From positions 1-39,934 of the IMG/VR virus record IMGVR_UViG_3300045912_000487: a DNA stretch of 39,934 nt. The stretch is one strand, 5' to 3'. Under the pieces are notes generated by a model that was given only the letters and a program-made list of their open reading frames with translations, had not been told where the DNA came from and did no database searches. The position numbers and the translations under genes were made by a program. How positions within the stretch are numbered: the first letter of the stretch is position 1; each line of letters opens with the position of its first letter. Source of the stretch: a virus. Shown here piece after piece: positions 1 through 39,934 of the stretch.

Positions 1-998
1 GTCGCCACCCCCATGCCGTCGGCGTCCCACCAGAGGACGGTCTGCCCTGACGCCAGCAGCTCCGCGCAGGCAGCGGCCGCGATCCAGGACTTGAGCGTCT
101 CCGGCTCGCCCGAGAGCAGGTGGCGGGCCCCCCGGTAGATGAGCGCCCCCGATGACCCGCGCAGGATCTCGGGGGGCTCGGGAGTGCGCTCGGCCGCCGC
201 GTAGACGTCGGCCAGCGGCTCCCAGGTGTCGGGCGAGGGGTCGTCGGAGCGCTGGACGGACACGAAGTCCTCCAGGCCGAGGCCCTCGCCCAGGTGGTCG
301 GCGGCGTCCTTGCCGGCGGCCGCCTCGACGATCCGAACCGATCGCGCGAGCCCTTCCAGGGTCGCGGCGACCTGGGCCGCGTGCTCTCGGCCCGAGTCAT
401 CCCGGTCGGCCACGATGACGACCTCGGCGCCGCGCAGGTGCTCGGCGTACTCGGGCCGCCACTTCTTCGCTCCGCCTGAGTTGCAGGTCGCGACCTCGCC
501 GGCGGCCTCCAGGGCGTGCACGTCCTTCTCGCCCTCGGCGATCCAGACCCGGCGGCCCTCGGCGACGGCGGCAATGACCTGTGGGAGGCGGTACGGCACG
601 CGCCGCACGCCGCGCAGGTTCCAGGTCCACCCGTCGCGACTCTCAGGGTCAGGTCGACGCTGACGGAACGACTTCCCGGCGAAGCGCACGACCTCGAACA
701 GGAGCTCGCCCTGCTCGTCCACGTAGGGGTAGCGGGCCTCGATGGCGTCGTGTGAGCCGCCGTTGCGGCGCTTGGTGGCGTCGAACAGATCCCCCATCTC
801 CAGCCCGATCGCGGCGACGACGGCCTCGGCGGGGCATCCCGCGTGGCAGTGCACGACCACGCGACCGTCCCGGCCCTCGGAGACCGAGAGGCTCGGGTTG
901 CGGTCCTCGTGGGCCGGGCAGGTCCAGTCGCCGGACCTGTCCCGGCGGCACCCGGCCGCCTCCAGGGCGCCCAGGACACGTGTGAGCGGGGTCGCCAA
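1..998 (-). CDS. Toprim primase / RecA-like helicase, 3' end outside window
   Basis: About 332 residues are visible; the C-terminal part is cut by the window edge. In order: a CHC2-type zinc finger (C27-x2-H30 ... C51-x3-C55), a Toprim domain with the acidic pair E155-G-E157 and the DRDDSG motif (D198, D200), then the start of a RecA-like NTPase domain with a P-loop-like GEPETLKS near residue 305. That P-loop lacks the usual glycine before the lysine. The family makes RNA primers and unwinds DNA at the phage fork. I chose the TTG at 998, just before the zinc-finger N-terminus, because no ATG or GTG lies in frame nearby. An AGGAGG lies about 25 bases upstream, so the start is uncertain and a CTG slightly upstream is possible. 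It is the last visible gene of the leftward operon starting at 1395. Confidence 0.88.
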   Translation of the reverse strand, partial: MATPLTRVLGALEAAGCRRDRSGDWTCPAHEDRNPSLSVSEGRDGRVVVHCHAGCPAEAVVAAIGLEMGDLFDATKRRNGGSHDAIEARYPYVDEQGELLFEVVRFAGKSFRQRRPDPESRDGWTWNLRGVRRVPYRLPQVIAAVAEGRRVWIAEGEKDVHALEAAGEVATCNSGGAKKWRPEYAEHLRGAEVVIVADRDDSGREHAAQVAATLEGLARSVRIVEAAAGKDAADHLGEGLGLEDFVSVQRSDDPSPDTWEPLADVYAAAERTPEPPEILRGSSGALIYRGARHLLSGEPETLKSWIAAAACAELLASGQTVLWWDADGMGVA

Positions 999-1003
999 CG
1001 TGC

Positions 1004-1189
1004 TCAGCGCGCGTTGTCCTCGTCCTCCTGAAGGTCCGACACGGCACATCGCAGGTGGCCGATCGCGCTCGCAAGGGGCGCGTCCGGCTCCACCGTGTAG
1101 GAGTGCTGGGCGTCAGAGAGCGCCTTCTCGGCGAACATGAGGGCCGAGCGGCGCTTGCGGGAGCGGAACTCCTCGATGTCGTGGATCAC
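1004..1189 (-). CDS. Small charged hypothetical protein (61 aa)
   Basis: GTG start overlapping the stop of the upstream gene (GTGA), giving a 61-residue acidic and basic mixed protein beginning VIHDIEEFRSRKRRSALMF. It has no membrane segment. Mid-protein it is mostly helical by composition and it ends in an acidic QEDEDNAR tail. It sits directly before the primase gene, so it may be a replication accessory protein, but no family was recognised. Extending the frame upstream to an earlier start would run antisense-like, arginine- and glycine-rich sequence through the neighbouring gene, so that longer version was rejected. Confidence 0.7.
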   Translation of the reverse strand: MIHDIEEFRSRKRRSALMFAEKALSDAQHSYTVEPDAPLASAIGHLRCAVSDLQEDEDNAR

Positions 1190-1395
1190 TGCCCGTCCTC
1201 TCTCTCGTCGTCGCTCAGATGCCCCGCCAGCCGGTCCGCCTCGGCCTCCAGCTCGGCCGCGCACGCCTCCATCTCCGCCAGGGCCGACTCCGCCGCCAGC
1301 CGGACCAGGCTGTCGCCCATCAGCTCGCGCAGCCGCGCCGCGGCCTCCGCGTGGGCCGCCCGCGCTGCGCTCGGGGTGGTGCGGGGGGTGGTCAT
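1186..1395 (-). CDS. Small helical hypothetical protein (69 aa)
   Basis: Starts at ATG 1395 with a GGAG about 8 bases upstream and stops in a GTGA overlap with the next gene. The 69 residues are Ala/Glu/Leu/Arg-rich and look like one long amphipathic helix (AAARLRELMGDSL ... MEACAAELEAEADRLAGHL), so a coiled coil is likely. It is the first gene of the short leftward operon that feeds the primase, facing a rightward unit across a roughly 100-bp divergent promoter region. No family was recognised. Confidence 0.7.
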   Translation of the reverse strand: MTTPRTTPSAARAAHAEAAARLRELMGDSLVRLAAESALAEMEACAAELEAEADRLAGHLSDDEREDGQ

Positions 1396-1428
1396 GGGGC
1401 GGCTCCGAAAATAATTGTCCCCAACCTC

Positions 1429-1457
1429 TTGACACCGGGCCCCTGGTGGCCGATACT
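1429..1457 (+). promoter_or_regulatory. Near-consensus sigma70 promoter, rightward
   Basis: TTGACA at 1429-1434, a 17-bp spacer, and GATACT at 1452-1457. Transcription would start near 1464, about 30 bases before the ATG at 1494, which has an AAGGAG Shine-Dalgarno. This is the best textbook promoter in the window and serves the two rightward genes at 1494-2255. The opposite strand holds a weak candidate -10 (TATTTT near 1407-1412) for the leftward genes, without a clear -35. Confidence 0.75.
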
Positions 1458-1493
1458 GTCCATACAGCATCGACGACCACCAAGGAGCCACCG

Positions 1494-1715
1494 ATGACCG
1501 CCACCGCCTACACCGTCAAGATCACCGCCCAGGGCAAGCGCTTCGGCAAGGTCCTCGACCGGATCAAGAGCGTGAAGCGCGGCGGCGGCGTCGCCGAGTA
1601 CGACGGCGACACCAAGACCTGGACCGTCCACGTGCAGCCCGACCGATCGGCCGACTGGCTCCACGACCTGGCCCGCGACGGCGAGGTCGAAATCCTCGAG
1701 ATCGCGGAGGTCTGA
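1494..1715 (+). CDS. Small hypothetical protein (73 aa), lead gene of rightward unit
   Basis: The start ATG 1494 follows an AAGGAG site and the strong promoter at 1429-1457. The 73-residue product begins MTATAYTVKITAQGKRFG, has a basic, glycine-rich middle (KSVKRGGG) and an acidic C-terminus (DGEVEILEIAEV). Alternating hydrophobic strands such as TWTVHV suggest a small alpha/beta fold. No family was recognised. It is followed three bases later by an HTH gene, so the pair is probably co-expressed, either early or from the prophage. Confidence 0.8.
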   Translation: MTATAYTVKITAQGKRFGKVLDRIKSVKRGGGVAEYDGDTKTWTVHVQPDRSADWLHDLARDGEVEILEIAEV

Positions 1716-1718
1716 GCG

Positions 1719-2255
1719 ATGCGGACCGCCTGCAACGGCACCTACGAGCGCCACCCCGACGGGTGGCGCTACGCCTGGGGCGAGCCGGTCCCGGCAGCCG
1801 AGGACATGACCATCTCCAGCCTCTACAACCTGCCCGTGGTCGGCCGGTGGGTGCTCGTGCCGCGCAGCCTCGCCGGCAACGAGCCCGAGCTGACCTGGTG
1901 CCTCGAGGAGCCCCAGCCCGATGAGGCCGAGCGGGAGCGCCTGGCGCGCATGCGGGCCAACGACCCATCCATCCCGGCCGACACGATGCTCGTGCCGCTC
2001 GCCGAGTGGGACCGCCGCGCGTCCGAGCCGATCGGCATGTGGGCGCCCGAGCTCCACCCAGAGCGCCTGCTCGACGTCGCCGCCGTCGCGCGGCTGGCCG
2101 GCGTCACCCCGGAGACCGTGCGGACCTACCTCTCGCGCGGCACCATCCCGCGCCCGCAGGGGCACCTGATGGGCTCGCCCTGGTGGACGCGCCCCGTGAT
2201 CGAGCGGTGGCTGGCCGAGCGTCGCGGCCCGGGGCGGCCGAGGAAGCGATCGTAG
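1719..2255 (+). CDS. Helix-turn-helix DNA-binding protein with AT-hook-like tail
   Basis: 178 residues. The N-terminal half (1-110) is of unknown fold. Residues 117-168 form a MerR/excisionase-type HTH: LLDVAAVARLAGVTPETVRT, a turn with LSRGTIP, and VIERWLAERRG. The last residues, GRPRKRS, look like an AT-hook core next to a basic tail. It follows the gene at 1494 by three bases and shares its promoter. It probably binds DNA as a regulator or accessory to recombination. It converges on the leftward genes, whose last stop is only two bases away, and no terminator hairpin is visible between them. Confidence 0.8.
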   Translation: MRTACNGTYERHPDGWRYAWGEPVPAAEDMTISSLYNLPVVGRWVLVPRSLAGNEPELTWCLEEPQPDEAERERLARMRANDPSIPADTMLVPLAEWDRRASEPIGMWAPELHPERLLDVAAVARLAGVTPETVRTYLSRGTIPRPQGHLMGSPWWTRPVIERWLAERRGPGRPRKRS

Positions 2256-2257
2256 CC

Positions 2258-2439
2258 TCACGCGGCCTCCAGCGCTTCCACCCCGTCCCACGGCCCGTCA
2301 GCGACGGTCACGGCCAGGCAGGCGTCGCAGAGCAGCACCCCGAGCAGCTCGTCACCCATCAGCAGGCCGCCCTCGTTCTCCGGCAGGTCCCATGCGACGT
2401 GGCGGGGTGGGCGTCGTGGCAGTGGTCGCAGCGGATCAC
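2258..2439 (-). pseudogene. Zinc-ribbon protein gene split by an apparent frameshift
   Basis: The GTG at 2437-2439 overlaps the RusA stop (GTGA), the coupling used throughout this genome. Its frame reads VIRCDHCHDAHPATSHGT (a CxxC half) and then ends early at 2359. A second frame continues from that point as LPENEGGLLMGDELLGVLLC and on to CDACLAVTVADG, a second CxxC half, ending at 2258. Joined, they would make a roughly 60-residue two-knuckle zinc ribbon. The 182-base span is not a multiple of three. One added base in the GGGACCTG stretch would restore a continuous HGTLPENEGG. It may be a sequencing or assembly indel, a true mutation, or -1 frameshifting. Confidence 0.6.
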
Positions 2440-2894
2440 GCCGCCTCCCGGCCGTCGAGCTCGGCCACCAGGCTGGTCGCGTAGACCACGAGGTGCGGCC
2501 CGTCCTCGCGGTCGGCCCAGACCTTCTCCACGCGCGCGTCGACCACCAGGGCGTCGTCGGGCAGGGCACCGACGGCCACGAGGGGGTCCAGCTGCTTGAG
2601 CAGGTTGTCGGCGTCGGGCTTGCGCGTCGGCCGCGGGCTGCGCCGCCCCGCTGCAGACAGCGACCCGTCGGCGCGGCGGTGGGCCTTCGGCCGGCCGAGC
2701 GCGGCGATCATGTGGACCCGGTACGGCCCGTCCACGAGGCACGGCCGCCCCGCGGCGATCCATTCGGCCTGGACCCGCTGGGCGTACGCCTCCTGGGCGG
2801 GGTCGCGGTAGGTGAAGCCCTTGCCGTGGCGCGCACGGGCCATGCCCCGCGGCTCGCCCGGGACGCGCAGGGAGAAGGCTGCGCGGGCGCTCAC
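2436..2894 (-). CDS. rusA: RusA-like Holliday junction resolvase
   Basis: 152 residues with the RusA signature: KPDADN at 92-97 followed by K100 and D103, then DD at 113-114 and K124 in DDALVVDARVEK. RusA dimers use these clustered aspartates with magnesium to cut four-way DNA junctions made during recombination or replication. The length is a little above the family's typical 120-odd residues because of a basic, low-complexity insert around 68-90. The GTG start at 2894 overlaps the previous stop (GTGA). It fits a role with the Sak4, SSB and nuclease genes further upstream in the same operon. Confidence 0.92.
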   Translation of the reverse strand: MSARAAFSLRVPGEPRGMARARHGKGFTYRDPAQEAYAQRVQAEWIAAGRPCLVDGPYRVHMIAALGRPKAHRRADGSLSAAGRRSPRPTRKPDADNLLKQLDPLVAVGALPDDALVVDARVEKVWADREDGPHLVVYATSLVAELDGREAA

Positions 2895-3106
2895 GACCCC
2901 TCCGCCCGGCCGTCCAGCAGCTCGCGCACGACCGAGTCGTCGTCGAGCGTGATGACGTCCAGCTCCAGGTCGTAGCCGCGCTCGCCCAGGGCAGCCGTCA
3001 GGTGGTCGAGCACGCGCACCGCAGCCCGCTCGTCCAGGCTGGCGAAGACGACCGGGCCCTCCGAGAGGGAGTGGTCGAGGATGACGTGGACGGTGGCCTC
3101 GCTCAC
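2891..3106 (-). CDS. Small hypothetical protein (71 aa), ferredoxin-like pattern
   Basis: GTG start at 3106, overlapping the stop of the micro-membrane gene, and GTGA coupling into RusA. The 71 residues alternate strands and helices: TVHVILDHS, then VVFASLDERAAVRVLDHL, then YDLELDVITLDD. This suggests a compact alpha/beta protein. No catalytic motif is visible and no family was recognised. The long acidic stretch near the end (ITLDDDSVV) is its most distinctive part. Confidence 0.65.
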   Translation of the reverse strand: MSEATVHVILDHSLSEGPVVFASLDERAAVRVLDHLTAALGERGYDLELDVITLDDDSVVRELLDGRAEGS

Positions 3107-3189
3107 GCCCACCACCCCGCCCAGACGGCCAGCCCGACCAGCGCGGCCCCGACGAGCGCGGGGGCGATCCAGAGGGGCGGGGTGGTCAT
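3103..3189 (-). CDS. Micro-membrane protein (28 aa)
   Basis: ATG at 3189 overlaps the upstream HNH stop (ATGA). The 28-residue product is essentially one transmembrane helix (APALVGAALVGLAVWAGWWA) after a short polar start MTTPPLW. It belongs to a set of tiny single-pass proteins scattered through this genome, all coupled to their neighbours. Function is unknown. Its short length makes it uncertain, but the overlap geometry on both sides supports translation. Confidence 0.55.
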   Translation of the reverse strand: MTTPPLWIAPALVGAALVGLAVWAGWWA

Positions 3190-3620
3190 GCGGCCCCTCC
3201 AAGGAGCGAGAGCTGTCCCGCGTCTGTGCCCCCCTCGCGGCGCCGCGCCGCCCGCTCCCTGGCCTCCCGGGAGGTCTTGTCCCGGTGGCACGACCCGCAG
3301 AGGGTCTGGAGGTTCTCCAGCTCGTGCGGCCCGCCGTCGGCGAGCGGGACGATGTGGTCCGCCGCCCACGGCAGCCCCTCGCCCAGGCAGTCGACCCCGC
3401 AGGCCGCACAGACAGCGTGGTCGCGCCGGAACACGACCCGCCTGGCCTCGTCGGGCCAGGCCCGGAACCGGTACTCGTCCAGGCACGGGTCGTGCCAGCG
3501 TCGCCTGGTGTTGGGCGTCCCGTCCTCGCGGGTGACCGCCTCCCCGCACCACCGGCAGTGCCCGGGCGGCGAGCCCCAGTGCGGGGTCTCGGGGCGGATG
3601 ACCTCGTGTCTCGCGCCCAT
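3186..3620 (-). CDS. HNH endonuclease
   Basis: About 144 residues. The C-terminal half holds the HNH core: paired cysteines CAAC and later CGSC, with AADHIVPLADGGPHELENLQ between them, the classic DH...N...H metal site of a beta-beta-alpha nuclease. A second zinc knuckle (CRWC ... HDPC) sits at the N-terminus. Start ATG 3620 is chosen because it overlaps the upstream stop (TGATG); a GTG nine bases upstream is an alternative. The gene is free-standing between the integrase-side gene and a micro-membrane gene. It may be a homing enzyme or a packaging-type HNH, but its distance from the terminase favours the former. Confidence 0.88.
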   Translation of the reverse strand: MGARHEVIRPETPHWGSPPGHCRWCGEAVTREDGTPNTRRRWHDPCLDEYRFRAWPDEARRVVFRRDHAVCAACGVDCLGEGLPWAADHIVPLADGGPHELENLQTLCGSCHRDKTSREARERAARRREGGTDAGQLSLLGGAA

Positions 3621-3940
3621 CACCGCCACCCCCCGGCCCGCTCCACCAGCTCCGCTTCCAGGTCGACCGCGAGCGCCACCGCGGCGACGTGGCCGCGCTC
3701 GACCACGCCCAGGCCGTCCGAGCGGACGGCCGCGACGCCCCAGCGAGTGCCGGGGAGGGCGGCCGTCTCACCACCCCTGGCAGAATCCCCTGCACGCGGC
3801 TCCCGGTCGGGCCAGCCGACGGTGAGAAACCGGACGGCCGGAATCCCGGTCGTGATGCGGGAAGGAGGGGGGTGCCGGACTACATGTTCACCATGTCCTG
3901 AATCCCGCCGGATCGGCTTGGTGTAGGCTGTCTCGGGCAT
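3620..3940 (-). CDS. Hypothetical protein divergent from integrase
   Basis: 106 residues from ATG 3940, which has a GGGGAGAAG site at good spacing. The C-terminal half (GVAAVRSDGLGVVERGHVAAVALAVDLEAELVERAG) looks like genuine protein. The first half is rich in Pro, Arg and Gly and overlaps the repeats at 3783-3906, so a later start is possible. The stop overlaps the HNH start (TGATG). Its position back to back with the integrase, 32 bases away, would suit a small regulator, but no domain was recognised. Confidence 0.5.
   Translation of the reverse strand: MPETAYTKPIRRDSGHGEHVVRHPPPSRITTGIPAVRFLTVGWPDREPRAGDSARGGETAALPGTRWGVAAVRSDGLGVVERGHVAAVALAVDLEAELVERAGGWR
3783..3906. repeat. Three direct copies of GAATCCC next to integrase
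   Basis: GAATCCC occurs at 3783-3789, 3841-3847 and 3900-3906 on the + strand, spaced 58 and 59 bp apart, just upstream of the integrase. A 5-5-5 inverted repeat, ACATG-TTCAC-CATGT, lies at 3882-3896 between copies two and three. The set could be arm-type integrase sites or operators controlling the divergent genes. They also lie inside the N-terminal part of a predicted minus-strand gene, so chance cannot be excluded. Confidence 0.4.
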
Positions 3941-3972
3941 CAGCTTCTCCCCATGGCCGAGGTTCTCACCGC

Positions 3973-5082
3973 ATGGCCCTCCGCAAGCGCTGCAAGCATC
4001 CCCGCGACCGCTGGTCCCGGTGCGGCTGCGCCTGGTGGTGGGATGGCTACGTCGACGGCCGGCGCATCTACCGCAACGTCGGCCCCGACCGGGCCGAGGC
4101 CCGGCGCCTGGCGGCCGAGATCGAGGCCGACCGGCACAACGACCGCGCCCGCCCGATCCCCCGGGACCGCACGCTCGCGGCCGTCGGCGAGCGATGGCTC
4201 GACCACCTGGCCGAGCACGGTCGCCGCCGCCAGACCCTCATCGCCTACCGGACCGCCGCCAACGCGGTCGAGCGCTACTTCGGGCCGACCCGCGACGTGC
4301 GTCTGATCGACGAGGACGAGGTGATGCGCTTCGAGGCCGCCGCCTTCGCCAGCCGCCGCGGGCACGGCCCGGCTCTCCTCATGCAGGCCCTGCGCGGCAT
4401 CCTGAACCACGCCCACCGGGAGCGGATCATCCGCGCGGTGCCCCGCCCTCCGGCCTCGCGCCGGACCATCACGACGAGCCCGGACGTGCGGATGAGCCTG
4501 GCGGAGACCGAGGCCACCATCGCCGCGCTCCGGCCCGAGCACTGGCGCGACCTGGCCGAGGTGATCGTCCTCACGGGCCTGCGCATCGGCGAGGCTCTGG
4601 CGCTTCGGTGGGAGGACGTGGACCCCGCGGCCTGCCGGATCCGGGTCGTCCACTCGGCGGAGCAGCGCGGTCGCACCGACGCCCCGACCAAGACGCCCAA
4701 GAGCGCCCGTAGCCTGCGGGTCGAGCCCGCGGTGATCGACCTCATCCTGGCCCAGCCTCGCACCGAGGAGCGCGTCTTCCCGCGTCGCTACGCCGCGGCC
4801 CTGTCGGCGATCCGGCGGGCGATGATGCGGGCGGGCACCTACCGGCGCGACCGCGGCTGGCACTCCCTCCGGCATCAAAATGCCGCCCTCCGCAATGAAG
4901 CAGGGCAGTCGCTCAGAGACGCTGCGGCGGCGTTGGGCCATGGGGCTCACTTCGCGCAATCGCTTGCGTACGGCTGGGCGGCGGAGTCGAGGGAGGCTCC
5001 ACAACTGTCTGCGCTCAGACAGCCGACACCTCCCGCGGGCGGCGAGGGCCAGGGTTCCCGCGACGGGAACACCGGTCCTTAG
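3973..5082 (+). CDS. int: Tyrosine recombinase integrase
   Basis: 369 residues. Residues 1-40 hold a Cys/His-rich, Trp-rich arm-binding region (CKHP, CGCAWWW). Residues 66-155 look like the SAM-like core-binding domain. The catalytic domain follows, with R204 (TGLRIGEAL), K240/K243, H297-x2-R300 (HSLRH), H323 (LGHG) and the nucleophile Y333. This is the full set for site-specific integration and excision. It lies opposite to the surrounding early genes. The last roughly 22 codons are read antisense through the 3' end of a convergent HNH gene (68-bp overlap), and the tail after Y333 is unusually long at 36 residues. ATG 3973 has a weak GAGG site. Attachment-site cores were not identified. Confidence 0.93.
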   Translation: MALRKRCKHPRDRWSRCGCAWWWDGYVDGRRIYRNVGPDRAEARRLAAEIEADRHNDRARPIPRDRTLAAVGERWLDHLAEHGRRRQTLIAYRTAANAVERYFGPTRDVRLIDEDEVMRFEAAAFASRRGHGPALLMQALRGILNHAHRERIIRAVPRPPASRRTITTSPDVRMSLAETEATIAALRPEHWRDLAEVIVLTGLRIGEALALRWEDVDPAACRIRVVHSAEQRGRTDAPTKTPKSARSLRVEPAVIDLILAQPRTEERVFPRRYAAALSAIRRAMMRAGTYRRDRGWHSLRHQNAALRNEAGQSLRDAAAALGHGAHFAQSLAYGWAAESREAPQLSALRQPTPPAGGEGQGSRDGNTGP

Positions 5083-5479
5083 CCACCATGTCGCGCATGT
5101 TGTCGGTCTGGGTCCCGGTGAAGAGGTGGTCGGGTCGAACGCAGAGCGAGACATCGCAGCGGTGTAGGACGTAGTGGCCTTCGGGAACCGGGCCGACGAA
5201 CATCTCGTAGGCGACCCGATGGGCCTGGTCGGTCTTGCCCCCGCCGACGGCCACCCGCCCGTAGCGGCCGATGCGAGTTTTCCTATCGAGGCCGCCGCGA
5301 GCGCCAGTCCACAACCAGCAGGTCTCAGTCTTGTTGACCTTCGCCATAAACCGCTCACGGGCTCCTTCTGGAAGGTGGGCGCAGTAGGCGCACCGCTTGG
5401 CTCTGCGGTCCTTCGCGCGCCCGCACTCGCAGGGCACTCCCGGTCGATCCACCGTTGTCTCGTGGAGGCGTTTCGCCAT
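5015..5479 (-). CDS. HNH homing-type endonuclease
   Basis: 154 residues. An N-terminal zinc knuckle (CECG ... CAYC) is followed by CWLWTGARGG, GRYGRVAVGG, AHRVAYEMFVGPVPEGHYVL, HRCD and CVRPDHLFTGTQTDNMRDM. This is the HNH_3-type core with H...N...H residues typical of phage free-standing homing nucleases. ATG 5479 follows the excisionase-like stop in a TGATG overlap, so it belongs to the leftward early operon. Its 3' end runs 68 bases into the opposite-strand integrase gene, an odd arrangement that suggests the integrase segment and the HNH gene were joined by recombination. Confidence 0.9.
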   Translation of the reverse strand: MAKRLHETTVDRPGVPCECGRAKDRRAKRCAYCAHLPEGARERFMAKVNKTETCWLWTGARGGLDRKTRIGRYGRVAVGGGKTDQAHRVAYEMFVGPVPEGHYVLHRCDVSLCVRPDHLFTGTQTDNMRDMVAKDRCSRRGNPGPRRPREVSAV

Positions 5480-5718
5480 CAAATCGTCCTCGACATGACC
5501 CGCGGGGGCGGGGCGTACTCCTCGCCCTCCGGCTCGGCACGCTCGGGGCGGCCGGCGTCGAGCCAGGCGTCCACGTCGTCCTGGAGGACCATCCACCGGT
5601 TGCGGACCTTCCGCCCGCCCGGGATCGCACCGCTGGCGAGGGCCGTGCGGGTCCATGCGACCGACTCCCCGATGTATGCGGCGACGTCCGGCACGCGCAT
5701 GAGGCGCCTGGCGCTCAC
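5479..5718 (-). CDS. Excisionase-like helix-turn-helix protein
   Basis: 79 residues from GTG 5718, coupled by GTGA. Residues 6-56 form a winged HTH of the excisionase/HTH_17 type: LMRVPDVAAYIGESVAWTRT, ALASGAIPGGRKVRNRWMVL, then QDDVDAWLDAG. Proteins of this type bend DNA at attachment sites to steer the integrase towards excision, or act as small regulators. Its place next to the HNH gene and less than 700 bp from the 3' end of the integrase fits recombination directionality. A Pro/Glu-rich tail follows. Confidence 0.8.
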   Translation of the reverse strand: MSARRLMRVPDVAAYIGESVAWTRTALASGAIPGGRKVRNRWMVLQDDVDAWLDAGRPERAEPEGEEYAPPPRVMSRTI

Positions 5719-5828
5719 CGCCCCCTCCACACGTCCACCGCCGCCCACACGACCAGCCCGACGAACCCGGCCACCACGATCCCCCCGGCGATCCCGATGG
5801 TCCACATGAGGGCGTAGAGGAGGGTCAC
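5715..5828 (-). CDS. Micro-membrane protein (37 aa)
   Basis: GTG at 5828 overlaps the upstream stop (GTGA) and its own stop overlaps the excisionase-like start. The sequence VTLLYALMWTIGIAGGIVVA runs on through GFVGLVVWAAVDVW as one or two hydrophobic helices and ends in WRGR. It is probably a small inner-membrane peptide. No family was recognised. Confidence 0.6.
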   Translation of the reverse strand: MTLLYALMWTIGIAGGIVVAGFVGLVVWAAVDVWRGR

Positions 5829-6148
5829 CGGTCCTCCCGCCGCTCGAAGTCGCCCGACGCGATCCGCCTGAGCGCCAGCTCCACGGCCTCGCGGAGGTGA
5901 TCGCGAGCCGCCTCGGCCTCGTCCAGCCGGTCGCGCAGGTGGCCCTCGAACCACTCCGCCGCGCCGAGCAGGCGCAGCAACTCCCCCTGCGCCTCCTCCA
6001 GGTCGCGGACGCGCTGCTCGGCCCGCAGGGCGCGCTCGCGCCATCCGTCCAGAACGATGTGGCCGACCGTGCGGAACCCGGGCTCCCGCTCCCGGAATGC
6101 CCGGTGCGGGTCGTCCGGAGCGCCCGGGTACTCCACGACGGCCGCCAT
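5825..6148 (-). CDS. Coiled-coil hypothetical protein (107 aa)
   Basis: Starts at ATG 6148, in a TGATG overlap with the preceding gene. The first 30 residues (EYPGAPDDPHRAFREREPGF) are polar. Residues 35-98 form a long charged helix (RALRAEQRVRDLEEAQGELL ... LRDRLDEAEAARDHLREAVE) with clear heptad spacing, so a dimeric coiled coil is likely. It sits between zinc-ribbon and membrane peptides in the early operon. Function unknown. Confidence 0.7.
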   Translation of the reverse strand: MAAVVEYPGAPDDPHRAFREREPGFRTVGHIVLDGWRERALRAEQRVRDLEEAQGELLRLLGAAEWFEGHLRDRLDEAEAARDHLREAVELALRRIASGDFERREDR

Positions 6149-6423
6149 CACCCCTCCACGTCCACGACGGTCTCCACGACCCGCCGTCCGCCGCACGCCC
6201 CGCACAGGACCGGCAGGTAGTGGGGCGGGCGCGAGCGGTCCTCCCGGGACATGTCGTGCGCCTCGCGGGGGTAGACCTCGTCCCAGGTCATCCCCTGCTG
6301 CCAGCACCGCCAGCACGGGGCGACCTCGACCGTCACCGGAAGGCGCGCGCGCCGTGCCCGCCAGGCCCGCCATGAGCGGTAGGCCAGGGGGTCGTGGCGC
6401 ACGCGCAGGGCCATGACGCTCAC
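6148..6423 (-). CDS. Zinc-ribbon protein (91 aa)
   Basis: GTG 6423 overlaps the stop of the homing-repeat gene (GTGA). A basic N-terminus (YRSWRAWRARRARLP) is followed by two cysteine knuckles, CWRC and CGAC, about 35 residues apart, which should bind one zinc ion. The segment between them (MTWDEVYPREAHDM) is acidic. Such small phage zinc ribbons often bind nucleic acid or host RNA polymerase. The function here is not known. A second in-frame start, MALRVRHD, lies three codons on. Confidence 0.7.
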   Translation of the reverse strand: MSVMALRVRHDPLAYRSWRAWRARRARLPVTVEVAPCWRCWQQGMTWDEVYPREAHDMSREDRSRPPHYLPVLCGACGGRRVVETVVDVEG

Positions 6424-6923
6424 GAGTCCGGCCTCTTGACGGTGCGGGTGGGGTCTCCCTCCACCTCCCCCGGGCCGTGCCTCCGCGGGCGGGACGGGCG
6501 CGGGACCATCCCCGCGGCCGCAAGCCCCGCCCGCCACGATCCGAAGCGCTGCTGCACGGTCGTCGCCGGGGGGTGCGACTCGCCCGCCCGGTGCCACTCG
6601 GTCATCGAGGGCGGCCCACCGTGGACGATCGCCCACTCGGTCAGGGCCTCGACGATCCGCTCGCACGTCCAGTAGACCCCGAACCGACCGTCGCCGCGCC
6701 GGGACGGCTTGGGGTCGGGCGGAAGCTCCGCGACCTCCACCGGCTCGGGTGACAGCCGCCGCAGCGGCACGTCCCCCTGCCAGCCGCAGTCGCACACGAT
6801 CCGGGCGACCGGGGCCTTCGGGTAGAGGTGGACGATCCGGCCCCACCGGCGGCACGGGTGGTCCGCGGCGGCCCGTGCGCGGGCGCCCAGGATGAGGCGG
6901 GCCTGGTCGAGGGCGGTGCTCAC
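6420..6923 (-). CDS. Homing-endonuclease-associated repeat protein
   Basis: 167 residues from GTG 6923. Residues 85-145 match the repeat found beside many phage HNH enzymes: WTCERIVEALTEWAIVHGG, PSMTEWHRAG, then TTVQQRFGSWRAGLAAAGM. This helical repeat binds DNA as an array. An N-terminal Cys/His cluster (HPCRRWG ... CDCGW) may bind zinc. There is no HNH or other nuclease core, so this is either a DNA-binding regulator or the remains of a homing enzyme. It lies directly downstream of the SSB-like gene. Confidence 0.75.
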   Translation of the reverse strand: MSTALDQARLILGARARAAADHPCRRWGRIVHLYPKAPVARIVCDCGWQGDVPLRRLSPEPVEVAELPPDPKPSRRGDGRFGVYWTCERIVEALTEWAIVHGGPPSMTEWHRAGESHPPATTVQQRFGSWRAGLAAAGMVPRPSRPRRHGPGEVEGDPTRTVKRPDS

Positions 6924-6927
6924 GGCC

Positions 6928-7359
6928 TCAGAAGGGGATGTCGTCGTCGCCCGTGCGCGGTGCCGGGGCGGGGCCGGCCGCACCCTCGGCCTCGTCCCAC
7001 GCCTTCACCCGCGCCCGGAACTTGCCGTCGTACTCCTCGTGGCGGACCGTGGCTTTGATGACCCGGCCGACGAGCTGGCGCGCCTCCAGGCGGAAGGGGC
7101 CGTCGGGGACCTTGAGCCCGGCGCACTGGAGCTTCCAGCGCGCCACCCCGAGCGCCTTGTCGGAGATCCAGATCGTGTCCCAGAGCAGGCGCCCGTCGTA
7201 CTCGCCGCCCATGATCTTGAGGACGACCTCGACCCCTGGAGTCCCGGTCGAGGCGACCTTCTCCTTGGCCTCGTCGATCCGGCACCGGTACTCGCCCTCG
7301 GCGACCGGGCCGCCCCCGGGGGTCGCCTCCACGCCCGTGAAGTCCACGTCGATGCCCAT
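6928..7359 (-). CDS. Single-stranded DNA-binding-like protein
   Basis: 143 residues. The core looks like an OB-type beta barrel: GEYRCRIDEAKEKV, VEVVLKIMGGEYDGRLLWDT and LVGRVIKATVRHEEYDGKFR. It ends in a Pro/Ala linker and the acidic tip DDDIPF, the hallmark by which SSB recruits replication and repair partners. It resembles the DUF669/phage SSB-like group. ATG 7359 directly abuts the Sak4-like stop, so the two are made together and probably work together on single strands during recombination. Confidence 0.8.
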   Translation of the reverse strand: MGIDVDFTGVEATPGGGPVAEGEYRCRIDEAKEKVASTGTPGVEVVLKIMGGEYDGRLLWDTIWISDKALGVARWKLQCAGLKVPDGPFRLEARQLVGRVIKATVRHEEYDGKFRARVKAWDEAEGAAGPAPAPRTGDDDIPF

Positions 7360-8082
7360 TCAGGCGGCCTTCCTCTCGGCGGCCTTCGGGGGCGCGTCAG
7401 GCTTGGTGGCCGTGGCGATCCACTCGGTCAGGTCGACCGTGCGGTGCACGCCCAGGCGCCCGGAGCGGTCCTTGCCGTGGCGACCGCCGGCGGTCACGAG
7501 CTGGGCCTCGTAGTCGACCCGCCCGTCGTCGTGCGTCACGAGGCCGGTGTACGCGACGACGTCCACCTGCGCCATGAGCAGGCCCGGGAGCTTCTTGCCG
7601 CCGGTCACGGGCTGGCGCATGGTCTCGCCCGTGGTGCCGTCGACCACGACCTCCTCGTGGCAGACGAGCACGACGTTCAGGGGCAGGTCGCGCAGGGCGC
7701 GCACGAAGCGCTCCAGGAGGGTGTTGACGTCGCCCCAGTTCTGGAGCGTCGGCCGGTCCCCCCCGATCTCCTCGAGGAGGATCCGGTAGGTCTCGCCGAC
7801 CGTGTCGAGGACGACGGTCTTCTCGCCGCCCTTGCCCTCGCGCAGGTAGAGGTACGCCTCGTCGAGGACGCCCTTGCCCGTGACCGCGACCTCGCGGACC
7901 TTGTCGGCGCCGTGGATCTCGCGGGCCTTGCGCAGCGCCCCCGGTCCCTCGGCGTTCAGGACCAGCACCGGCCCCGGGGCGCTCGTCGCCCCGACGGTCT
8001 TGCCGGTCCCCGAGGGGCCGTACAGGAGGATGTTCATCGTCGGCGCCATGGCCGACGGGCTGACGAACTGGAGTGGACTCAT
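7360..8082 (-). CDS. Sak4-like RecA-fold recombination ATPase
   Basis: 240 residues. Walker A GPSGTGKT at 22-29 and Walker B VVLD at 90-93 define a RecA-type core, with a glutamate/histidine turn (VLVCHEEVV) further on. The size, single domain and neighbours (SSB-like gene downstream, exonuclease-like gene upstream) match phage Sak4 proteins, which anneal or exchange single strands with SSB help. ATG 8082 overlaps the nuclease stop (ATGA). The last 20 residues are a Lys/Ala/Pro tail. A generic AAA_24 ATPase is the other reading, but context favours recombination. Confidence 0.85.
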   Translation of the reverse strand: MSPLQFVSPSAMAPTMNILLYGPSGTGKTVGATSAPGPVLVLNAEGPGALRKAREIHGADKVREVAVTGKGVLDEAYLYLREGKGGEKTVVLDTVGETYRILLEEIGGDRPTLQNWGDVNTLLERFVRALRDLPLNVVLVCHEEVVVDGTTGETMRQPVTGGKKLPGLLMAQVDVVAYTGLVTHDDGRVDYEAQLVTAGGRHGKDRSGRLGVHRTVDLTEWIATATKPDAPPKAAERKAA

Positions 8083-9194
8083 GCGATCACCTCGGCTCGG
8101 TCTCTCTTGGCCGGGACGCGCACGTAGAGCGCGTCGACCAGCCCGGCGTCGTTCGGGTCGGGGCAGATCCCCGAGAAGGCGCAGCCCCGGCAGTGGGCGG
8201 GGTGCGGCTCTCGCACCGGCATGCGGCCGGCTTCGAGCTCATGCACCCGCTGGGCGAGGGCGACCAGCTCACGGCCCGTCTCGGCCAGCTCGCCCGGGCG
8301 GAAGATGATGCGCTGGCGCTGCTGCCATCGGCGGGACCGGAACGCCTCCAGGGCCTCGGGGTCCGGGTTGAAGCCCGCCTCCCGGCACGCGGCCAGGTAG
8401 TCCTCGGCGGTGCAGAGCTGGCGCTTGTCCGTCGAGGGCCGGCCGTTCTGATTGATCCGGGGTGGCCGGGGAGCCTCGGCCAGGCGCTCGTCGTAGATCA
8501 CCCCGGCGGGCTCGCGGCCCGTGCGCTGCCACCAGCCCCAGGCGTAGCGGCGGCCCTGGCGGTCGAGGGCGAGCTGCTCGAGCGCCGACAGCTCGCCGCG
8601 GAGCTTGAACTCCACGATCCACGCCCGGCCGTCGATGTCGACGTGCACCCCGTCCAGGAACCCGCGCAGGCGGTAGCGGTTCGAGCGCCGCCCGCCCCGG
8701 CGGCTCGGCAGGGCGACCTCGAACTCCATCTCGCGGTCCGTGATGGGCATCGGCTCGGCCGTGGCCGCGTAGTGGGCGAGGATCGCCTCCAGGCGGGCGG
8801 CCATCTGCTCGTGCTCTGCCGGGTCGTACACGCCCGCCTCGCGCTGCTCGTCGGCGTCCTCTTCCAGGGCCTCGTGCATGGCCTGGCGCGCCAGGTGGAG
8901 GGCGTCGATGCGACCGGCGGCGGCATGCCAGGCGGCGACGGCCTTGCCCCACGCGCGCCCGTCGCGCATGCGGGAGGTGGCGGTCTTGGGCCGCAGAGCC
9001 GTCCCGGCCAGGTACCCGCCGTAGAGGAAGTCCCAGCGGGCCTCGCAGGTCGTGAGCGCCCGCAGCTCGCTGTGGCTCAGGGAGCGCAGGGTGGGGGCGC
9101 CGTCGATGGCGGCCACCTCGCTGCCCCCGGACGAGGCGGTGCGGGGGAGTCCGTCGCACCCCGTGGCCTCCGGTCGAACGGCTGCCGGGATCAC
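8079..9194 (-). CDS. Cas4/AddB-like Fe-S PD-(D/E)XK exonuclease
   Basis: 371 residues. Nuclease motifs: H90 in the first helix region, D181 (GFLDGVHVD), E195-x-K197 (WIVEFKLRG), then a glutamine-bearing YAWGWW helix. Cysteines C50 and C335-x2-C338-x5-C344 (CRGCAFSGIC) match the split four-Cys iron-sulphur site of AddB and Cas4 nucleases. Such enzymes resect DNA ends to give single strands for an annealing or recombinase protein, here the Sak4-like ATPase directly downstream. GTG 9194 overlaps the upstream stop (GTGA). The first 30 residues look disordered, so a later start is possible. Confidence 0.88.
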   Translation of the reverse strand: MIPAAVRPEATGCDGLPRTASSGGSEVAAIDGAPTLRSLSHSELRALTTCEARWDFLYGGYLAGTALRPKTATSRMRDGRAWGKAVAAWHAAAGRIDALHLARQAMHEALEEDADEQREAGVYDPAEHEQMAARLEAILAHYAATAEPMPITDREMEFEVALPSRRGGRRSNRYRLRGFLDGVHVDIDGRAWIVEFKLRGELSALEQLALDRQGRRYAWGWWQRTGREPAGVIYDERLAEAPRPPRINQNGRPSTDKRQLCTAEDYLAACREAGFNPDPEALEAFRSRRWQQRQRIIFRPGELAETGRELVALAQRVHELEAGRMPVREPHPAHCRGCAFSGICPDPNDAGLVDALYVRVPAKRDRAEVIA

Positions 9195-9349
9195 ACCAAC
9201 CTCCCCACCACCCAGATCACCGCCAGCCCGGCCGACAGGCCGACCAGCAGGAGCGCCCCGGTCGGCACGCGGCGGCGGTAGGGCGGGTGGCCGTCGTAGA
9301 TCGGCAGGTGCCGGACGGACGGGAACGGGCCGTAGGGTCCGGACGCCAT
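9191..9349 (-). CDS. Small single-pass membrane protein (52 aa)
   Basis: ATG 9349 lies in a TGATG overlap with the previous small gene. Residues 1-29 are polar and aromatic-rich (GPYGPFPSVRHLPIYDGHPP), and residues 30-52 are one hydrophobic helix (GALLLVGLSAGLAVIWVVG). A short arginine patch, YRRRV, precedes the helix and predicts an inside N-terminus. Function unknown. Confidence 0.65.
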   Translation of the reverse strand: MASGPYGPFPSVRHLPIYDGHPPYRRRVPTGALLLVGLSAGLAVIWVVGRLV

Positions 9350-9441
9350 CACCGCCCCCTCCCCAGCCACCGGCCGGTGGCGAGCCCGACGAGCGGGGAC
9401 GCCGCGACCCAGGCGATGAGGCCGAGCTGCCAGGCGGTCAC
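9349..9441 (-). CDS. Micro-membrane protein (30 aa)
   Basis: GTG 9441 overlaps the upstream stop (GTGA), and its own stop overlaps the next start (TGATG). The 30 residues form one hydrophobic helix (WQLGLIAWVAASPLVGLATG) with a basic RWLGRGR end. It is paired with a second membrane peptide just downstream. Its existence rests on the overlap geometry and composition. Confidence 0.55.
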   Translation of the reverse strand: MTAWQLGLIAWVAASPLVGLATGRWLGRGR

Positions 9442-9665
9442 AGCTCCTTCTCCCACTCCGCCTGCCGCCAGCCCCACTCGGCCCTCGCGCACTCCCGGCA
9501 CAGGGCCTTCCCCTCGTCCGGGTCGAGGCCGGCACCACACAGGTGGCACGCGCAGGTGCAGGTCGCCCCGGCGGCGCAAGGGCCGCACAGGTGCTGCGAG
9601 GCGGCGCGGTCGGCGCGGTCGGCCTCGTAGTCGCGGGCGGCGAGGTCGAGGACGTCCTCGGTCAC
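9438..9665 (-). CDS. Cys-rich zinc-binding protein (75 aa)
   Basis: 75 residues from GTG 9665. The C-terminal two thirds carry a dense cysteine set: CGPC, CTCAC, HLCGAG and CREC, enough for two zinc ions. A helical, charged N-terminus (VTEDVLDLAARDYEADRADR) and a Trp-rich tail (EWGWRQAEWEKEL) flank it. It may be a small nucleic-acid-binding protein. No family was recognised. Confidence 0.7.
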   Translation of the reverse strand: MTEDVLDLAARDYEADRADRAASQHLCGPCAAGATCTCACHLCGAGLDPDEGKALCRECARAEWGWRQAEWEKEL

Positions 9666-10207
9666 GGCCGCACCTCGATCATCCGGTCGAGCAGCAGCAG
9701 CGCGGGCTGCTGGAGCGCCCGCTTGGTCGGGTCGAGCCGCTCCCCGGTGGCGTCCCCGGCGGCGGCCATGGCGGCGGCCCTGGCGGCGGCCAAGCTCGGC
9801 TGCGCCTCGCGTGCCCGCTCCGCGGAGTCGAGCGCTGCCAGGCGCTCCAGGGTGTGCGCGTGCTCGTCCAGGCCGGCCAGGCGCAGCCAGGCGGGCGCGC
9901 ACTCGCGCACCAGCCAGTCCGTCGCCATCCACGCGCGCCGCGCGGCGACCTCCGGCCCGTGGTTGGTCCCGACGATCCTGGTGACGTAGGGCAGCAGTAT
10001 CTGCCGGTCCTCGTCGTCCATCGCGTCGTTCCACTCGCGGCAGAAGGCGCCGATCACCGGGCAGACGCACTCGGGGTGGTCCGTCCAGGGCTCGCCAGCC
10101 ACCCACGCGGCCGCCTCGACCATGCAGGCGGCGAACTCGCCGTTGGGCGGCCCGTGCTTGCCCCGTTCGAGACGCAGATCGGGGGGGAGGGTCCGGGTCG
10201 TCGTCAC
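9662..10207 (-). CDS. Early-operon hypothetical protein (181 aa)
   Basis: 181 residues from GTG 10207. It has a distinctive conserved-looking middle: FAACMVEAAAWVAGEPWTDH, PECVCPVIGAFCREWND, ILLPYVTRIVGTNHGPEVA. Three cysteines lie close together near residue 45-57. The C-terminal half is alanine-rich and helical (ARAAAMAAAGDATG). The first part resembles proteins often found in actinophage early regions, but I cannot name a function. It is coupled on both sides. Confidence 0.75.
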   Translation of the reverse strand: MTTTRTLPPDLRLERGKHGPPNGEFAACMVEAAAWVAGEPWTDHPECVCPVIGAFCREWNDAMDDEDRQILLPYVTRIVGTNHGPEVAARRAWMATDWLVRECAPAWLRLAGLDEHAHTLERLAALDSAERAREAQPSLAAARAAAMAAAGDATGERLDPTKRALQQPALLLLDRMIEVRP

Positions 10208-10512
10208 GCCGCCCTCCTCTCGGGCAGCTCGTCCCAGGCCCGCACGCGCGACTCGGCGGCGAGCAGGGCCCCGAGCTCCATCTGCCGGGCCAGCGCCTCG
10301 GCCCGGCGGCGGACCTCGGCGGGCTCCGCGTAGTCGGGCCACTCGGGCAGCAGGGCCTCTCGGATGGCGCGGTGGAACCTCATGTGCAGGTGATGGGCCG
10401 CGCGATAGAACGCCTCGCGGGCGATCCCGGTCGGCTGGCGGTACGCCCTGGCCCCCGCCTCGTGGTACGCCTCGGCACGGCCGTAGGCGCGGATGGCGTC
10501 GGCGGGGGTCAT
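10204..10512 (-). CDS. Small helical hypothetical protein (102 aa)
   Basis: Starts at ATG 10512 in an ATGA overlap. The 102 residues are helical, rich in Ala, Arg and Tyr (AIRAYGRAEAYHEAGARAYR, REAFYRAAHHLHMRFHRAIR), with many histidines. No membrane segment or metal-binding spacing stands out. No family was recognised. Confidence 0.7.
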   Translation of the reverse strand: MTPADAIRAYGRAEAYHEAGARAYRQPTGIAREAFYRAAHHLHMRFHRAIREALLPEWPDYAEPAEVRRRAEALARQMELGALLAAESRVRAWDELPERRAA

Positions 10513-11183
10513 CCGGTCACCGCCGGCGGCTTGCGGGCGATGGTCGTCTCCGGCTGGCACCCCGCGATCCACCAGCGCCCGTTGACACGGACCACGGGCC
10601 GGGCGATGCGCGGCTTGCTCACCCACCGCGCGCCGCGCGGACAGGTCAGGCGCGGGCGCGGCTGCACCCGCACGCACCCGAACCGGACCAGCCACCGCCG
10701 CCCGGCGCCGACTCGCGTCAGGTACGCGCAATCGATCGGCCGGGCGGCAGGCGGCTCCGCGGTGCGCGGCGGCCGTGGCGCCGGTGCCGCGGGCTCCGGC
10801 GGAGAGACGGGCGCCGGAGGGGTCTGGGGGGCCGGGGGCAGGGGCGCGCAGGGCACGTCGGCCGCCGCCGACCACGTCTCACCCCCGACCGCGTACGCGC
10901 CGACCAGGTGGCCGGTGCCGCGGGGCAGGGCGAACGTGACCGACGACGCGGGCCCGGTGAATCGGTGCGAGCCGATGGCCACGGTGTCCCCGTCCAGGAT
11001 GGCCAGGTATGAGCCCGAGATCGCGCGGCCCGGGACGAAGCCCTCTAGGGCCAGCGTGGCCTGCGGGCGGGCCGGGTCGGCGCAGTCGACGGACAGGCCG
11101 ACGTTCGCGCTCGCCTGCTCGGCGAACACGGCCGCGCCGAGGACGCCGGCGGCCATGAGGGCGATGGCGGTGCGGTCCCTCAT
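10509..11183 (-). CDS. Secreted Cys-containing protein
   Basis: 224 residues. A signal peptide (RTAIALMAAGVLGAAVFA) ends in ASA, with likely cleavage after residue 26. The mature part has a beta-rich domain with two cysteines, then a Pro/Ala linker around 115-145, then a second basic domain with four cysteines and Trp residues (RWLVRFGC, RGARWV, GRWWIAGC). The cysteines probably pair outside the cell. A secreted protein in an early operon is unusual and may act on the host surface or alter its interactions. The ATG and ATGA overlaps at both ends support the boundaries. Confidence 0.75.
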   Translation of the reverse strand: MRDRTAIALMAAGVLGAAVFAEQASANVGLSVDCADPARPQATLALEGFVPGRAISGSYLAILDGDTVAIGSHRFTGPASSVTFALPRGTGHLVGAYAVGGETWSAAADVPCAPLPPAPQTPPAPVSPPEPAAPAPRPPRTAEPPAARPIDCAYLTRVGAGRRWLVRFGCVRVQPRPRLTCPRGARWVSKPRIARPVVRVNGRWWIAGCQPETTIARKPPAVTG

Positions 11184-11476
11184 GCCGCCACCTGCGCGGG
11201 AGCCCCGGGAGGCGGGGTCTGCGGGGAGCGACGACGCTCGCGCGCCGCGCGGGCGGCGCAGAGGCTCACGAAGAGCTTACCGCCCTCGCCCTGCTCGTCG
11301 CGGTGGGCGAGGTCCTCGCGAAGCTGGACCAGGTCGTCCCACACGTCGCGGGCGACGCGCTGGAGGTGGTACTGCGAGTTCAGGGCCTGCTCGACGCGCC
11401 CGAGCATCTCGATCCGCGCGAGCTGGGCCTCGTCGAGCGCGTCGTCGAGCTTGGAGTGCTTCGGCCTGGTGGCCAT
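11180..11476 (-). CDS. Helical hypothetical protein (98 aa)
   Basis: Starts at ATG 11476 behind a strong GGGAGG site and stops in an ATGA overlap with the secreted-protein gene. Residues 8-70 are a long charged helix (KLDDALDEAQLARIEMLGRV, DVWDDLVQLREDLAHRDEQG). The C-terminus is Arg-, Pro- and Ala-rich. It is the second gene of the early leftward transcript, 30 bases after the Cro-like gene, with an inverted repeat between them. Function unknown. Confidence 0.75.
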   Translation of the reverse strand: MATRPKHSKLDDALDEAQLARIEMLGRVEQALNSQYHLQRVARDVWDDLVQLREDLAHRDEQGEGGKLFVSLCAARAARERRRSPQTPPPGAPAQVAA

Positions 11477-11495
11477 GCGGTAACCTCCCTGTGCG

Positions 11496-11535
11496 GCCCC
11501 ACTCCCTCAGCGCCGGGAAGCGGCGGGAGTGGGGC
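11496..11535. repeat. 11-bp perfect inverted repeat at end of Cro-like gene
   Basis: GCCCCACTCCC (11496-11506) pairs exactly with GGGAGTGGGGC (11525-11535) around an 18-base loop that includes the stop codon of the XRE gene at 11507. On the + strand it is followed by GGTTCTTTT, a terminator-like end. On the minus strand, the direction of the operon, no U-run follows. It could be an attenuator, an RNA-processing site or a terminator of antisense transcripts. Confidence 0.6.
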
Positions 11536-11785
11536 GGTTCTTTTGCTTCCGGGCCTCGCGGTCCCCGGTACCGTTCGAGTCGTGTGTGAACAGCGAGTCG
11601 ATCGACACCCCGTAGAGGCGGGCCAACCGCACGAGCGTGTCTGCGCGCGGCGACCACTTCCCGACCTCGGCGTTCTGCAACGTGGCGCGGGAGATCCCAG
11701 CGCGCTCGGCGGCTTCGACCTGGCTCAGCCCGCACGCCATGCGTGCGCGCCGCAGAAGGTCGGGTGAAATCGCCATGCTCGTCAT
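11507..11785 (-). CDS. Cro-like XRE-family repressor
   Basis: 92 residues. The HTH runs from about 8 to 62: ISPDLLRRARMACGLSQVEA, AERAGISRATLQNAEVGKWS, then TLVRLARLYGVSIDSLF. This is a classic XRE fold with the recognition helix ISRATLQN. The C-terminus is a basic tail (RKQKNRPTPAASRR). ATG 11785 lies 7 bases after a -10 box and has no Shine-Dalgarno, so a leaderless mRNA is likely; ATG 11776 is the alternative start. It is the first gene of the early operon and faces a two-HTH repressor gene across shared operators, the arrangement of a lysis/lysogeny switch. Confidence 0.88.
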   Translation of the reverse strand: MTSMAISPDLLRRARMACGLSQVEAAERAGISRATLQNAEVGKWSPRADTLVRLARLYGVSIDSLFTHDSNGTGDREARKQKNRPTPAASRR

Positions 11786-11792
11786 GTCGAGC

Positions 11793-11821
11793 AACCTAGG
11801 CCATAAAACCTCGGCTGTCAA
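11793..11821 (-). promoter_or_regulatory. Leftward early promoter (leaderless)
   Basis: On the minus strand, TTGACA at 11821-11816, a 17-bp spacer, and TAGGTT at 11798-11793. The expected start site coincides with ATG 11785, so the transcript would be leaderless. The spacer contains most of operator copy one, so repressor binding there would block it. It would drive the Cro-like gene and the whole early operon. Confidence 0.65.
11796..11814. promoter_or_regulatory. Operator candidate 1
   Basis: CTAGGCCATAAAACCTCGG at 11796-11814 is a direct repeat of operator 2, matching at 15 of 19 positions. Its dyad is degenerate compared with copy 2. It lies across the -10 and spacer of the leftward promoter, as expected of a repressor site. 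Confidence 0.6.
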
Positions 11822-11825
11822 GAAG

Positions 11826-11844
11826 CTAGGCCGAGAAATCTCGG
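11826..11844. promoter_or_regulatory. Operator candidate 2 with perfect palindrome
   Basis: CTAGGCCGAGAAATCTCGG at 11826-11844 contains the perfect inverted repeat CCGAGA-AA-TCTCGG (11831-11844). It sits exactly 30 bp from operator 1, close to three helical turns, so repressors could bind both on the same face of the DNA. It lies just upstream of the leftward -35. Confidence 0.65.
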
Positions 11845-11868
11845 TCGCGCTCGAACGGCCGATGGACT

Positions 11869-11874
11869 TAGGCT
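11869..11874 (+). promoter_or_regulatory. Candidate -10 box of rightward repressor gene
   Basis: TAGGCT lies 8 bases before ATG 11883. No Shine-Dalgarno precedes that ATG and no consensus -35 is visible. It mirrors the spacing of the leftward promoter (TAGGTT, 7 bases before its ATG), so a leaderless repressor mRNA is plausible. Confidence 0.4.
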
Positions 11875-11882
11875 TCGCCCCG

Positions 11883-12413
11883 ATGACGACGTTCGGCGAA
11901 CGGGTCAAGGCGCTGCGCAACGAGCGCGGCTGGACCCAGGAGGAACTCGCTCACCGCAGCGGGCTCTCGCGCGCCACGATTCAGAACCTCGAGGCAAGCA
12001 AGCATGCCCCGCGGCACGACTCGTTGCAGCGGCTCAGCGGCGCGTTCGATCTCAGCATCGCCGAGATCGTCAACGGCACGGTCTCCGAGGGGCCGCGGAG
12101 CACCGGCGCCGCTCCGAACTACGCCGCCTACTTCGCGGAGAACCTCGCCCGCATCATCGCGGAGCGCGATCTTTCCCAGCACTGGTTGGCGGCGCGGACC
12201 GGAATCCACTTCACGCACATCTCAGACTACTCCCGCGGCTCCCGCCGACCGGGGCTCAACAACGCCAAGCGCATCTCGGACGTGTTGAACGTCAGCCTGG
12301 ACTCGATGCTCCGTCCGGCGGCGGCGGCTCCGGGTGCGGCACCAGACGTAGATGAGCACCTGGCTGACCTGCTCTCGGACGAGCCGCCCGCGGAAGGGGA
12401 GGGGTCTCGCTAA
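11883..12413 (+). CDS. Repressor with two tandem XRE helix-turn-helix domains
   Basis: 176 residues. Domain one (about 3-60): FGERVKALRNERGWTQEELA, HRSGLSRATIQNLEASKHAP, then LSGAFDLSIAEIV. Domain two (about 80-142): FAENLARIIAERDLSQHWLA, ARTGIHFTHISDYSRGSRRP, then ISDVLNVSLDSML. An acidic tail ends the protein. Two DNA-binding domains in one chain could bind both half-sites or both operators as a monomer. It lacks a LexA/S24 peptidase domain, so induction would not be by RecA self-cleavage. ATG 11883 is preferred and ATG 11862 is possible. It is the only long rightward gene at the switch and is the likely lysogeny repressor. Confidence 0.85.
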   Translation: MTTFGERVKALRNERGWTQEELAHRSGLSRATIQNLEASKHAPRHDSLQRLSGAFDLSIAEIVNGTVSEGPRSTGAAPNYAAYFAENLARIIAERDLSQHWLAARTGIHFTHISDYSRGSRRPGLNNAKRISDVLNVSLDSMLRPAAAAPGAAPDVDEHLADLLSDEPPAEGEGSR

Positions 12414-12564
12414 GCGCCCGCCGTGCCCGGTCGGCGTAGGGGATGTCCCCGTGCCCCATGTGTTCCAGCGCATCGAGTTGGGCGGCGAGGAACGCCCGGA
12501 GGGCGACCTTGCAGGCATCCTCGACGGCGGCCCTGGCGTACACCTGCCTCGGATCGACCGCCAC
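12292..12564 (-). CDS. Possible small protein overlapping the repressor gene end
   Basis: About 90 residues from GTG 12564, behind a GAGAGGGGGCGGGG stretch. Residues 3-52 look like real helical protein (PRQVYARAAVEDACKVALRA, AAQLDALEHMGHGDIPYADR). The last roughly 30 residues are read antisense through the repressor gene and are Pro/Arg-rich. Either the protein has a meaningless tail or the true gene was cut by recombination. No family was recognised. Confidence 0.45.
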   Translation of the reverse strand: MAVDPRQVYARAAVEDACKVALRAFLAAQLDALEHMGHGDIPYADRARRALSETPPLPRAARPRAGQPGAHLRLVPHPEPPPPDGASSPG

Positions 12565-12714
12565 CCCCCGCCCCCTCTCGCCGCTCCCGCGGGATCGTAG
12601 CCGCCGGTCCGGCGTGCGTCGATCCCGCGGCCTGCGGGGTGTCACATCGGCCCGTGCGGGATCAAGCCCGGGCGGGCACCTGCCGATGACCACACGTTGG
12701 TCGAGGAGGCCAGC

Positions 12715-12804
12715 ATGGTCCACCAGATCCTCTCCCTCATGGGCGACCTGATCGCCGTCATGGTCCCGGACCCGCCCTGGGTCCTGGTGCGCGACTGGTT
12801 CTAG
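12715..12804 (+). CDS. 29-residue rightward peptide before terminator
   Basis: ATG 12715 follows TCGAGGAGGCCAGC, a good Shine-Dalgarno, and the frame ends at TAG 12802-12804, seven bases before a strong hairpin. The peptide MVHQILSLMGDLIAVMVPDP then PPWVLVRDWF is hydrophobic and may sit at a membrane. The 150 bases upstream (12565-12714) hold no other gene, and no clear promoter was seen. It is either a tiny prophage-expressed gene or the end of a longer lost gene. Confidence 0.45.
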   Translation: MVHQILSLMGDLIAVMVPDPPWVLVRDWF

Positions 12805-12811
12805 CCCGCGC

Positions 12812-12841
12812 GACGGCCCCGGGGGTGGTGCCGGGGCCGTC
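12812..12841. terminator. Strong GC hairpin between switch and late block
   Basis: GACGGCCCCGG (12812-12822) pairs perfectly with CCGGGGCCGTC (12831-12841) around an 8-base loop. It lies between the rightward micro-gene and the last leftward late gene (stop at 12847), so it can serve both directions. There is no T-run, as is common for terminators in high-GC genomes. Confidence 0.75.
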
Positions 12842-12846
12842 GTCGT

Positions 12847-12927
12847 TCAGCCGACGTTGATCACGCCGGCCAGGATGAGGACGAGCACCACGACGCCGCC
12901 CAGGACGAACATGGCCCAGCCGGGCAC
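12847..12927 (-). CDS. Micro-membrane protein (26 aa) at end of late operon
   Basis: GTG 12927 overlaps the holin-like stop (TAGTG). The product VPGWAMFVLGGVVVLVLILA then GVINVG is a single hydrophobic helix. As the last late gene, next to a holin candidate and endolysin, it may tune lysis timing, but this is inferred only from position. Confidence 0.55.
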   Translation of the reverse strand: MPGWAMFVLGGVVVLVLILAGVINVG

Positions 12928-13139
12928 TACCGCTCCTCGTCCGGGAAGGGCTCCGGCACGCCCAGCCCGTAGCCGCGCAGCTCCCTGACCGCGTAGGCGA
13001 CGAGCACGGGGATCGCGGCGCCGACGATCGGCCCGAACGCCCCGAACGTGCCCCAGTCGAAGTCGGCCGCCCACGCGGCGACGCTCGCGAGGATGACGCC
13101 CGCCAGCGCGAGCGCGGCGGCCTTGACCTTGGTGAACAT
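12927..13139 (-). CDS. Holin-like two-helix membrane protein
   Basis: 70 residues. Hydrophobic segments at 7-25 (AAALALAGVILASVAAWAA) and 35-52 (FGPIVGAAIPVLVAYAV) are joined by a short acidic turn, and the protein ends in an acidic, polar tail (PEPFPDEER). Size, topology and position right after the endolysin gene are those of small class II or III holins, which open the inner membrane to release the endolysin. An RBS-like GGAGG precedes ATG 13139. Confidence 0.7.
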   Translation of the reverse strand: MFTKVKAAALALAGVILASVAAWAADFDWGTFGAFGPIVGAAIPVLVAYAVRELRGYGLGVPEPFPDEER

Positions 13140-13148
13140 CCGGTCCTC

Positions 13149-13832
13149 CTAGTCGCGGTAGGCCCGGACGATCCGGGCCATGATGATGTCGCCGGGGCAT
13201 GCGGTCGCGTTCCCCGGCACCTCCCGGTGGCCGCGGAGCGAGCCGCCCCGGATGTCGTACTCCTCCATCAGCTCGTCGAAGGACGCCTGCTGGTGGTAGG
13301 TGATCGGCCCGTTGGTCACGAAGACCACGCCGAGCGTGTCGTTCGCGCCGCGGGCGTGCGCGCCCTCGGTCACTGAGACCTTCGTCGCGTGGCGGCCGAG
13401 GTAGCGGTTCCCTGAGGCGAAGATGCCGACGTGGTAGCCGATGTCCGACCAGCCCTTGACGTCCTGGTGATACGCCTGGAACGAGCGCCACACGGCCTTC
13501 TCCAGCTCGACCACCTTAGGGTCGACCGCGCCGAGCTTGCGCAGCGCCTTGCGGTACGCCTTGATCGCCCGGTTGTAGTCACGGATGACAGCCGAGATGC
13601 GCCGGCGGCGCTCGGCCTCCTCGGGGGTGCGGTGCGGACGGCGCCAGATCGCGTACCACTTGGCGCCGGGTCGCTTGGGCTTGGTCAGCTTGCGCCGCTC
13701 GGCGCGCCCGATCGGGGTCAGCTCAGACGCCGAGTAGTGGATCGTCGCCCGGCCGCCGTGGTTGGCAACCCCGCCGGTCGAGCGGGGAGACCGCAGGCCA
13801 GCCGCCTCGCGGCTATAGGTGGTGTAGCTCAT
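13149..13832 (-). CDS. Endolysin, N-acetylmuramoyl-L-alanine amidase (PGRP/Amidase_2)
   Basis: 227 residues. Zinc ligands: H32 (ATIHYSAS), H202 (GHRE) and C212 (TACPGD). The core motif WSDIGYHVGIF and the LGVVFVTNGP strand are typical of the family. It cuts the bond between muramic acid and L-alanine in peptidoglycan. Between the first His and the core is an unusual, strongly basic insertion of roughly 80 residues (RRPGAKWYAIWRR, RDYNRAIKAYRKALRKLG). ATG 13832 is chosen because it overlaps the preceding stop (ATGA). No signal peptide is present, so it needs the holin to reach its target. Confidence 0.9.
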   Translation of the reverse strand: MSYTTYSREAAGLRSPRSTGGVANHGGRATIHYSASELTPIGRAERRKLTKPKRPGAKWYAIWRRPHRTPEEAERRRRISAVIRDYNRAIKAYRKALRKLGAVDPKVVELEKAVWRSFQAYHQDVKGWSDIGYHVGIFASGNRYLGRHATKVSVTEGAHARGANDTLGVVFVTNGPITYHQQASFDELMEEYDIRGGSLRGHREVPGNATACPGDIIMARIVRAYRD

Positions 13833-14128
13833 GGGCCCTCCTCGATCTGTGGACATGTCTGGGCCAGCTCACCCCGCAGAACGCGCGCCTCGTCCAGCAG
13901 GCGATCGATCAGGCCCTCGATGCCGACGGCGACCGGCTCTTGGATCACGCCCTCGTAGTAGTCGATCTGGGCGTGGTTCCACGCGGCCAGGTCGCACACG
14001 AGGTCGCGGTTGGCCTGGGCGGTGTCCGCGAGCTGGACTTGGTGCAGCACGACCAGGGCGAGGATCAGGAGCACCAGGACGGCGAGCGCCCAGTGGACGA
14101 CGCGCGAGGGGACGGTGATGTGCCTCAC
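13829..14128 (-). CDS. Membrane-anchored lysis-region protein (99 aa)
   Basis: GTG 14128, coupled by GTGA. One transmembrane helix near residues 12-32 (WALAVLVLLILALVVLHQVQ) is followed by a soluble domain with two cysteines and helical content (DLVCDLAAWNHAQIDYYEGV, GLIDRLLDEARVLRGELAQT). The layout, an N-terminal anchor with a periplasmic helical part, resembles spanin-like or Rz-like proteins. The sequence is not diagnostic, and if the host is an actinomycete a spanin would be unexpected. Confidence 0.6.
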   Translation of the reverse strand: MRHITVPSRVVHWALAVLVLLILALVVLHQVQLADTAQANRDLVCDLAAWNHAQIDYYEGVIQEPVAVGIEGLIDRLLDEARVLRGELAQTCPQIEEGP

Positions 14129-14496
14129 GTCGGACCGCCCGCCAGGAGGGCCACGAGCATCCCCACCAGCCCTCCCGCCGCCGCCAGTGCGGCGACGGTT
14201 CCCGCGATCACCTTCCACGTGAGCCTGATCCCGCCCTGCTCACCCGAGCGCGTGAGGCGGGCGTCGTCGAGGTCGTCCACGATGCTCTCGATCGCGTCGA
14301 CCTTGCGCATCACGTGGTCGAGCTTGGTGCCCATGACGGCGACCGCGGTGACCAGGCCCTCGCGCTCGATCGTCCGCCGCCAGGCGTCGACGCCCCGGCG
14401 CCACTCGTCGACCGTCCCGCGCCAGCCCTCGATGCGGGCCAGGCGTTCCTCGACGCCCGGGTAGGGCGGCTCGTGCCGGGGAGGATCGCCGGTCAT
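14125..14496 (-). CDS. XhlA-like coiled-coil membrane protein
   Basis: 123 residues. A Pro-rich start is followed by a long helical region with Trp at regular spacing ([20 protein letters not shown]), then [20 protein letters not shown], and a C-terminal membrane helix ([20 protein letters not shown]). This coiled coil plus C-terminal anchor matches haemolysin XhlA-type proteins that partner holins. ATG 14496 overlaps the hydrolase stop. It probably takes part in lysis with the genes just downstream. Confidence 0.65.
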
Positions 14497-15581
14497 CCCG
14501 GCCTCCGCACGGCGATGTAGGAGGATCGGGCCGGCACGATCTGCACCCGGCCGCCGGTGCGCGGCGCCTCGATCACCTTCCCGTTGCCGACGTACATCTG
14601 GACGTGGCCGGTGCTCGGGAAGAGCAGGTCCCCCGGGCGCCAGGCGCCGCGGTTCTTGGTGTTCACCGCCTGGCCGACCTTGATCTGGTCGTACGTGGTG
14701 CGCGGCAGCTTCACCCCCGCCTTCGCCCAGGCGTACTGGACGAGCGATGAGCAGTCGAAGCCGATCGTGTTGGCCCCCTGGGCGAACCCGCGGGTCGGAC
14801 CGGACGGCGTCCCGCCGCCCCACGAGTACGGCACCCCGAGCTGTCCCCTGGCCGCGTTGATGACCTGGGCCGCGCTCGGGTCGGCGGGGCGGCCGGCCTG
14901 GGTCAGGCCGTCGAGGGCCGCCTGGCGTCCGGCGGGCGCGGGAGCTCCTGCCCGGCGCTGCTTGCGGGCCGCCTCCTGCTGGGCCGAGAGGTCGCGGCGG
15001 GCGCTGGCGAGACCGAGCAGCGTGGTCGGGCTCACCCCCTCGCGCGTCCCGGTCTCCTCGATCGCCTGAATCGCCGCCATCTGGAAGGCGCGGGGGTCGG
15101 CCGTAGCGGCTGGCCCGGCGGGGCTTGACGTTTTCGGCAAGCCGGAGGCCTGGCGGGGACGCCGGGGCCGGGCGGTGGCGGGACCTCCGGCGCCGCGGTA
15201 GTCCTTGGCGTATTGGAGCACCTTCGGCACGTAGGCTCGCGTCTCGGCGTAGGGCGGGATGCCGCCGTATCTGCGGACCGCGCCGGGGCCGGCGTTGTAG
15301 GCGGCCAGGGCCTTGCGCACGTCGCCACCGAAGGCGTCGAGCTGCTGGCGCAGGTAGCGCGCCCCGCCGCGGAGGTTCTGCGCCGGGTCCCAGACGTTGC
15401 GCACGCCCAGTCCGCGCGCGGTGGCAGGCATGAGCTGGGCGAGCCCCTGGGCGCCGGCGGGCGACCCGGCGCGCGGGTTCCAGCCGGACTCGGCCCGGAC
15501 GAGGCCGAGGAACACGGGAACCGGCACGCCCTCCTGGCGGGCGATGTTGGTGGCGAGGCGCTGGAGGTTGGGCGGGGCCAT
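14493..15581 (-). CDS. Bifunctional lytic transglycosylase / NlpC-P60 peptidase
   Basis: 362 residues. The N-terminal SLT domain has catalytic E31 (RAESGWNP), [12 protein letters not shown] and [12 protein letters not shown]. The C-terminal NlpC/P60 domain has C277 in [12 protein letters not shown] and H326 in [10 protein letters not shown]. The two join through a Pro/Ala linker of about 110 residues. One domain cuts the glycan strand, the other the peptide. Such enzymes are usually virion-borne and open the wall during DNA entry; the location at the end of the ejection-protein genes fits. The linker carries the 20-bp repeat at 15123-15142, read as LPKTSS (residues 149-154). Confidence 0.9.
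15123..15142 (-). repeat. 20-bp repeat, copy 1 (inside transglycosylase linker)
   Basis: Exact copy of GCTTGACGTTTTCGGCAAGC on the + strand. The arms GCTTG/CAAGC and CG/CG flank a TTTT centre with one mismatched pair. It is identical to the copies at 32656-32675 and 39759-39778. Here it falls in the interdomain linker and encodes LPKTSS on the minus strand. Confidence 0.9.
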
Positions 15582-15607
15582 CTGCTACCGCCCTCCCCGG
15601 CATGGGG

Positions 15608-15613
15608 TACGCT
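15608..15613 (+). promoter_or_regulatory. Candidate -10 box of rightward moron gene
   Basis: TACGCT lies 8 bases before ATG 15622. There is no Shine-Dalgarno and no clear -35. The spacing equals that seen at the switch genes and suggests a leaderless mRNA for the isolated rightward gene. Confidence 0.4.
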
Positions 15614-15621
15614 GCGCCCGC

Positions 15622-15855
15622 ATGGCCGACGAGCCTCCCCGCTGGCGCGAGGTGAACACCCCGGAGTGGGAGCGCCGGGTGCGCGAGGGCGCCAGGCGGG
15701 ACGCCCGCAACCTGCGCATCTTCTGGACGGTCCTGGCCGTCATCGCGGTCGGCTTCTTCCTGTGGATGGTCGTGGACCAGCCGGGCGCCGACGGTCCGTG
15801 GACCGGCGAGGACCCGCCCGAGTGCCTGTACGACGACCGTCCGTGGGGCTGCTGA
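15622..15855 (+). CDS. Rightward membrane protein, moron candidate (77 aa)
   Basis: The only rightward gene inside the 27-kb leftward late block. The 77-residue product has a charged N-terminus (ADEPPRWREVNTPEWERRVR), a membrane helix at about 31-50 (IFWTVLAVIAVGFFLWMVV) and an acidic, Pro-rich outer tail ending in ECLYDDRPWGC with two cysteines. It stops one base before the stop of the neighbouring leftward gene. Opposite orientation, its own -10 box and a membrane product are typical of a moron expressed from the prophage, for example in host surface change or superinfection exclusion. Confidence 0.75.
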   Translation: MADEPPRWREVNTPEWERRVREGARRDARNLRIFWTVLAVIAVGFFLWMVVDQPGADGPWTGEDPPECLYDDRPWGC

Positions 15856-15856
15856 C

Positions 15857-18574
15857 TCACTTGCGGTCTCCGAAGCGCTCGGCGTAGTAGGCGCCGCGCA
15901 GGTAGTCGTAGGGCGAGACGGGCAGGCCGGCCAGGTACTTGATGAGCCCGAGCCGCCCGGTGTCCGAGCGCGAGGGCAGGAACTGGGCCGACTGGCCGTA
16001 GATCGGCAGCGTGCGCAGGATCGTGTCGAGCGTGGGCGAGTACCCGGGCCGCTCCTCGCCCAGGTACACGTCGCGCTTGGGTCCGTAGCCCGGGACCGGG
16101 AGCCCGATGCGATCGAGCCACTGGATGACCTGGGGGGCGTAGACCCGCTCGCCATCGCGGTAGGTCCGGCCCCGGAAGGCGCTGTAGCCGGTCACGGCCT
16201 CGACCGGCACGCGTGCGAACGGGGTCACCAGCCCGGCCAGGTAGTTCATCCGGATCTCGCTCGGCCGCGGGTCGAGCAGGTCGAGCGTGGCGAATCCGGT
16301 CACCCGCTCGGGGTTCAGCGTCAGCGTCTGGTCCTCGGGCGCACCGATGATCCGCCGCAGCCCCGGCGTCGAGGGGACGGCGAACGAGGAGCCCGCCCAC
16401 GGGGGCAGGAAGGACATGTCCGGGTTCCCCGCCAGCTCCTCCGACGCGCTGATCGTCTTGGCGATCGATGCGCCCCGGCCGGGGTTGCGGGCGAACTCGC
16501 GCAGGGTGTTCGGGATCGCCTTGGAGGGGAAGGTCACGAACGGCAGCCAGAAGCGCCGGGCGGCCTCGACGAAGGCCCCGACCTCGCCGTAGTCGAACAG
16601 GAACTCGCGCACCTTGCGGGCGGCCGTGCCCGAGTCCTCGCCCTTCTTGAGCAACTCGATGAAGGTCCCCAGGCGCAGCGTGTCCTCGCGCATGTCCCCG
16701 ACGGCCTGCGAGGCACGGGCGGCCGGCCCCCGGCCCGGGCCCGCGAAGCGCCCGCGCCGCACCACGTCCTCCGAGGAGACGATCTCCGAGCGCACCCAGC
16801 CGGTGCGGATCACCCCGTTCGACTCGGCCAGGCGCAGCAGGTCGTCGCGGGAGTAGGTGCGCCCGCGGATCGTCAGCTTGCCGCCGCGACCTCGCAGCAT
16901 GCGAAACGCCTGCGTGAAGGTGACCGGGTTGCGCGCCCCGGCCCAGTAGGCCCGCAGGGAGTCGTCGTAGAGGTTGCGCATGTGGTAGCCCGGCGAGAGC
17001 AGGGCCAGGGCCTTCCAGCGGCCCGAGAGCTGGCGGGTGAAGCGCTTGATGCCCTCGATCGCCTCCGGGTCCCGGACGGTCGGGGTGATCGAGCGGTGCA
17101 CCCGCTCCAGGGCGTCGGCGATCTCGTCGGGGATGAGCGAGCCCTTGTGGTAGCGAAGTGCCCCGGGTATCTCGCGCCACTCGCGCTGGAGCTGCTCGTA
17201 CGCCTCGGGCGTGACCTTGAGCCCCGGCCGGGGGCGCGGCGTCCAGGGCGGGGCGGCTCCGTGCTGGCCGACGATCGCGTCGTCGAGCGCCTTCTTGACC
17301 CGCGCCTGCACCGAGGCCCGGCCGCGCCGCTCGATCAGCTTCGCGATGTTGAGCTCGGGCCGGAACCCGTGGCGCTCGCCCGCGGCGATGAACTCGTCGA
17401 GGGTCGGCGTCTCGCGCAGCTTGACGAAGAAGGGGTCGTCGATCTGGTTCGGCGAGGCCCGGCCGAAGACGCGCTCGAACGCCTGGCGGTCGCGCTGGCC
17501 GGCCAGCAGGTGCGGCACGTAGTTCTCCAGCACCCCCTTCTCGACCCCGGCCGCCTCCTCGAGGCGGTGGAAGTCGTCGAGCAGCGACCGCGCTCGGCCC
17601 GACAGCTCCTCCAGTCCCTCCGGCAGGGCGTGACGGGCCGGGTCGTCCAGGTGCCGGGCGATCAGCTCGCCCCCCTTGCCGCGCTCCAGCCGTAGCGCCC
17701 GCTCGGCCTTCTTGATGTCGATGTCGAGCTTGCGCGCGGCCCGCTCGATGTCGCGCATCTCGACCCCGCCCAGGCGCCGGACGTCCTGGTAGACCTCGTT
17801 GACGATGTCGGCCGCGCCGCCGCCCGACTTCGCCCCGGCCCGCACCGTCTCGCGCGCGCGCTTGGGGACGACCTTGCTTCCGACGGCCTTGGCGACCTTC
17901 GGGATGCGCTCGGACTCGCCGAGCCACGCGACTCGGCCGCGCGTGAAGGGGACGCGCAGCCCGACCGCCAGGGCCCGCGGCGCTGCGGCCCGCTCGGCGG
18001 CGGCCTCGGCGGAGATCGCCCCCCGCTCGGCCAGGGTGAGGCGTCGCCCCTCGCGCAGGACGATGTCGTCGGCGCGCTTCGCCGCGGCGCGGCCGGCCTG
18101 GCGCATCGCCGACCCCGTGCCGAAGCTGACGTAGGTCACCGGGTCGGTGGCGATGTCGGCCACCAGCCCCAGGATCGTCCCCGCCGCGCCGCCCGGCAGC
18201 ATCCCGCGCTCACGCAGGGTGTCGGAGAGGAACTCCTTGCGGCCGCCCTGGCCGAGCGTGTAGAGGTTCCGCGCCGCCTCTCCGGGTCGTCCGGCGGCGA
18301 CGTTGCCGATCGCGTACGCCGGGGTCGAGAGCGCGTTCAAGACCGCCCGGACGGGCGTGAAGCCCGGGCCCGCCCCGACGTTGACGGTCTCCGCCCGGTT
18401 GATCCGGTCAACCAGCGAGGTGCGGCCGAAGGTCGTGCTCCCGACGTCGATCCCGCGCGGTGCCGAGGACGTGCGCCGCGACGATCCGCCTGACGCGCTG
18501 CGCGGGCGATCTGAGACGGTCGCCGAGCGGGCCCGGCTGCCGGCGCTTCGGGGGCGGTCGGAGACGGTCGGCAT
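15857..18574 (-). CDS. Large internal virion (ejection) protein with LPD38-like motifs
   Basis: 905 residues, the largest protein here. The N-terminus is basic and Ser/Arg-rich. A glycine-rich hydrophobic zone follows (GGAAGTILGLVADIATDPVT). The middle is helical and charged. Residues around 520-700 carry LLSPGYHMRNLYDDSLRAYW and FDYGEVGAFVEAARRFWLPF, then TFPSKAIPNTLREFARNPGR. These recall the LPD38 domain of phage polyvalent and internal virion proteins. It is likely carried in the head and ejected with DNA. Its position downstream of tail genes matches the internal core genes of podoviruses. No enzymatic motif was found. Confidence 0.7.
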   Translation of the reverse strand: MPTVSDRPRSAGSRARSATVSDRPRSASGGSSRRTSSAPRGIDVGSTTFGRTSLVDRINRAETVNVGAGPGFTPVRAVLNALSTPAYAIGNVAAGRPGEAARNLYTLGQGGRKEFLSDTLRERGMLPGGAAGTILGLVADIATDPVTYVSFGTGSAMRQAGRAAAKRADDIVLREGRRLTLAERGAISAEAAAERAAAPRALAVGLRVPFTRGRVAWLGESERIPKVAKAVGSKVVPKRARETVRAGAKSGGGAADIVNEVYQDVRRLGGVEMRDIERAARKLDIDIKKAERALRLERGKGGELIARHLDDPARHALPEGLEELSGRARSLLDDFHRLEEAAGVEKGVLENYVPHLLAGQRDRQAFERVFGRASPNQIDDPFFVKLRETPTLDEFIAAGERHGFRPELNIAKLIERRGRASVQARVKKALDDAIVGQHGAAPPWTPRPRPGLKVTPEAYEQLQREWREIPGALRYHKGSLIPDEIADALERVHRSITPTVRDPEAIEGIKRFTRQLSGRWKALALLSPGYHMRNLYDDSLRAYWAGARNPVTFTQAFRMLRGRGGKLTIRGRTYSRDDLLRLAESNGVIRTGWVRSEIVSSEDVVRRGRFAGPGRGPAARASQAVGDMREDTLRLGTFIELLKKGEDSGTAARKVREFLFDYGEVGAFVEAARRFWLPFVTFPSKAIPNTLREFARNPGRGASIAKTISASEELAGNPDMSFLPPWAGSSFAVPSTPGLRRIIGAPEDQTLTLNPERVTGFATLDLLDPRPSEIRMNYLAGLVTPFARVPVEAVTGYSAFRGRTYRDGERVYAPQVIQWLDRIGLPVPGYGPKRDVYLGEERPGYSPTLDTILRTLPIYGQSAQFLPSRSDTGRLGLIKYLAGLPVSPYDYLRGAYYAERFGDRK

Positions 18575-19843
18575 CTAGAAGAACCCCGGGACGCCGCGCT
18601 GCTCGGCCGGGCCAGGCTGCTGGCCGGTCACCTGCCGTGCGATCTGCATGGCCCGCGCCCGCGGGGCGCCCATCGCCTGCAGCTCGCGCACGATCTCGGC
18701 GAAGTTGTATTGGAGGTACTCGGTGCGGCGCTGGCCCTGCTCGTCGGTGATCGTGCGCGGGATCCCGTCCCACATCTCCCGCGCCCGCTTGGTCAGGGCC
18801 CGCAGGTCGGAGGGCTTCAGGCGCCGCTGCTTGGCCCGGTCGGCCTGGGCCTTGGCGATCTGCTGGTCCTTCTGGGCGATCAGGCGGTCCAAGGTGTTGG
18901 CCCGGCTGGTGAGGTTGTTCTCGCGCGCGATCCGAAGCTGCGTGGCGAGCTTCGCCCGCTCGGCCTTCATCTTGGCGAGGCGATCCTGGCGGGCCACCCG
19001 CTCACGGCTGCGGATGCCCTCCAAGTCGACCGCCTGCCCGCCCTGGGCGATCGCGAGGGTGGCCTGGAGCTGTCGGTTGCGGAACGCCTGTTCGGCCCGG
19101 GCCTCGGCGGCCTTGGCCTGCTGCTCGCGGTAGCCGCCGATCGCCTCTTGGCGCTGGCCGAGGCGCTCGGCGAGGAACCGCTCGGCTGCCGTGAGCCCCT
19201 CCGACCGGGCCACGGTGGGGAGCTGGTTGAGCGCGGCGATGGTCTGGGCCGACCGGGCGGCCTGGCCCTCGCGCGCCCCCTGGGCCAGGACGCCCGGAAG
19301 GGCCCGCTCTGCCTGGGAGAGCGAGGGACCCGGCGCCTGTCCGTAGGGCCCCGAGACCGGCCCGGAGACCGTGTCAGTGAACCCGGCGGCCGAGAGGTTG
19401 GCGAGCTTGCCCAGGGCGGCGGCGCCCGCGTCGCGGTCGGCGGCGGCGGCTTGCGCGTACTGGTTGTAGACGTCCGTGATCCGCTGGCGCTGGGCCTCGG
19501 TGGTGCGGTCGAACTGGCCGATGTCGGCCCGCTGCTGGGGCGAGAGGCCGGTCAGCTCGGTGCGGGGCCGGGCCCACCAGCGCCCGGTCTCGGGGTTGAT
19601 CGTCCACTCGTACTGGTCCGGGTTGAGGCGCGGCTGCCTGCCCCACGAGCCGATGAGGCCCGGCGAGCCGACGTACTCGCGCGGGGGCAGGCGGTTGCGC
19701 CGCTGCGCGGCCGGGGTGCCGCCGGGCGGGGTGGAGCGGGGGGCACCGGCGGTGCCGGGCTTCACCCACCAGTCCTTGCCGTCCTGGCGGACCTTGACGG
19801 TCGCGAATCCCTTCGGCTTCTGTGCCCAGCGTGCCTGGGACAT
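18575..19843 (-). CDS. Coiled-coil virion protein (ejection or core protein)
   Basis: 422 residues. The N-terminus has Trp-rich strands (WAQKPKGFATVKVRQDGKDW). Residues 110-380 are mostly helix rich in Gln, Ala and Arg (RERVARQDRLAKMKAERAKL, DRLIAQKDQQIAKAQADRAK), a long coiled coil. The end is Pro/Gln-rich with VPGFF. ATG 19843 is three bases past the previous stop. It lies in the block of internal virion proteins with the 905-residue protein, so a structural or ejection role is inferred. No enzyme motif was seen. Confidence 0.7.
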   Translation of the reverse strand: MSQARWAQKPKGFATVKVRQDGKDWWVKPGTAGAPRSTPPGGTPAAQRRNRLPPREYVGSPGLIGSWGRQPRLNPDQYEWTINPETGRWWARPRTELTGLSPQQRADIGQFDRTTEAQRQRITDVYNQYAQAAAADRDAGAAALGKLANLSAAGFTDTVSGPVSGPYGQAPGPSLSQAERALPGVLAQGAREGQAARSAQTIAALNQLPTVARSEGLTAAERFLAERLGQRQEAIGGYREQQAKAAEARAEQAFRNRQLQATLAIAQGGQAVDLEGIRSRERVARQDRLAKMKAERAKLATQLRIARENNLTSRANTLDRLIAQKDQQIAKAQADRAKQRRLKPSDLRALTKRAREMWDGIPRTITDEQGQRRTEYLQYNFAEIVRELQAMGAPRARAMQIARQVTGQQPGPAEQRGVPGFF

Positions 19844-19846
19844 CGG

Positions 19847-20617
19847 TCAGCGCCCCTCCTCGCGCCGGGCGGCGGCGCGTGGGTCCTCGCCCTTCCGCTT
19901 CTTGAAGCCCTCGCGGTACCCGCGGTGTTCCTTCGAGAGGAGGTACGCAACCGCCTGCCGGACCGCGTCCTCCTGGCCGGCCTGGCGCGCCCACTTGTGG
20001 GTGGAGACGAATCGCGAGACGGCGCGGTTGAACAGGTCCTTGTCGAACGACCCCGGGTCCACCTTCGCCTTCGCCGCCTTCGTGCGGAGGGTGCCGGGCT
20101 TACTCCTGTTCGCCTCGGTCCGCGGCGCGGGCGCCGCCGGGGGCCGTGGGATCCGGCTGGCGTCGGGCTGCCCCGTCCGTGGCATGACCGGGCGCACGAG
20201 GCGCCCGGTGCCGGTCGAGCCGGGGACCGGGTTGGGGAGGGTGCGATGGGCGGGGCCGCTGCGCGGGGTCGCCACGGGCGCCGAGCGGGTCTGGCCGCTG
20301 CCACGGGCCACCTGGCGCCGGATCGCCGCGGCGGCCTGGTTCGCGGCCCGCGCGGCCCCGGAGGCGTCGAGGCGGGTGGACGACCGGCCAGCCCCCCCGC
20401 TTCCGCTCCCGGCGCTGGACGCCGAGCGGCCGGCCGCCTGCGCCGCCCTGGCGATCGACGTGTCGCGCGCCTGCTGCGATCCGCGGGCCGCGCGGGCGGC
20501 CGCGGCGACCCCCGATCCGAACGCGGGGTTGTACGTCCCCCGCACGTCCTCGATGCGGACCCCGCGACGACGACGGGTCGTGCCGCCGCCGAAGAGCCCC
20601 CTGTAGCTGGTCGCCAT
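19847..20617 (-). CDS. Basic, low-complexity virion protein (256 aa)
   Basis: ATG 20617 has a strong TAGGAGGAAG site. Residues 1-180 are Ala/Ser/Arg/Pro-rich and probably disordered, with a very basic start (TTRRRRGVR). Residues 190-256 form a compact helical domain (DKDLFNRAVSRFVSTHKWAR, EDAVRQAVAYLLSKEHRGYR) with a Lys/Arg-rich end. The basic character suits a DNA-binding internal head protein. Function inferred from context only. Confidence 0.65.
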   Translation of the reverse strand: MATSYRGLFGGGTTRRRRGVRIEDVRGTYNPAFGSGVAAAARAARGSQQARDTSIARAAQAAGRSASSAGSGSGGAGRSSTRLDASGAARAANQAAAAIRRQVARGSGQTRSAPVATPRSGPAHRTLPNPVPGSTGTGRLVRPVMPRTGQPDASRIPRPPAAPAPRTEANRSKPGTLRTKAAKAKVDPGSFDKDLFNRAVSRFVSTHKWARQAGQEDAVRQAVAYLLSKEHRGYREGFKKRKGEDPRAAARREEGR

Positions 20618-20627
20618 GTTCTTCCTC

Positions 20628-21311
20628 CTAGGCTCTGACGACGGCCCACTTGGCCTTCGCGCCGGGCTGGACGATGCGGTACTGCCCCTTGCCGAAACGC
20701 TGGTCGAGAACGGACGTGTCGGGTCGCGCTGACCCGTGCCACAACCAGCCTGACGGTGTGCCCGGACGGGCGGGTGCGCCCGGCGCGGCGCCCGGGTTGC
20801 CCGGGTCGTTCGCCGCGTTCTGAGCGGGTGGCGGGGCCACCGGCTGCTGCGCCTGCCAGTCGGCATAGTCGGCCTGGGCCTGGGCGCGCTCGCCGCTCAT
20901 GCGGCGCAGCTCGTCGGCCTGCTGGTCCGTGAGCCCCTGCTGGGACTGTGCGAACTGGCGCATGATGGCGTTCCGGGCCGCGTCGAGCTGGCGCCGCTGG
21001 GCGACCTGGTCGCGCTGGTTGAAGCTCGACCAGAAGGTGCCCCGGGCTGAGTGCTGCTGGCCGACCTGCCGGTACGCCTGCATGTAGAGCCGCCCGTCGG
21101 GGGCGCGCGCGAGCCGGTAGACGAGGTTCCCATCCTCGGCGACCTCCTCCGGCATCAGGTCCCGCGTGTACCCGGCCTCGTTGAGCTGGGCCGCCGTATC
21201 GAAGGCGAGCGAGCGGCGGCGCGGGTTGAACAGGCCGGGCAGCCCCGCGATCCCCTGGTTCGCCAGGTCGATGCGGGACTGAAAGCCTGCGCTTACCGGA
21301 AGTGTCATCAT
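20628..21311 (-). CDS. Virion protein (227 aa)
   Basis: ATG 21311 follows GGGAGG and overlaps the upstream stop (ATGA). The N-terminal part contains SRIDLANQGIAGLPGLFNPR. A helical, Gln-rich middle (RRQLDAARNAIMRQFAQSQQ) is followed by a Pro/Ala linker and a C-terminal beta-type segment (GWLWHGSARPDTSVLDQRFG, QYRIVQPGAKAKWAVVRA). The order suggests another internal or tail-tip structural protein. No family was recognised. Confidence 0.65.
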   Translation of the reverse strand: MMTLPVSAGFQSRIDLANQGIAGLPGLFNPRRRSLAFDTAAQLNEAGYTRDLMPEEVAEDGNLVYRLARAPDGRLYMQAYRQVGQQHSARGTFWSSFNQRDQVAQRRQLDAARNAIMRQFAQSQQGLTDQQADELRRMSGERAQAQADYADWQAQQPVAPPPAQNAANDPGNPGAAPGAPARPGTPSGWLWHGSARPDTSVLDQRFGKGQYRIVQPGAKAKWAVVRA

Positions 21312-21958
21312 GTCCTCCCGACGCGGATGGGGGCGGCGGATATCGAGCGCTCGGTCCACCACCCAGAATCCGCCGGGTCCTGCACCTTGTATTTGCACGT
21401 CAGCGTCACCGCGCCGAGACCGAGCTTCCGCTTCTCGCGGTAGCCGTGAATCGAGGTGTGACTGAACGTCCCTGAGGGCCCGGTGTGAGTGTCGAGCGCA
21501 TCGGCGTCGACCGCCCCCGTCGAACCGATGTCGTAGGACATCCAGTTCTCCTTGTTCGGGGTGCCCGAGTGGGGTCGCGCGCCGATCTTCACGTCGTAGT
21601 CGCCGGGCAGGGGGAGGGTGATAGAGGGGCCGACCGTGGCGAGGTCCCCGTAGCCAGTCGCGCCCGTCCGCTGTTCGCTGTTCGGGACGAGGGCGAACAG
21701 CGGCACCTGATTCCCGACCGCCTCCCAGCGATACACGCTCGGCGCGTTCGTGCGGAACCGGAAGTGCCACACGATCCCGTTGGTCGAGTCGGCCAGGTAG
21801 TAGACCTCGTCGCCATCCTGCGGAGCGACCGGCAGGTCCGTGACGAGAGGCGGCCGCACGGCCGCCAAGAGCCCGCGCCGCACCGAGGCCATCACCGCCG
21901 GATCGCGCAGGCCCGCGACGATCTCCTCGCGCATCGGGGTGTCGGGCCAGCGGGTCAC
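21308..21958 (-). CDS. Beta-rich virion protein (216 aa)
   Basis: GTG 21958 overlaps the nozzle-like gene stop (GTGA). After a helical start, residues 45-216 look like beta sandwich: DEVYYLADSTNGIVWHFRFR, PSITLPLPGDYDVKIGARPH, AVTLTCKYKVQDPADSGWWT. It resembles small tail or head-surface proteins of many phages that have a jelly-roll or Ig-like fold. The exact role is unknown. Confidence 0.65.
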   Translation of the reverse strand: MTRWPDTPMREEIVAGLRDPAVMASVRRGLLAAVRPPLVTDLPVAPQDGDEVYYLADSTNGIVWHFRFRTNAPSVYRWEAVGNQVPLFALVPNSEQRTGATGYGDLATVGPSITLPLPGDYDVKIGARPHSGTPNKENWMSYDIGSTGAVDADALDTHTGPSGTFSHTSIHGYREKRKLGLGAVTLTCKYKVQDPADSGWWTERSISAAPIRVGRT

Positions 21959-24000
21959 AGGGGCCTCCGGGAGCGCCGCAGGGTCAGGCCGATCCGGGTG
22001 ATCTCGGTCTTCTGCTCAGTCGTCTGGGTGGCGGTCTTGGTGAGCCGGACCTGGTGCAGGGCGGCCTTCGCCCCCACATCGTGCACGTAGGGCTTGGTCA
22101 GATCGGCGTTCTTGGAGGCCATCGAGGACAGGTTGGTCACGATCTCGGCGTCCGAGTCGAGCGCCTGCTTGGAGGAGACGAGCCCCCCGAGCGTCGAGCC
22201 CGAGCCGCCCGTGTCGTACAGGTTGGCCTCGATCGCCACCTCGAGCAGGCGCTCGTCCACGTCGGCGCCGGCCTCGCGGGCAAGGCGGGCCGAGCCGTTC
22301 ATCTCAAGCACCGGGCTGGTCCCGTCGTCGTCGCGGGCCGGGCCGGTGCCGTCGAGCGCCGGGCCGTAGTCGAGCACCCGGCCCTGGTCGAGGTCCTGGA
22401 CGGCCAGGATCCGGTCCGCCTCGCCTGCCACGCGCGAGCTGAACATGTAGCGGGGCTCGTGGTTCGAGATCGGCCCGAGCCAGCGCGGGTTGAAGCGGCC
22501 GCCCTCGTCGAAGGGGTAGACGTACCAGCACCGCTTCGTGCCGCCGTTTCCGACCGACAGGTAGACGACCAGCACCCCGTCCTTCTCGCCGATCACGCAG
22601 CGGTCGGTCGCGGGGTCGAAGGCGGCCGCCATCTGCTGCCACTCCCGGGTGACCTTCCCGGCCGTCAGCCCCCGCACCCGCCCGCCCGCGTAGACCCAGA
22701 CGTCCTCCGACCCGCCCCAGACCGGGCCGATCGAGAGCGTGTGGGCCGAGCGGATGTCCAGGCACCCCGCGCCCTCGCCGCCGGGGAGCATGGCCTGGTC
22801 GAGCGCCCCGTAGACCCCGTAGATCCCGTAGGCGTTGCGGCGCTTCAGGACGATCAGGGGGTTCTCCGAGGGGAGCAGCGCCACGCACTCGTCGGCGTCG
22901 TTGGGCGAGGGGACGTCGATGAAGTCCATCAGGAAGTCGAGGTGGTTCTCGGACTCGTTGACCGGCTCTGTCGACGGGAGGGCAAACCCCGGGTAGGTAC
23001 CGATGTTCCACCCCTGGGGCCCTACGTACACTCGGCTTTTGTGCTGAGCCACACCAGTGCCCCAGAGGGAGTCCTTGTGCGAGGCGACGTCCTTGAATGG
23101 GCACTTGCGCACGATGCTGTAGCTCGACTTCGTGGTGAGGTTCGGCGAGTAGTTGGTATCCCAGGTGATGCTCGTGTCGCTGCCGACCGCGTTGATCTCT
23201 GAGCACTTGGGGTTCGGGGAGCCGCCGAACGGGATGATGAGAAGGCAGTCGCGCTCGGGCTGGGTCGTGAGGATCGAGATGTCCGAGTTCCACTTGGTCC
23301 CGTATCCGGTCACCGTCGAACCAGAGGTCGTCACCGTTCCGGCGTCGTAGATCGAGACGACGGGAGCACTCACACCGGTCAGGCTCGGCGCGATCGTGAC
23401 GACGCTCGCCGAACTCGACCGTAGGGCTTCCAGCGTGAGAACCGATGTCGTCGCCGCGACGATCTTCTTGGAGGAGTGGAACTTCGCGGAGGGGTAGACG
23501 AACGCCCCGACATCGGGCGGGACCGAGAACACGACATCGCGGATCGTCGCCTCACCATCGGTCGTGGTCCCGGTGAGGTCGCTCGCGGTCCCGGCCGAGG
23601 CGGCCCCGGCGTAGCGGCGCATCGGCGTCAGGCCGTCCTGCGCGCACCACAGAAGCTCATCGTTGTAGACCGCGCGCGGCAGGTACACGACCGAGCCCGC
23701 GAACAGGGCAGTACCCGCCGAGGCGCTGTTGTGGATGAAAAGGTCGCCGTCGTCGTCTCCGGTGACCGTCCTCGTCACGCCGGCCAGGACGAACTTGTTG
23801 CGCGCCACCGCCACGAGGTTGTCGGCCACGTCGGCGGTCGTGCCGTCGTAGCGCCAGCCGCGGCGCTGGCGGATGAGCCCCTGGGGCATGATCGCGTCGG
23901 CCCCGCGCTCCAACGCCCGCAGCGGGAGCTGATGGGCCGGAAGGTCCGTGACCACCCCGTCCGAGCCGGGGCGCTCGATCCACAGCGTGCGGCGCGGCAT
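21955..24000 (-). CDS. Tail nozzle-like protein (T7 gp12 / P22 gp10 type)
   Basis: 681 residues, starting at ATG 24000 in a TGATG overlap. It is almost all beta, with repeated aromatic-glycine strands (VVYLPRAVYNDELLWCAQDG, KSRVYVGPQGWNIGTYPGFA, VWVYAGGRVRGLTAGKVTRE, CWYVYPFDEGGRFNPRWLGP), as in beta-propeller or nozzle proteins. N-terminal LPAHQLPLRALERGADAIMP is typical of nozzle or stabilisation proteins that start by binding the adaptor. It follows the adaptor gene by one gene, as nozzle follows adaptor in T7-like phages. Assignment is by size, composition and order. Confidence 0.6.
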   Translation of the reverse strand: MPRRTLWIERPGSDGVVTDLPAHQLPLRALERGADAIMPQGLIRQRRGWRYDGTTADVADNLVAVARNKFVLAGVTRTVTGDDDGDLFIHNSASAGTALFAGSVVYLPRAVYNDELLWCAQDGLTPMRRYAGAASAGTASDLTGTTTDGEATIRDVVFSVPPDVGAFVYPSAKFHSSKKIVAATTSVLTLEALRSSSASVVTIAPSLTGVSAPVVSIYDAGTVTTSGSTVTGYGTKWNSDISILTTQPERDCLLIIPFGGSPNPKCSEINAVGSDTSITWDTNYSPNLTTKSSYSIVRKCPFKDVASHKDSLWGTGVAQHKSRVYVGPQGWNIGTYPGFALPSTEPVNESENHLDFLMDFIDVPSPNDADECVALLPSENPLIVLKRRNAYGIYGVYGALDQAMLPGGEGAGCLDIRSAHTLSIGPVWGGSEDVWVYAGGRVRGLTAGKVTREWQQMAAAFDPATDRCVIGEKDGVLVVYLSVGNGGTKRCWYVYPFDEGGRFNPRWLGPISNHEPRYMFSSRVAGEADRILAVQDLDQGRVLDYGPALDGTGPARDDDGTSPVLEMNGSARLAREAGADVDERLLEVAIEANLYDTGGSGSTLGGLVSSKQALDSDAEIVTNLSSMASKNADLTKPYVHDVGAKAALHQVRLTKTATQTTEQKTEITRIGLTLRRSRRPL

Positions 24001-24650
24001 CAGCGACCCGTCCTTCTGGCCCACTCGGCACGGGCCGCCATCGCCTGCTCGCGCATCTGGTCCCGCACGGCGGGCTCGGCGTGGAGGAACTGGCGCCGCC
24101 AAACCCGGGCGGGGCGCGTGTTCCACTTGCCCGCCCCCGATCCGAAGACCGAGAGCTGGCGCACGGCCTTGACCTGGTGCGGGTAATCGCCGGGGTCGCG
24201 CTCCTCGCGCACGCGCGCAGGCGGCATCCGGTGGCCGTAGAGCCGGGCCGTGTAGATCGGAAGGAGATCGCGCGCGACGGCCTCGGCCGCGCCCTCTTCC
24301 CAGGAGAGCGGGCCGCTGCCGGGATCGTGGACCTGCCCGTCGGCCTGTCCTGAGTGGGGGTTGCGGCCCCACTGCATCTGGTGAAGGCCCTCGTGCAGGA
24401 GCTGCCGGGCGGCGCGGACCTGCCCCTGGTCGAGTCTGCCGCGCGTCCCGTACCGGGCGGCGAGCGACTCGATCCCGGGGCGCCCGGCCGGTCCGAACCC
24501 GACGACGCCGGCCTGCGCATAGGCGTCTGGCATGTTCGGCACGTCGCCGTAGGCGACCGAGAAGTCCCGAACGGGGAAGCCGACCTGGGTGAGCCAGTTG
24601 CGGGTGTGGGCCGCGAGCTCGTTGACGGGAGGAGGGACGGGGTAGGTCAT
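24000..24650 (-). CDS. Putative HEXXH zinc metalloprotease in tail module
   Basis: 216 residues from ATG 24650 (ATGA coupling). The motif LLHEGLHQM gives H86-E87-x2-H90, the zincin active-site pattern. About 28 residues on, SWEEGAAEAVARDL (E118/E119) supplies a plausible third ligand or catalytic acid. Before it, AYGDVPNMPDAYAQAGVVGF and GRLDQGQVRAARQ are compatible with a small M-type peptidase. It lies between adaptor and nozzle genes, so it may be a virion-borne protease or a maturation enzyme. Activity is inferred from the motif only. Confidence 0.65.
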   Translation of the reverse strand: MTYPVPPPVNELAAHTRNWLTQVGFPVRDFSVAYGDVPNMPDAYAQAGVVGFGPAGRPGIESLAARYGTRGRLDQGQVRAARQLLHEGLHQMQWGRNPHSGQADGQVHDPGSGPLSWEEGAAEAVARDLLPIYTARLYGHRMPPARVREERDPGDYPHQVKAVRQLSVFGSGAGKWNTRPARVWRRQFLHAEPAVRDQMREQAMAARAEWARRTGR

Positions 24651-25288
24651 CGCCCGAACCCCCGCAGGAACACCTTCGACGCCCCCGCGCCCATCCGCCG
24701 GTTCATGTAGGCCCGCAGGCCCTCGCGCAGCTCGGCCGTCGCGGCCGCCGCTCCGCGGGCGAGGTCGAAGTCCTCCTCCGACTGGGCGATCCGGTAGACC
24801 GCCTCCTCGGCGATGAGGTCGTGGAACTCGGTGGGCATCTCGGACGGGGTGTCTCCGTCGGCAGAAAGCGCCACCGGGCGCTGGACGTAGTGGATCGTCG
24901 CGGCCGCCGTGACGGTCGTGGTCGGGACGGGCCACACGCGGATCGTCGTGGAGGCCCCGTCGACGACGTACACCTGCGGCCCGGTCGAGAGCGTCGTGCC
25001 CGCGGCCTGGGCGGCGCGGTACTGGGCCAGCTCGGCGCGCGTGATGGGCTGGAGGACGTAGGTGCCCTGGCGGATCGAGAGGATCTCGGTCACGTCGGCC
25101 GGGATGGTCACGGTCTCCGTGTTCGCGGTGAAGTTCAGCGAGGCCGTGGCCTCAAGGAGCCGGAACTCGGCCGCCAGGCGGTAGCGGGCCTGGTTGATCG
25201 CCGTGTTGATCTGGGTCGTCTTGGCCGCGTCGCCGGTCGAGATCGTGAGGCGGTCCCGGACGTAGGTGCGAAGCTCCCCGTAGTTCAC
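24647..25288 (-). CDS. Head-to-tail adaptor, T7 gp11-like
   Basis: 213 residues. It begins MNYGELRTYVRDRLTISTGD, followed by INTAINQARYRLAAEFRLLE, then strand-rich TVTIPADVTEILSIRQGTYV and TIRVWPVPTTTVTAAATIHY, then FHDLIAEEAVYRIAQSEEDF and a long helix. This helix-strand-helix layout with a dodecamer-type N-terminal helix bundle is that of podovirus adaptor (tail tubular A) proteins. ATG 25288 overlaps the previous stop (ATGA). Confidence 0.75.
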   Translation of the reverse strand: MNYGELRTYVRDRLTISTGDAAKTTQINTAINQARYRLAAEFRLLEATASLNFTANTETVTIPADVTEILSIRQGTYVLQPITRAELAQYRAAQAAGTTLSTGPQVYVVDGASTTIRVWPVPTTTVTAAATIHYVQRPVALSADGDTPSEMPTEFHDLIAEEAVYRIAQSEEDFDLARGAAAATAELREGLRAYMNRRMGAGASKVFLRGFGR

Positions 25289-26520
25289 GACCCGACCCCC
25301 ATGGTCATGAGCATCGGCTGGGCGGCAGCCGCGGGGGGCTCCTCAAACGGCCCGAAGGCGGCGTAGATGAACTGCCGCGCGGTGGCATCGGCGGTCGTCC
25401 AGTCGAGCGTGTAACCGTCGGCGTCCATCGTTGACACGTCGCACTCCGCGTTGACCGTGGTCGGCTGGGTGCAGAAGCCGAGGAACTTCGTATCGCTGCT
25501 GCGCTGGTCCGTGTCGGAGTCGGCGGTCGCGTCGGCCGACTGGACCCAGGTGTGGCCCTCGCGCACGCCGTCCGCGCCGCCGACCGTGAAGCGCATGTCC
25601 GTGGTGTCGAGGGCGGTGTTGGCGACCTTGTTCCAGCCGAGCGCGAGCAAGGCGGCGGGCTTGAAGCCGACCCCGGTGGTCGCCTTGGTGCCGACCGAGG
25701 TGCGCTGGGTCTCCGCCCCGACCTTGAACTGGCCGCCCTTGATGCACAGATAGCCGAACGCCTGCGAGGAGGACATGGTGCCCGACCACGTCAGCGTGAA
25801 GCCGGTCGCGTCGAACGAGGCGAGCGCGGCGTGGAGCACGTTGCTGGTGCTTGTCGACGAGGACGCGCAGAGCACCTTGTCGGTGACCTGGCGGCTCACC
25901 GTGTCCATCGTCGCCTGACCGTCGCGGTCGCGGATCGCCGCCGCGCCCTGGGCGGTTGAGGCCGAGGCGAAACCGAGCGTCAGGTTGTGCTCGGTGAAGC
26001 TGTTGTTGATGTTGGCGATGTTGGTCGCCGTCAGCAGGAAGTCCGGCTGGAAGCCGGGAGCGGTGTAGCTGACGTTTCCGGTCGCGCCCGGCGTCGCGTT
26101 CGTGGCCGCGAAAACGTTGGTGATGTCCGTCCCGCCGAGCGCCAGATAGTGGACGAGGATCGCCGTGGAGGGCGCGTCGGACCAGTTGATCGTGAAGCCG
26201 TCGGTGTCGTGGCTCACGAAGTCCGCGATGGCATCGAGCGTCGGCGTCCCATCGCTCAGCATGCGGATGCACTGTGTGTTGAACGACGAGCGTCCGGCGT
26301 TCGAGGAGGCCGCCGCGTTGTCGCTCGCTCCGACGTAGACCCACCGCTGGGTCGAGGACACCGCCACGCCGAACATCTGCTGGATCGTCGCCGCCGAGAA
26401 GCCGTGCGCGGTGTTGCGCGTCGCCCAGAACAGGACGACCTTCGGCTGGAATCCGAGCCCGCTGATGCTCTGGTTGCCCGTCGTCGTCGGGCTGGTGATG
26501 ACGCCCTTGTACGCCTTCAC
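25285..26520 (-). CDS. Virion protein made of three tandem beta repeats
   Basis: 411 residues from GTG 26520. Three units of about 130 residues are visible. Each has a G-F-x-P start followed by hydrophobic strands (LGFQPKVVLFWAT, PGFQPDFLLTAT, VGFKPAALLALG) and an end block of the form DG(F/Y)T-x-x-W (DGFTINWSDAP, TGFTLTWSGTM, DGYTLDWTTAD) followed by aromatic strands (YLALGG, YLCIKGG, YAAFGP). Threefold repetition in one chain suggests a trimer-like pseudo-symmetric tail or fibre part. The last 20 residues are a Pro/Ala/Met tail. Confidence 0.75.
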   Translation of the reverse strand: MKAYKGVITSPTTTGNQSISGLGFQPKVVLFWATRNTAHGFSAATIQQMFGVAVSSTQRWVYVGASDNAAASSNAGRSSFNTQCIRMLSDGTPTLDAIADFVSHDTDGFTINWSDAPSTAILVHYLALGGTDITNVFAATNATPGATGNVSYTAPGFQPDFLLTATNIANINNSFTEHNLTLGFASASTAQGAAAIRDRDGQATMDTVSRQVTDKVLCASSSTSTSNVLHAALASFDATGFTLTWSGTMSSSQAFGYLCIKGGQFKVGAETQRTSVGTKATTGVGFKPAALLALGWNKVANTALDTTDMRFTVGGADGVREGHTWVQSADATADSDTDQRSSDTKFLGFCTQPTTVNAECDVSTMDADGYTLDWTTADATARQFIYAAFGPFEEPPAAAAQPMLMTMGVGS

Positions 26521-26711
26521 GGCCGCCTCAGATCACGGTCGGCAAGCGCCTGCGGGACGAGGATGTACGTCTCGGTCGGCTCGTGGTAGACGATCCAGTC
26601 GCCCGCCTCGGCGAACAGGGTGGGGAAGCCGCCCAGCCCGGTGCGCTCGGTCGCCTGCTTGGCGACGACCGCCCGGTTGCCCTGACGTAGGATGCGGGGC
26701 TCGTAGCCCAA
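26517..26711 (-). CDS. Small tail-associated protein (64 aa)
   Basis: TTG 26711 has a GAGGAGG site 5 bases upstream, inside the end of the spike gene. The 64 residues include GDWIVYHEPTETYILVPQAL, a beta-hairpin-like segment. The frame stops in a GTGA overlap with the triple-repeat gene. It may be a small tail chaperone or tail-needle partner. No family was recognised. Confidence 0.6.
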   Translation of the reverse strand: MGYEPRILRQGNRAVVAKQATERTGLGGFPTLFAEAGDWIVYHEPTETYILVPQALADRDLRRP

Positions 26712-27992
26712 CTACGCCTCCTCGGCCCCGTCCAGAAGCTCGGCCACCTCGGCGACGAGCAGGTCGGTGTTCACCGCGACCTCGCGCGCACGCTCGGCGT
26801 AGCCGGCCTCGCGCCGCTCCTCGAAGCGGGCGGCGAGCGCCAGCGCCCGGCCCTGCTGCTGGGCCATCCGGTGCAGCACCCGCTCGGACAGGGCCGACCG
26901 CAGCTCGGGGCTGATCCGGTGCGGGTTGGGGAGCGGCGGAGGCGGGGGGGGCTCGGGCTCGGGATCCGGCGGGGGCGGCGGCGGGGGCGCGCCCTGCGGC
27001 TGGATCCAGGCCGGGCCGTATCCGAGGGCCGGAGAGCCGGGCCGCAGGCGGAAGTCGCCGCCCGCCGGGTCGGTGAAGCCGGGGTCGGCGTCGCCGGTCA
27101 CGCAGTCGACGAGCGCCACCCGGTCCCCGATGCCGGGCTGCACGAGCTGGGCGGTCCCGCCGAAGCGCGTGAGGAAGCACCACTCCACGACGTTCCCGAC
27201 CGGGCGGGGGGCGCCGGAGGGCGCGTAGGACTCGATCAGGTAGCCGCCGCCGCCGGACTGGCCCCCAGGGCGGCCGTGGCCGGCCCCGATGATGGAGCGG
27301 GCGAGGCGGTTGCGCTCGCTCGCTCCGGTCAGGCCGGCCGAGGGGTTCGCGCTGGCGTTCTCGGCCGAGAAGGCCGCCGCCGATCCGCAGCCCCAGATGA
27401 CCAGGCCGGAGAAGTCGCCCTCGTCGCAGTTGGGGTAGAGGTGCAGGGGGAACCAGCCCGCGTCGTAGATGAGCGAGTCGGTGATGCGCGGGCGCAGGCA
27501 GTGCTTCAGGTAGAAGGGGTGGTCGTGCGTGTCCTTCCACTTGCCCTGGAGGTGCACGCGCCCCTCCGACCACACGAAGCCCTCGAAGGGTTGCGAGGTG
27601 CTGGGCCCGAGCGGGGTGAGCATGATCCGGCGCGAGCCGTCGGTCGGCCGGTCGACCGCGACGCAGCCGAGGAAGCCGACGTCCCGGCCCGAGAGGACCG
27701 CGCCGTTGATGCCGCGCCGCTCGCGCGTGTCCCAGAAGATGCCCTCGTAGGTCACGCCGGAGTACGAGCCGCCCAAGAAGTCCGTGACCCGGACCTGGAA
27801 GCCCTGGCCGAGGTGCCCACGCGTGTCCTTGACGGCGCGGCCGGGCTCGCCGTGGTCGAACGCTCGGTAGGTGAGCCCCGACTTGCGCGGGAGGCTCGGG
27901 TACGTGCCCAGGCCCATGAGGATGACGTCGCCCGCCTGGGCGGCGGAGACGACCGAGGCGATGGTGCTGGGGGTGGCGGGGCGTTCGGCCAT
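26712..27992 (-). CDS. Beta-helix tail spike with polyproline linker
   Basis: 426 residues. Residues 1-300 show pectate-lyase-like right-handed beta-helix rungs with repeated short strands (GDVILMGLGTYPSL, VRVTDFLGGSYSGVTYEGIF, GAVLSGRDVGFLGCVAVDRP, IYDAGWFPLHLYPNCDEGDF, SGLVIWGCGSAAAFSAENAS). Then comes a linker of almost pure Pro and acidic residues (PPPPPPPDPEPEPPPPPP), then a C-terminal helix (LRSALSERVLHRMAQQQGRA ... LLVAEVAELLDGAEEA) likely to trimerise. Such spikes bind or cut host surface glycans. No catalytic residues were identified. The order of helix and linker is unusual, with trimeriser at the end. Confidence 0.8.
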   Translation of the reverse strand: MAERPATPSTIASVVSAAQAGDVILMGLGTYPSLPRKSGLTYRAFDHGEPGRAVKDTRGHLGQGFQVRVTDFLGGSYSGVTYEGIFWDTRERRGINGAVLSGRDVGFLGCVAVDRPTDGSRRIMLTPLGPSTSQPFEGFVWSEGRVHLQGKWKDTHDHPFYLKHCLRPRITDSLIYDAGWFPLHLYPNCDEGDFSGLVIWGCGSAAAFSAENASANPSAGLTGASERNRLARSIIGAGHGRPGGQSGGGGYLIESYAPSGAPRPVGNVVEWCFLTRFGGTAQLVQPGIGDRVALVDCVTGDADPGFTDPAGGDFRLRPGSPALGYGPAWIQPQGAPPPPPPPDPEPEPPPPPPLPNPHRISPELRSALSERVLHRMAQQQGRALALAARFEERREAGYAERAREVAVNTDLLVAEVAELLDGAEEA

Positions 27993-28273
27993 CAGTCCTC
28001 CGGTGGGATGAGCGCCAGGGCGTCGGCGGCGCGGCTGTGGATCTCCGGGATCGCGCGGAAGGCGGCCTCGTTGACGATCCCGGTGAGGTGCCCGACGAGA
28101 TCGCCGCGCACGTTCTCCCAGGCCGCCAGGCGCGCGAGGAGGGCCTGGCGCTCCACCTCCGCCTCGCGCAGGCGCATGTCGGCGCCGTCGGCCTCGGTGC
28201 GGGCGAGCTGGGCGCGGGCGCTAGCCTCGTCGCGCTCGGCCCGGAGCCGATCGATGATCTCGTCCGGGGTCAC
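27992..28273 (-). CDS. Coiled-coil protein upstream of tail spike (93 aa)
   Basis: GTG 28273 overlaps the stop of the repeat protein (GTGA), and its own stop overlaps the spike start (TGATG). Residues 4-50 form one charged coil (IIDRLRAERDEASARAQLAR, LREAEVERQALLARLAAWEN). The rest is helical (LVGHLTGIVNEAAFRAIPEI). It may be a tail-fibre assembly helper given its place beside spike genes. No family was recognised. Confidence 0.65.
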   Translation of the reverse strand: MTPDEIIDRLRAERDEASARAQLARTEADGADMRLREAEVERQALLARLAAWENVRGDLVGHLTGIVNEAAFRAIPEIHSRAADALALIPPED

Positions 28274-29367
28274 TTGTACCCCAGGTGGAAGATGACCTCG
28301 TTCGCCGCGACCGCCCCGGTGTCCGAGTCGGCGGCGCCCGTGGTGATCGCCGAGGCGATGCCAGTGCCGAAGGCGAAGCCGTGCGCGTCGGAGAGGATGC
28401 GGCCGGCGCCGGCCGTGTTGCCCGGGATCATCAGCGTCATCACCGGGGTGCTCGTGCCGACCGTCGGCGCCGTGGCGAGGTTGTAGAGCTTGAGGTAGCG
28501 GGGCGCGGCGTTCGTGTTGGTGGCGTCGATGACGTACACCTGGCCCGCCGAGGCCTTCACGGACTGTGCGTTGGTCGAGGCGTCCGAGATGCGCCGGTGG
28601 ATCAGGAGGCCGCCGGAGGTGACGGGCGCAAGGTTCGCCGCGACCGTGCCGTCCACCGTGAGCGAGCCGCCGTTGTCGGTGACCGGCCACGGGCCCGTGC
28701 CCGCGTTGGCGGTGACCGTGCCATCCACGGTGAGCGACCCGGCCCCGTCGTCCACGCTGAGCGTCCCGCCGTTGTCGTCGACCGAGAGCACCCCGGTGGA
28801 GTCCGAGGCGACGGTCACCCGCAGCGCCCCGGCCTCGACCCCGCCGCCCGTTACCGCGAGCGCCGCGTTGTCGACGGTGAGGCTTCCGCCGTTGTCGTCG
28901 ACGCTGAGGCTCCCGCCTGCGTCGGAGACCGGCTGGGTGGTGGTGCCGGTCGGATCGGTGCGGACGGGGGCCGAGGGGGTGCCGCCGGCCACCGGGCCGC
29001 CCGAGGCCGGGAGCGCGAGGCCGAGCATGGTGGTGCTGACGGTCCCCGCGCCGGTGTCGTAGTCGGCGCTGGCCGCCCCCGAGACGCCGACCGTTCCGTC
29101 GACGGTGAGGCTCCCGCCGCCGTCGGTGACCGAGACGGTGCCGTCGACGGTCAGCGACCCCCCGCCGTCCTGGACGGTGACCGTGCCGTCGACCGTGAGC
29201 GAGCCGCCCGCGTCGCCGACCGGCAGCGGATCGGTGGTGGAGGTGTCGACGGCCGACCCGTCCACGCCGTGCACCACCTTGACCCGCTGGTGGTGCACCC
29301 CGGCGATGTCGTCGGTCGCCCAGGTGGCCCCACCCGCGCCCGGATCCGAGGTGACGTTGTCGGCCAA
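28270..29367 (-). CDS. Repeat-rich fibre-like virion protein
   Basis: 365 residues from TTG 29367. Residues 50-250 hold a roughly 12-residue unit, GGSLTVDGTV(x)2, repeated about eight times, with variants GGSLSVDDN and GGTLSVDD. It would build a beta-roll or shaft. Residues 255-365 are a compact beta domain (RYLKLYNLATAPTVGTSTPV, SDAHGFAFGTGIASAITTGA) that ends in VIFHLGYK, resembling small head or tail decoration domains. The DNA is correspondingly repetitive. Likely a fibre or decoration protein; the number of units may vary between relatives. Confidence 0.75.
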   Translation of the reverse strand: MADNVTSDPGAGGATWATDDIAGVHHQRVKVVHGVDGSAVDTSTTDPLPVGDAGGSLTVDGTVTVQDGGGSLTVDGTVSVTDGGGSLTVDGTVGVSGAASADYDTGAGTVSTTMLGLALPASGGPVAGGTPSAPVRTDPTGTTTQPVSDAGGSLSVDDNGGSLTVDNAALAVTGGGVEAGALRVTVASDSTGVLSVDDNGGTLSVDDGAGSLTVDGTVTANAGTGPWPVTDNGGSLTVDGTVAANLAPVTSGGLLIHRRISDASTNAQSVKASAGQVYVIDATNTNAAPRYLKLYNLATAPTVGTSTPVMTLMIPGNTAGAGRILSDAHGFAFGTGIASAITTGAADSDTGAVAANEVIFHLGYK

Positions 29368-29472
29368 CTACTTGACCCCCCCGGGGCGGCGCACGCCGCG
29401 GCGTGACCATCCCGGCGCAGGGGGAGCCGGTGTGCCGCCGGCGCCCTCGAAGAAGAAGAACACGAGCATCAT
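29368..29472 (-). CDS. 34-residue micro-ORF with phenylalanine run
   Basis: ATG 29472 (double ATG). The stop TAG 29368-29370 directly abuts the TTG of the repeat protein. The peptide is MMLVFFFFEGAGGTPAPPAP then GWSRRGVRRPGGVK: a short hydrophobic head, a Pro/Gly middle and a basic tail. Abutting stop and start suggest translational coupling. A G-rich stretch upstream is the only ribosome-site candidate. It may be a leader that delivers ribosomes to the TTG. Confidence 0.5.
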   Translation of the reverse strand: MMLVFFFFEGAGGTPAPPAPGWSRRGVRRPGGVK

Positions 29473-29541
29473 GGCCGCGCCCCCCGGAGCCGGGCGCCCC
29501 GGCTCGTGGTGCGACCGGGGCGCCCTGGGCTCATCGGTCGA

Positions 29542-29904
29542 TCAGCCCTTCTCGTAGACCGCCAGGACCCCGATCCCCGTGATCGCGGAGAGGTTGGTCG
29601 TGGCGGCGGGCTCGGCGCCGATGTTGCCGACCGTGCCGTCGGCCAGGTCGTGCGCCTTGATCTTCGGCGTCGCGGTGCTCCCGTCCCAGGTCAGGTGCCA
29701 GCCCCCGGCGATCGTCGGGCTCAGGAAGAGGCCCTTGAGCGTCCCCGCGTCGGTGGGGAGCCCGGCGACCGTGTCGCCGCCGGTGGCGTAGGACGAGGAC
29801 ATCGAGATCGTGCCCACGAAGATGCGGCGGCGCTTGCCGCCCCGGCTGACCGCCGGAAGCTCTGAGGCCTCGGTGAACTGGGCCGTGTTGGTGACCGTTC
29901 CCAT
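29542..29904 (-). CDS. Small beta virion protein, paralogue A
   Basis: 120 residues from ATG 29904 with a TAGGAGG site. It shares with the next upstream gene the blocks SYATGGDT, LKGLFL, WDGSTATPKIKA and TNLSAITGIGVLAVY, so the two are tandem paralogues. The fold looks like a small beta sandwich. Position just downstream of the capsid genes suggests a head decoration or neck protein. A 69-base gap without features (29473-29541) follows. Confidence 0.75.
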   Translation of the reverse strand: MGTVTNTAQFTEASELPAVSRGGKRRRIFVGTISMSSSYATGGDTVAGLPTDAGTLKGLFLSPTIAGGWHLTWDGSTATPKIKAHDLADGTVGNIGAEPAATTNLSAITGIGVLAVYEKG

Positions 29905-29914
29905 CTCGACCCTC

Positions 29915-30259
29915 CTAGGCCGCGTAGACGAGCAGCGCCCGGAGGGTCACTGCCGACAGGTTGGTGGTGGCGCCGACCTCGGTGTTCCCGGCCGTGTACG
30001 CCTTGATCTTGGGAGCCGTGGCGCTCCCGTCCCAGTCGTAGAACCGGGTGCCGTCCTGGCGGGTCATGAGCAGCACGCCCTTCAGCTCCTTGCCCCGCAC
30101 GTCCGAGGTCGGGAGCGTCAGGGTGTCCCCGCCGGTGGCGTAGCTGTTCGACATCGTGAAGCTCACCGGGACGATGAGCGCGTGGATGCCGCCCAGGAAC
30201 TGCGGGCTCGACTTCGACCCGCCGCCGCCGATGAGGGCAGGGGTTCCGGTGGCGCCCAT
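29915..30259 (-). CDS. Small beta virion protein, paralogue B
   Basis: 114 residues from ATG 30259 (TGATG overlap). Conserved with paralogue A: SNSYATGGDT, ELKGVLL, YDWDGSATAPKIKAY, TNLSAVTLRALLVY. A glycine-rich start (GGGGSKSS) replaces A's charged start, and A has extra residues before its TNLSA block. The pair arose by duplication. A and B may form alternating parts of one surface structure. Confidence 0.75.
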   Translation of the reverse strand: MGATGTPALIGGGGSKSSPQFLGGIHALIVPVSFTMSNSYATGGDTLTLPTSDVRGKELKGVLLMTRQDGTRFYDWDGSATAPKIKAYTAGNTEVGATTNLSAVTLRALLVYAA

Positions 30260-30822
30260 CAGAGGTCACCCCCCTGCCCCTCGGGGATCGGGGCCGAGAC
30301 CGGCGCGGCCGCCGGGGGCGGCTCCTCCGGCTCTGGGGCGCTGTCGCCCAGCATCGCCTCGGTGATGGCCCGCACGACCATCTTGCGACGGCGGTGGGCC
30401 ATCTCGTAGCGCCACGCCTGCTCCAGGTCGATCACGCCGGCGGCGATCCACTCGCCGATCTGGCGCACCCCGGCCTCGTCCCAGCCCTGGCGCGGGGCGG
30501 TGTTGAGCGGCTGAGTCGCGGCGGACATCGCGCCCTCGACGATCCGCGGGCCCATGCCCTGGGGCGGGATGGCTCGGAAGTCGTCTTCCAGGCCGATGTG
30601 CCCCAGCCGCCAGGCGTTCGAGGCCTTGATGTCATCGAGCCAGTCGGCGGGGGCGCTCGCGCGGTGGTTCTCGAACCGGAGCATCTTGCCGGTGCCCGGC
30701 ACGCGGTACTTGCCGTGCCGGGCGTCGACGATCTCCTCCGGGGGCTCCAGCCGGACCCGGTGCCGCTCGTAGCGGCTCATGAGCCGGATCGTGGGCGCCT
30801 CGGTCATGGTCGTTGCCGTCAC
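30259..30822 (-). CDS. Head-region hypothetical protein (187 aa)
   Basis: GTG 30822 overlaps the HNH stop (GTGA). The sequence has a conserved-looking centre: PEEIVDARHGKYRVPGTGKM, LRFENHRASAPADWLDDIKA, SNAWRLGHIGLEDDFRAIPP. A helical part (EWIAAGVIDLEQAWRYEMAH) and a Pro/Ala-rich acidic tail follow. Lying after the capsid gene, it may be a head-completion or neck protein. No family was recognised. Confidence 0.7.
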   Translation of the reverse strand: MTATTMTEAPTIRLMSRYERHRVRLEPPEEIVDARHGKYRVPGTGKMLRFENHRASAPADWLDDIKASNAWRLGHIGLEDDFRAIPPQGMGPRIVEGAMSAATQPLNTAPRQGWDEAGVRQIGEWIAAGVIDLEQAWRYEMAHRRRKMVVRAITEAMLGDSAPEPEEPPPAAAPVSAPIPEGQGGDL

Positions 30823-31325
30823 TGCGGCATCACCTCCTCGATCTCGATCCCGTCCGCCCAGAAGCGCTCGCGGGTTCGGATGCGATGGCAGTTCGAGCAG
30901 ACGACCTCGCACTTGGCGATCTCGCGCTGAAGCGTCGAGAGGGCCGCGCCGCGCGCCATCAGGATCGACACCGCGGATTCCTTCTCCCCGGTGACGTGGT
31001 CGAAGTCCATGCAGACCGGATCGAAGCGCTGGCCACAGTCGGCGCAGGGCGTCTCGGCCTTGATCGCGTACACGTACTCGCGCGCCTTGCGCCTCCCGGT
31101 CTCCCGGTGGCGCTCCTTGGCGGCGCGGTAATCCTCGGGATTCTCCTCGCGCCAGCGGCGCATGCGGTCCCGCACTCGCTGGCGCTCCCCCTCTGGGTCG
31201 AGCGTGCGCCGCTTGGCCGCGTACTCCTTGGACTTGCGACGCTTGCGCTCGCGGTACTCGGGGTCGGCGTACCGACGCTTGTGATACTCGCGCTGATACG
31301 CCTTCTGAGTCTCATTGAGGGCCAT
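30819..31325 (-). CDS. Basic HNH-type endonuclease inside head cluster
   Basis: 168 residues. The N-terminal 90 are extremely basic helix (KRRYADPEYRERKRRKSKEY, RQRVRDRMRRWREENPEDYR), probably wrapping DNA. The C-terminal nuclease-like part has CADCG, DFDHVTG, then CSNCHRIRT, the Cys-flanked DH...H metal site of HNH enzymes. It interrupts the structural genes between capsid and head-region genes, two bases from the capsid stop, and so looks like a free-standing homing endonuclease. ATG 31325. Confidence 0.85.
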   Translation of the reverse strand: MALNETQKAYQREYHKRRYADPEYRERKRRKSKEYAAKRRTLDPEGERQRVRDRMRRWREENPEDYRAAKERHRETGRRKAREYVYAIKAETPCADCGQRFDPVCMDFDHVTGEKESAVSILMARGAALSTLQREIAKCEVVCSNCHRIRTRERFWADGIEIEEVMPQ

Positions 31326-31327
31326 GG

Positions 31328-32479
31328 CTAGAAGCTGACGCCGTAGCCCTTGGCGTGAACTTTGTCCAGGGAGAACTGGAAGGTCGCCTCGGTGATGAAC
31401 TCGTCCTTGGTGCCGTCCTCGCTGTTGTCCTGGATGTTCTGCCGGAGCTTGGTGCCCCGGCCGCGCAGGGGCCGGTACTTCATCCCGTCGGGGTCGACGA
31501 TGTAGAAGTAGCCCTCGTAGCCGAGCTCCAGGAGCGGGTGGTCGACGACCTCAAGGCGCGCCGACCCGGCGATGTAGGTGGAGATGTCCATCCCGTAGGT
31601 CGCCGAGGCCTTCTCGTTGACCTGGAGCTTCGCCAGCCCCCACGAGTTGATCGTGTTGATGACGTTGCTGGAGGCCAGGAGGATCTTCCGCGTGCGGCCC
31701 GGGCGGACCGAGTAGCGGAAGGCGTCCGAGACGATGTCGATGAACTCGGACTCGGTCATCGTCCCGGCGAGGTCGGTCACGTTGGTCGTGATCGTCTCGT
31801 CGAGGCCGCCGGCCGAGCGGATCGGCTTGGCCCCGGTGGAGGTGTCCTCCTTCTTGCGGCCGTGCAGCGCGATCTCCTCCCAGCGCCGGGCGTGCTCCTC
31901 GCCCACCTTGCGCTGCTGGTAGCGCCGCTCAGAGCCGTGGTAGTGCTTGACCGCCTCGTTGGTGCCGGTGATGTGGACCGTGTGCTTCACGATCTGGGTG
32001 AAGTTGGTCCGCTCGACCTTCACCGTGTGGCGCGCCTCGGGGGCGACGTCGCCCTCCATCTCTGCCGTCGAGAGGTTCAGGAGGTAGGCGTTGTCGGCCG
32101 CGGCGGCGGCAGTGCCGGCCCACGCGCGGGTGACCGTCAGATCGTTGCCCGCGACGGCGGTGACGCGGATGACCTCGTCGGTCGTGACGATCTTGACCAG
32201 GTCGCCGGCCCGGAAGTACGAGCCGTTGTCGACCGTGATCGTGGTCTGGACGTTCGTGATCGCGCCGTTGAGCTGATCCCAGTAGGGCATCGGCTCGTCC
32301 TCCATCCAACGGACCGTGGTCGCGTCGGCGGGGTCGGCGCCCATCCGCTTGGTGATGATCTTCATCATCGGGGCGCCCGGCGGGTCGTACTGCATGACCT
32401 CGGTGCCCATGTCGATGACGAGCTGGGCGGCGAGAACCTCGTTTGTGGCGAGGTTTCCGCTTCGGATCGTGGGTGGCAT
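31328..32479 (-). CDS. Major capsid protein, DUF5309 (SU10-like) family
   Basis: 383 residues, in the usual size range. Recognisable family blocks: IVKHTVHITGTNEAVKHYHG, YQQRKVGEEHARRWEEIALH, then TGAKPIRSAGGLDETITTNV, IVSDAFRYSVRPGRTRKILL and the C-terminal EATFQFSLDKVHAKGYGVSF. These match the HK97-fold capsid family known from SU10 and related podoviruses. Scaffold and portal genes lie upstream as expected. ATG 32479 has an ideal GGAGG. A 208-base leader precedes it, the longest gap in the late block. Confidence 0.88.
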   Translation of the reverse strand: MPPTIRSGNLATNEVLAAQLVIDMGTEVMQYDPPGAPMMKIITKRMGADPADATTVRWMEDEPMPYWDQLNGAITNVQTTITVDNGSYFRAGDLVKIVTTDEVIRVTAVAGNDLTVTRAWAGTAAAAADNAYLLNLSTAEMEGDVAPEARHTVKVERTNFTQIVKHTVHITGTNEAVKHYHGSERRYQQRKVGEEHARRWEEIALHGRKKEDTSTGAKPIRSAGGLDETITTNVTDLAGTMTESEFIDIVSDAFRYSVRPGRTRKILLASSNVINTINSWGLAKLQVNEKASATYGMDISTYIAGSARLEVVDHPLLELGYEGYFYIVDPDGMKYRPLRGRGTKLRQNIQDNSEDGTKDEFITEATFQFSLDKVHAKGYGVSF

Positions 32480-32512
32480 CGGGACCTCCGTAACGAACGT
32501 GGACTACCGCTC

Positions 32513-32568
32513 GCTTCGGCCTTGTCCCTGTCGCCGGCCCCACCGCGGGAGGCGCTTCGGCTTGTCCC
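32513..32568. repeat. Direct repeat pair in capsid leader
   Basis: GCTTCGGCCTTGTCCC at 32513-32528 and GCTTCGGCTTGTCCC at 32554-32568 on the + strand, differing by one base, 41 bp apart. Unlike the 20-bp repeat they occur only here. They could mark a regulator site or an old duplication. Confidence 0.55.
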
Positions 32569-32634
32569 GGGGCCGCGCAGCCGGAGGGCTGTCGGCGTGC
32601 TACTCGATTGCCTTGTCGGGGCGGACCCCGAGGG

Positions 32635-32691
32635 CTACCGCGGAGCGTAGCCGATGCTTGACGTTTTCGGCAAGCCAGAGGGCGCGGTCAC
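32635..32691 (-). CDS. 18-residue mini-ORF in capsid leader
   Basis: GTG 32691 overlaps the stop of the 122-residue gene (GTGA), and the frame ends at TAG 32635-32637. It reads [18 protein letters not shown], with the 20-bp repeat as LPKTSS. The geometry is that of a coupled gene, but the length makes translation uncertain. It could be a leader peptide. Confidence 0.35.
   Translation of the reverse strand: MTAPSGLPKTSSIGYAPR
32656..32675 (-). repeat. 20-bp repeat, copy 2 (capsid leader)
   Basis: Exact copy of GCTTGACGTTTTCGGCAAGC on the + strand, about 180 bases upstream of the major capsid start. On the minus strand TTGCCG is followed 18 bases on by TACGCT, a possible promoter. The other two copies lack an equivalent -10. 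Confidence 0.9.
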
Positions 32692-33056
32692 CCGCCGGGG
32701 CGCCGTAGCAGCCGGTTCTCCGCTTGCAGCCGCTCCACCTCGGCCACGAGGGCGGGAACGTCAGACATCACCAGCGCGTACATCGCGCCCTCGTTGTCCG
32801 GCCACGCCGCGAGCCGGGCCTTTATGGGCCCAAGGTCGAGGTCGGGAATCGGCGGCGCGGGTACGCGCCGAGCCGGCTTGAGCAGGACGTAGCCCCGCCC
32901 CGGCGGGCAGTTGCGGTCGCGGACCACCCGGACCCAGTTGACCGACAGCTTCTCGCTGATCATCTCGATCTGTTTGTCCGACGAGGACTGGTGGACGACC
33001 AATACCGGGTAGTGCGCCGGGTTGCCCGGGTCGAAGGGTGCGTCGAGGTCGGGCAC
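32688..33056 (-). CDS. Head-region hypothetical protein (122 aa)
   Basis: GTG 33056 lies in a TAGTG overlap with the scaffold stop. An N-terminal alpha/beta segment (YPVLVVHQSSSDKQIEMISE, NWVRVVRDRNCPPGRGYVLL) is followed by a Pro linker and a C-terminal coiled helix (ALVAEVERLQAENRLLRRPG). It could be a late-expressed scaffold helper. No family was recognised. Confidence 0.65.
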   Translation of the reverse strand: MPDLDAPFDPGNPAHYPVLVVHQSSSDKQIEMISEKLSVNWVRVVRDRNCPPGRGYVLLKPARRVPAPPIPDLDLGPIKARLAAWPDNEGAMYALVMSDVPALVAEVERLQAENRLLRRPGG

Positions 33057-33856
33057 TACAGCCCGTCGTCGGGCCGCTGGTACGCCTGGGCCAGCTCCTT
33101 GCGGATCGCCTCCGAGGCGGCGACGGCCTGCTGCTGGCCGCGCGAGCCGGCGTCGAGCGTCTCGGCGCCTTCTGCCCGGCGGCGCTCGGCGGCCTCCTTG
33201 ACCTGGCGGCGCGACTTCACCAGGCCGTAGGCGGCCCACATGCCCTCCGGGTCGCCGTACTTGGCGGGCTGGCGCTCAATGAGCTGGAGCACCTCGTCCG
33301 ACAGCTCGTTGAAGTCCGGGTAGGCGGCGGCGATCTCGGCGGCCGTGCGCTCCAGGGTGGCGGCGGTCTGGTGCTGGACGACCGGCTCCATCGCCTGGCC
33401 GAGCTGCTCCTGGAGGATCTGCTGGTTGGCCTGGAGGCCAGCCACGAAGGCGTGCTGGAGCATCTGGGCGGCGCTGATCTCCCCGTTCTCGTAGGCCGCG
33501 GCAACCGCGGCGATGCCGAACGGGTCCTCATCGCCCTGCCCGCCCCCGTCGTAGGGGGTGATCTGCCCCGACTCGACCGCGTGGCGGATCTCGGCCAGCT
33601 CGCGCTCCATGTCGGCGCGGGCCTGCTGCTCGGCCCGTAGCGCCCGCTCGGCCTCGCGCTGGCTCTTGATGAGCCCGGACGGGTCCTTGTCCCACCCCCG
33701 GGAGGCGACGTACTTGATCGTCTCCTCGTCAGCGCCCGTCAGCCACTCAGGGGCGGTGCTCTCCTCGGACTCGCGCTCAGTCGCGCCGGAGGGCGAGAGC
33801 CCGTCGTCCCCGCCCTCGCCGGCCGCGGCGATTTCGTCACGAACGTCGGTGCTCAT
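33056..33856 (-). CDS. Scaffolding protein
   Basis: 266 residues, very acidic and helical, with few aromatics. Disordered acidic start (GEGGDDGLSPSGATERESEE), central coiled helix (REAERALRAEQQARADMERE), a second helical region (LQANQQILQEQLGQAMEPVV) and a basic C-terminal helix (RRQVKEAAERRRAEGAETLD) that would bind the capsid protein. Composition, size and place between portal and capsid are those of a scaffold that guides procapsid assembly. ATG 33856 (ATGA overlap). Confidence 0.82.
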   Translation of the reverse strand: MSTDVRDEIAAAGEGGDDGLSPSGATERESEESTAPEWLTGADEETIKYVASRGWDKDPSGLIKSQREAERALRAEQQARADMERELAEIRHAVESGQITPYDGGGQGDEDPFGIAAVAAAYENGEISAAQMLQHAFVAGLQANQQILQEQLGQAMEPVVQHQTAATLERTAAEIAAAYPDFNELSDEVLQLIERQPAKYGDPEGMWAAYGLVKSRRQVKEAAERRRAEGAETLDAGSRGQQQAVAASEAIRKELAQAYQRPDDGL

Positions 33857-34092
33857 GCGTCCTCCTCACGCTGCGCGCGCAGCATCTCGATCTGCTGGTG
33901 GGGCCAGGCGAGCATCCCCTCGACCGTGGCGCACTCGGCCGTCGCCTGGAGGTAGCGCTCGTGGTCGAGGTCGCCGGCCATGACCTCCCGGACCCGCGAG
34001 TCGTTGCGCTCGCGCATCTCGGCCGCAAGAAGCGCCCACCCCTCGGTGCCGACGAGGTGCTCCAAGGCGTCGATCTGGTCGCGGATGTTCAC
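33853..34092 (-). CDS. Small head-region protein (79 aa)
   Basis: ATG 34092 overlaps the preceding stop (ATGA), and the gene couples into the scaffold. The 79 residues are helical and acidic (DQIDALEHLVGTEGWALLAA, ERYLQATAECATVEGMLAWP) with a coiled end. It resembles small proteins between portal and scaffold in many phages, sometimes minor scaffolds. Function unknown. Confidence 0.7.
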   Translation of the reverse strand: MNIRDQIDALEHLVGTEGWALLAAEMRERNDSRVREVMAGDLDHERYLQATAECATVEGMLAWPHQQIEMLRAQREEDA

Positions 34093-34271
34093 TCGGTGCC
34101 GCCCATCCTGACCGGGTGGAGCAGCCCCCGCATGAACTTCTGCATGGTCTCCTGGTCGCGGAAGTGCAACTGCACGCGGGTTCCGTCCGGCGTCGAGGTG
34201 ATCTGGGCGGCCTGAACATCGTGGTCCTGGCCCGCGGGGAACTCGACCATCACTCCAAGTGGCCCTGTCAC
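34089..34271 (-). CDS. Small head-region protein (60 aa)
   Basis: GTG 34271 overlaps the upstream stop (GTGA). The 60 residues begin VTGPLGVMVEFPAGQDHDVQ, with a strand-turn-strand (AQITSTPDGTRVQLHFRDQE) and a terminal helix (TMQKFMRGLLHPVR). It is probably a small beta domain. No family was recognised. Confidence 0.65.
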   Translation of the reverse strand: MTGPLGVMVEFPAGQDHDVQAAQITSTPDGTRVQLHFRDQETMQKFMRGLLHPVRMGGTE

Positions 34272-34570
34272 TTCGCGAAGGTCTCCAGGACTCGCGTGTT
34301 CGCCGTGCCGGACTGGTCGGCCGTGTCGGCGATCGCGTACCAGGCCTCGCCGACCGACTGGTCCCCGACGGAGTAGTAGATCGGCGGCATGGCCTCGCCG
34401 TTCGGGACCTTGAACCCGGTCGCGGTCGTGACCCCCGAGGGCCCCACGTAGATCGGGTTCGGCCCGTTGTTGAACACGAGCATGATGCGCCGCTGCGGGT
34501 CGGCCGGGGCGATGAGGGTCGCGGCCGTGTTCAGGACGTCCACGTCGCGGGCGGTGATGCGTGAGGCCAT
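34268..34570 (-). CDS. Small beta-sandwich head protein (100 aa)
   Basis: ATG 34570. The sequence is beta-rich: QRRIMLVFNNGPNPIYVGPS, GVTTATGFKVPNGEAMPPIY, EAWYAIADTADQSGTANTRV. It resembles the small sandwich proteins that decorate phage heads or form fibre bases. It sits directly downstream of the portal gene with a 9-base gap. A stabilising head protein is the best guess. Confidence 0.7.
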   Translation of the reverse strand: MASRITARDVDVLNTAATLIAPADPQRRIMLVFNNGPNPIYVGPSGVTTATGFKVPNGEAMPPIYYSVGDQSVGEAWYAIADTADQSGTANTRVLETFAK

Positions 34571-34579
34571 CGGGTCTCC

Positions 34580-36397
34580 TTAGCCGACGGGGGTGGGCGG
34601 GCCGACGGGCTCCTCGGCGCCGGGCGGGGCGGTGCCGTTGCCCTCCGGGCCGATCGGGACGGGCGGGCCCTCCGGCACGGCTCCGGGCGACGCGCCCGGA
34701 ACGCCCGGGCCGGGCATTCCAGGCAACCCGCCCTGGCCGAGCCCCAGGTTCAGCACCTTGTCCGGGTCCTCTCCGTGGGCCTCGACCAGGCGCCGGGCCA
34801 GCTCGGGCACGTTCACGAGCGGCGCGAACGCTGGGTTCATGAGGTCCGCCAGGAGCACCCGGATCCTGTTGGCCTGCTCGGTCTGGCCGGGCGGGGCCAT
34901 GGCGCCGGCGTCGAGCTCCAGCTCGTACTGGAGCCCGGGGGCGTTCACCGAGGTGTCGATCCGGGCGAAGCCGCCGTCGGGATGCACGCGCAGGCCGCGC
35001 GCGTCGGGCGGGGCCTGGAAGTCCTGGTCGATCTCGGCCCACACCGGGCGGGTCGAGATGGCCCGGTCGAGCCAGTCGAAGTGCTGGGCGACCGTGCGCA
35101 TCCCGAGCTGGACGAGCTTCAGCTTGAGCCGGAAGCGGTAGTTGGCCTCCTCGCGAAGGGACGCGATCTCGGTCGCCGTCTGGGCTTGGGTGGCCGCGAT
35201 CCCCTGGACGATGTCGTTGACGCCTGCGATCTCCTGCGCCTCGCGGCGGTTGTGCTCCAGGATGCGCTCGACGTCGCCCGAGAGCTGGCCCGGCGGGAAC
35301 TGGACGATCACATCGGCCGGGTTGCCGTCGACCGGAAGCAGGCCGTTCGGCTGCGACCACGCTGCCTGGATCTCGGCGGCGTTGATCTTCCCGCGGTTGT
35401 ACGCCTTCGGGGCGTTGATGTTCCCCGTGGCCTGGTCGATCGCCTGGTTCTTGACCGTCGAGGACTCGTGCTGATGGTCGGCGATCATCTCGGCGTCCGA
35501 GATCCCGTAGGGCTGGAAGAGGTCGGGCGTGTTCTGGAGCACCGAGAAGGGGCGGAACGGGCGGCCCTCGGGGTCCTTGAAGAGCGGCTCGCGCTCGATC
35601 CGCACGGCGATCGGGGACTCGTCGCCCGCGATCACCGCCATCGAGCCGTCACGGTAGTGAGCCTCGACCAGCGCGACCGGGCCGTCCGAGTGGGGCCAGG
35701 ATGGAGTGCCGAGGCCGGCCGCATCGCGCCGGGCGGCGAAGGTGTCGTCCTGGCCCTCGCGGTACTGGGTCCCGTAGGCCACGCGCTCCAGGGCCTCGTG
35801 GTCGTACAGGGGCGTCGTGCGCTCCTTGTCGCGAGCCGCCAGGGCCTTGAGCGAGCGGGCCGTGTGCCAGGTCCGGTGGTAGAGGACCTCGGCCTCCCAC
35901 CAGCGCTGGGCATCGGGCGAGACGAACCAGTCGAACCAGTCGATCGCGATCATCCGCGGCCCGCCGAGCGAAGCGTCCCAGGGGGTCTTGACCGGCCCGT
36001 CGCCCAGGATGAGGAACTGCTTGAGCGAGAGAAGGAGCTCCTGCTCCATCCTCGCCATCTTCATCTGGTGGTTGATGCGGAGCTGCTTGGCGAGCTGGAA
36101 GCGCACGGACGCCGGGTTCTGGGCGACCGCGGTGATCGTGGGCGGGTTGACCCCGATCCGGGGCAGGATCGTCTCCACGATGAGGAACACGAGCGGGACC
36201 GTCAGGCGCGACCAGCCGAACGGGCCATTGGTGCGCTCGCCCCGGCCGCCCTCGTCCAGCTCCTTGCGCCAGCGCCGGTACAGCCGGTAGTCCTCCAGCT
36301 TGCGCTGCTCGATCTCGATGCGCGACTGACGGGCGGCGGAGAAGTCTTCGCGGCAGAGCTCGGCCACGGCCTTGTCGTCGAGACCGTCGAAGATCAC
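34580..36397 (-). CDS. Portal protein
   Basis: 605 residues. Typical features: N-terminal helix region (RKLEDYRLYRRWRKELDEGG), the VPLVFLIVETILPRI stretch, wing and stem segments with DWFDWFVSPDAQRWWEAEVL, the loop with SDAEMIADHQHESSTVKNQA, and the long helix EIAGVNDIVQGIAATQAQTA, then a Pro/Gly-rich C-terminal tail. Its length and order next to terminase, scaffold and capsid genes support a 12-subunit portal of the SU10/P22-like kind through which DNA is packaged. ATG 36397 overlaps a 51-residue gene (ATGA). Confidence 0.88.
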   Translation of the reverse strand: MIFDGLDDKAVAELCREDFSAARQSRIEIEQRKLEDYRLYRRWRKELDEGGRGERTNGPFGWSRLTVPLVFLIVETILPRIGVNPPTITAVAQNPASVRFQLAKQLRINHQMKMARMEQELLLSLKQFLILGDGPVKTPWDASLGGPRMIAIDWFDWFVSPDAQRWWEAEVLYHRTWHTARSLKALAARDKERTTPLYDHEALERVAYGTQYREGQDDTFAARRDAAGLGTPSWPHSDGPVALVEAHYRDGSMAVIAGDESPIAVRIEREPLFKDPEGRPFRPFSVLQNTPDLFQPYGISDAEMIADHQHESSTVKNQAIDQATGNINAPKAYNRGKINAAEIQAAWSQPNGLLPVDGNPADVIVQFPPGQLSGDVERILEHNRREAQEIAGVNDIVQGIAATQAQTATEIASLREEANYRFRLKLKLVQLGMRTVAQHFDWLDRAISTRPVWAEIDQDFQAPPDARGLRVHPDGGFARIDTSVNAPGLQYELELDAGAMAPPGQTEQANRIRVLLADLMNPAFAPLVNVPELARRLVEAHGEDPDKVLNLGLGQGGLPGMPGPGVPGASPGAVPEGPPVPIGPEGNGTAPPGAEEPVGPPTPVG

Positions 36398-36549
36398 CGG
36401 CCCCGCACCTTCCTGATCGCCGCCGCCGCAGCCGTCTGGGCCTGGGCCTTCGGCTGCGGGGCCGAGCCGTAGCGGTCCGTCCAGCGGCGCGCGATGTCCG
36501 GGCGCTTGGCCCAGAGCAGGCGCCTCTGTTTCGTGCTGACGAAAGGCAC
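36394..36549 (-). CDS. Small portal-adjacent protein (51 aa)
   Basis: GTG 36549 lies in a TAGTG overlap. The sequence VPFVSTKQRRLLWAKRPDIA then RRWTDRYG matches a short motif seen in many phage proteins near portals (F-V-S-x-x-Q-R-R ... A-x-x-P-x-x-A-x-x-W). The rest is an Ala/Gln/Lys tail. The family has no agreed function. It may be a small helix-turn-helix piece that binds the portal or DNA. Confidence 0.65.
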   Translation of the reverse strand: MPFVSTKQRRLLWAKRPDIARRWTDRYGSAPQPKAQAQTAAAAAIRKVRGR

Positions 36550-36992
36550 TAAACCGGCGCCCCCATCTCCTCCGGCGCGATCCCGGCGGGCGGCGGCTCT
36601 TCCTCGATCGGCAGGGTCGACACCGGTCCGTCGAGCGTCTCGGGCGGCGGGCCCTGCATCTGGGCCATGATCGCCGCGATCGCGTCGGGCACCTGGGCGA
36701 GTGCCGCCTGCTGCTCGGCGGTGAACCGCATCTTGGCCTGCATGAGGAGCTGGTCGAGCGCGGCCTGCTCCATCTCGGCCATCTGGGCGATCGCCTGCAT
36801 CGCCATCGCCGCCATCTGCGCGGGCTCCAGGGTCATGCCGAGCTGCGGCACGCCCATCTCGGGCCCGTCGAGCGTCTCGGGGCCCATCGGCTCCATCCCG
36901 CCCATCGCGGGGGGGGCGCCGGCCTGGACGTCCTCGAATCCCGGCTCGCCCGGGTAGGGCAGGCGATCGCCGGTGCGCGGGTCGACTGGCAT
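36549..36992 (-). CDS. Met/Gln/Pro-rich structural protein (147 aa)
   Basis: ATG 36992 (TGATG overlap). A Pro/Gly start (GDRLPYPGEPGFEDVQAGAP) with two copies of PETLDGP (40-45, 117-122) flanks a Met/Ala/Gln-rich helical centre (QMAAMAMQAIAQMAEMEQAA, LMQAKMRFTAEQQAALAQVP). Such Met-rich helices often mark phage head assembly proteins. No family was recognised. Confidence 0.65.
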   Translation of the reverse strand: MPVDPRTGDRLPYPGEPGFEDVQAGAPPAMGGMEPMGPETLDGPEMGVPQLGMTLEPAQMAAMAMQAIAQMAEMEQAALDQLLMQAKMRFTAEQQAALAQVPDAIAAIMAQMQGPPPETLDGPVSTLPIEEEPPPAGIAPEEMGAPV

Positions 36993-37369
36993 CACCGCAC
37001 CACCTTGACCACGACGTGGCCGGGCCCGGCGTGGTGCAGGACCTCGACCGTCTCGGCGTTCGCGTAGCCGCCGTCGACGATGGGGAAGGCGCGCGGCTCG
37101 TCGGTCCCGGCCTGCTCGCCCTCGGGGAGGTTGCCGAGCTGCTCCAGGAACGCCTGGGAGACGACCGGGAGCGCGGGCGCGTCCTCGGGCGCCACCGGCA
37201 CCCGCACGTGCAGCACCGCACCGCGCGCGACGCCGCCGCCGGGCAGCACCTCGGACCGGGCCGGCGAGCCTTCCGGTGCGTCCAGACCCTCGCGCGGGGC
37301 CTCCAGCTTGTCGAGCCGCTCGCGCAGCACCTTGACCTCGCGCTCCAGCTCGGCCTTCGTCTTGCCCAT
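36992..37369 (-). CDS. Coiled-coil structural protein (125 aa)
   Basis: ATG 37369. Residues 4-28 form a basic coiled coil (KAELEREVKVLRERLDKLEA). Beta-type C-terminal part: GVARGAVLHVRVPVAPEDAP, then AETVEVLHHAGPGHVVVKVV. It sits in the terminase-portal linker and probably helps head assembly. No family was recognised. Confidence 0.65.
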   Translation of the reverse strand: MGKTKAELEREVKVLRERLDKLEAPREGLDAPEGSPARSEVLPGGGVARGAVLHVRVPVAPEDAPALPVVSQAFLEQLGNLPEGEQAGTDEPRAFPIVDGGYANAETVEVLHHAGPGHVVVKVVR

Positions 37370-37372
37370 GCC

Positions 37373-37777
37373 TCAGCTCCTTTCGACGCGCACGAAGCGC
37401 AGCAGGCGCTCGCGCCGGTCCAGGCGGTACACGGCCCACTTGCCCCGGGCGGGCCGGCCGTCGGGTAGCAGCACCTTCGGCCCGCCGTCGTCGGGCACGC
37501 GGATCGGGATCTCGACCCCGGCCCCGCCCGATCCGCGCCGCAGCATCGCGGTCGGCACGCGGAACGTCCCGCCGTCGAGCGGCCCGCCGAGCAGCGGCAG
37601 GCGCTGCTGGTGGTTGACGTCCTCGGGCGACATGTTCTCCAGCCGCCGGCGACGCTCGATCTCGGCTTCCTCGTAGGCGGCCCGCTCGCCGACCGCCTCG
37701 GTGTGGAACGTCGGCCGCCGCCAGTACGGCAACCGCCGGTACATGCGGACGCTCGGGTCGTGGGGGCCGAGGGTCAC
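37373..37777 (-). CDS. Terminase-linker protein (134 aa)
   Basis: ATG 37777 lies two bases after the terminase stop. The protein starts with aromatic-basic residues (YRRLPYWRRPTFHTEAVGER), continues with a charged helix (AAYEEAEIERRRRLEN), then a beta part (LGGPLDGGTFRVPTAMLRRG, GKWAVYRLDRRERLLRFVRV). Positioned between large terminase and portal genes, it may aid packaging. No family was recognised. Confidence 0.65.
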   Translation of the reverse strand: MTLGPHDPSVRMYRRLPYWRRPTFHTEAVGERAAYEEAEIERRRRLENMSPEDVNHQQRLPLLGGPLDGGTFRVPTAMLRRGSGGAGVEIPIRVPDDGGPKVLLPDGRPARGKWAVYRLDRRERLLRFVRVERS

Positions 37778-37779
37778 GC

Positions 37780-39303
37780 TCAGTACCCCGTCACGCTCGA
37801 CACGCGCGGCCGGTACGGCTCGGGCTCACGCTCGGGAAGGCGCGGGGCCGTGTGCTCCGAGTGGGCCAGGACCGCCGCCGCGATGCACCAGGACATCACC
37901 CGGTCGTCGTTGGCCCCCTCGTCGGCCTGGTAGCGGCCGGAGCCCGTGGCCTCGTTGAGCACGACCCAGATGAAGCGATGCATCTCGGCGATCGCGGCGG
38001 CGTCGCGGATCCCGAGCGTGCGCTCGCGCAGGGCCCGCTGGAGCGAGGACACGGCGATCTTGCGGCTCGCGTCCGTCGTGCGCCAGCCGTAGCGCCGGGT
38101 CGGCGTGGAGCCTTCGGTCTCCAGCACCTCGGTCGCGTAGAGCCGCGGGTAGGACCAGTCCCGCAGGAGCGCCAACACAGCCTCGCCGTGGTTGTTGGCC
38201 TCGGGCACGAGGAGCGCCGGGCCCGCCGGCCCCCGCCAGAGCCACCCGGCCTTCACAATCTCCGAGGCGAGTCGCCCCGGCTCGACCTTCGCGTGGTAGG
38301 TGGCGACCTGGTCCCACGAGGCGAGGTCGACGACCTGGGCGGCCGAGTAGTCGGCGCCGTGCCCGCCCGAGGTGTCGGCGATGATCGCGTAGTCGCGGCC
38401 TGCCTGCGGCCACTCCCACACCCACCAGTCGCCCCCGGCCTCCTCGATCGCGTGCACGATCCCGTCGTCGCGACGGAGCATCCCCCGCCATGCGGCCGGC
38501 GTGCACGAGTGGGCCGCGTACCAGGCCAGGTCGCCCCTGTCGAAGGCGCAACGGCCGGTCGCCAAAAATGCCTCCTCGGGGCTCAGCGGGTACTCCTGCG
38601 GGCCCAGCTCGCCCAGGTTCGACCGCTCGCGGGCGATCCACGCCTCGTCCCGGCCGGGCCGCTCGTCGGCCCCGATGAACACGGGCGACCAGCCGTTGCC
38701 CGGAGCCTCGGACCACAGGCGCCAGAACTCCCCCCCGACCCCGTTCGCCGTCGAGACGAGTACGACCCGCCCGGCGTCGGCCGCCGTCGGCAGCACCGCG
38801 CCGAGCCGCTCGTCGGTGTGCTCCCAGTGCGCGCCCTCGTCGAGGATCAGCACGTGAGCCGTCTCCGAGCGGCCGCCCGAGGACGGCAGGGAGACGATCG
38901 CCGACGGGCCCTCGGGATGAGCGAACTCGATCCGCTCCGAGGTGCCCGACAGCGGGATCGCGGCCCGCAGCCACGACGGGAGCGAGCCGTAGAGGCGCCG
39001 GACCCGGCGTGTCACGACCTTCGCCTCGCGCTCCCCGATCGAGAGCACGAGCACGGTCTGGCCGGGGTGGACGAGCGCCCACCAGAGCGCCCAGAGCGCC
39101 AGCACCCAGGTCACGCCGAGCTGACGGGCCTTGAGGACGATCACCCGCGGCGATGAGGCGAGGGCGCCGAGGATCTGCCGCTGAAGGCCCCACAGCGTCC
39201 AGGGCTCCGGTCCGTCCGGGCCGTCGATCGTGAGGAGCCGCGAGAGCGCGGCCGGGCCGCCGAGCGCGAGCACGGTGGGCTCGTCGACGGCCGTCGGGCT
39301 CAC
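37780..39303 (-). CDS. terL: Terminase large subunit
   Basis: 507 residues. ATPase: Walker A-type KARQLGVT (58-65), Walker B VLILDEG (151-157) with catalytic E156, and coupling motif LVSTANG (182-188). Nuclease: RNase H-like D310 (IIADTSGGHG), E368 (VPEANNHG), and DD at 466-467 (ANDDRVMSW). It cuts concatemers and drives DNA into the head. It matches the Terminase_6-type family by motif spacing. ATG 39303 overlaps the small-subunit stop (ATGA). Confidence 0.93.
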   Translation of the reverse strand: MSPTAVDEPTVLALGGPAALSRLLTIDGPDGPEPWTLWGLQRQILGALASSPRVIVLKARQLGVTWVLALWALWWALVHPGQTVLVLSIGEREAKVVTRRVRRLYGSLPSWLRAAIPLSGTSERIEFAHPEGPSAIVSLPSSGGRSETAHVLILDEGAHWEHTDERLGAVLPTAADAGRVVLVSTANGVGGEFWRLWSEAPGNGWSPVFIGADERPGRDEAWIARERSNLGELGPQEYPLSPEEAFLATGRCAFDRGDLAWYAAHSCTPAAWRGMLRRDDGIVHAIEEAGGDWWVWEWPQAGRDYAIIADTSGGHGADYSAAQVVDLASWDQVATYHAKVEPGRLASEIVKAGWLWRGPAGPALLVPEANNHGEAVLALLRDWSYPRLYATEVLETEGSTPTRRYGWRTTDASRKIAVSSLQRALRERTLGIRDAAAIAEMHRFIWVVLNEATGSGRYQADEGANDDRVMSWCIAAAVLAHSEHTAPRLPEREPEPYRPRVSSVTGY

Positions 39304-39788
39304 GCCGGCGGCTCCTCGCGCAGGCCGGCCACGATCTCCTCGAGGCGGGACGCGAACTCGGGATCGGCCGCCACCCGGTCCCGGAGCGCCCGGGCAACTG
39401 GACTCGTGACCGAGATCCCGCCCGAGTGCTCGACCCGGTAGGAGTCGCGGAACTCGGGGCGGCGCTTCTTGAGCAGGAACATCAGCAGGATGTCCGACTT
39501 GTCGAGGGCACGGCGACGAGCCTCGTCCTCCAAGACGTCCGTACCGGCCTCGATCGCGTCGGCGACCTGGACCGCGAAGGCCTCGTCGGACTGGCGCCAG
39601 CGGAGCAGCGTCTGACGATGGATGCCGGCAGCCTTCGCGGCCTCGGCGATCGTCGCGCCCTCTGCGAGCGCGGCGAGGGCTCTGGCCTTTTCACGGGCCA
39701 CATCGGCTCCATCGCCTCGTCTCGCGCGTCCGGCCATGTCGCCCGCCAGCATGGCGCAGCTTGACGTTTTCGGCAAGCGGGGCGTCAC
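39300..39788 (-). CDS. terS: Terminase small subunit
   Basis: 162 residues from GTG 39788, which overlaps the upstream stop (GTGA) and has GGGGAGG just before it. ATG 39752 and ATG 39737 are later alternatives without good ribosome sites. The HTH (ALAALAEGATIAEAAKAAGI, HRQTLLRWRQ) recognises the packaging site, then a coiled, acidic helix (FAVQVADAIEAGTDVLEDEA) and a tail for large-subunit contact. The 20-bp repeat copy 3 (39759-39778) falls in codons 5-10 as LPKTSS if GTG 39788 is used. Confidence 0.85.
   Translation of the reverse strand: MTPRLPKTSSCAMLAGDMAGRARRGDGADVAREKARALAALAEGATIAEAAKAAGIHRQTLLRWRQSDEAFAVQVADAIEAGTDVLEDEARRRALDKSDILLMFLLKKRRPEFRDSYRVEHSGGISVTSPVARALRDRVAADPEFASRLEEIVAGLREEPPA
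39759..39778 (-). repeat. 20-bp repeat, copy 3 (small terminase start)
   Basis: Exact copy of GCTTGACGTTTTCGGCAAGC on the + strand, at the 5' end of the small terminase gene. It lies 6 bases upstream of ATG 39752 or 9 bases inside the frame from GTG 39788. Packaging-site (pac) or regulator roles are both conceivable here. Confidence 0.9.
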
Positions 39789-39916
39789 TCCACCTCCCCG
39801 AACTCCACGCACCACGCCGCCCGGGCCAGGCGGTTGCGCCAGGCGGCGGCGTGGGCCGTGAAGGCGCTCACACGTCCTCGTGGCGCCGCAGGGTCCCCGC
39901 CGCGGGTGCTGACCAT
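39785..39916 (-). CDS. Small protein before terminase (43 aa)
   Basis: ATG 39916 overlaps an upstream stop (TGATG) and has AGAGGAG at good spacing. The 43-residue product is basic and aromatic (VSAFTAHAAAWRNRLARAAW) and ends CVEFGEVE. Its stop overlaps the terminase start (GTGA). Function unknown. The upstream gene that ends at 39916-39918 is mostly outside the window. Confidence 0.6.
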   Translation of the reverse strand: MVSTRGGDPAAPRGRVSAFTAHAAAWRNRLARAAWCVEFGEVE

Positions 39917-39934
39917 CAGGCTGCTCCTCTCGTC

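Follow-up and report, generated by a model that had tools for sequence, protein, structure and literature searches.

The two-gene, shared-operator design of the cI-Cro switch is described in sections of PMC6550527. The same source, in its passages on cluster A mycobacteriophages, reports 20-30 binding sites (stoperators) distributed genome-wide and no evidence of a Cro analogue. A literature search brought up no phage repressors with two HTH domains and operators, but this is no proof of their absence. A layout similar to the one considered here is present in all four Brevibacillus phage records that were read (Abouo, Davies, Jimmer1 and Osiris), which are near-identical in this region (mean column identity 98%) and thus represent one case rather than four. 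There, a protein with two HTH_3 domains (shown for Abouo, gp50) is encoded divergently from the single-HTH gp51; the intergenic region carries TTGACA-N17-TATTAT for the leftward gene, with one 15-mer inside the spacer and a second, inverted one 29-30 bp away, beyond the -35 box. We know of no experimental test of the Abouo-type regulator pair.

Here we analyse a viral record of 39,934 nt (the window, i.e. the whole stretch of DNA studied), in which a 97-bp intergenic region (11786-11882) is flanked by the ATG of a minus-strand regulator gene at 11785 and that of a plus-strand one at 11883. We consider it likely that a temperate GC-rich phage uses this region as its immunity/lysogeny switch, made up of a tandem-HTH repressor, a Cro-like opponent and duplicated operators. 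The features are collected in Table 1.

Table 1. Positions of the regulators, candidate control elements and associated genes
Feature	Position	Strand	Basis or remarks
Tyrosine integrase	3973..5082	+	PF00589 3.5e-10, phrog_1 1.4e-39
Excisionase-like HTH_17 protein, far end of leftward run	5479..5730	-	Pfam/PHROG-type matches
Rest of leftward run, 15 called ORFs, gaps ≤74 nt	5479..11476	-	Gene calls and domain matches
Cro-like regulator, 92 aa, one HTH_3 (7.5e-15)	11507..11785	-	Recognition helix SRATLQN
Duplication unit 1 (~30 bp, head-to-tail)	11785..11814		Gapped alignment to unit 2
Putative leftward early promoter, TTGACA-N17-TAGGTT	11793..11821	-	Exact-pattern search; box order 11821-11793
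Operator candidate, copy 1	11796..11814	+	CTAGGCCATAAAACCTCGG; 22-nt form begins at 11793
Duplication unit 2	11816..11844		Contains TTGACA box of leftward promoter (as TGTCAA) at 11816-11821
Operator candidate, copy 2	11826..11844	+	CTAGGCCGAGAAATCTCGG; 22-nt form begins at 11823
Perfect 14-bp palindrome CCGAGA-AA-TCTCGG	11831..11844		Inside copy 2
Repressor candidate, 176 aa, two HTH_3	11883..12413	+	Helices SRATIQN (HTH1), HFTHISD (HTH2)

Gene context

The two regulator genes are divergent, as in cI/Cro-type switches, and the other early genes start within 30 nt behind the leftward one. The leftward run includes genes for PD-(D/E)XK exonuclease, Sak4-like, SSB-like and excisionase-like proteins, and the integrase gene lies on the opposite strand; the late genes (terminase, portal, capsid and endolysin) occupy about 13-39.7 kb. 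The claim of the sequence-only reading that a Cro-like gene heads the early operon thus agrees with the gene order, which fits a temperate phage. With a GC content of 0.50-0.64 in the 50-nt windows between 11750 and 11899, against mostly about 0.70 around it, the switch stretch is the local GC minimum of the part profiled. As to the ends of the window, the end check printed no terminal direct repeat, a primase-like gene lies at most 2 bases from the left end and the terminase gene is near the right end, so that the record could represent either a circle cut open or a fragment. The strongest tandem repeats of the window, with periods of 27 and 45 nt (28861-28924 and 29089-29211), both fall within one called gene, 28270-29367.

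The two regulators

The rightward protein, which would have 183 aa if started at the alternative ATG at 11862, matches HTH_3 at 2.8e-26 over the whole protein. Its Pfam matches are to HTH families only, its best PHROG stretches also fall in the HTH parts and the S24 peptidase domain was not matched; a cleavable repressor of the lambda type was rejected on the latter ground. An AlphaFold2 model of the 176-aa protein, computed without an alignment, had a mean pLDDT of 56.9 and was good for HTH1 only, and therefore it was not used for the mutual placement of the two HTH domains.

Over 57 domain positions, the leftward protein is identical to HTH1 at 25 and to HTH2 at 16, while HTH1 and HTH2 agree at 12. 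With recognition-helix boundaries assigned by position, six of seven residues are common to the leftward protein and HTH1. As a background we took 29 other HTH_3 domains from six records, mostly from Clostridia and Brevibacillus phages and not from GC-rich hosts: at least six of seven helix residues are shared in 4 of 406 pairs, three of which are identical TKGLISR copies, so that among distinct helices the count is 1 of 351 pairs; the helix SRATIQN itself reaches at most 4/7 against these domains. Since such identity is rare in the background, HTH1 and the leftward protein probably recognise the same half-site. A shared helix is the pattern to be expected if both regulators compete for the same sites.

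The repeat pair

Two 19-bp copies lie exactly 30 bp apart between the divergent HTH genes, as first noticed from the letters alone. They are identical at 15 of 19 positions, and without gaps the repeat reaches 22 nt (identity 17/22). The conserved part is asymmetric: CTAGGCC is kept 7/7, mostly outside the dyad of copy 2, followed by AAA and CTCGG, whereas the left half of the dyad takes three of the six substitutions and is not conserved. The pattern CTAGGCC-N3-AAA-N-CTCGG occurs only twice in the 39,934-base record, 30 bp start-to-start. When the 19-mer was searched over the whole window with up to three mismatches, the two matches were copies 1 and 2; the same loose search on shuffles gave a mean of 0.93 matches, with at least two in 22 of 100. 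A gapped alignment, with a single gap, extends the repeat to two adjacent units of about 30 bp with 23 of 30 columns identical, which is a better description than two isolated 19-mers and makes a head-to-tail duplication the simplest presumed origin. Tandem Repeats Finder at score 30 did not list this duplication, which is visible by gapped alignment alone. The further proposal that the two copies occupy one DNA face does not hold: 30 bp corresponds to 2.86 turns at 10.5 bp per turn, i.e. about 51 degrees off.

The perfect palindrome that had been pointed out in copy 2 is indeed there, but it is equalled in 218 of 2000 shuffles and in 371 of 1982 window stretches and so is not significant alone, and copy 1 keeps only its right half.

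How exceptional the repeat itself appears depends on the comparison. Dinucleotide shuffles of the 97 bp equal its ungapped score 4 times in 2000, and among 1982 other 97-nt stretches of the window 139 do so; when rare bases carry more weight, the score is matched by 46 of 3964 stretches, at eight separate places, and the gapped score is reached by none of 500 shuffles and by 23 of 397 other stretches. The record is GC-rich and repeat-bearing, and other stretches of this length can equal the score. Independent support for the repeat pair is provided by CTAG, which occurs 10 times in the window against about 98 expected from base composition (i.e. about tenfold rarer). Six of these sites are TAG stops of called ORFs (one such ORF being doubtful), and two of the four away from such stops fall in the repeat copies; the Poisson chance of two CTAG within 97 bp is 2e-4.

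Promoters

A search for exact TTGACA-N16-18-TANNNT found one match in the window, against 0.04 expected from shuffles, and this match is the putative leftward early promoter. Copy 1 in its 19-nt form extends over 16 of the 17 bases between the boxes and over half of the -10 box, in agreement with the overlap originally proposed, and its 22-nt form covers the whole -10 box; repeated candidate operators thus lie between the genes and over the early promoter, as in cI/Cro-type regions, as far as can be judged by sequence. A stricter promoter scan did not list this promoter, because TAGGTT matches TATAAT at just 3/6 positions. Judging from the promoter position, transcription would start at or adjoining the ATG at 11785 and would yield a nearly leaderless mRNA.

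For the rightward gene, promoter scans of the window gave weak candidates only and no credible promoter; by eye, TAGGCT can be read at 11870-11875, without a -35 box. Of the reciprocal promoters of a cI/Cro-type region, then, a putative leftward one and no credible rightward one were found. The idea of a minimal cI/cro-like region is partly supported: the divergent HTH_3 genes, the early operon, the integrase, the promoter under copy 1 and the common helix agree with it, but the single DNA face, the palindrome taken alone and a rightward promoter find no support.

The other full TTGACA box of the window with a TANNNT partner (TACTGT, at 19-nt spacing) is found upstream of the plus-strand genes 1494-1715 and 1719-2255, within the stretch 1429-2255. 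Gene 1719-2255 has excisionase/MerR-like HTH matches and may form, with 1494-1715, a second lysogeny-side unit.

Interpretation and alternatives

In the reading that we favour, the prophage repressor would be encoded by the rightward gene, with its tandem HTHs, and a Cro-like lytic regulator by the leftward gene, with its single HTH; the head-to-tail duplicated segment of about 30 bp between them would provide two operators. Repressor bound to copy 1, on the spacer and the -10 box, would exclude polymerase and keep the early operon (exonuclease, Sak4, SSB and Xis) silent. Copy 2, just upstream of the -35 box, could serve for cooperative or competing binding, and it probably also controls transcription of the repressor's own gene. 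Since its helix nearly equals that of the repressor's first HTH, the Cro-like protein would be expected to compete with the repressor for the same half-sites.

A variant of this scheme, which we regard as unlikely, is that the tandem-HTH repressor acts as a one-chain 'dimer' on an asymmetric site of 19-22 bp, while the inner palindrome of copy 2 is occupied by a true dimer of the Cro-like protein. HTH1 would then read the CCGAG side and HTH2 the CTAGG side; the binding of the two regulators would overlap but differ in symmetry, so that copy 2 would be common to both and copy 1 reserved for the repressor. The asymmetry of the conserved repeat, the unconserved left half of the dyad and the unlikeness of the two HTH domains leave room for such a repressor, and, if true, the locus would show how one operator can serve both a dimeric Cro and a repressor that works as a single chain. 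The same dyad could instead be the whole operator, of the 434 type and present in copy 2 only, copy 1 being a degenerate remnant of a promoter duplication. The dyad is after all perfect in copy 2 and reduced to its right half in copy 1, and units duplicated head-to-tail may resemble each other by descent alone. But the best-kept part of the repeat, CTAGGCC, lies mostly outside the dyad, whose left half carries three of the six substitutions, shuffled sequences equal the dyad readily (the 218 of 2000 above), and it is copy 1 that is positioned to block the promoter; a single-operator switch therefore seems quite unlikely.

Another possibility is that the roles are reversed or different, the leftward single-HTH protein being a repressor that controls its own gene and the tandem-HTH protein having an activating or accessory regulatory part. 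Annotated repressors are among the best relatives of the leftward protein in the databases, and its gene adjoins the best promoter. However, the rightward protein likewise matches repressors or regulators in PHROG and by tblastn, and with early genes within 30 nt the leftward gene would be silenced or expressed together with them, which makes such an exchange of roles improbable. As to chance, or plain duplication of no regulatory role, 139 of 1982 other stretches do equal the ungapped score; but the repeat sits in the only intergenic region between divergent HTH genes, is enriched in CTAG and overlaps the sole exact promoter match of the window, and we find this explanation very improbable.

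Search for relatives

Six protein queries (repressor, Cro-like protein, exonuclease, Sak4-like protein, capsid and endolysin) and two operator patterns found no contig with a homologous switch among viral contigs, nor was one found in genome contigs with the capsid alignment and the repressor as queries. As these searches found no relative spanning the switch, there is no phylogenetic footprint or test of conservation. In two contigs (L005 and L006) the similarity is confined to the terminase-capsid (packaging) side, with a capsid identity of 79-80%; five others (L003, L004 and L007-L009) gave distant single-domain HTH matches at 33-38% identity and were left out of footprinting. When 9000-15000 was compared with phages by distant blastn, no match resulted; megablast of 1-25000 returned three records with one 41-base stretch in common, and the capsid finds no better match in the phage collection than one of 28% identity. 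As a switch that is compact and open to experiment, the locus represents a lineage of uncultured phages that has no close relatives in culture.

One gene has changed place: 30259-30807 follows the capsid gene in the window, while its relatives (L005:8472-8939 and L006:5187-5654) precede the capsid gene and the match of 33056-33856.

Comparison with known systems

Taken together, the region is probably a real but ordinary cI/Cro-like switch. With lambda and 434 it shares divergent regulators, candidate operators over the early promoter, a Cro-like gene placed first in the early operon and matching recognition helices of the two regulators. The half-site spacing of the 14-bp dyad presumably resembles that of 434-type operators, although a 14-bp dyad in every site, as in the 434 type, is not what we find, copy 2 having it perfect and copy 1 its right half only. 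Unlike lambda CI, the repressor candidate is HTH-only by its matches, with no S24 cleavage domain, and we take its second HTH to occupy the place of the dimerisation/cleavage domain of CI. The Cro-like gene differs from those of lambda and 434 in its predicted nearly leaderless mRNA. There are two operator copies here against the tripartite operators of lambda (as given in sections of PMC6550527).

The Brevibacillus phages differ in that their 15-mers are inverted and of unrelated sequence, whereas the repeats here are direct; protein identity is only 26-27%, and their own regulators have no common helices (1/7 with either HTH). The parallel therefore supports the arrangement, by analogy, and not the particular sequences. 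With only two sites in the whole record, a stoperator system of the cluster A (L5) type was rejected, and the second domain here is a plain HTH_3. The likeness to the cluster A repressor of TipsytheTRex/L5 consists in two DNA-binding domains per polypeptide and asymmetric sites (from sections of PMC9283540), and TipsytheTRex is, in the same sections, the precedent for a one-chain repressor on an asymmetric site. The locus is probably a new example of a well-known switch type, with a repressor candidate built of two HTH domains.

Follow-up and report, generated by a model that had tools for sequence, protein, structure and literature searches.

A putative standalone gluzincin-like metallopeptidase encoded between the adaptor and a nozzle-like gene of an SU10-capsid podovirus

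Results

The locus and its setting

We analysed a stretch of 39,934 nucleotides (here called the window; positions 1 to 39,934 of IMG/VR virus record IMGVR_UViG_3300045912_000487) with a GC content of 72.7%. Its structural module encodes TerL, an SU10-type portal, an SU10-type capsid protein, an SU10 adaptor, a putative metallopeptidase and a tail protein. The main genes are listed here.

24000..24650, minus strand: putative zinc metallopeptidase gene, 216 aa (open reading frame, overlapping start and stop junctions, coding-like GC3)
24647..25288, minus strand: upstream neighbour, head-tail adaptor (SU10_adaptor; PF24175, E 2.6e-29)
21955..24000, minus strand: downstream neighbour, nozzle-like or tail protein, 681 aa (weak PHROG tail-fibre matches only)
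31328..32479, minus strand: major capsid protein (SU10_MCP; PF17236, E 3.9e-41), the query for relatives
14493..15581, minus strand: bifunctional peptidoglycan hydrolase of the structural module, SLT + NlpC/P60 (PF01464, E 9.4e-26; PF00877, E 2.7e-22)
13149..13856, minus strand: type-2-amidase-like endolysin candidate (IHYSAS, IGYHVGIF, GHREVPGNATACPGD)

The metallopeptidase reading frame runs on the minus strand from an ATG at 24648-24650 to a TGA at 24000-24002. The adaptor stop overlaps its start (ATGA at 24647-24650), and its own stop overlaps the ATG of the 681-aa gene (CTGATG at 24000). Third-position GC is 0.90, matching the other genes of the window, and the codon GC profile is neighbour-like. 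Given the overlapping junctions at both ends and a GC3 like that found elsewhere, the 216-aa gene is real and translationally coupled. The first-pass annotation had placed it between tail adaptor and nozzle genes. The adaptor assignment holds, whereas the downstream protein resembles PHROG tail-fibre families only, and we infer its nozzle-like role from position and size.

Pfam gave no match for the endolysin candidate, which has an internal insertion; a small holin-like membrane protein follows it (12927-13139, minus strand), forming a lysis cassette. An HNH endonuclease-like gene lies directly after the capsid gene (30819-31325, minus strand), and a probable spike-like protein (26712-27992, minus strand) has a weak DUF5123 match and a long proline-rich stretch ahead of the C-terminal part. 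A tyrosine integrase and a Cro/C1-type HTH protein are encoded on the other strand (3973-5082 and 11637-12413, plus strand), and the phage is therefore probably temperate.

The predicted zinc site

The translation bears out the observation that first drew attention to this gene, an HEXXH sequence at H86-H90 followed about 28 residues later by an acidic SWEEGAAEA. The two elements are as follows.

24381..24395, minus strand: HEGLH, residues 86-90, with predicted zinc ligands H86 and H90 and general base E87 (translation, pattern, model helix 75-96)
24258..24299, minus strand: EEGAAEAVARDLLP, residues 118-131, a helix with the predicted third zinc ligand, E118 or E119 (translation, model helix 114-138)

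The acidic segment begins S116-W117-E118-E119, residues 116-131 read SWEEGAAEAVARDLLP, and E118 lies 28 residues past H90. Among the 153 open reading frames of at least 150 aa in the window, HEXXH is present only in the metallopeptidase; the HEGLH pattern occurs once in the window and never in dinucleotide shuffles. When the residues of the 216-aa protein were shuffled, HEXXH alone arose in 1.3% of cases. Requiring E..A at 15-45 residues as well lowered this to 0.2%, and the full pattern of HEXXH with [DE]E.A.[DE]A.A arose in 0 of 200,000.

AlphaFold modelled the protein poorly from the single sequence (pLDDT 38.6). With 11 sequences the mean pLDDT rose to 56.5, a partial confidence, with the N-terminal half poor. 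The confident parts of this model are a HEXXH helix (75-96) followed directly by the helix with the glutamate pair (114-138), with block pLDDT values of 86 around HEGLH and 87 at 121-130. An N-terminal helix (9-22) was also modelled. Confidence was low at residues 143-191 and at 34-71 (pLDDT below 50 for the latter), and the three strands of the sheet that precedes the HEXXH helix in zincins did not resolve; the N-terminal region and the basic C-terminal half are poorly modelled and have no counterpart. Structure prediction, the check suggested at the outset, thus brought the two motifs into consecutive helices, but Foldseek and VIA searches with this weak model returned noise only and were uninformative as to a solved zincin structure. 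The published core of phage zincins is a HEXXH helix followed by a Glu-bearing helix (PMC5512222), and we counted the agreement in helix order in favour of a zincin.

Searches and look-alikes

The 216-aa protein had no significant match in Pfam, PHROG, NCBIfam or PDB sequences. No close relatives of the peptidase, adaptor or nozzle were found in IMG/VR, nor of the peptidase in GTDB contigs, and the INPHARED tblastn matches that were read were due to chance (one was antisense, another had no HEXXH). ImmA/IrrE peptidases (Peptidase_M78) have HExxH, a Glu about 27 residues later and text resembling A..F A..LL.P. This likeness is one of motif text; the 216-aa protein does not match the PF06114 model at E up to 10, and the family is absent from the Pfam scan. 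Nor did it match Peptidase_MA_2 (PF13485) up to the same E of 10. A four-sequence profile searched against PDB had NleC-type zinc proteases as all of its top four matches, at a non-significant E of 0.03-0.06.

A tblastn match of poor E-value, the Miltoncostaea oceani plasmid protein WP_217924841, aligns exactly over HE.LH, EE.A..A.A.DLLP and PARV..ER, with 34% identity over 107 columns. Its bit score is no better than those of chance matches lacking HEXXH and its E-value is non-significant, so the match carries weight through the coincidence of motifs and not through its score. A profile that included it found a second protein of the same plasmid (L087 ORF, E 0.012) with HEIFH...VEEAAVET, and both plasmid proteins keep the HExxH...EE..A architecture, sharing HE.[LF]H...EEAA..A with the 216-aa protein. 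Unlike the phage protein they are plasmid-borne and actinobacterial, and WP_217924841 has an N-terminal hydrophobic segment. A single 816-kb M. oceani plasmid thus encodes two divergent, unannotated zincin-like proteins (L014:7638-8315 and L087:1126-1851).

No stretch matched a tight DNA motif. A looser scan of IMG/VR gave 26 stretches, two of them useful (L015 and L018) and several of them polyvalent zincins or false HEXXH sequences in a transposase or terminase. L015 (C-terminal in a MuF-type minor head protein) and L018 (head-linked) share HE.[VL]H ... [IV]EE.ATE...AR with the 216-aa protein. However, their zincins are fused to or lie beside head genes rather than tail genes, and overall identity is 15-20%. 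The C-terminal zincin-like domain of the MuF-type protein (L015:495-2708; HEEVH...EEAATEAIAR) was missed by Pfam.

The window + Miltoncostaea profile matched standalone phage zincins at 61% probability (E 8.3e-5) and the MuF- and head-linked zincins at 42% (E 2.7e-4), compared with 1.3% for two non-zincin controls having the same DNA pattern (transposase and terminase by sequence). Its match to polyvalent-type zincins (L022, L024 and L036) was weak (2.3%), as was that of the 216-aa protein alone to the L015/L018 profile (1.1%). The EE pair and A121 are kept across the aligned look-alikes, some of which were picked by a pattern that includes the motif, so that motif conservation in those is not independent evidence.

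Taken together, the motif anatomy, the profile comparisons and the two bacterial look-alikes with these residues conserved support the zincin active site proposed by the first-pass annotation well; a confident fold is not among these supports. We therefore consider it highly probable that the protein carries a zinc site of the gluzincin type, and probable, by a somewhat smaller measure, that the predicted peptidase is catalytically active.

The slot after the adaptor in relatives

A major capsid protein profile recovered 47 related loci; the adaptor was located in 13, and 11 of these reach far enough to include the next genes. None of the 11 (capsid proteins 24-29% identical, adaptor identifiable) has a HEXXH protein in the slot after the adaptor, in agreement with the earlier statement that no such protease is standard there. 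The slot instead holds proteins that are fibre-like or small and helical, or a putative muramidase. Two closer relatives (L008 and L009), whose capsid proteins are 79-80% identical, stop short of the slot. The muramidase-like gene (L057:14379-14873; HEGGYVNNPNDPGGETNWGIS) lies a few genes past the adaptor. Since all 11 relatives lack HEXXH in the slot and hold other proteins there, the metallopeptidase gene is accessory cargo and not a core part of the SU10-type tail.

SU10 itself (a Kuravirus) has the same capsid, portal and adaptor families, and its adaptor gp11 precedes the nozzle gp17 (PMC9509320). In gene numbering, gp12 and gp16 lie between them and are fibres, and the paper on the SU10 tail does not mention a protease (PMC9509320).

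HEXXH proteins do occur elsewhere in the structural modules of related podoviruses; examples are EBPR podovirus 3 gp3, those of L041 and L044 near the terminase end, and giant proteins of VS-ABTNL-3 and Mel-JY34. At the terminase end, related podoviruses have in common a HEXXH protein other than the 216-aa one (L002:574-1698, L041:1308-2261, L044:2611-3579), with HE[IL]QHAVQ.REG.

Discussion

In phage polyvalent proteins no domain is commoner than the zincin-like peptidase domain (PMC5512222), and the N4 virion RNA polymerase contains an HExxH domain (PMC12633501). With these and the HEXXH proteins of related podoviruses in mind, the earlier view that tail or virion genes rarely carry such proteases is too strong. 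Phages often carry enzymes of this type; what is unusual is a separate gene for it between two tail genes. The zincin-like MPTase domains of polyvalent proteins (including N4 virion RNA polymerase C1) show the same order of helices, first the one with HEXXH and then one bearing the third-ligand Glu (PMC5512222). They too are encoded in virion gene modules, and L022, L024 and L036 share E-E-x-A-[AT]-[ED]-A text with the 216-aa protein. However, polyvalent zincins are domains of large multidomain proteins. Here the zincin is a standalone 216-aa gene in a tail operon and not part of a multidomain effector, and we do not count it among the polyvalent proteins.

We favour, at about even confidence, a standalone gluzincin-like metallopeptidase made late with the tail and cutting a phage virion or tail protein. 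Zinc would be coordinated by H86, H90 and E118 or E119, with E87 activating the water. The peptidase would be small and soluble, akin in kind to zincin domains that are usually fused to minor head or giant ejected proteins, and its gene would have been inserted as accessory cargo into the tail operon of a probably temperate podovirus with an SU10-type capsid. Its synthesis would be late and coupled to that of the adaptor and nozzle, and cleavage may take place during assembly or as virion proteins enter the host. For virion-linked phage zincins the published precedents are autoprocessing before packaging, as proposed for P1 DdrB, packaging in uncut form, as in the N4 RNA polymerase, and action as an injected effector (PMC5512222; PMC12633501). 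A small, separate, late, tail-coupled gene with no packaging domain is most simply read as one whose product processes a virion protein. The peptidase might act at the adaptor-nozzle junction, for example by cutting a tail or ejection protein and so triggering or licensing the opening of the nozzle and release of the genome, or it might be injected first and target the host, although we think this version improbable.

Next in our ranking, and clearly less likely, is delivery with the virion, the injected peptidase cutting a host regulator, a defence protein or a surface-synthesis protein in favour of infection or lysogeny. An effector role has been proposed for zincins that are fused to MuF and polyvalent proteins (PMC5512222), the cargo of the slot varies among relatives, this gene is lineage-specific, and the phage, with its integrase and HTH repressor, is probably temperate; yet the protein is small and standalone with neither a packaging nor a MuF domain, and a tail has little room inside for cargo. 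Digestion of the host surface, by which a tail enzyme would open a surface layer made of protein or the peptide cross-links of the envelope, ranks third and seems improbable. A position beside the adaptor and nozzle would suit it, as would the putative muramidase near the adaptor of the related phage L057, but this phage already encodes a virion-type SLT + NlpC/P60 enzyme and a separate amidase-like endolysin, which weakens any cell-wall or endolysin role. The 216-aa protein, moreover, has no receptor-binding or wall-binding domain and matches no peptidoglycan peptidase family. Of the functions suggested originally, surface digestion is thus the least favoured because dedicated wall enzymes exist, while virion maturation and delivery are both retained.

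It is also improbable, to a slightly greater degree, that the protein is a catalytically inactive or purely structural relative of the zincins, such as a tail decoration or chaperone. The poorly modelled halves that have no counterpart would fit such a protein, but the predicted catalytic and ligand residues are all present and are kept in the look-alikes, and relatives build their tails with no peptidase in this place. Least probable of all is that an unrelated helical protein carries HEXXH by chance: significant homology is absent and shuffling yields HEXXH by itself in 1.3% of cases, whereas the full motif, with its EE..A helix at gluzincin spacing, did not arise in any shuffle, proteins of the same architecture occur elsewhere, and neither of the non-zincin pattern controls aligns.

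The gene shows that SU10-capsid phages take up enzymatic cargo between adaptor and nozzle. Zincin domains are recurrent but almost untested in phage virion proteins, where they are usually buried in giant polypeptides. If it is active, the standalone 216-aa version would be a convenient tool for identifying the substrates of such peptidases.
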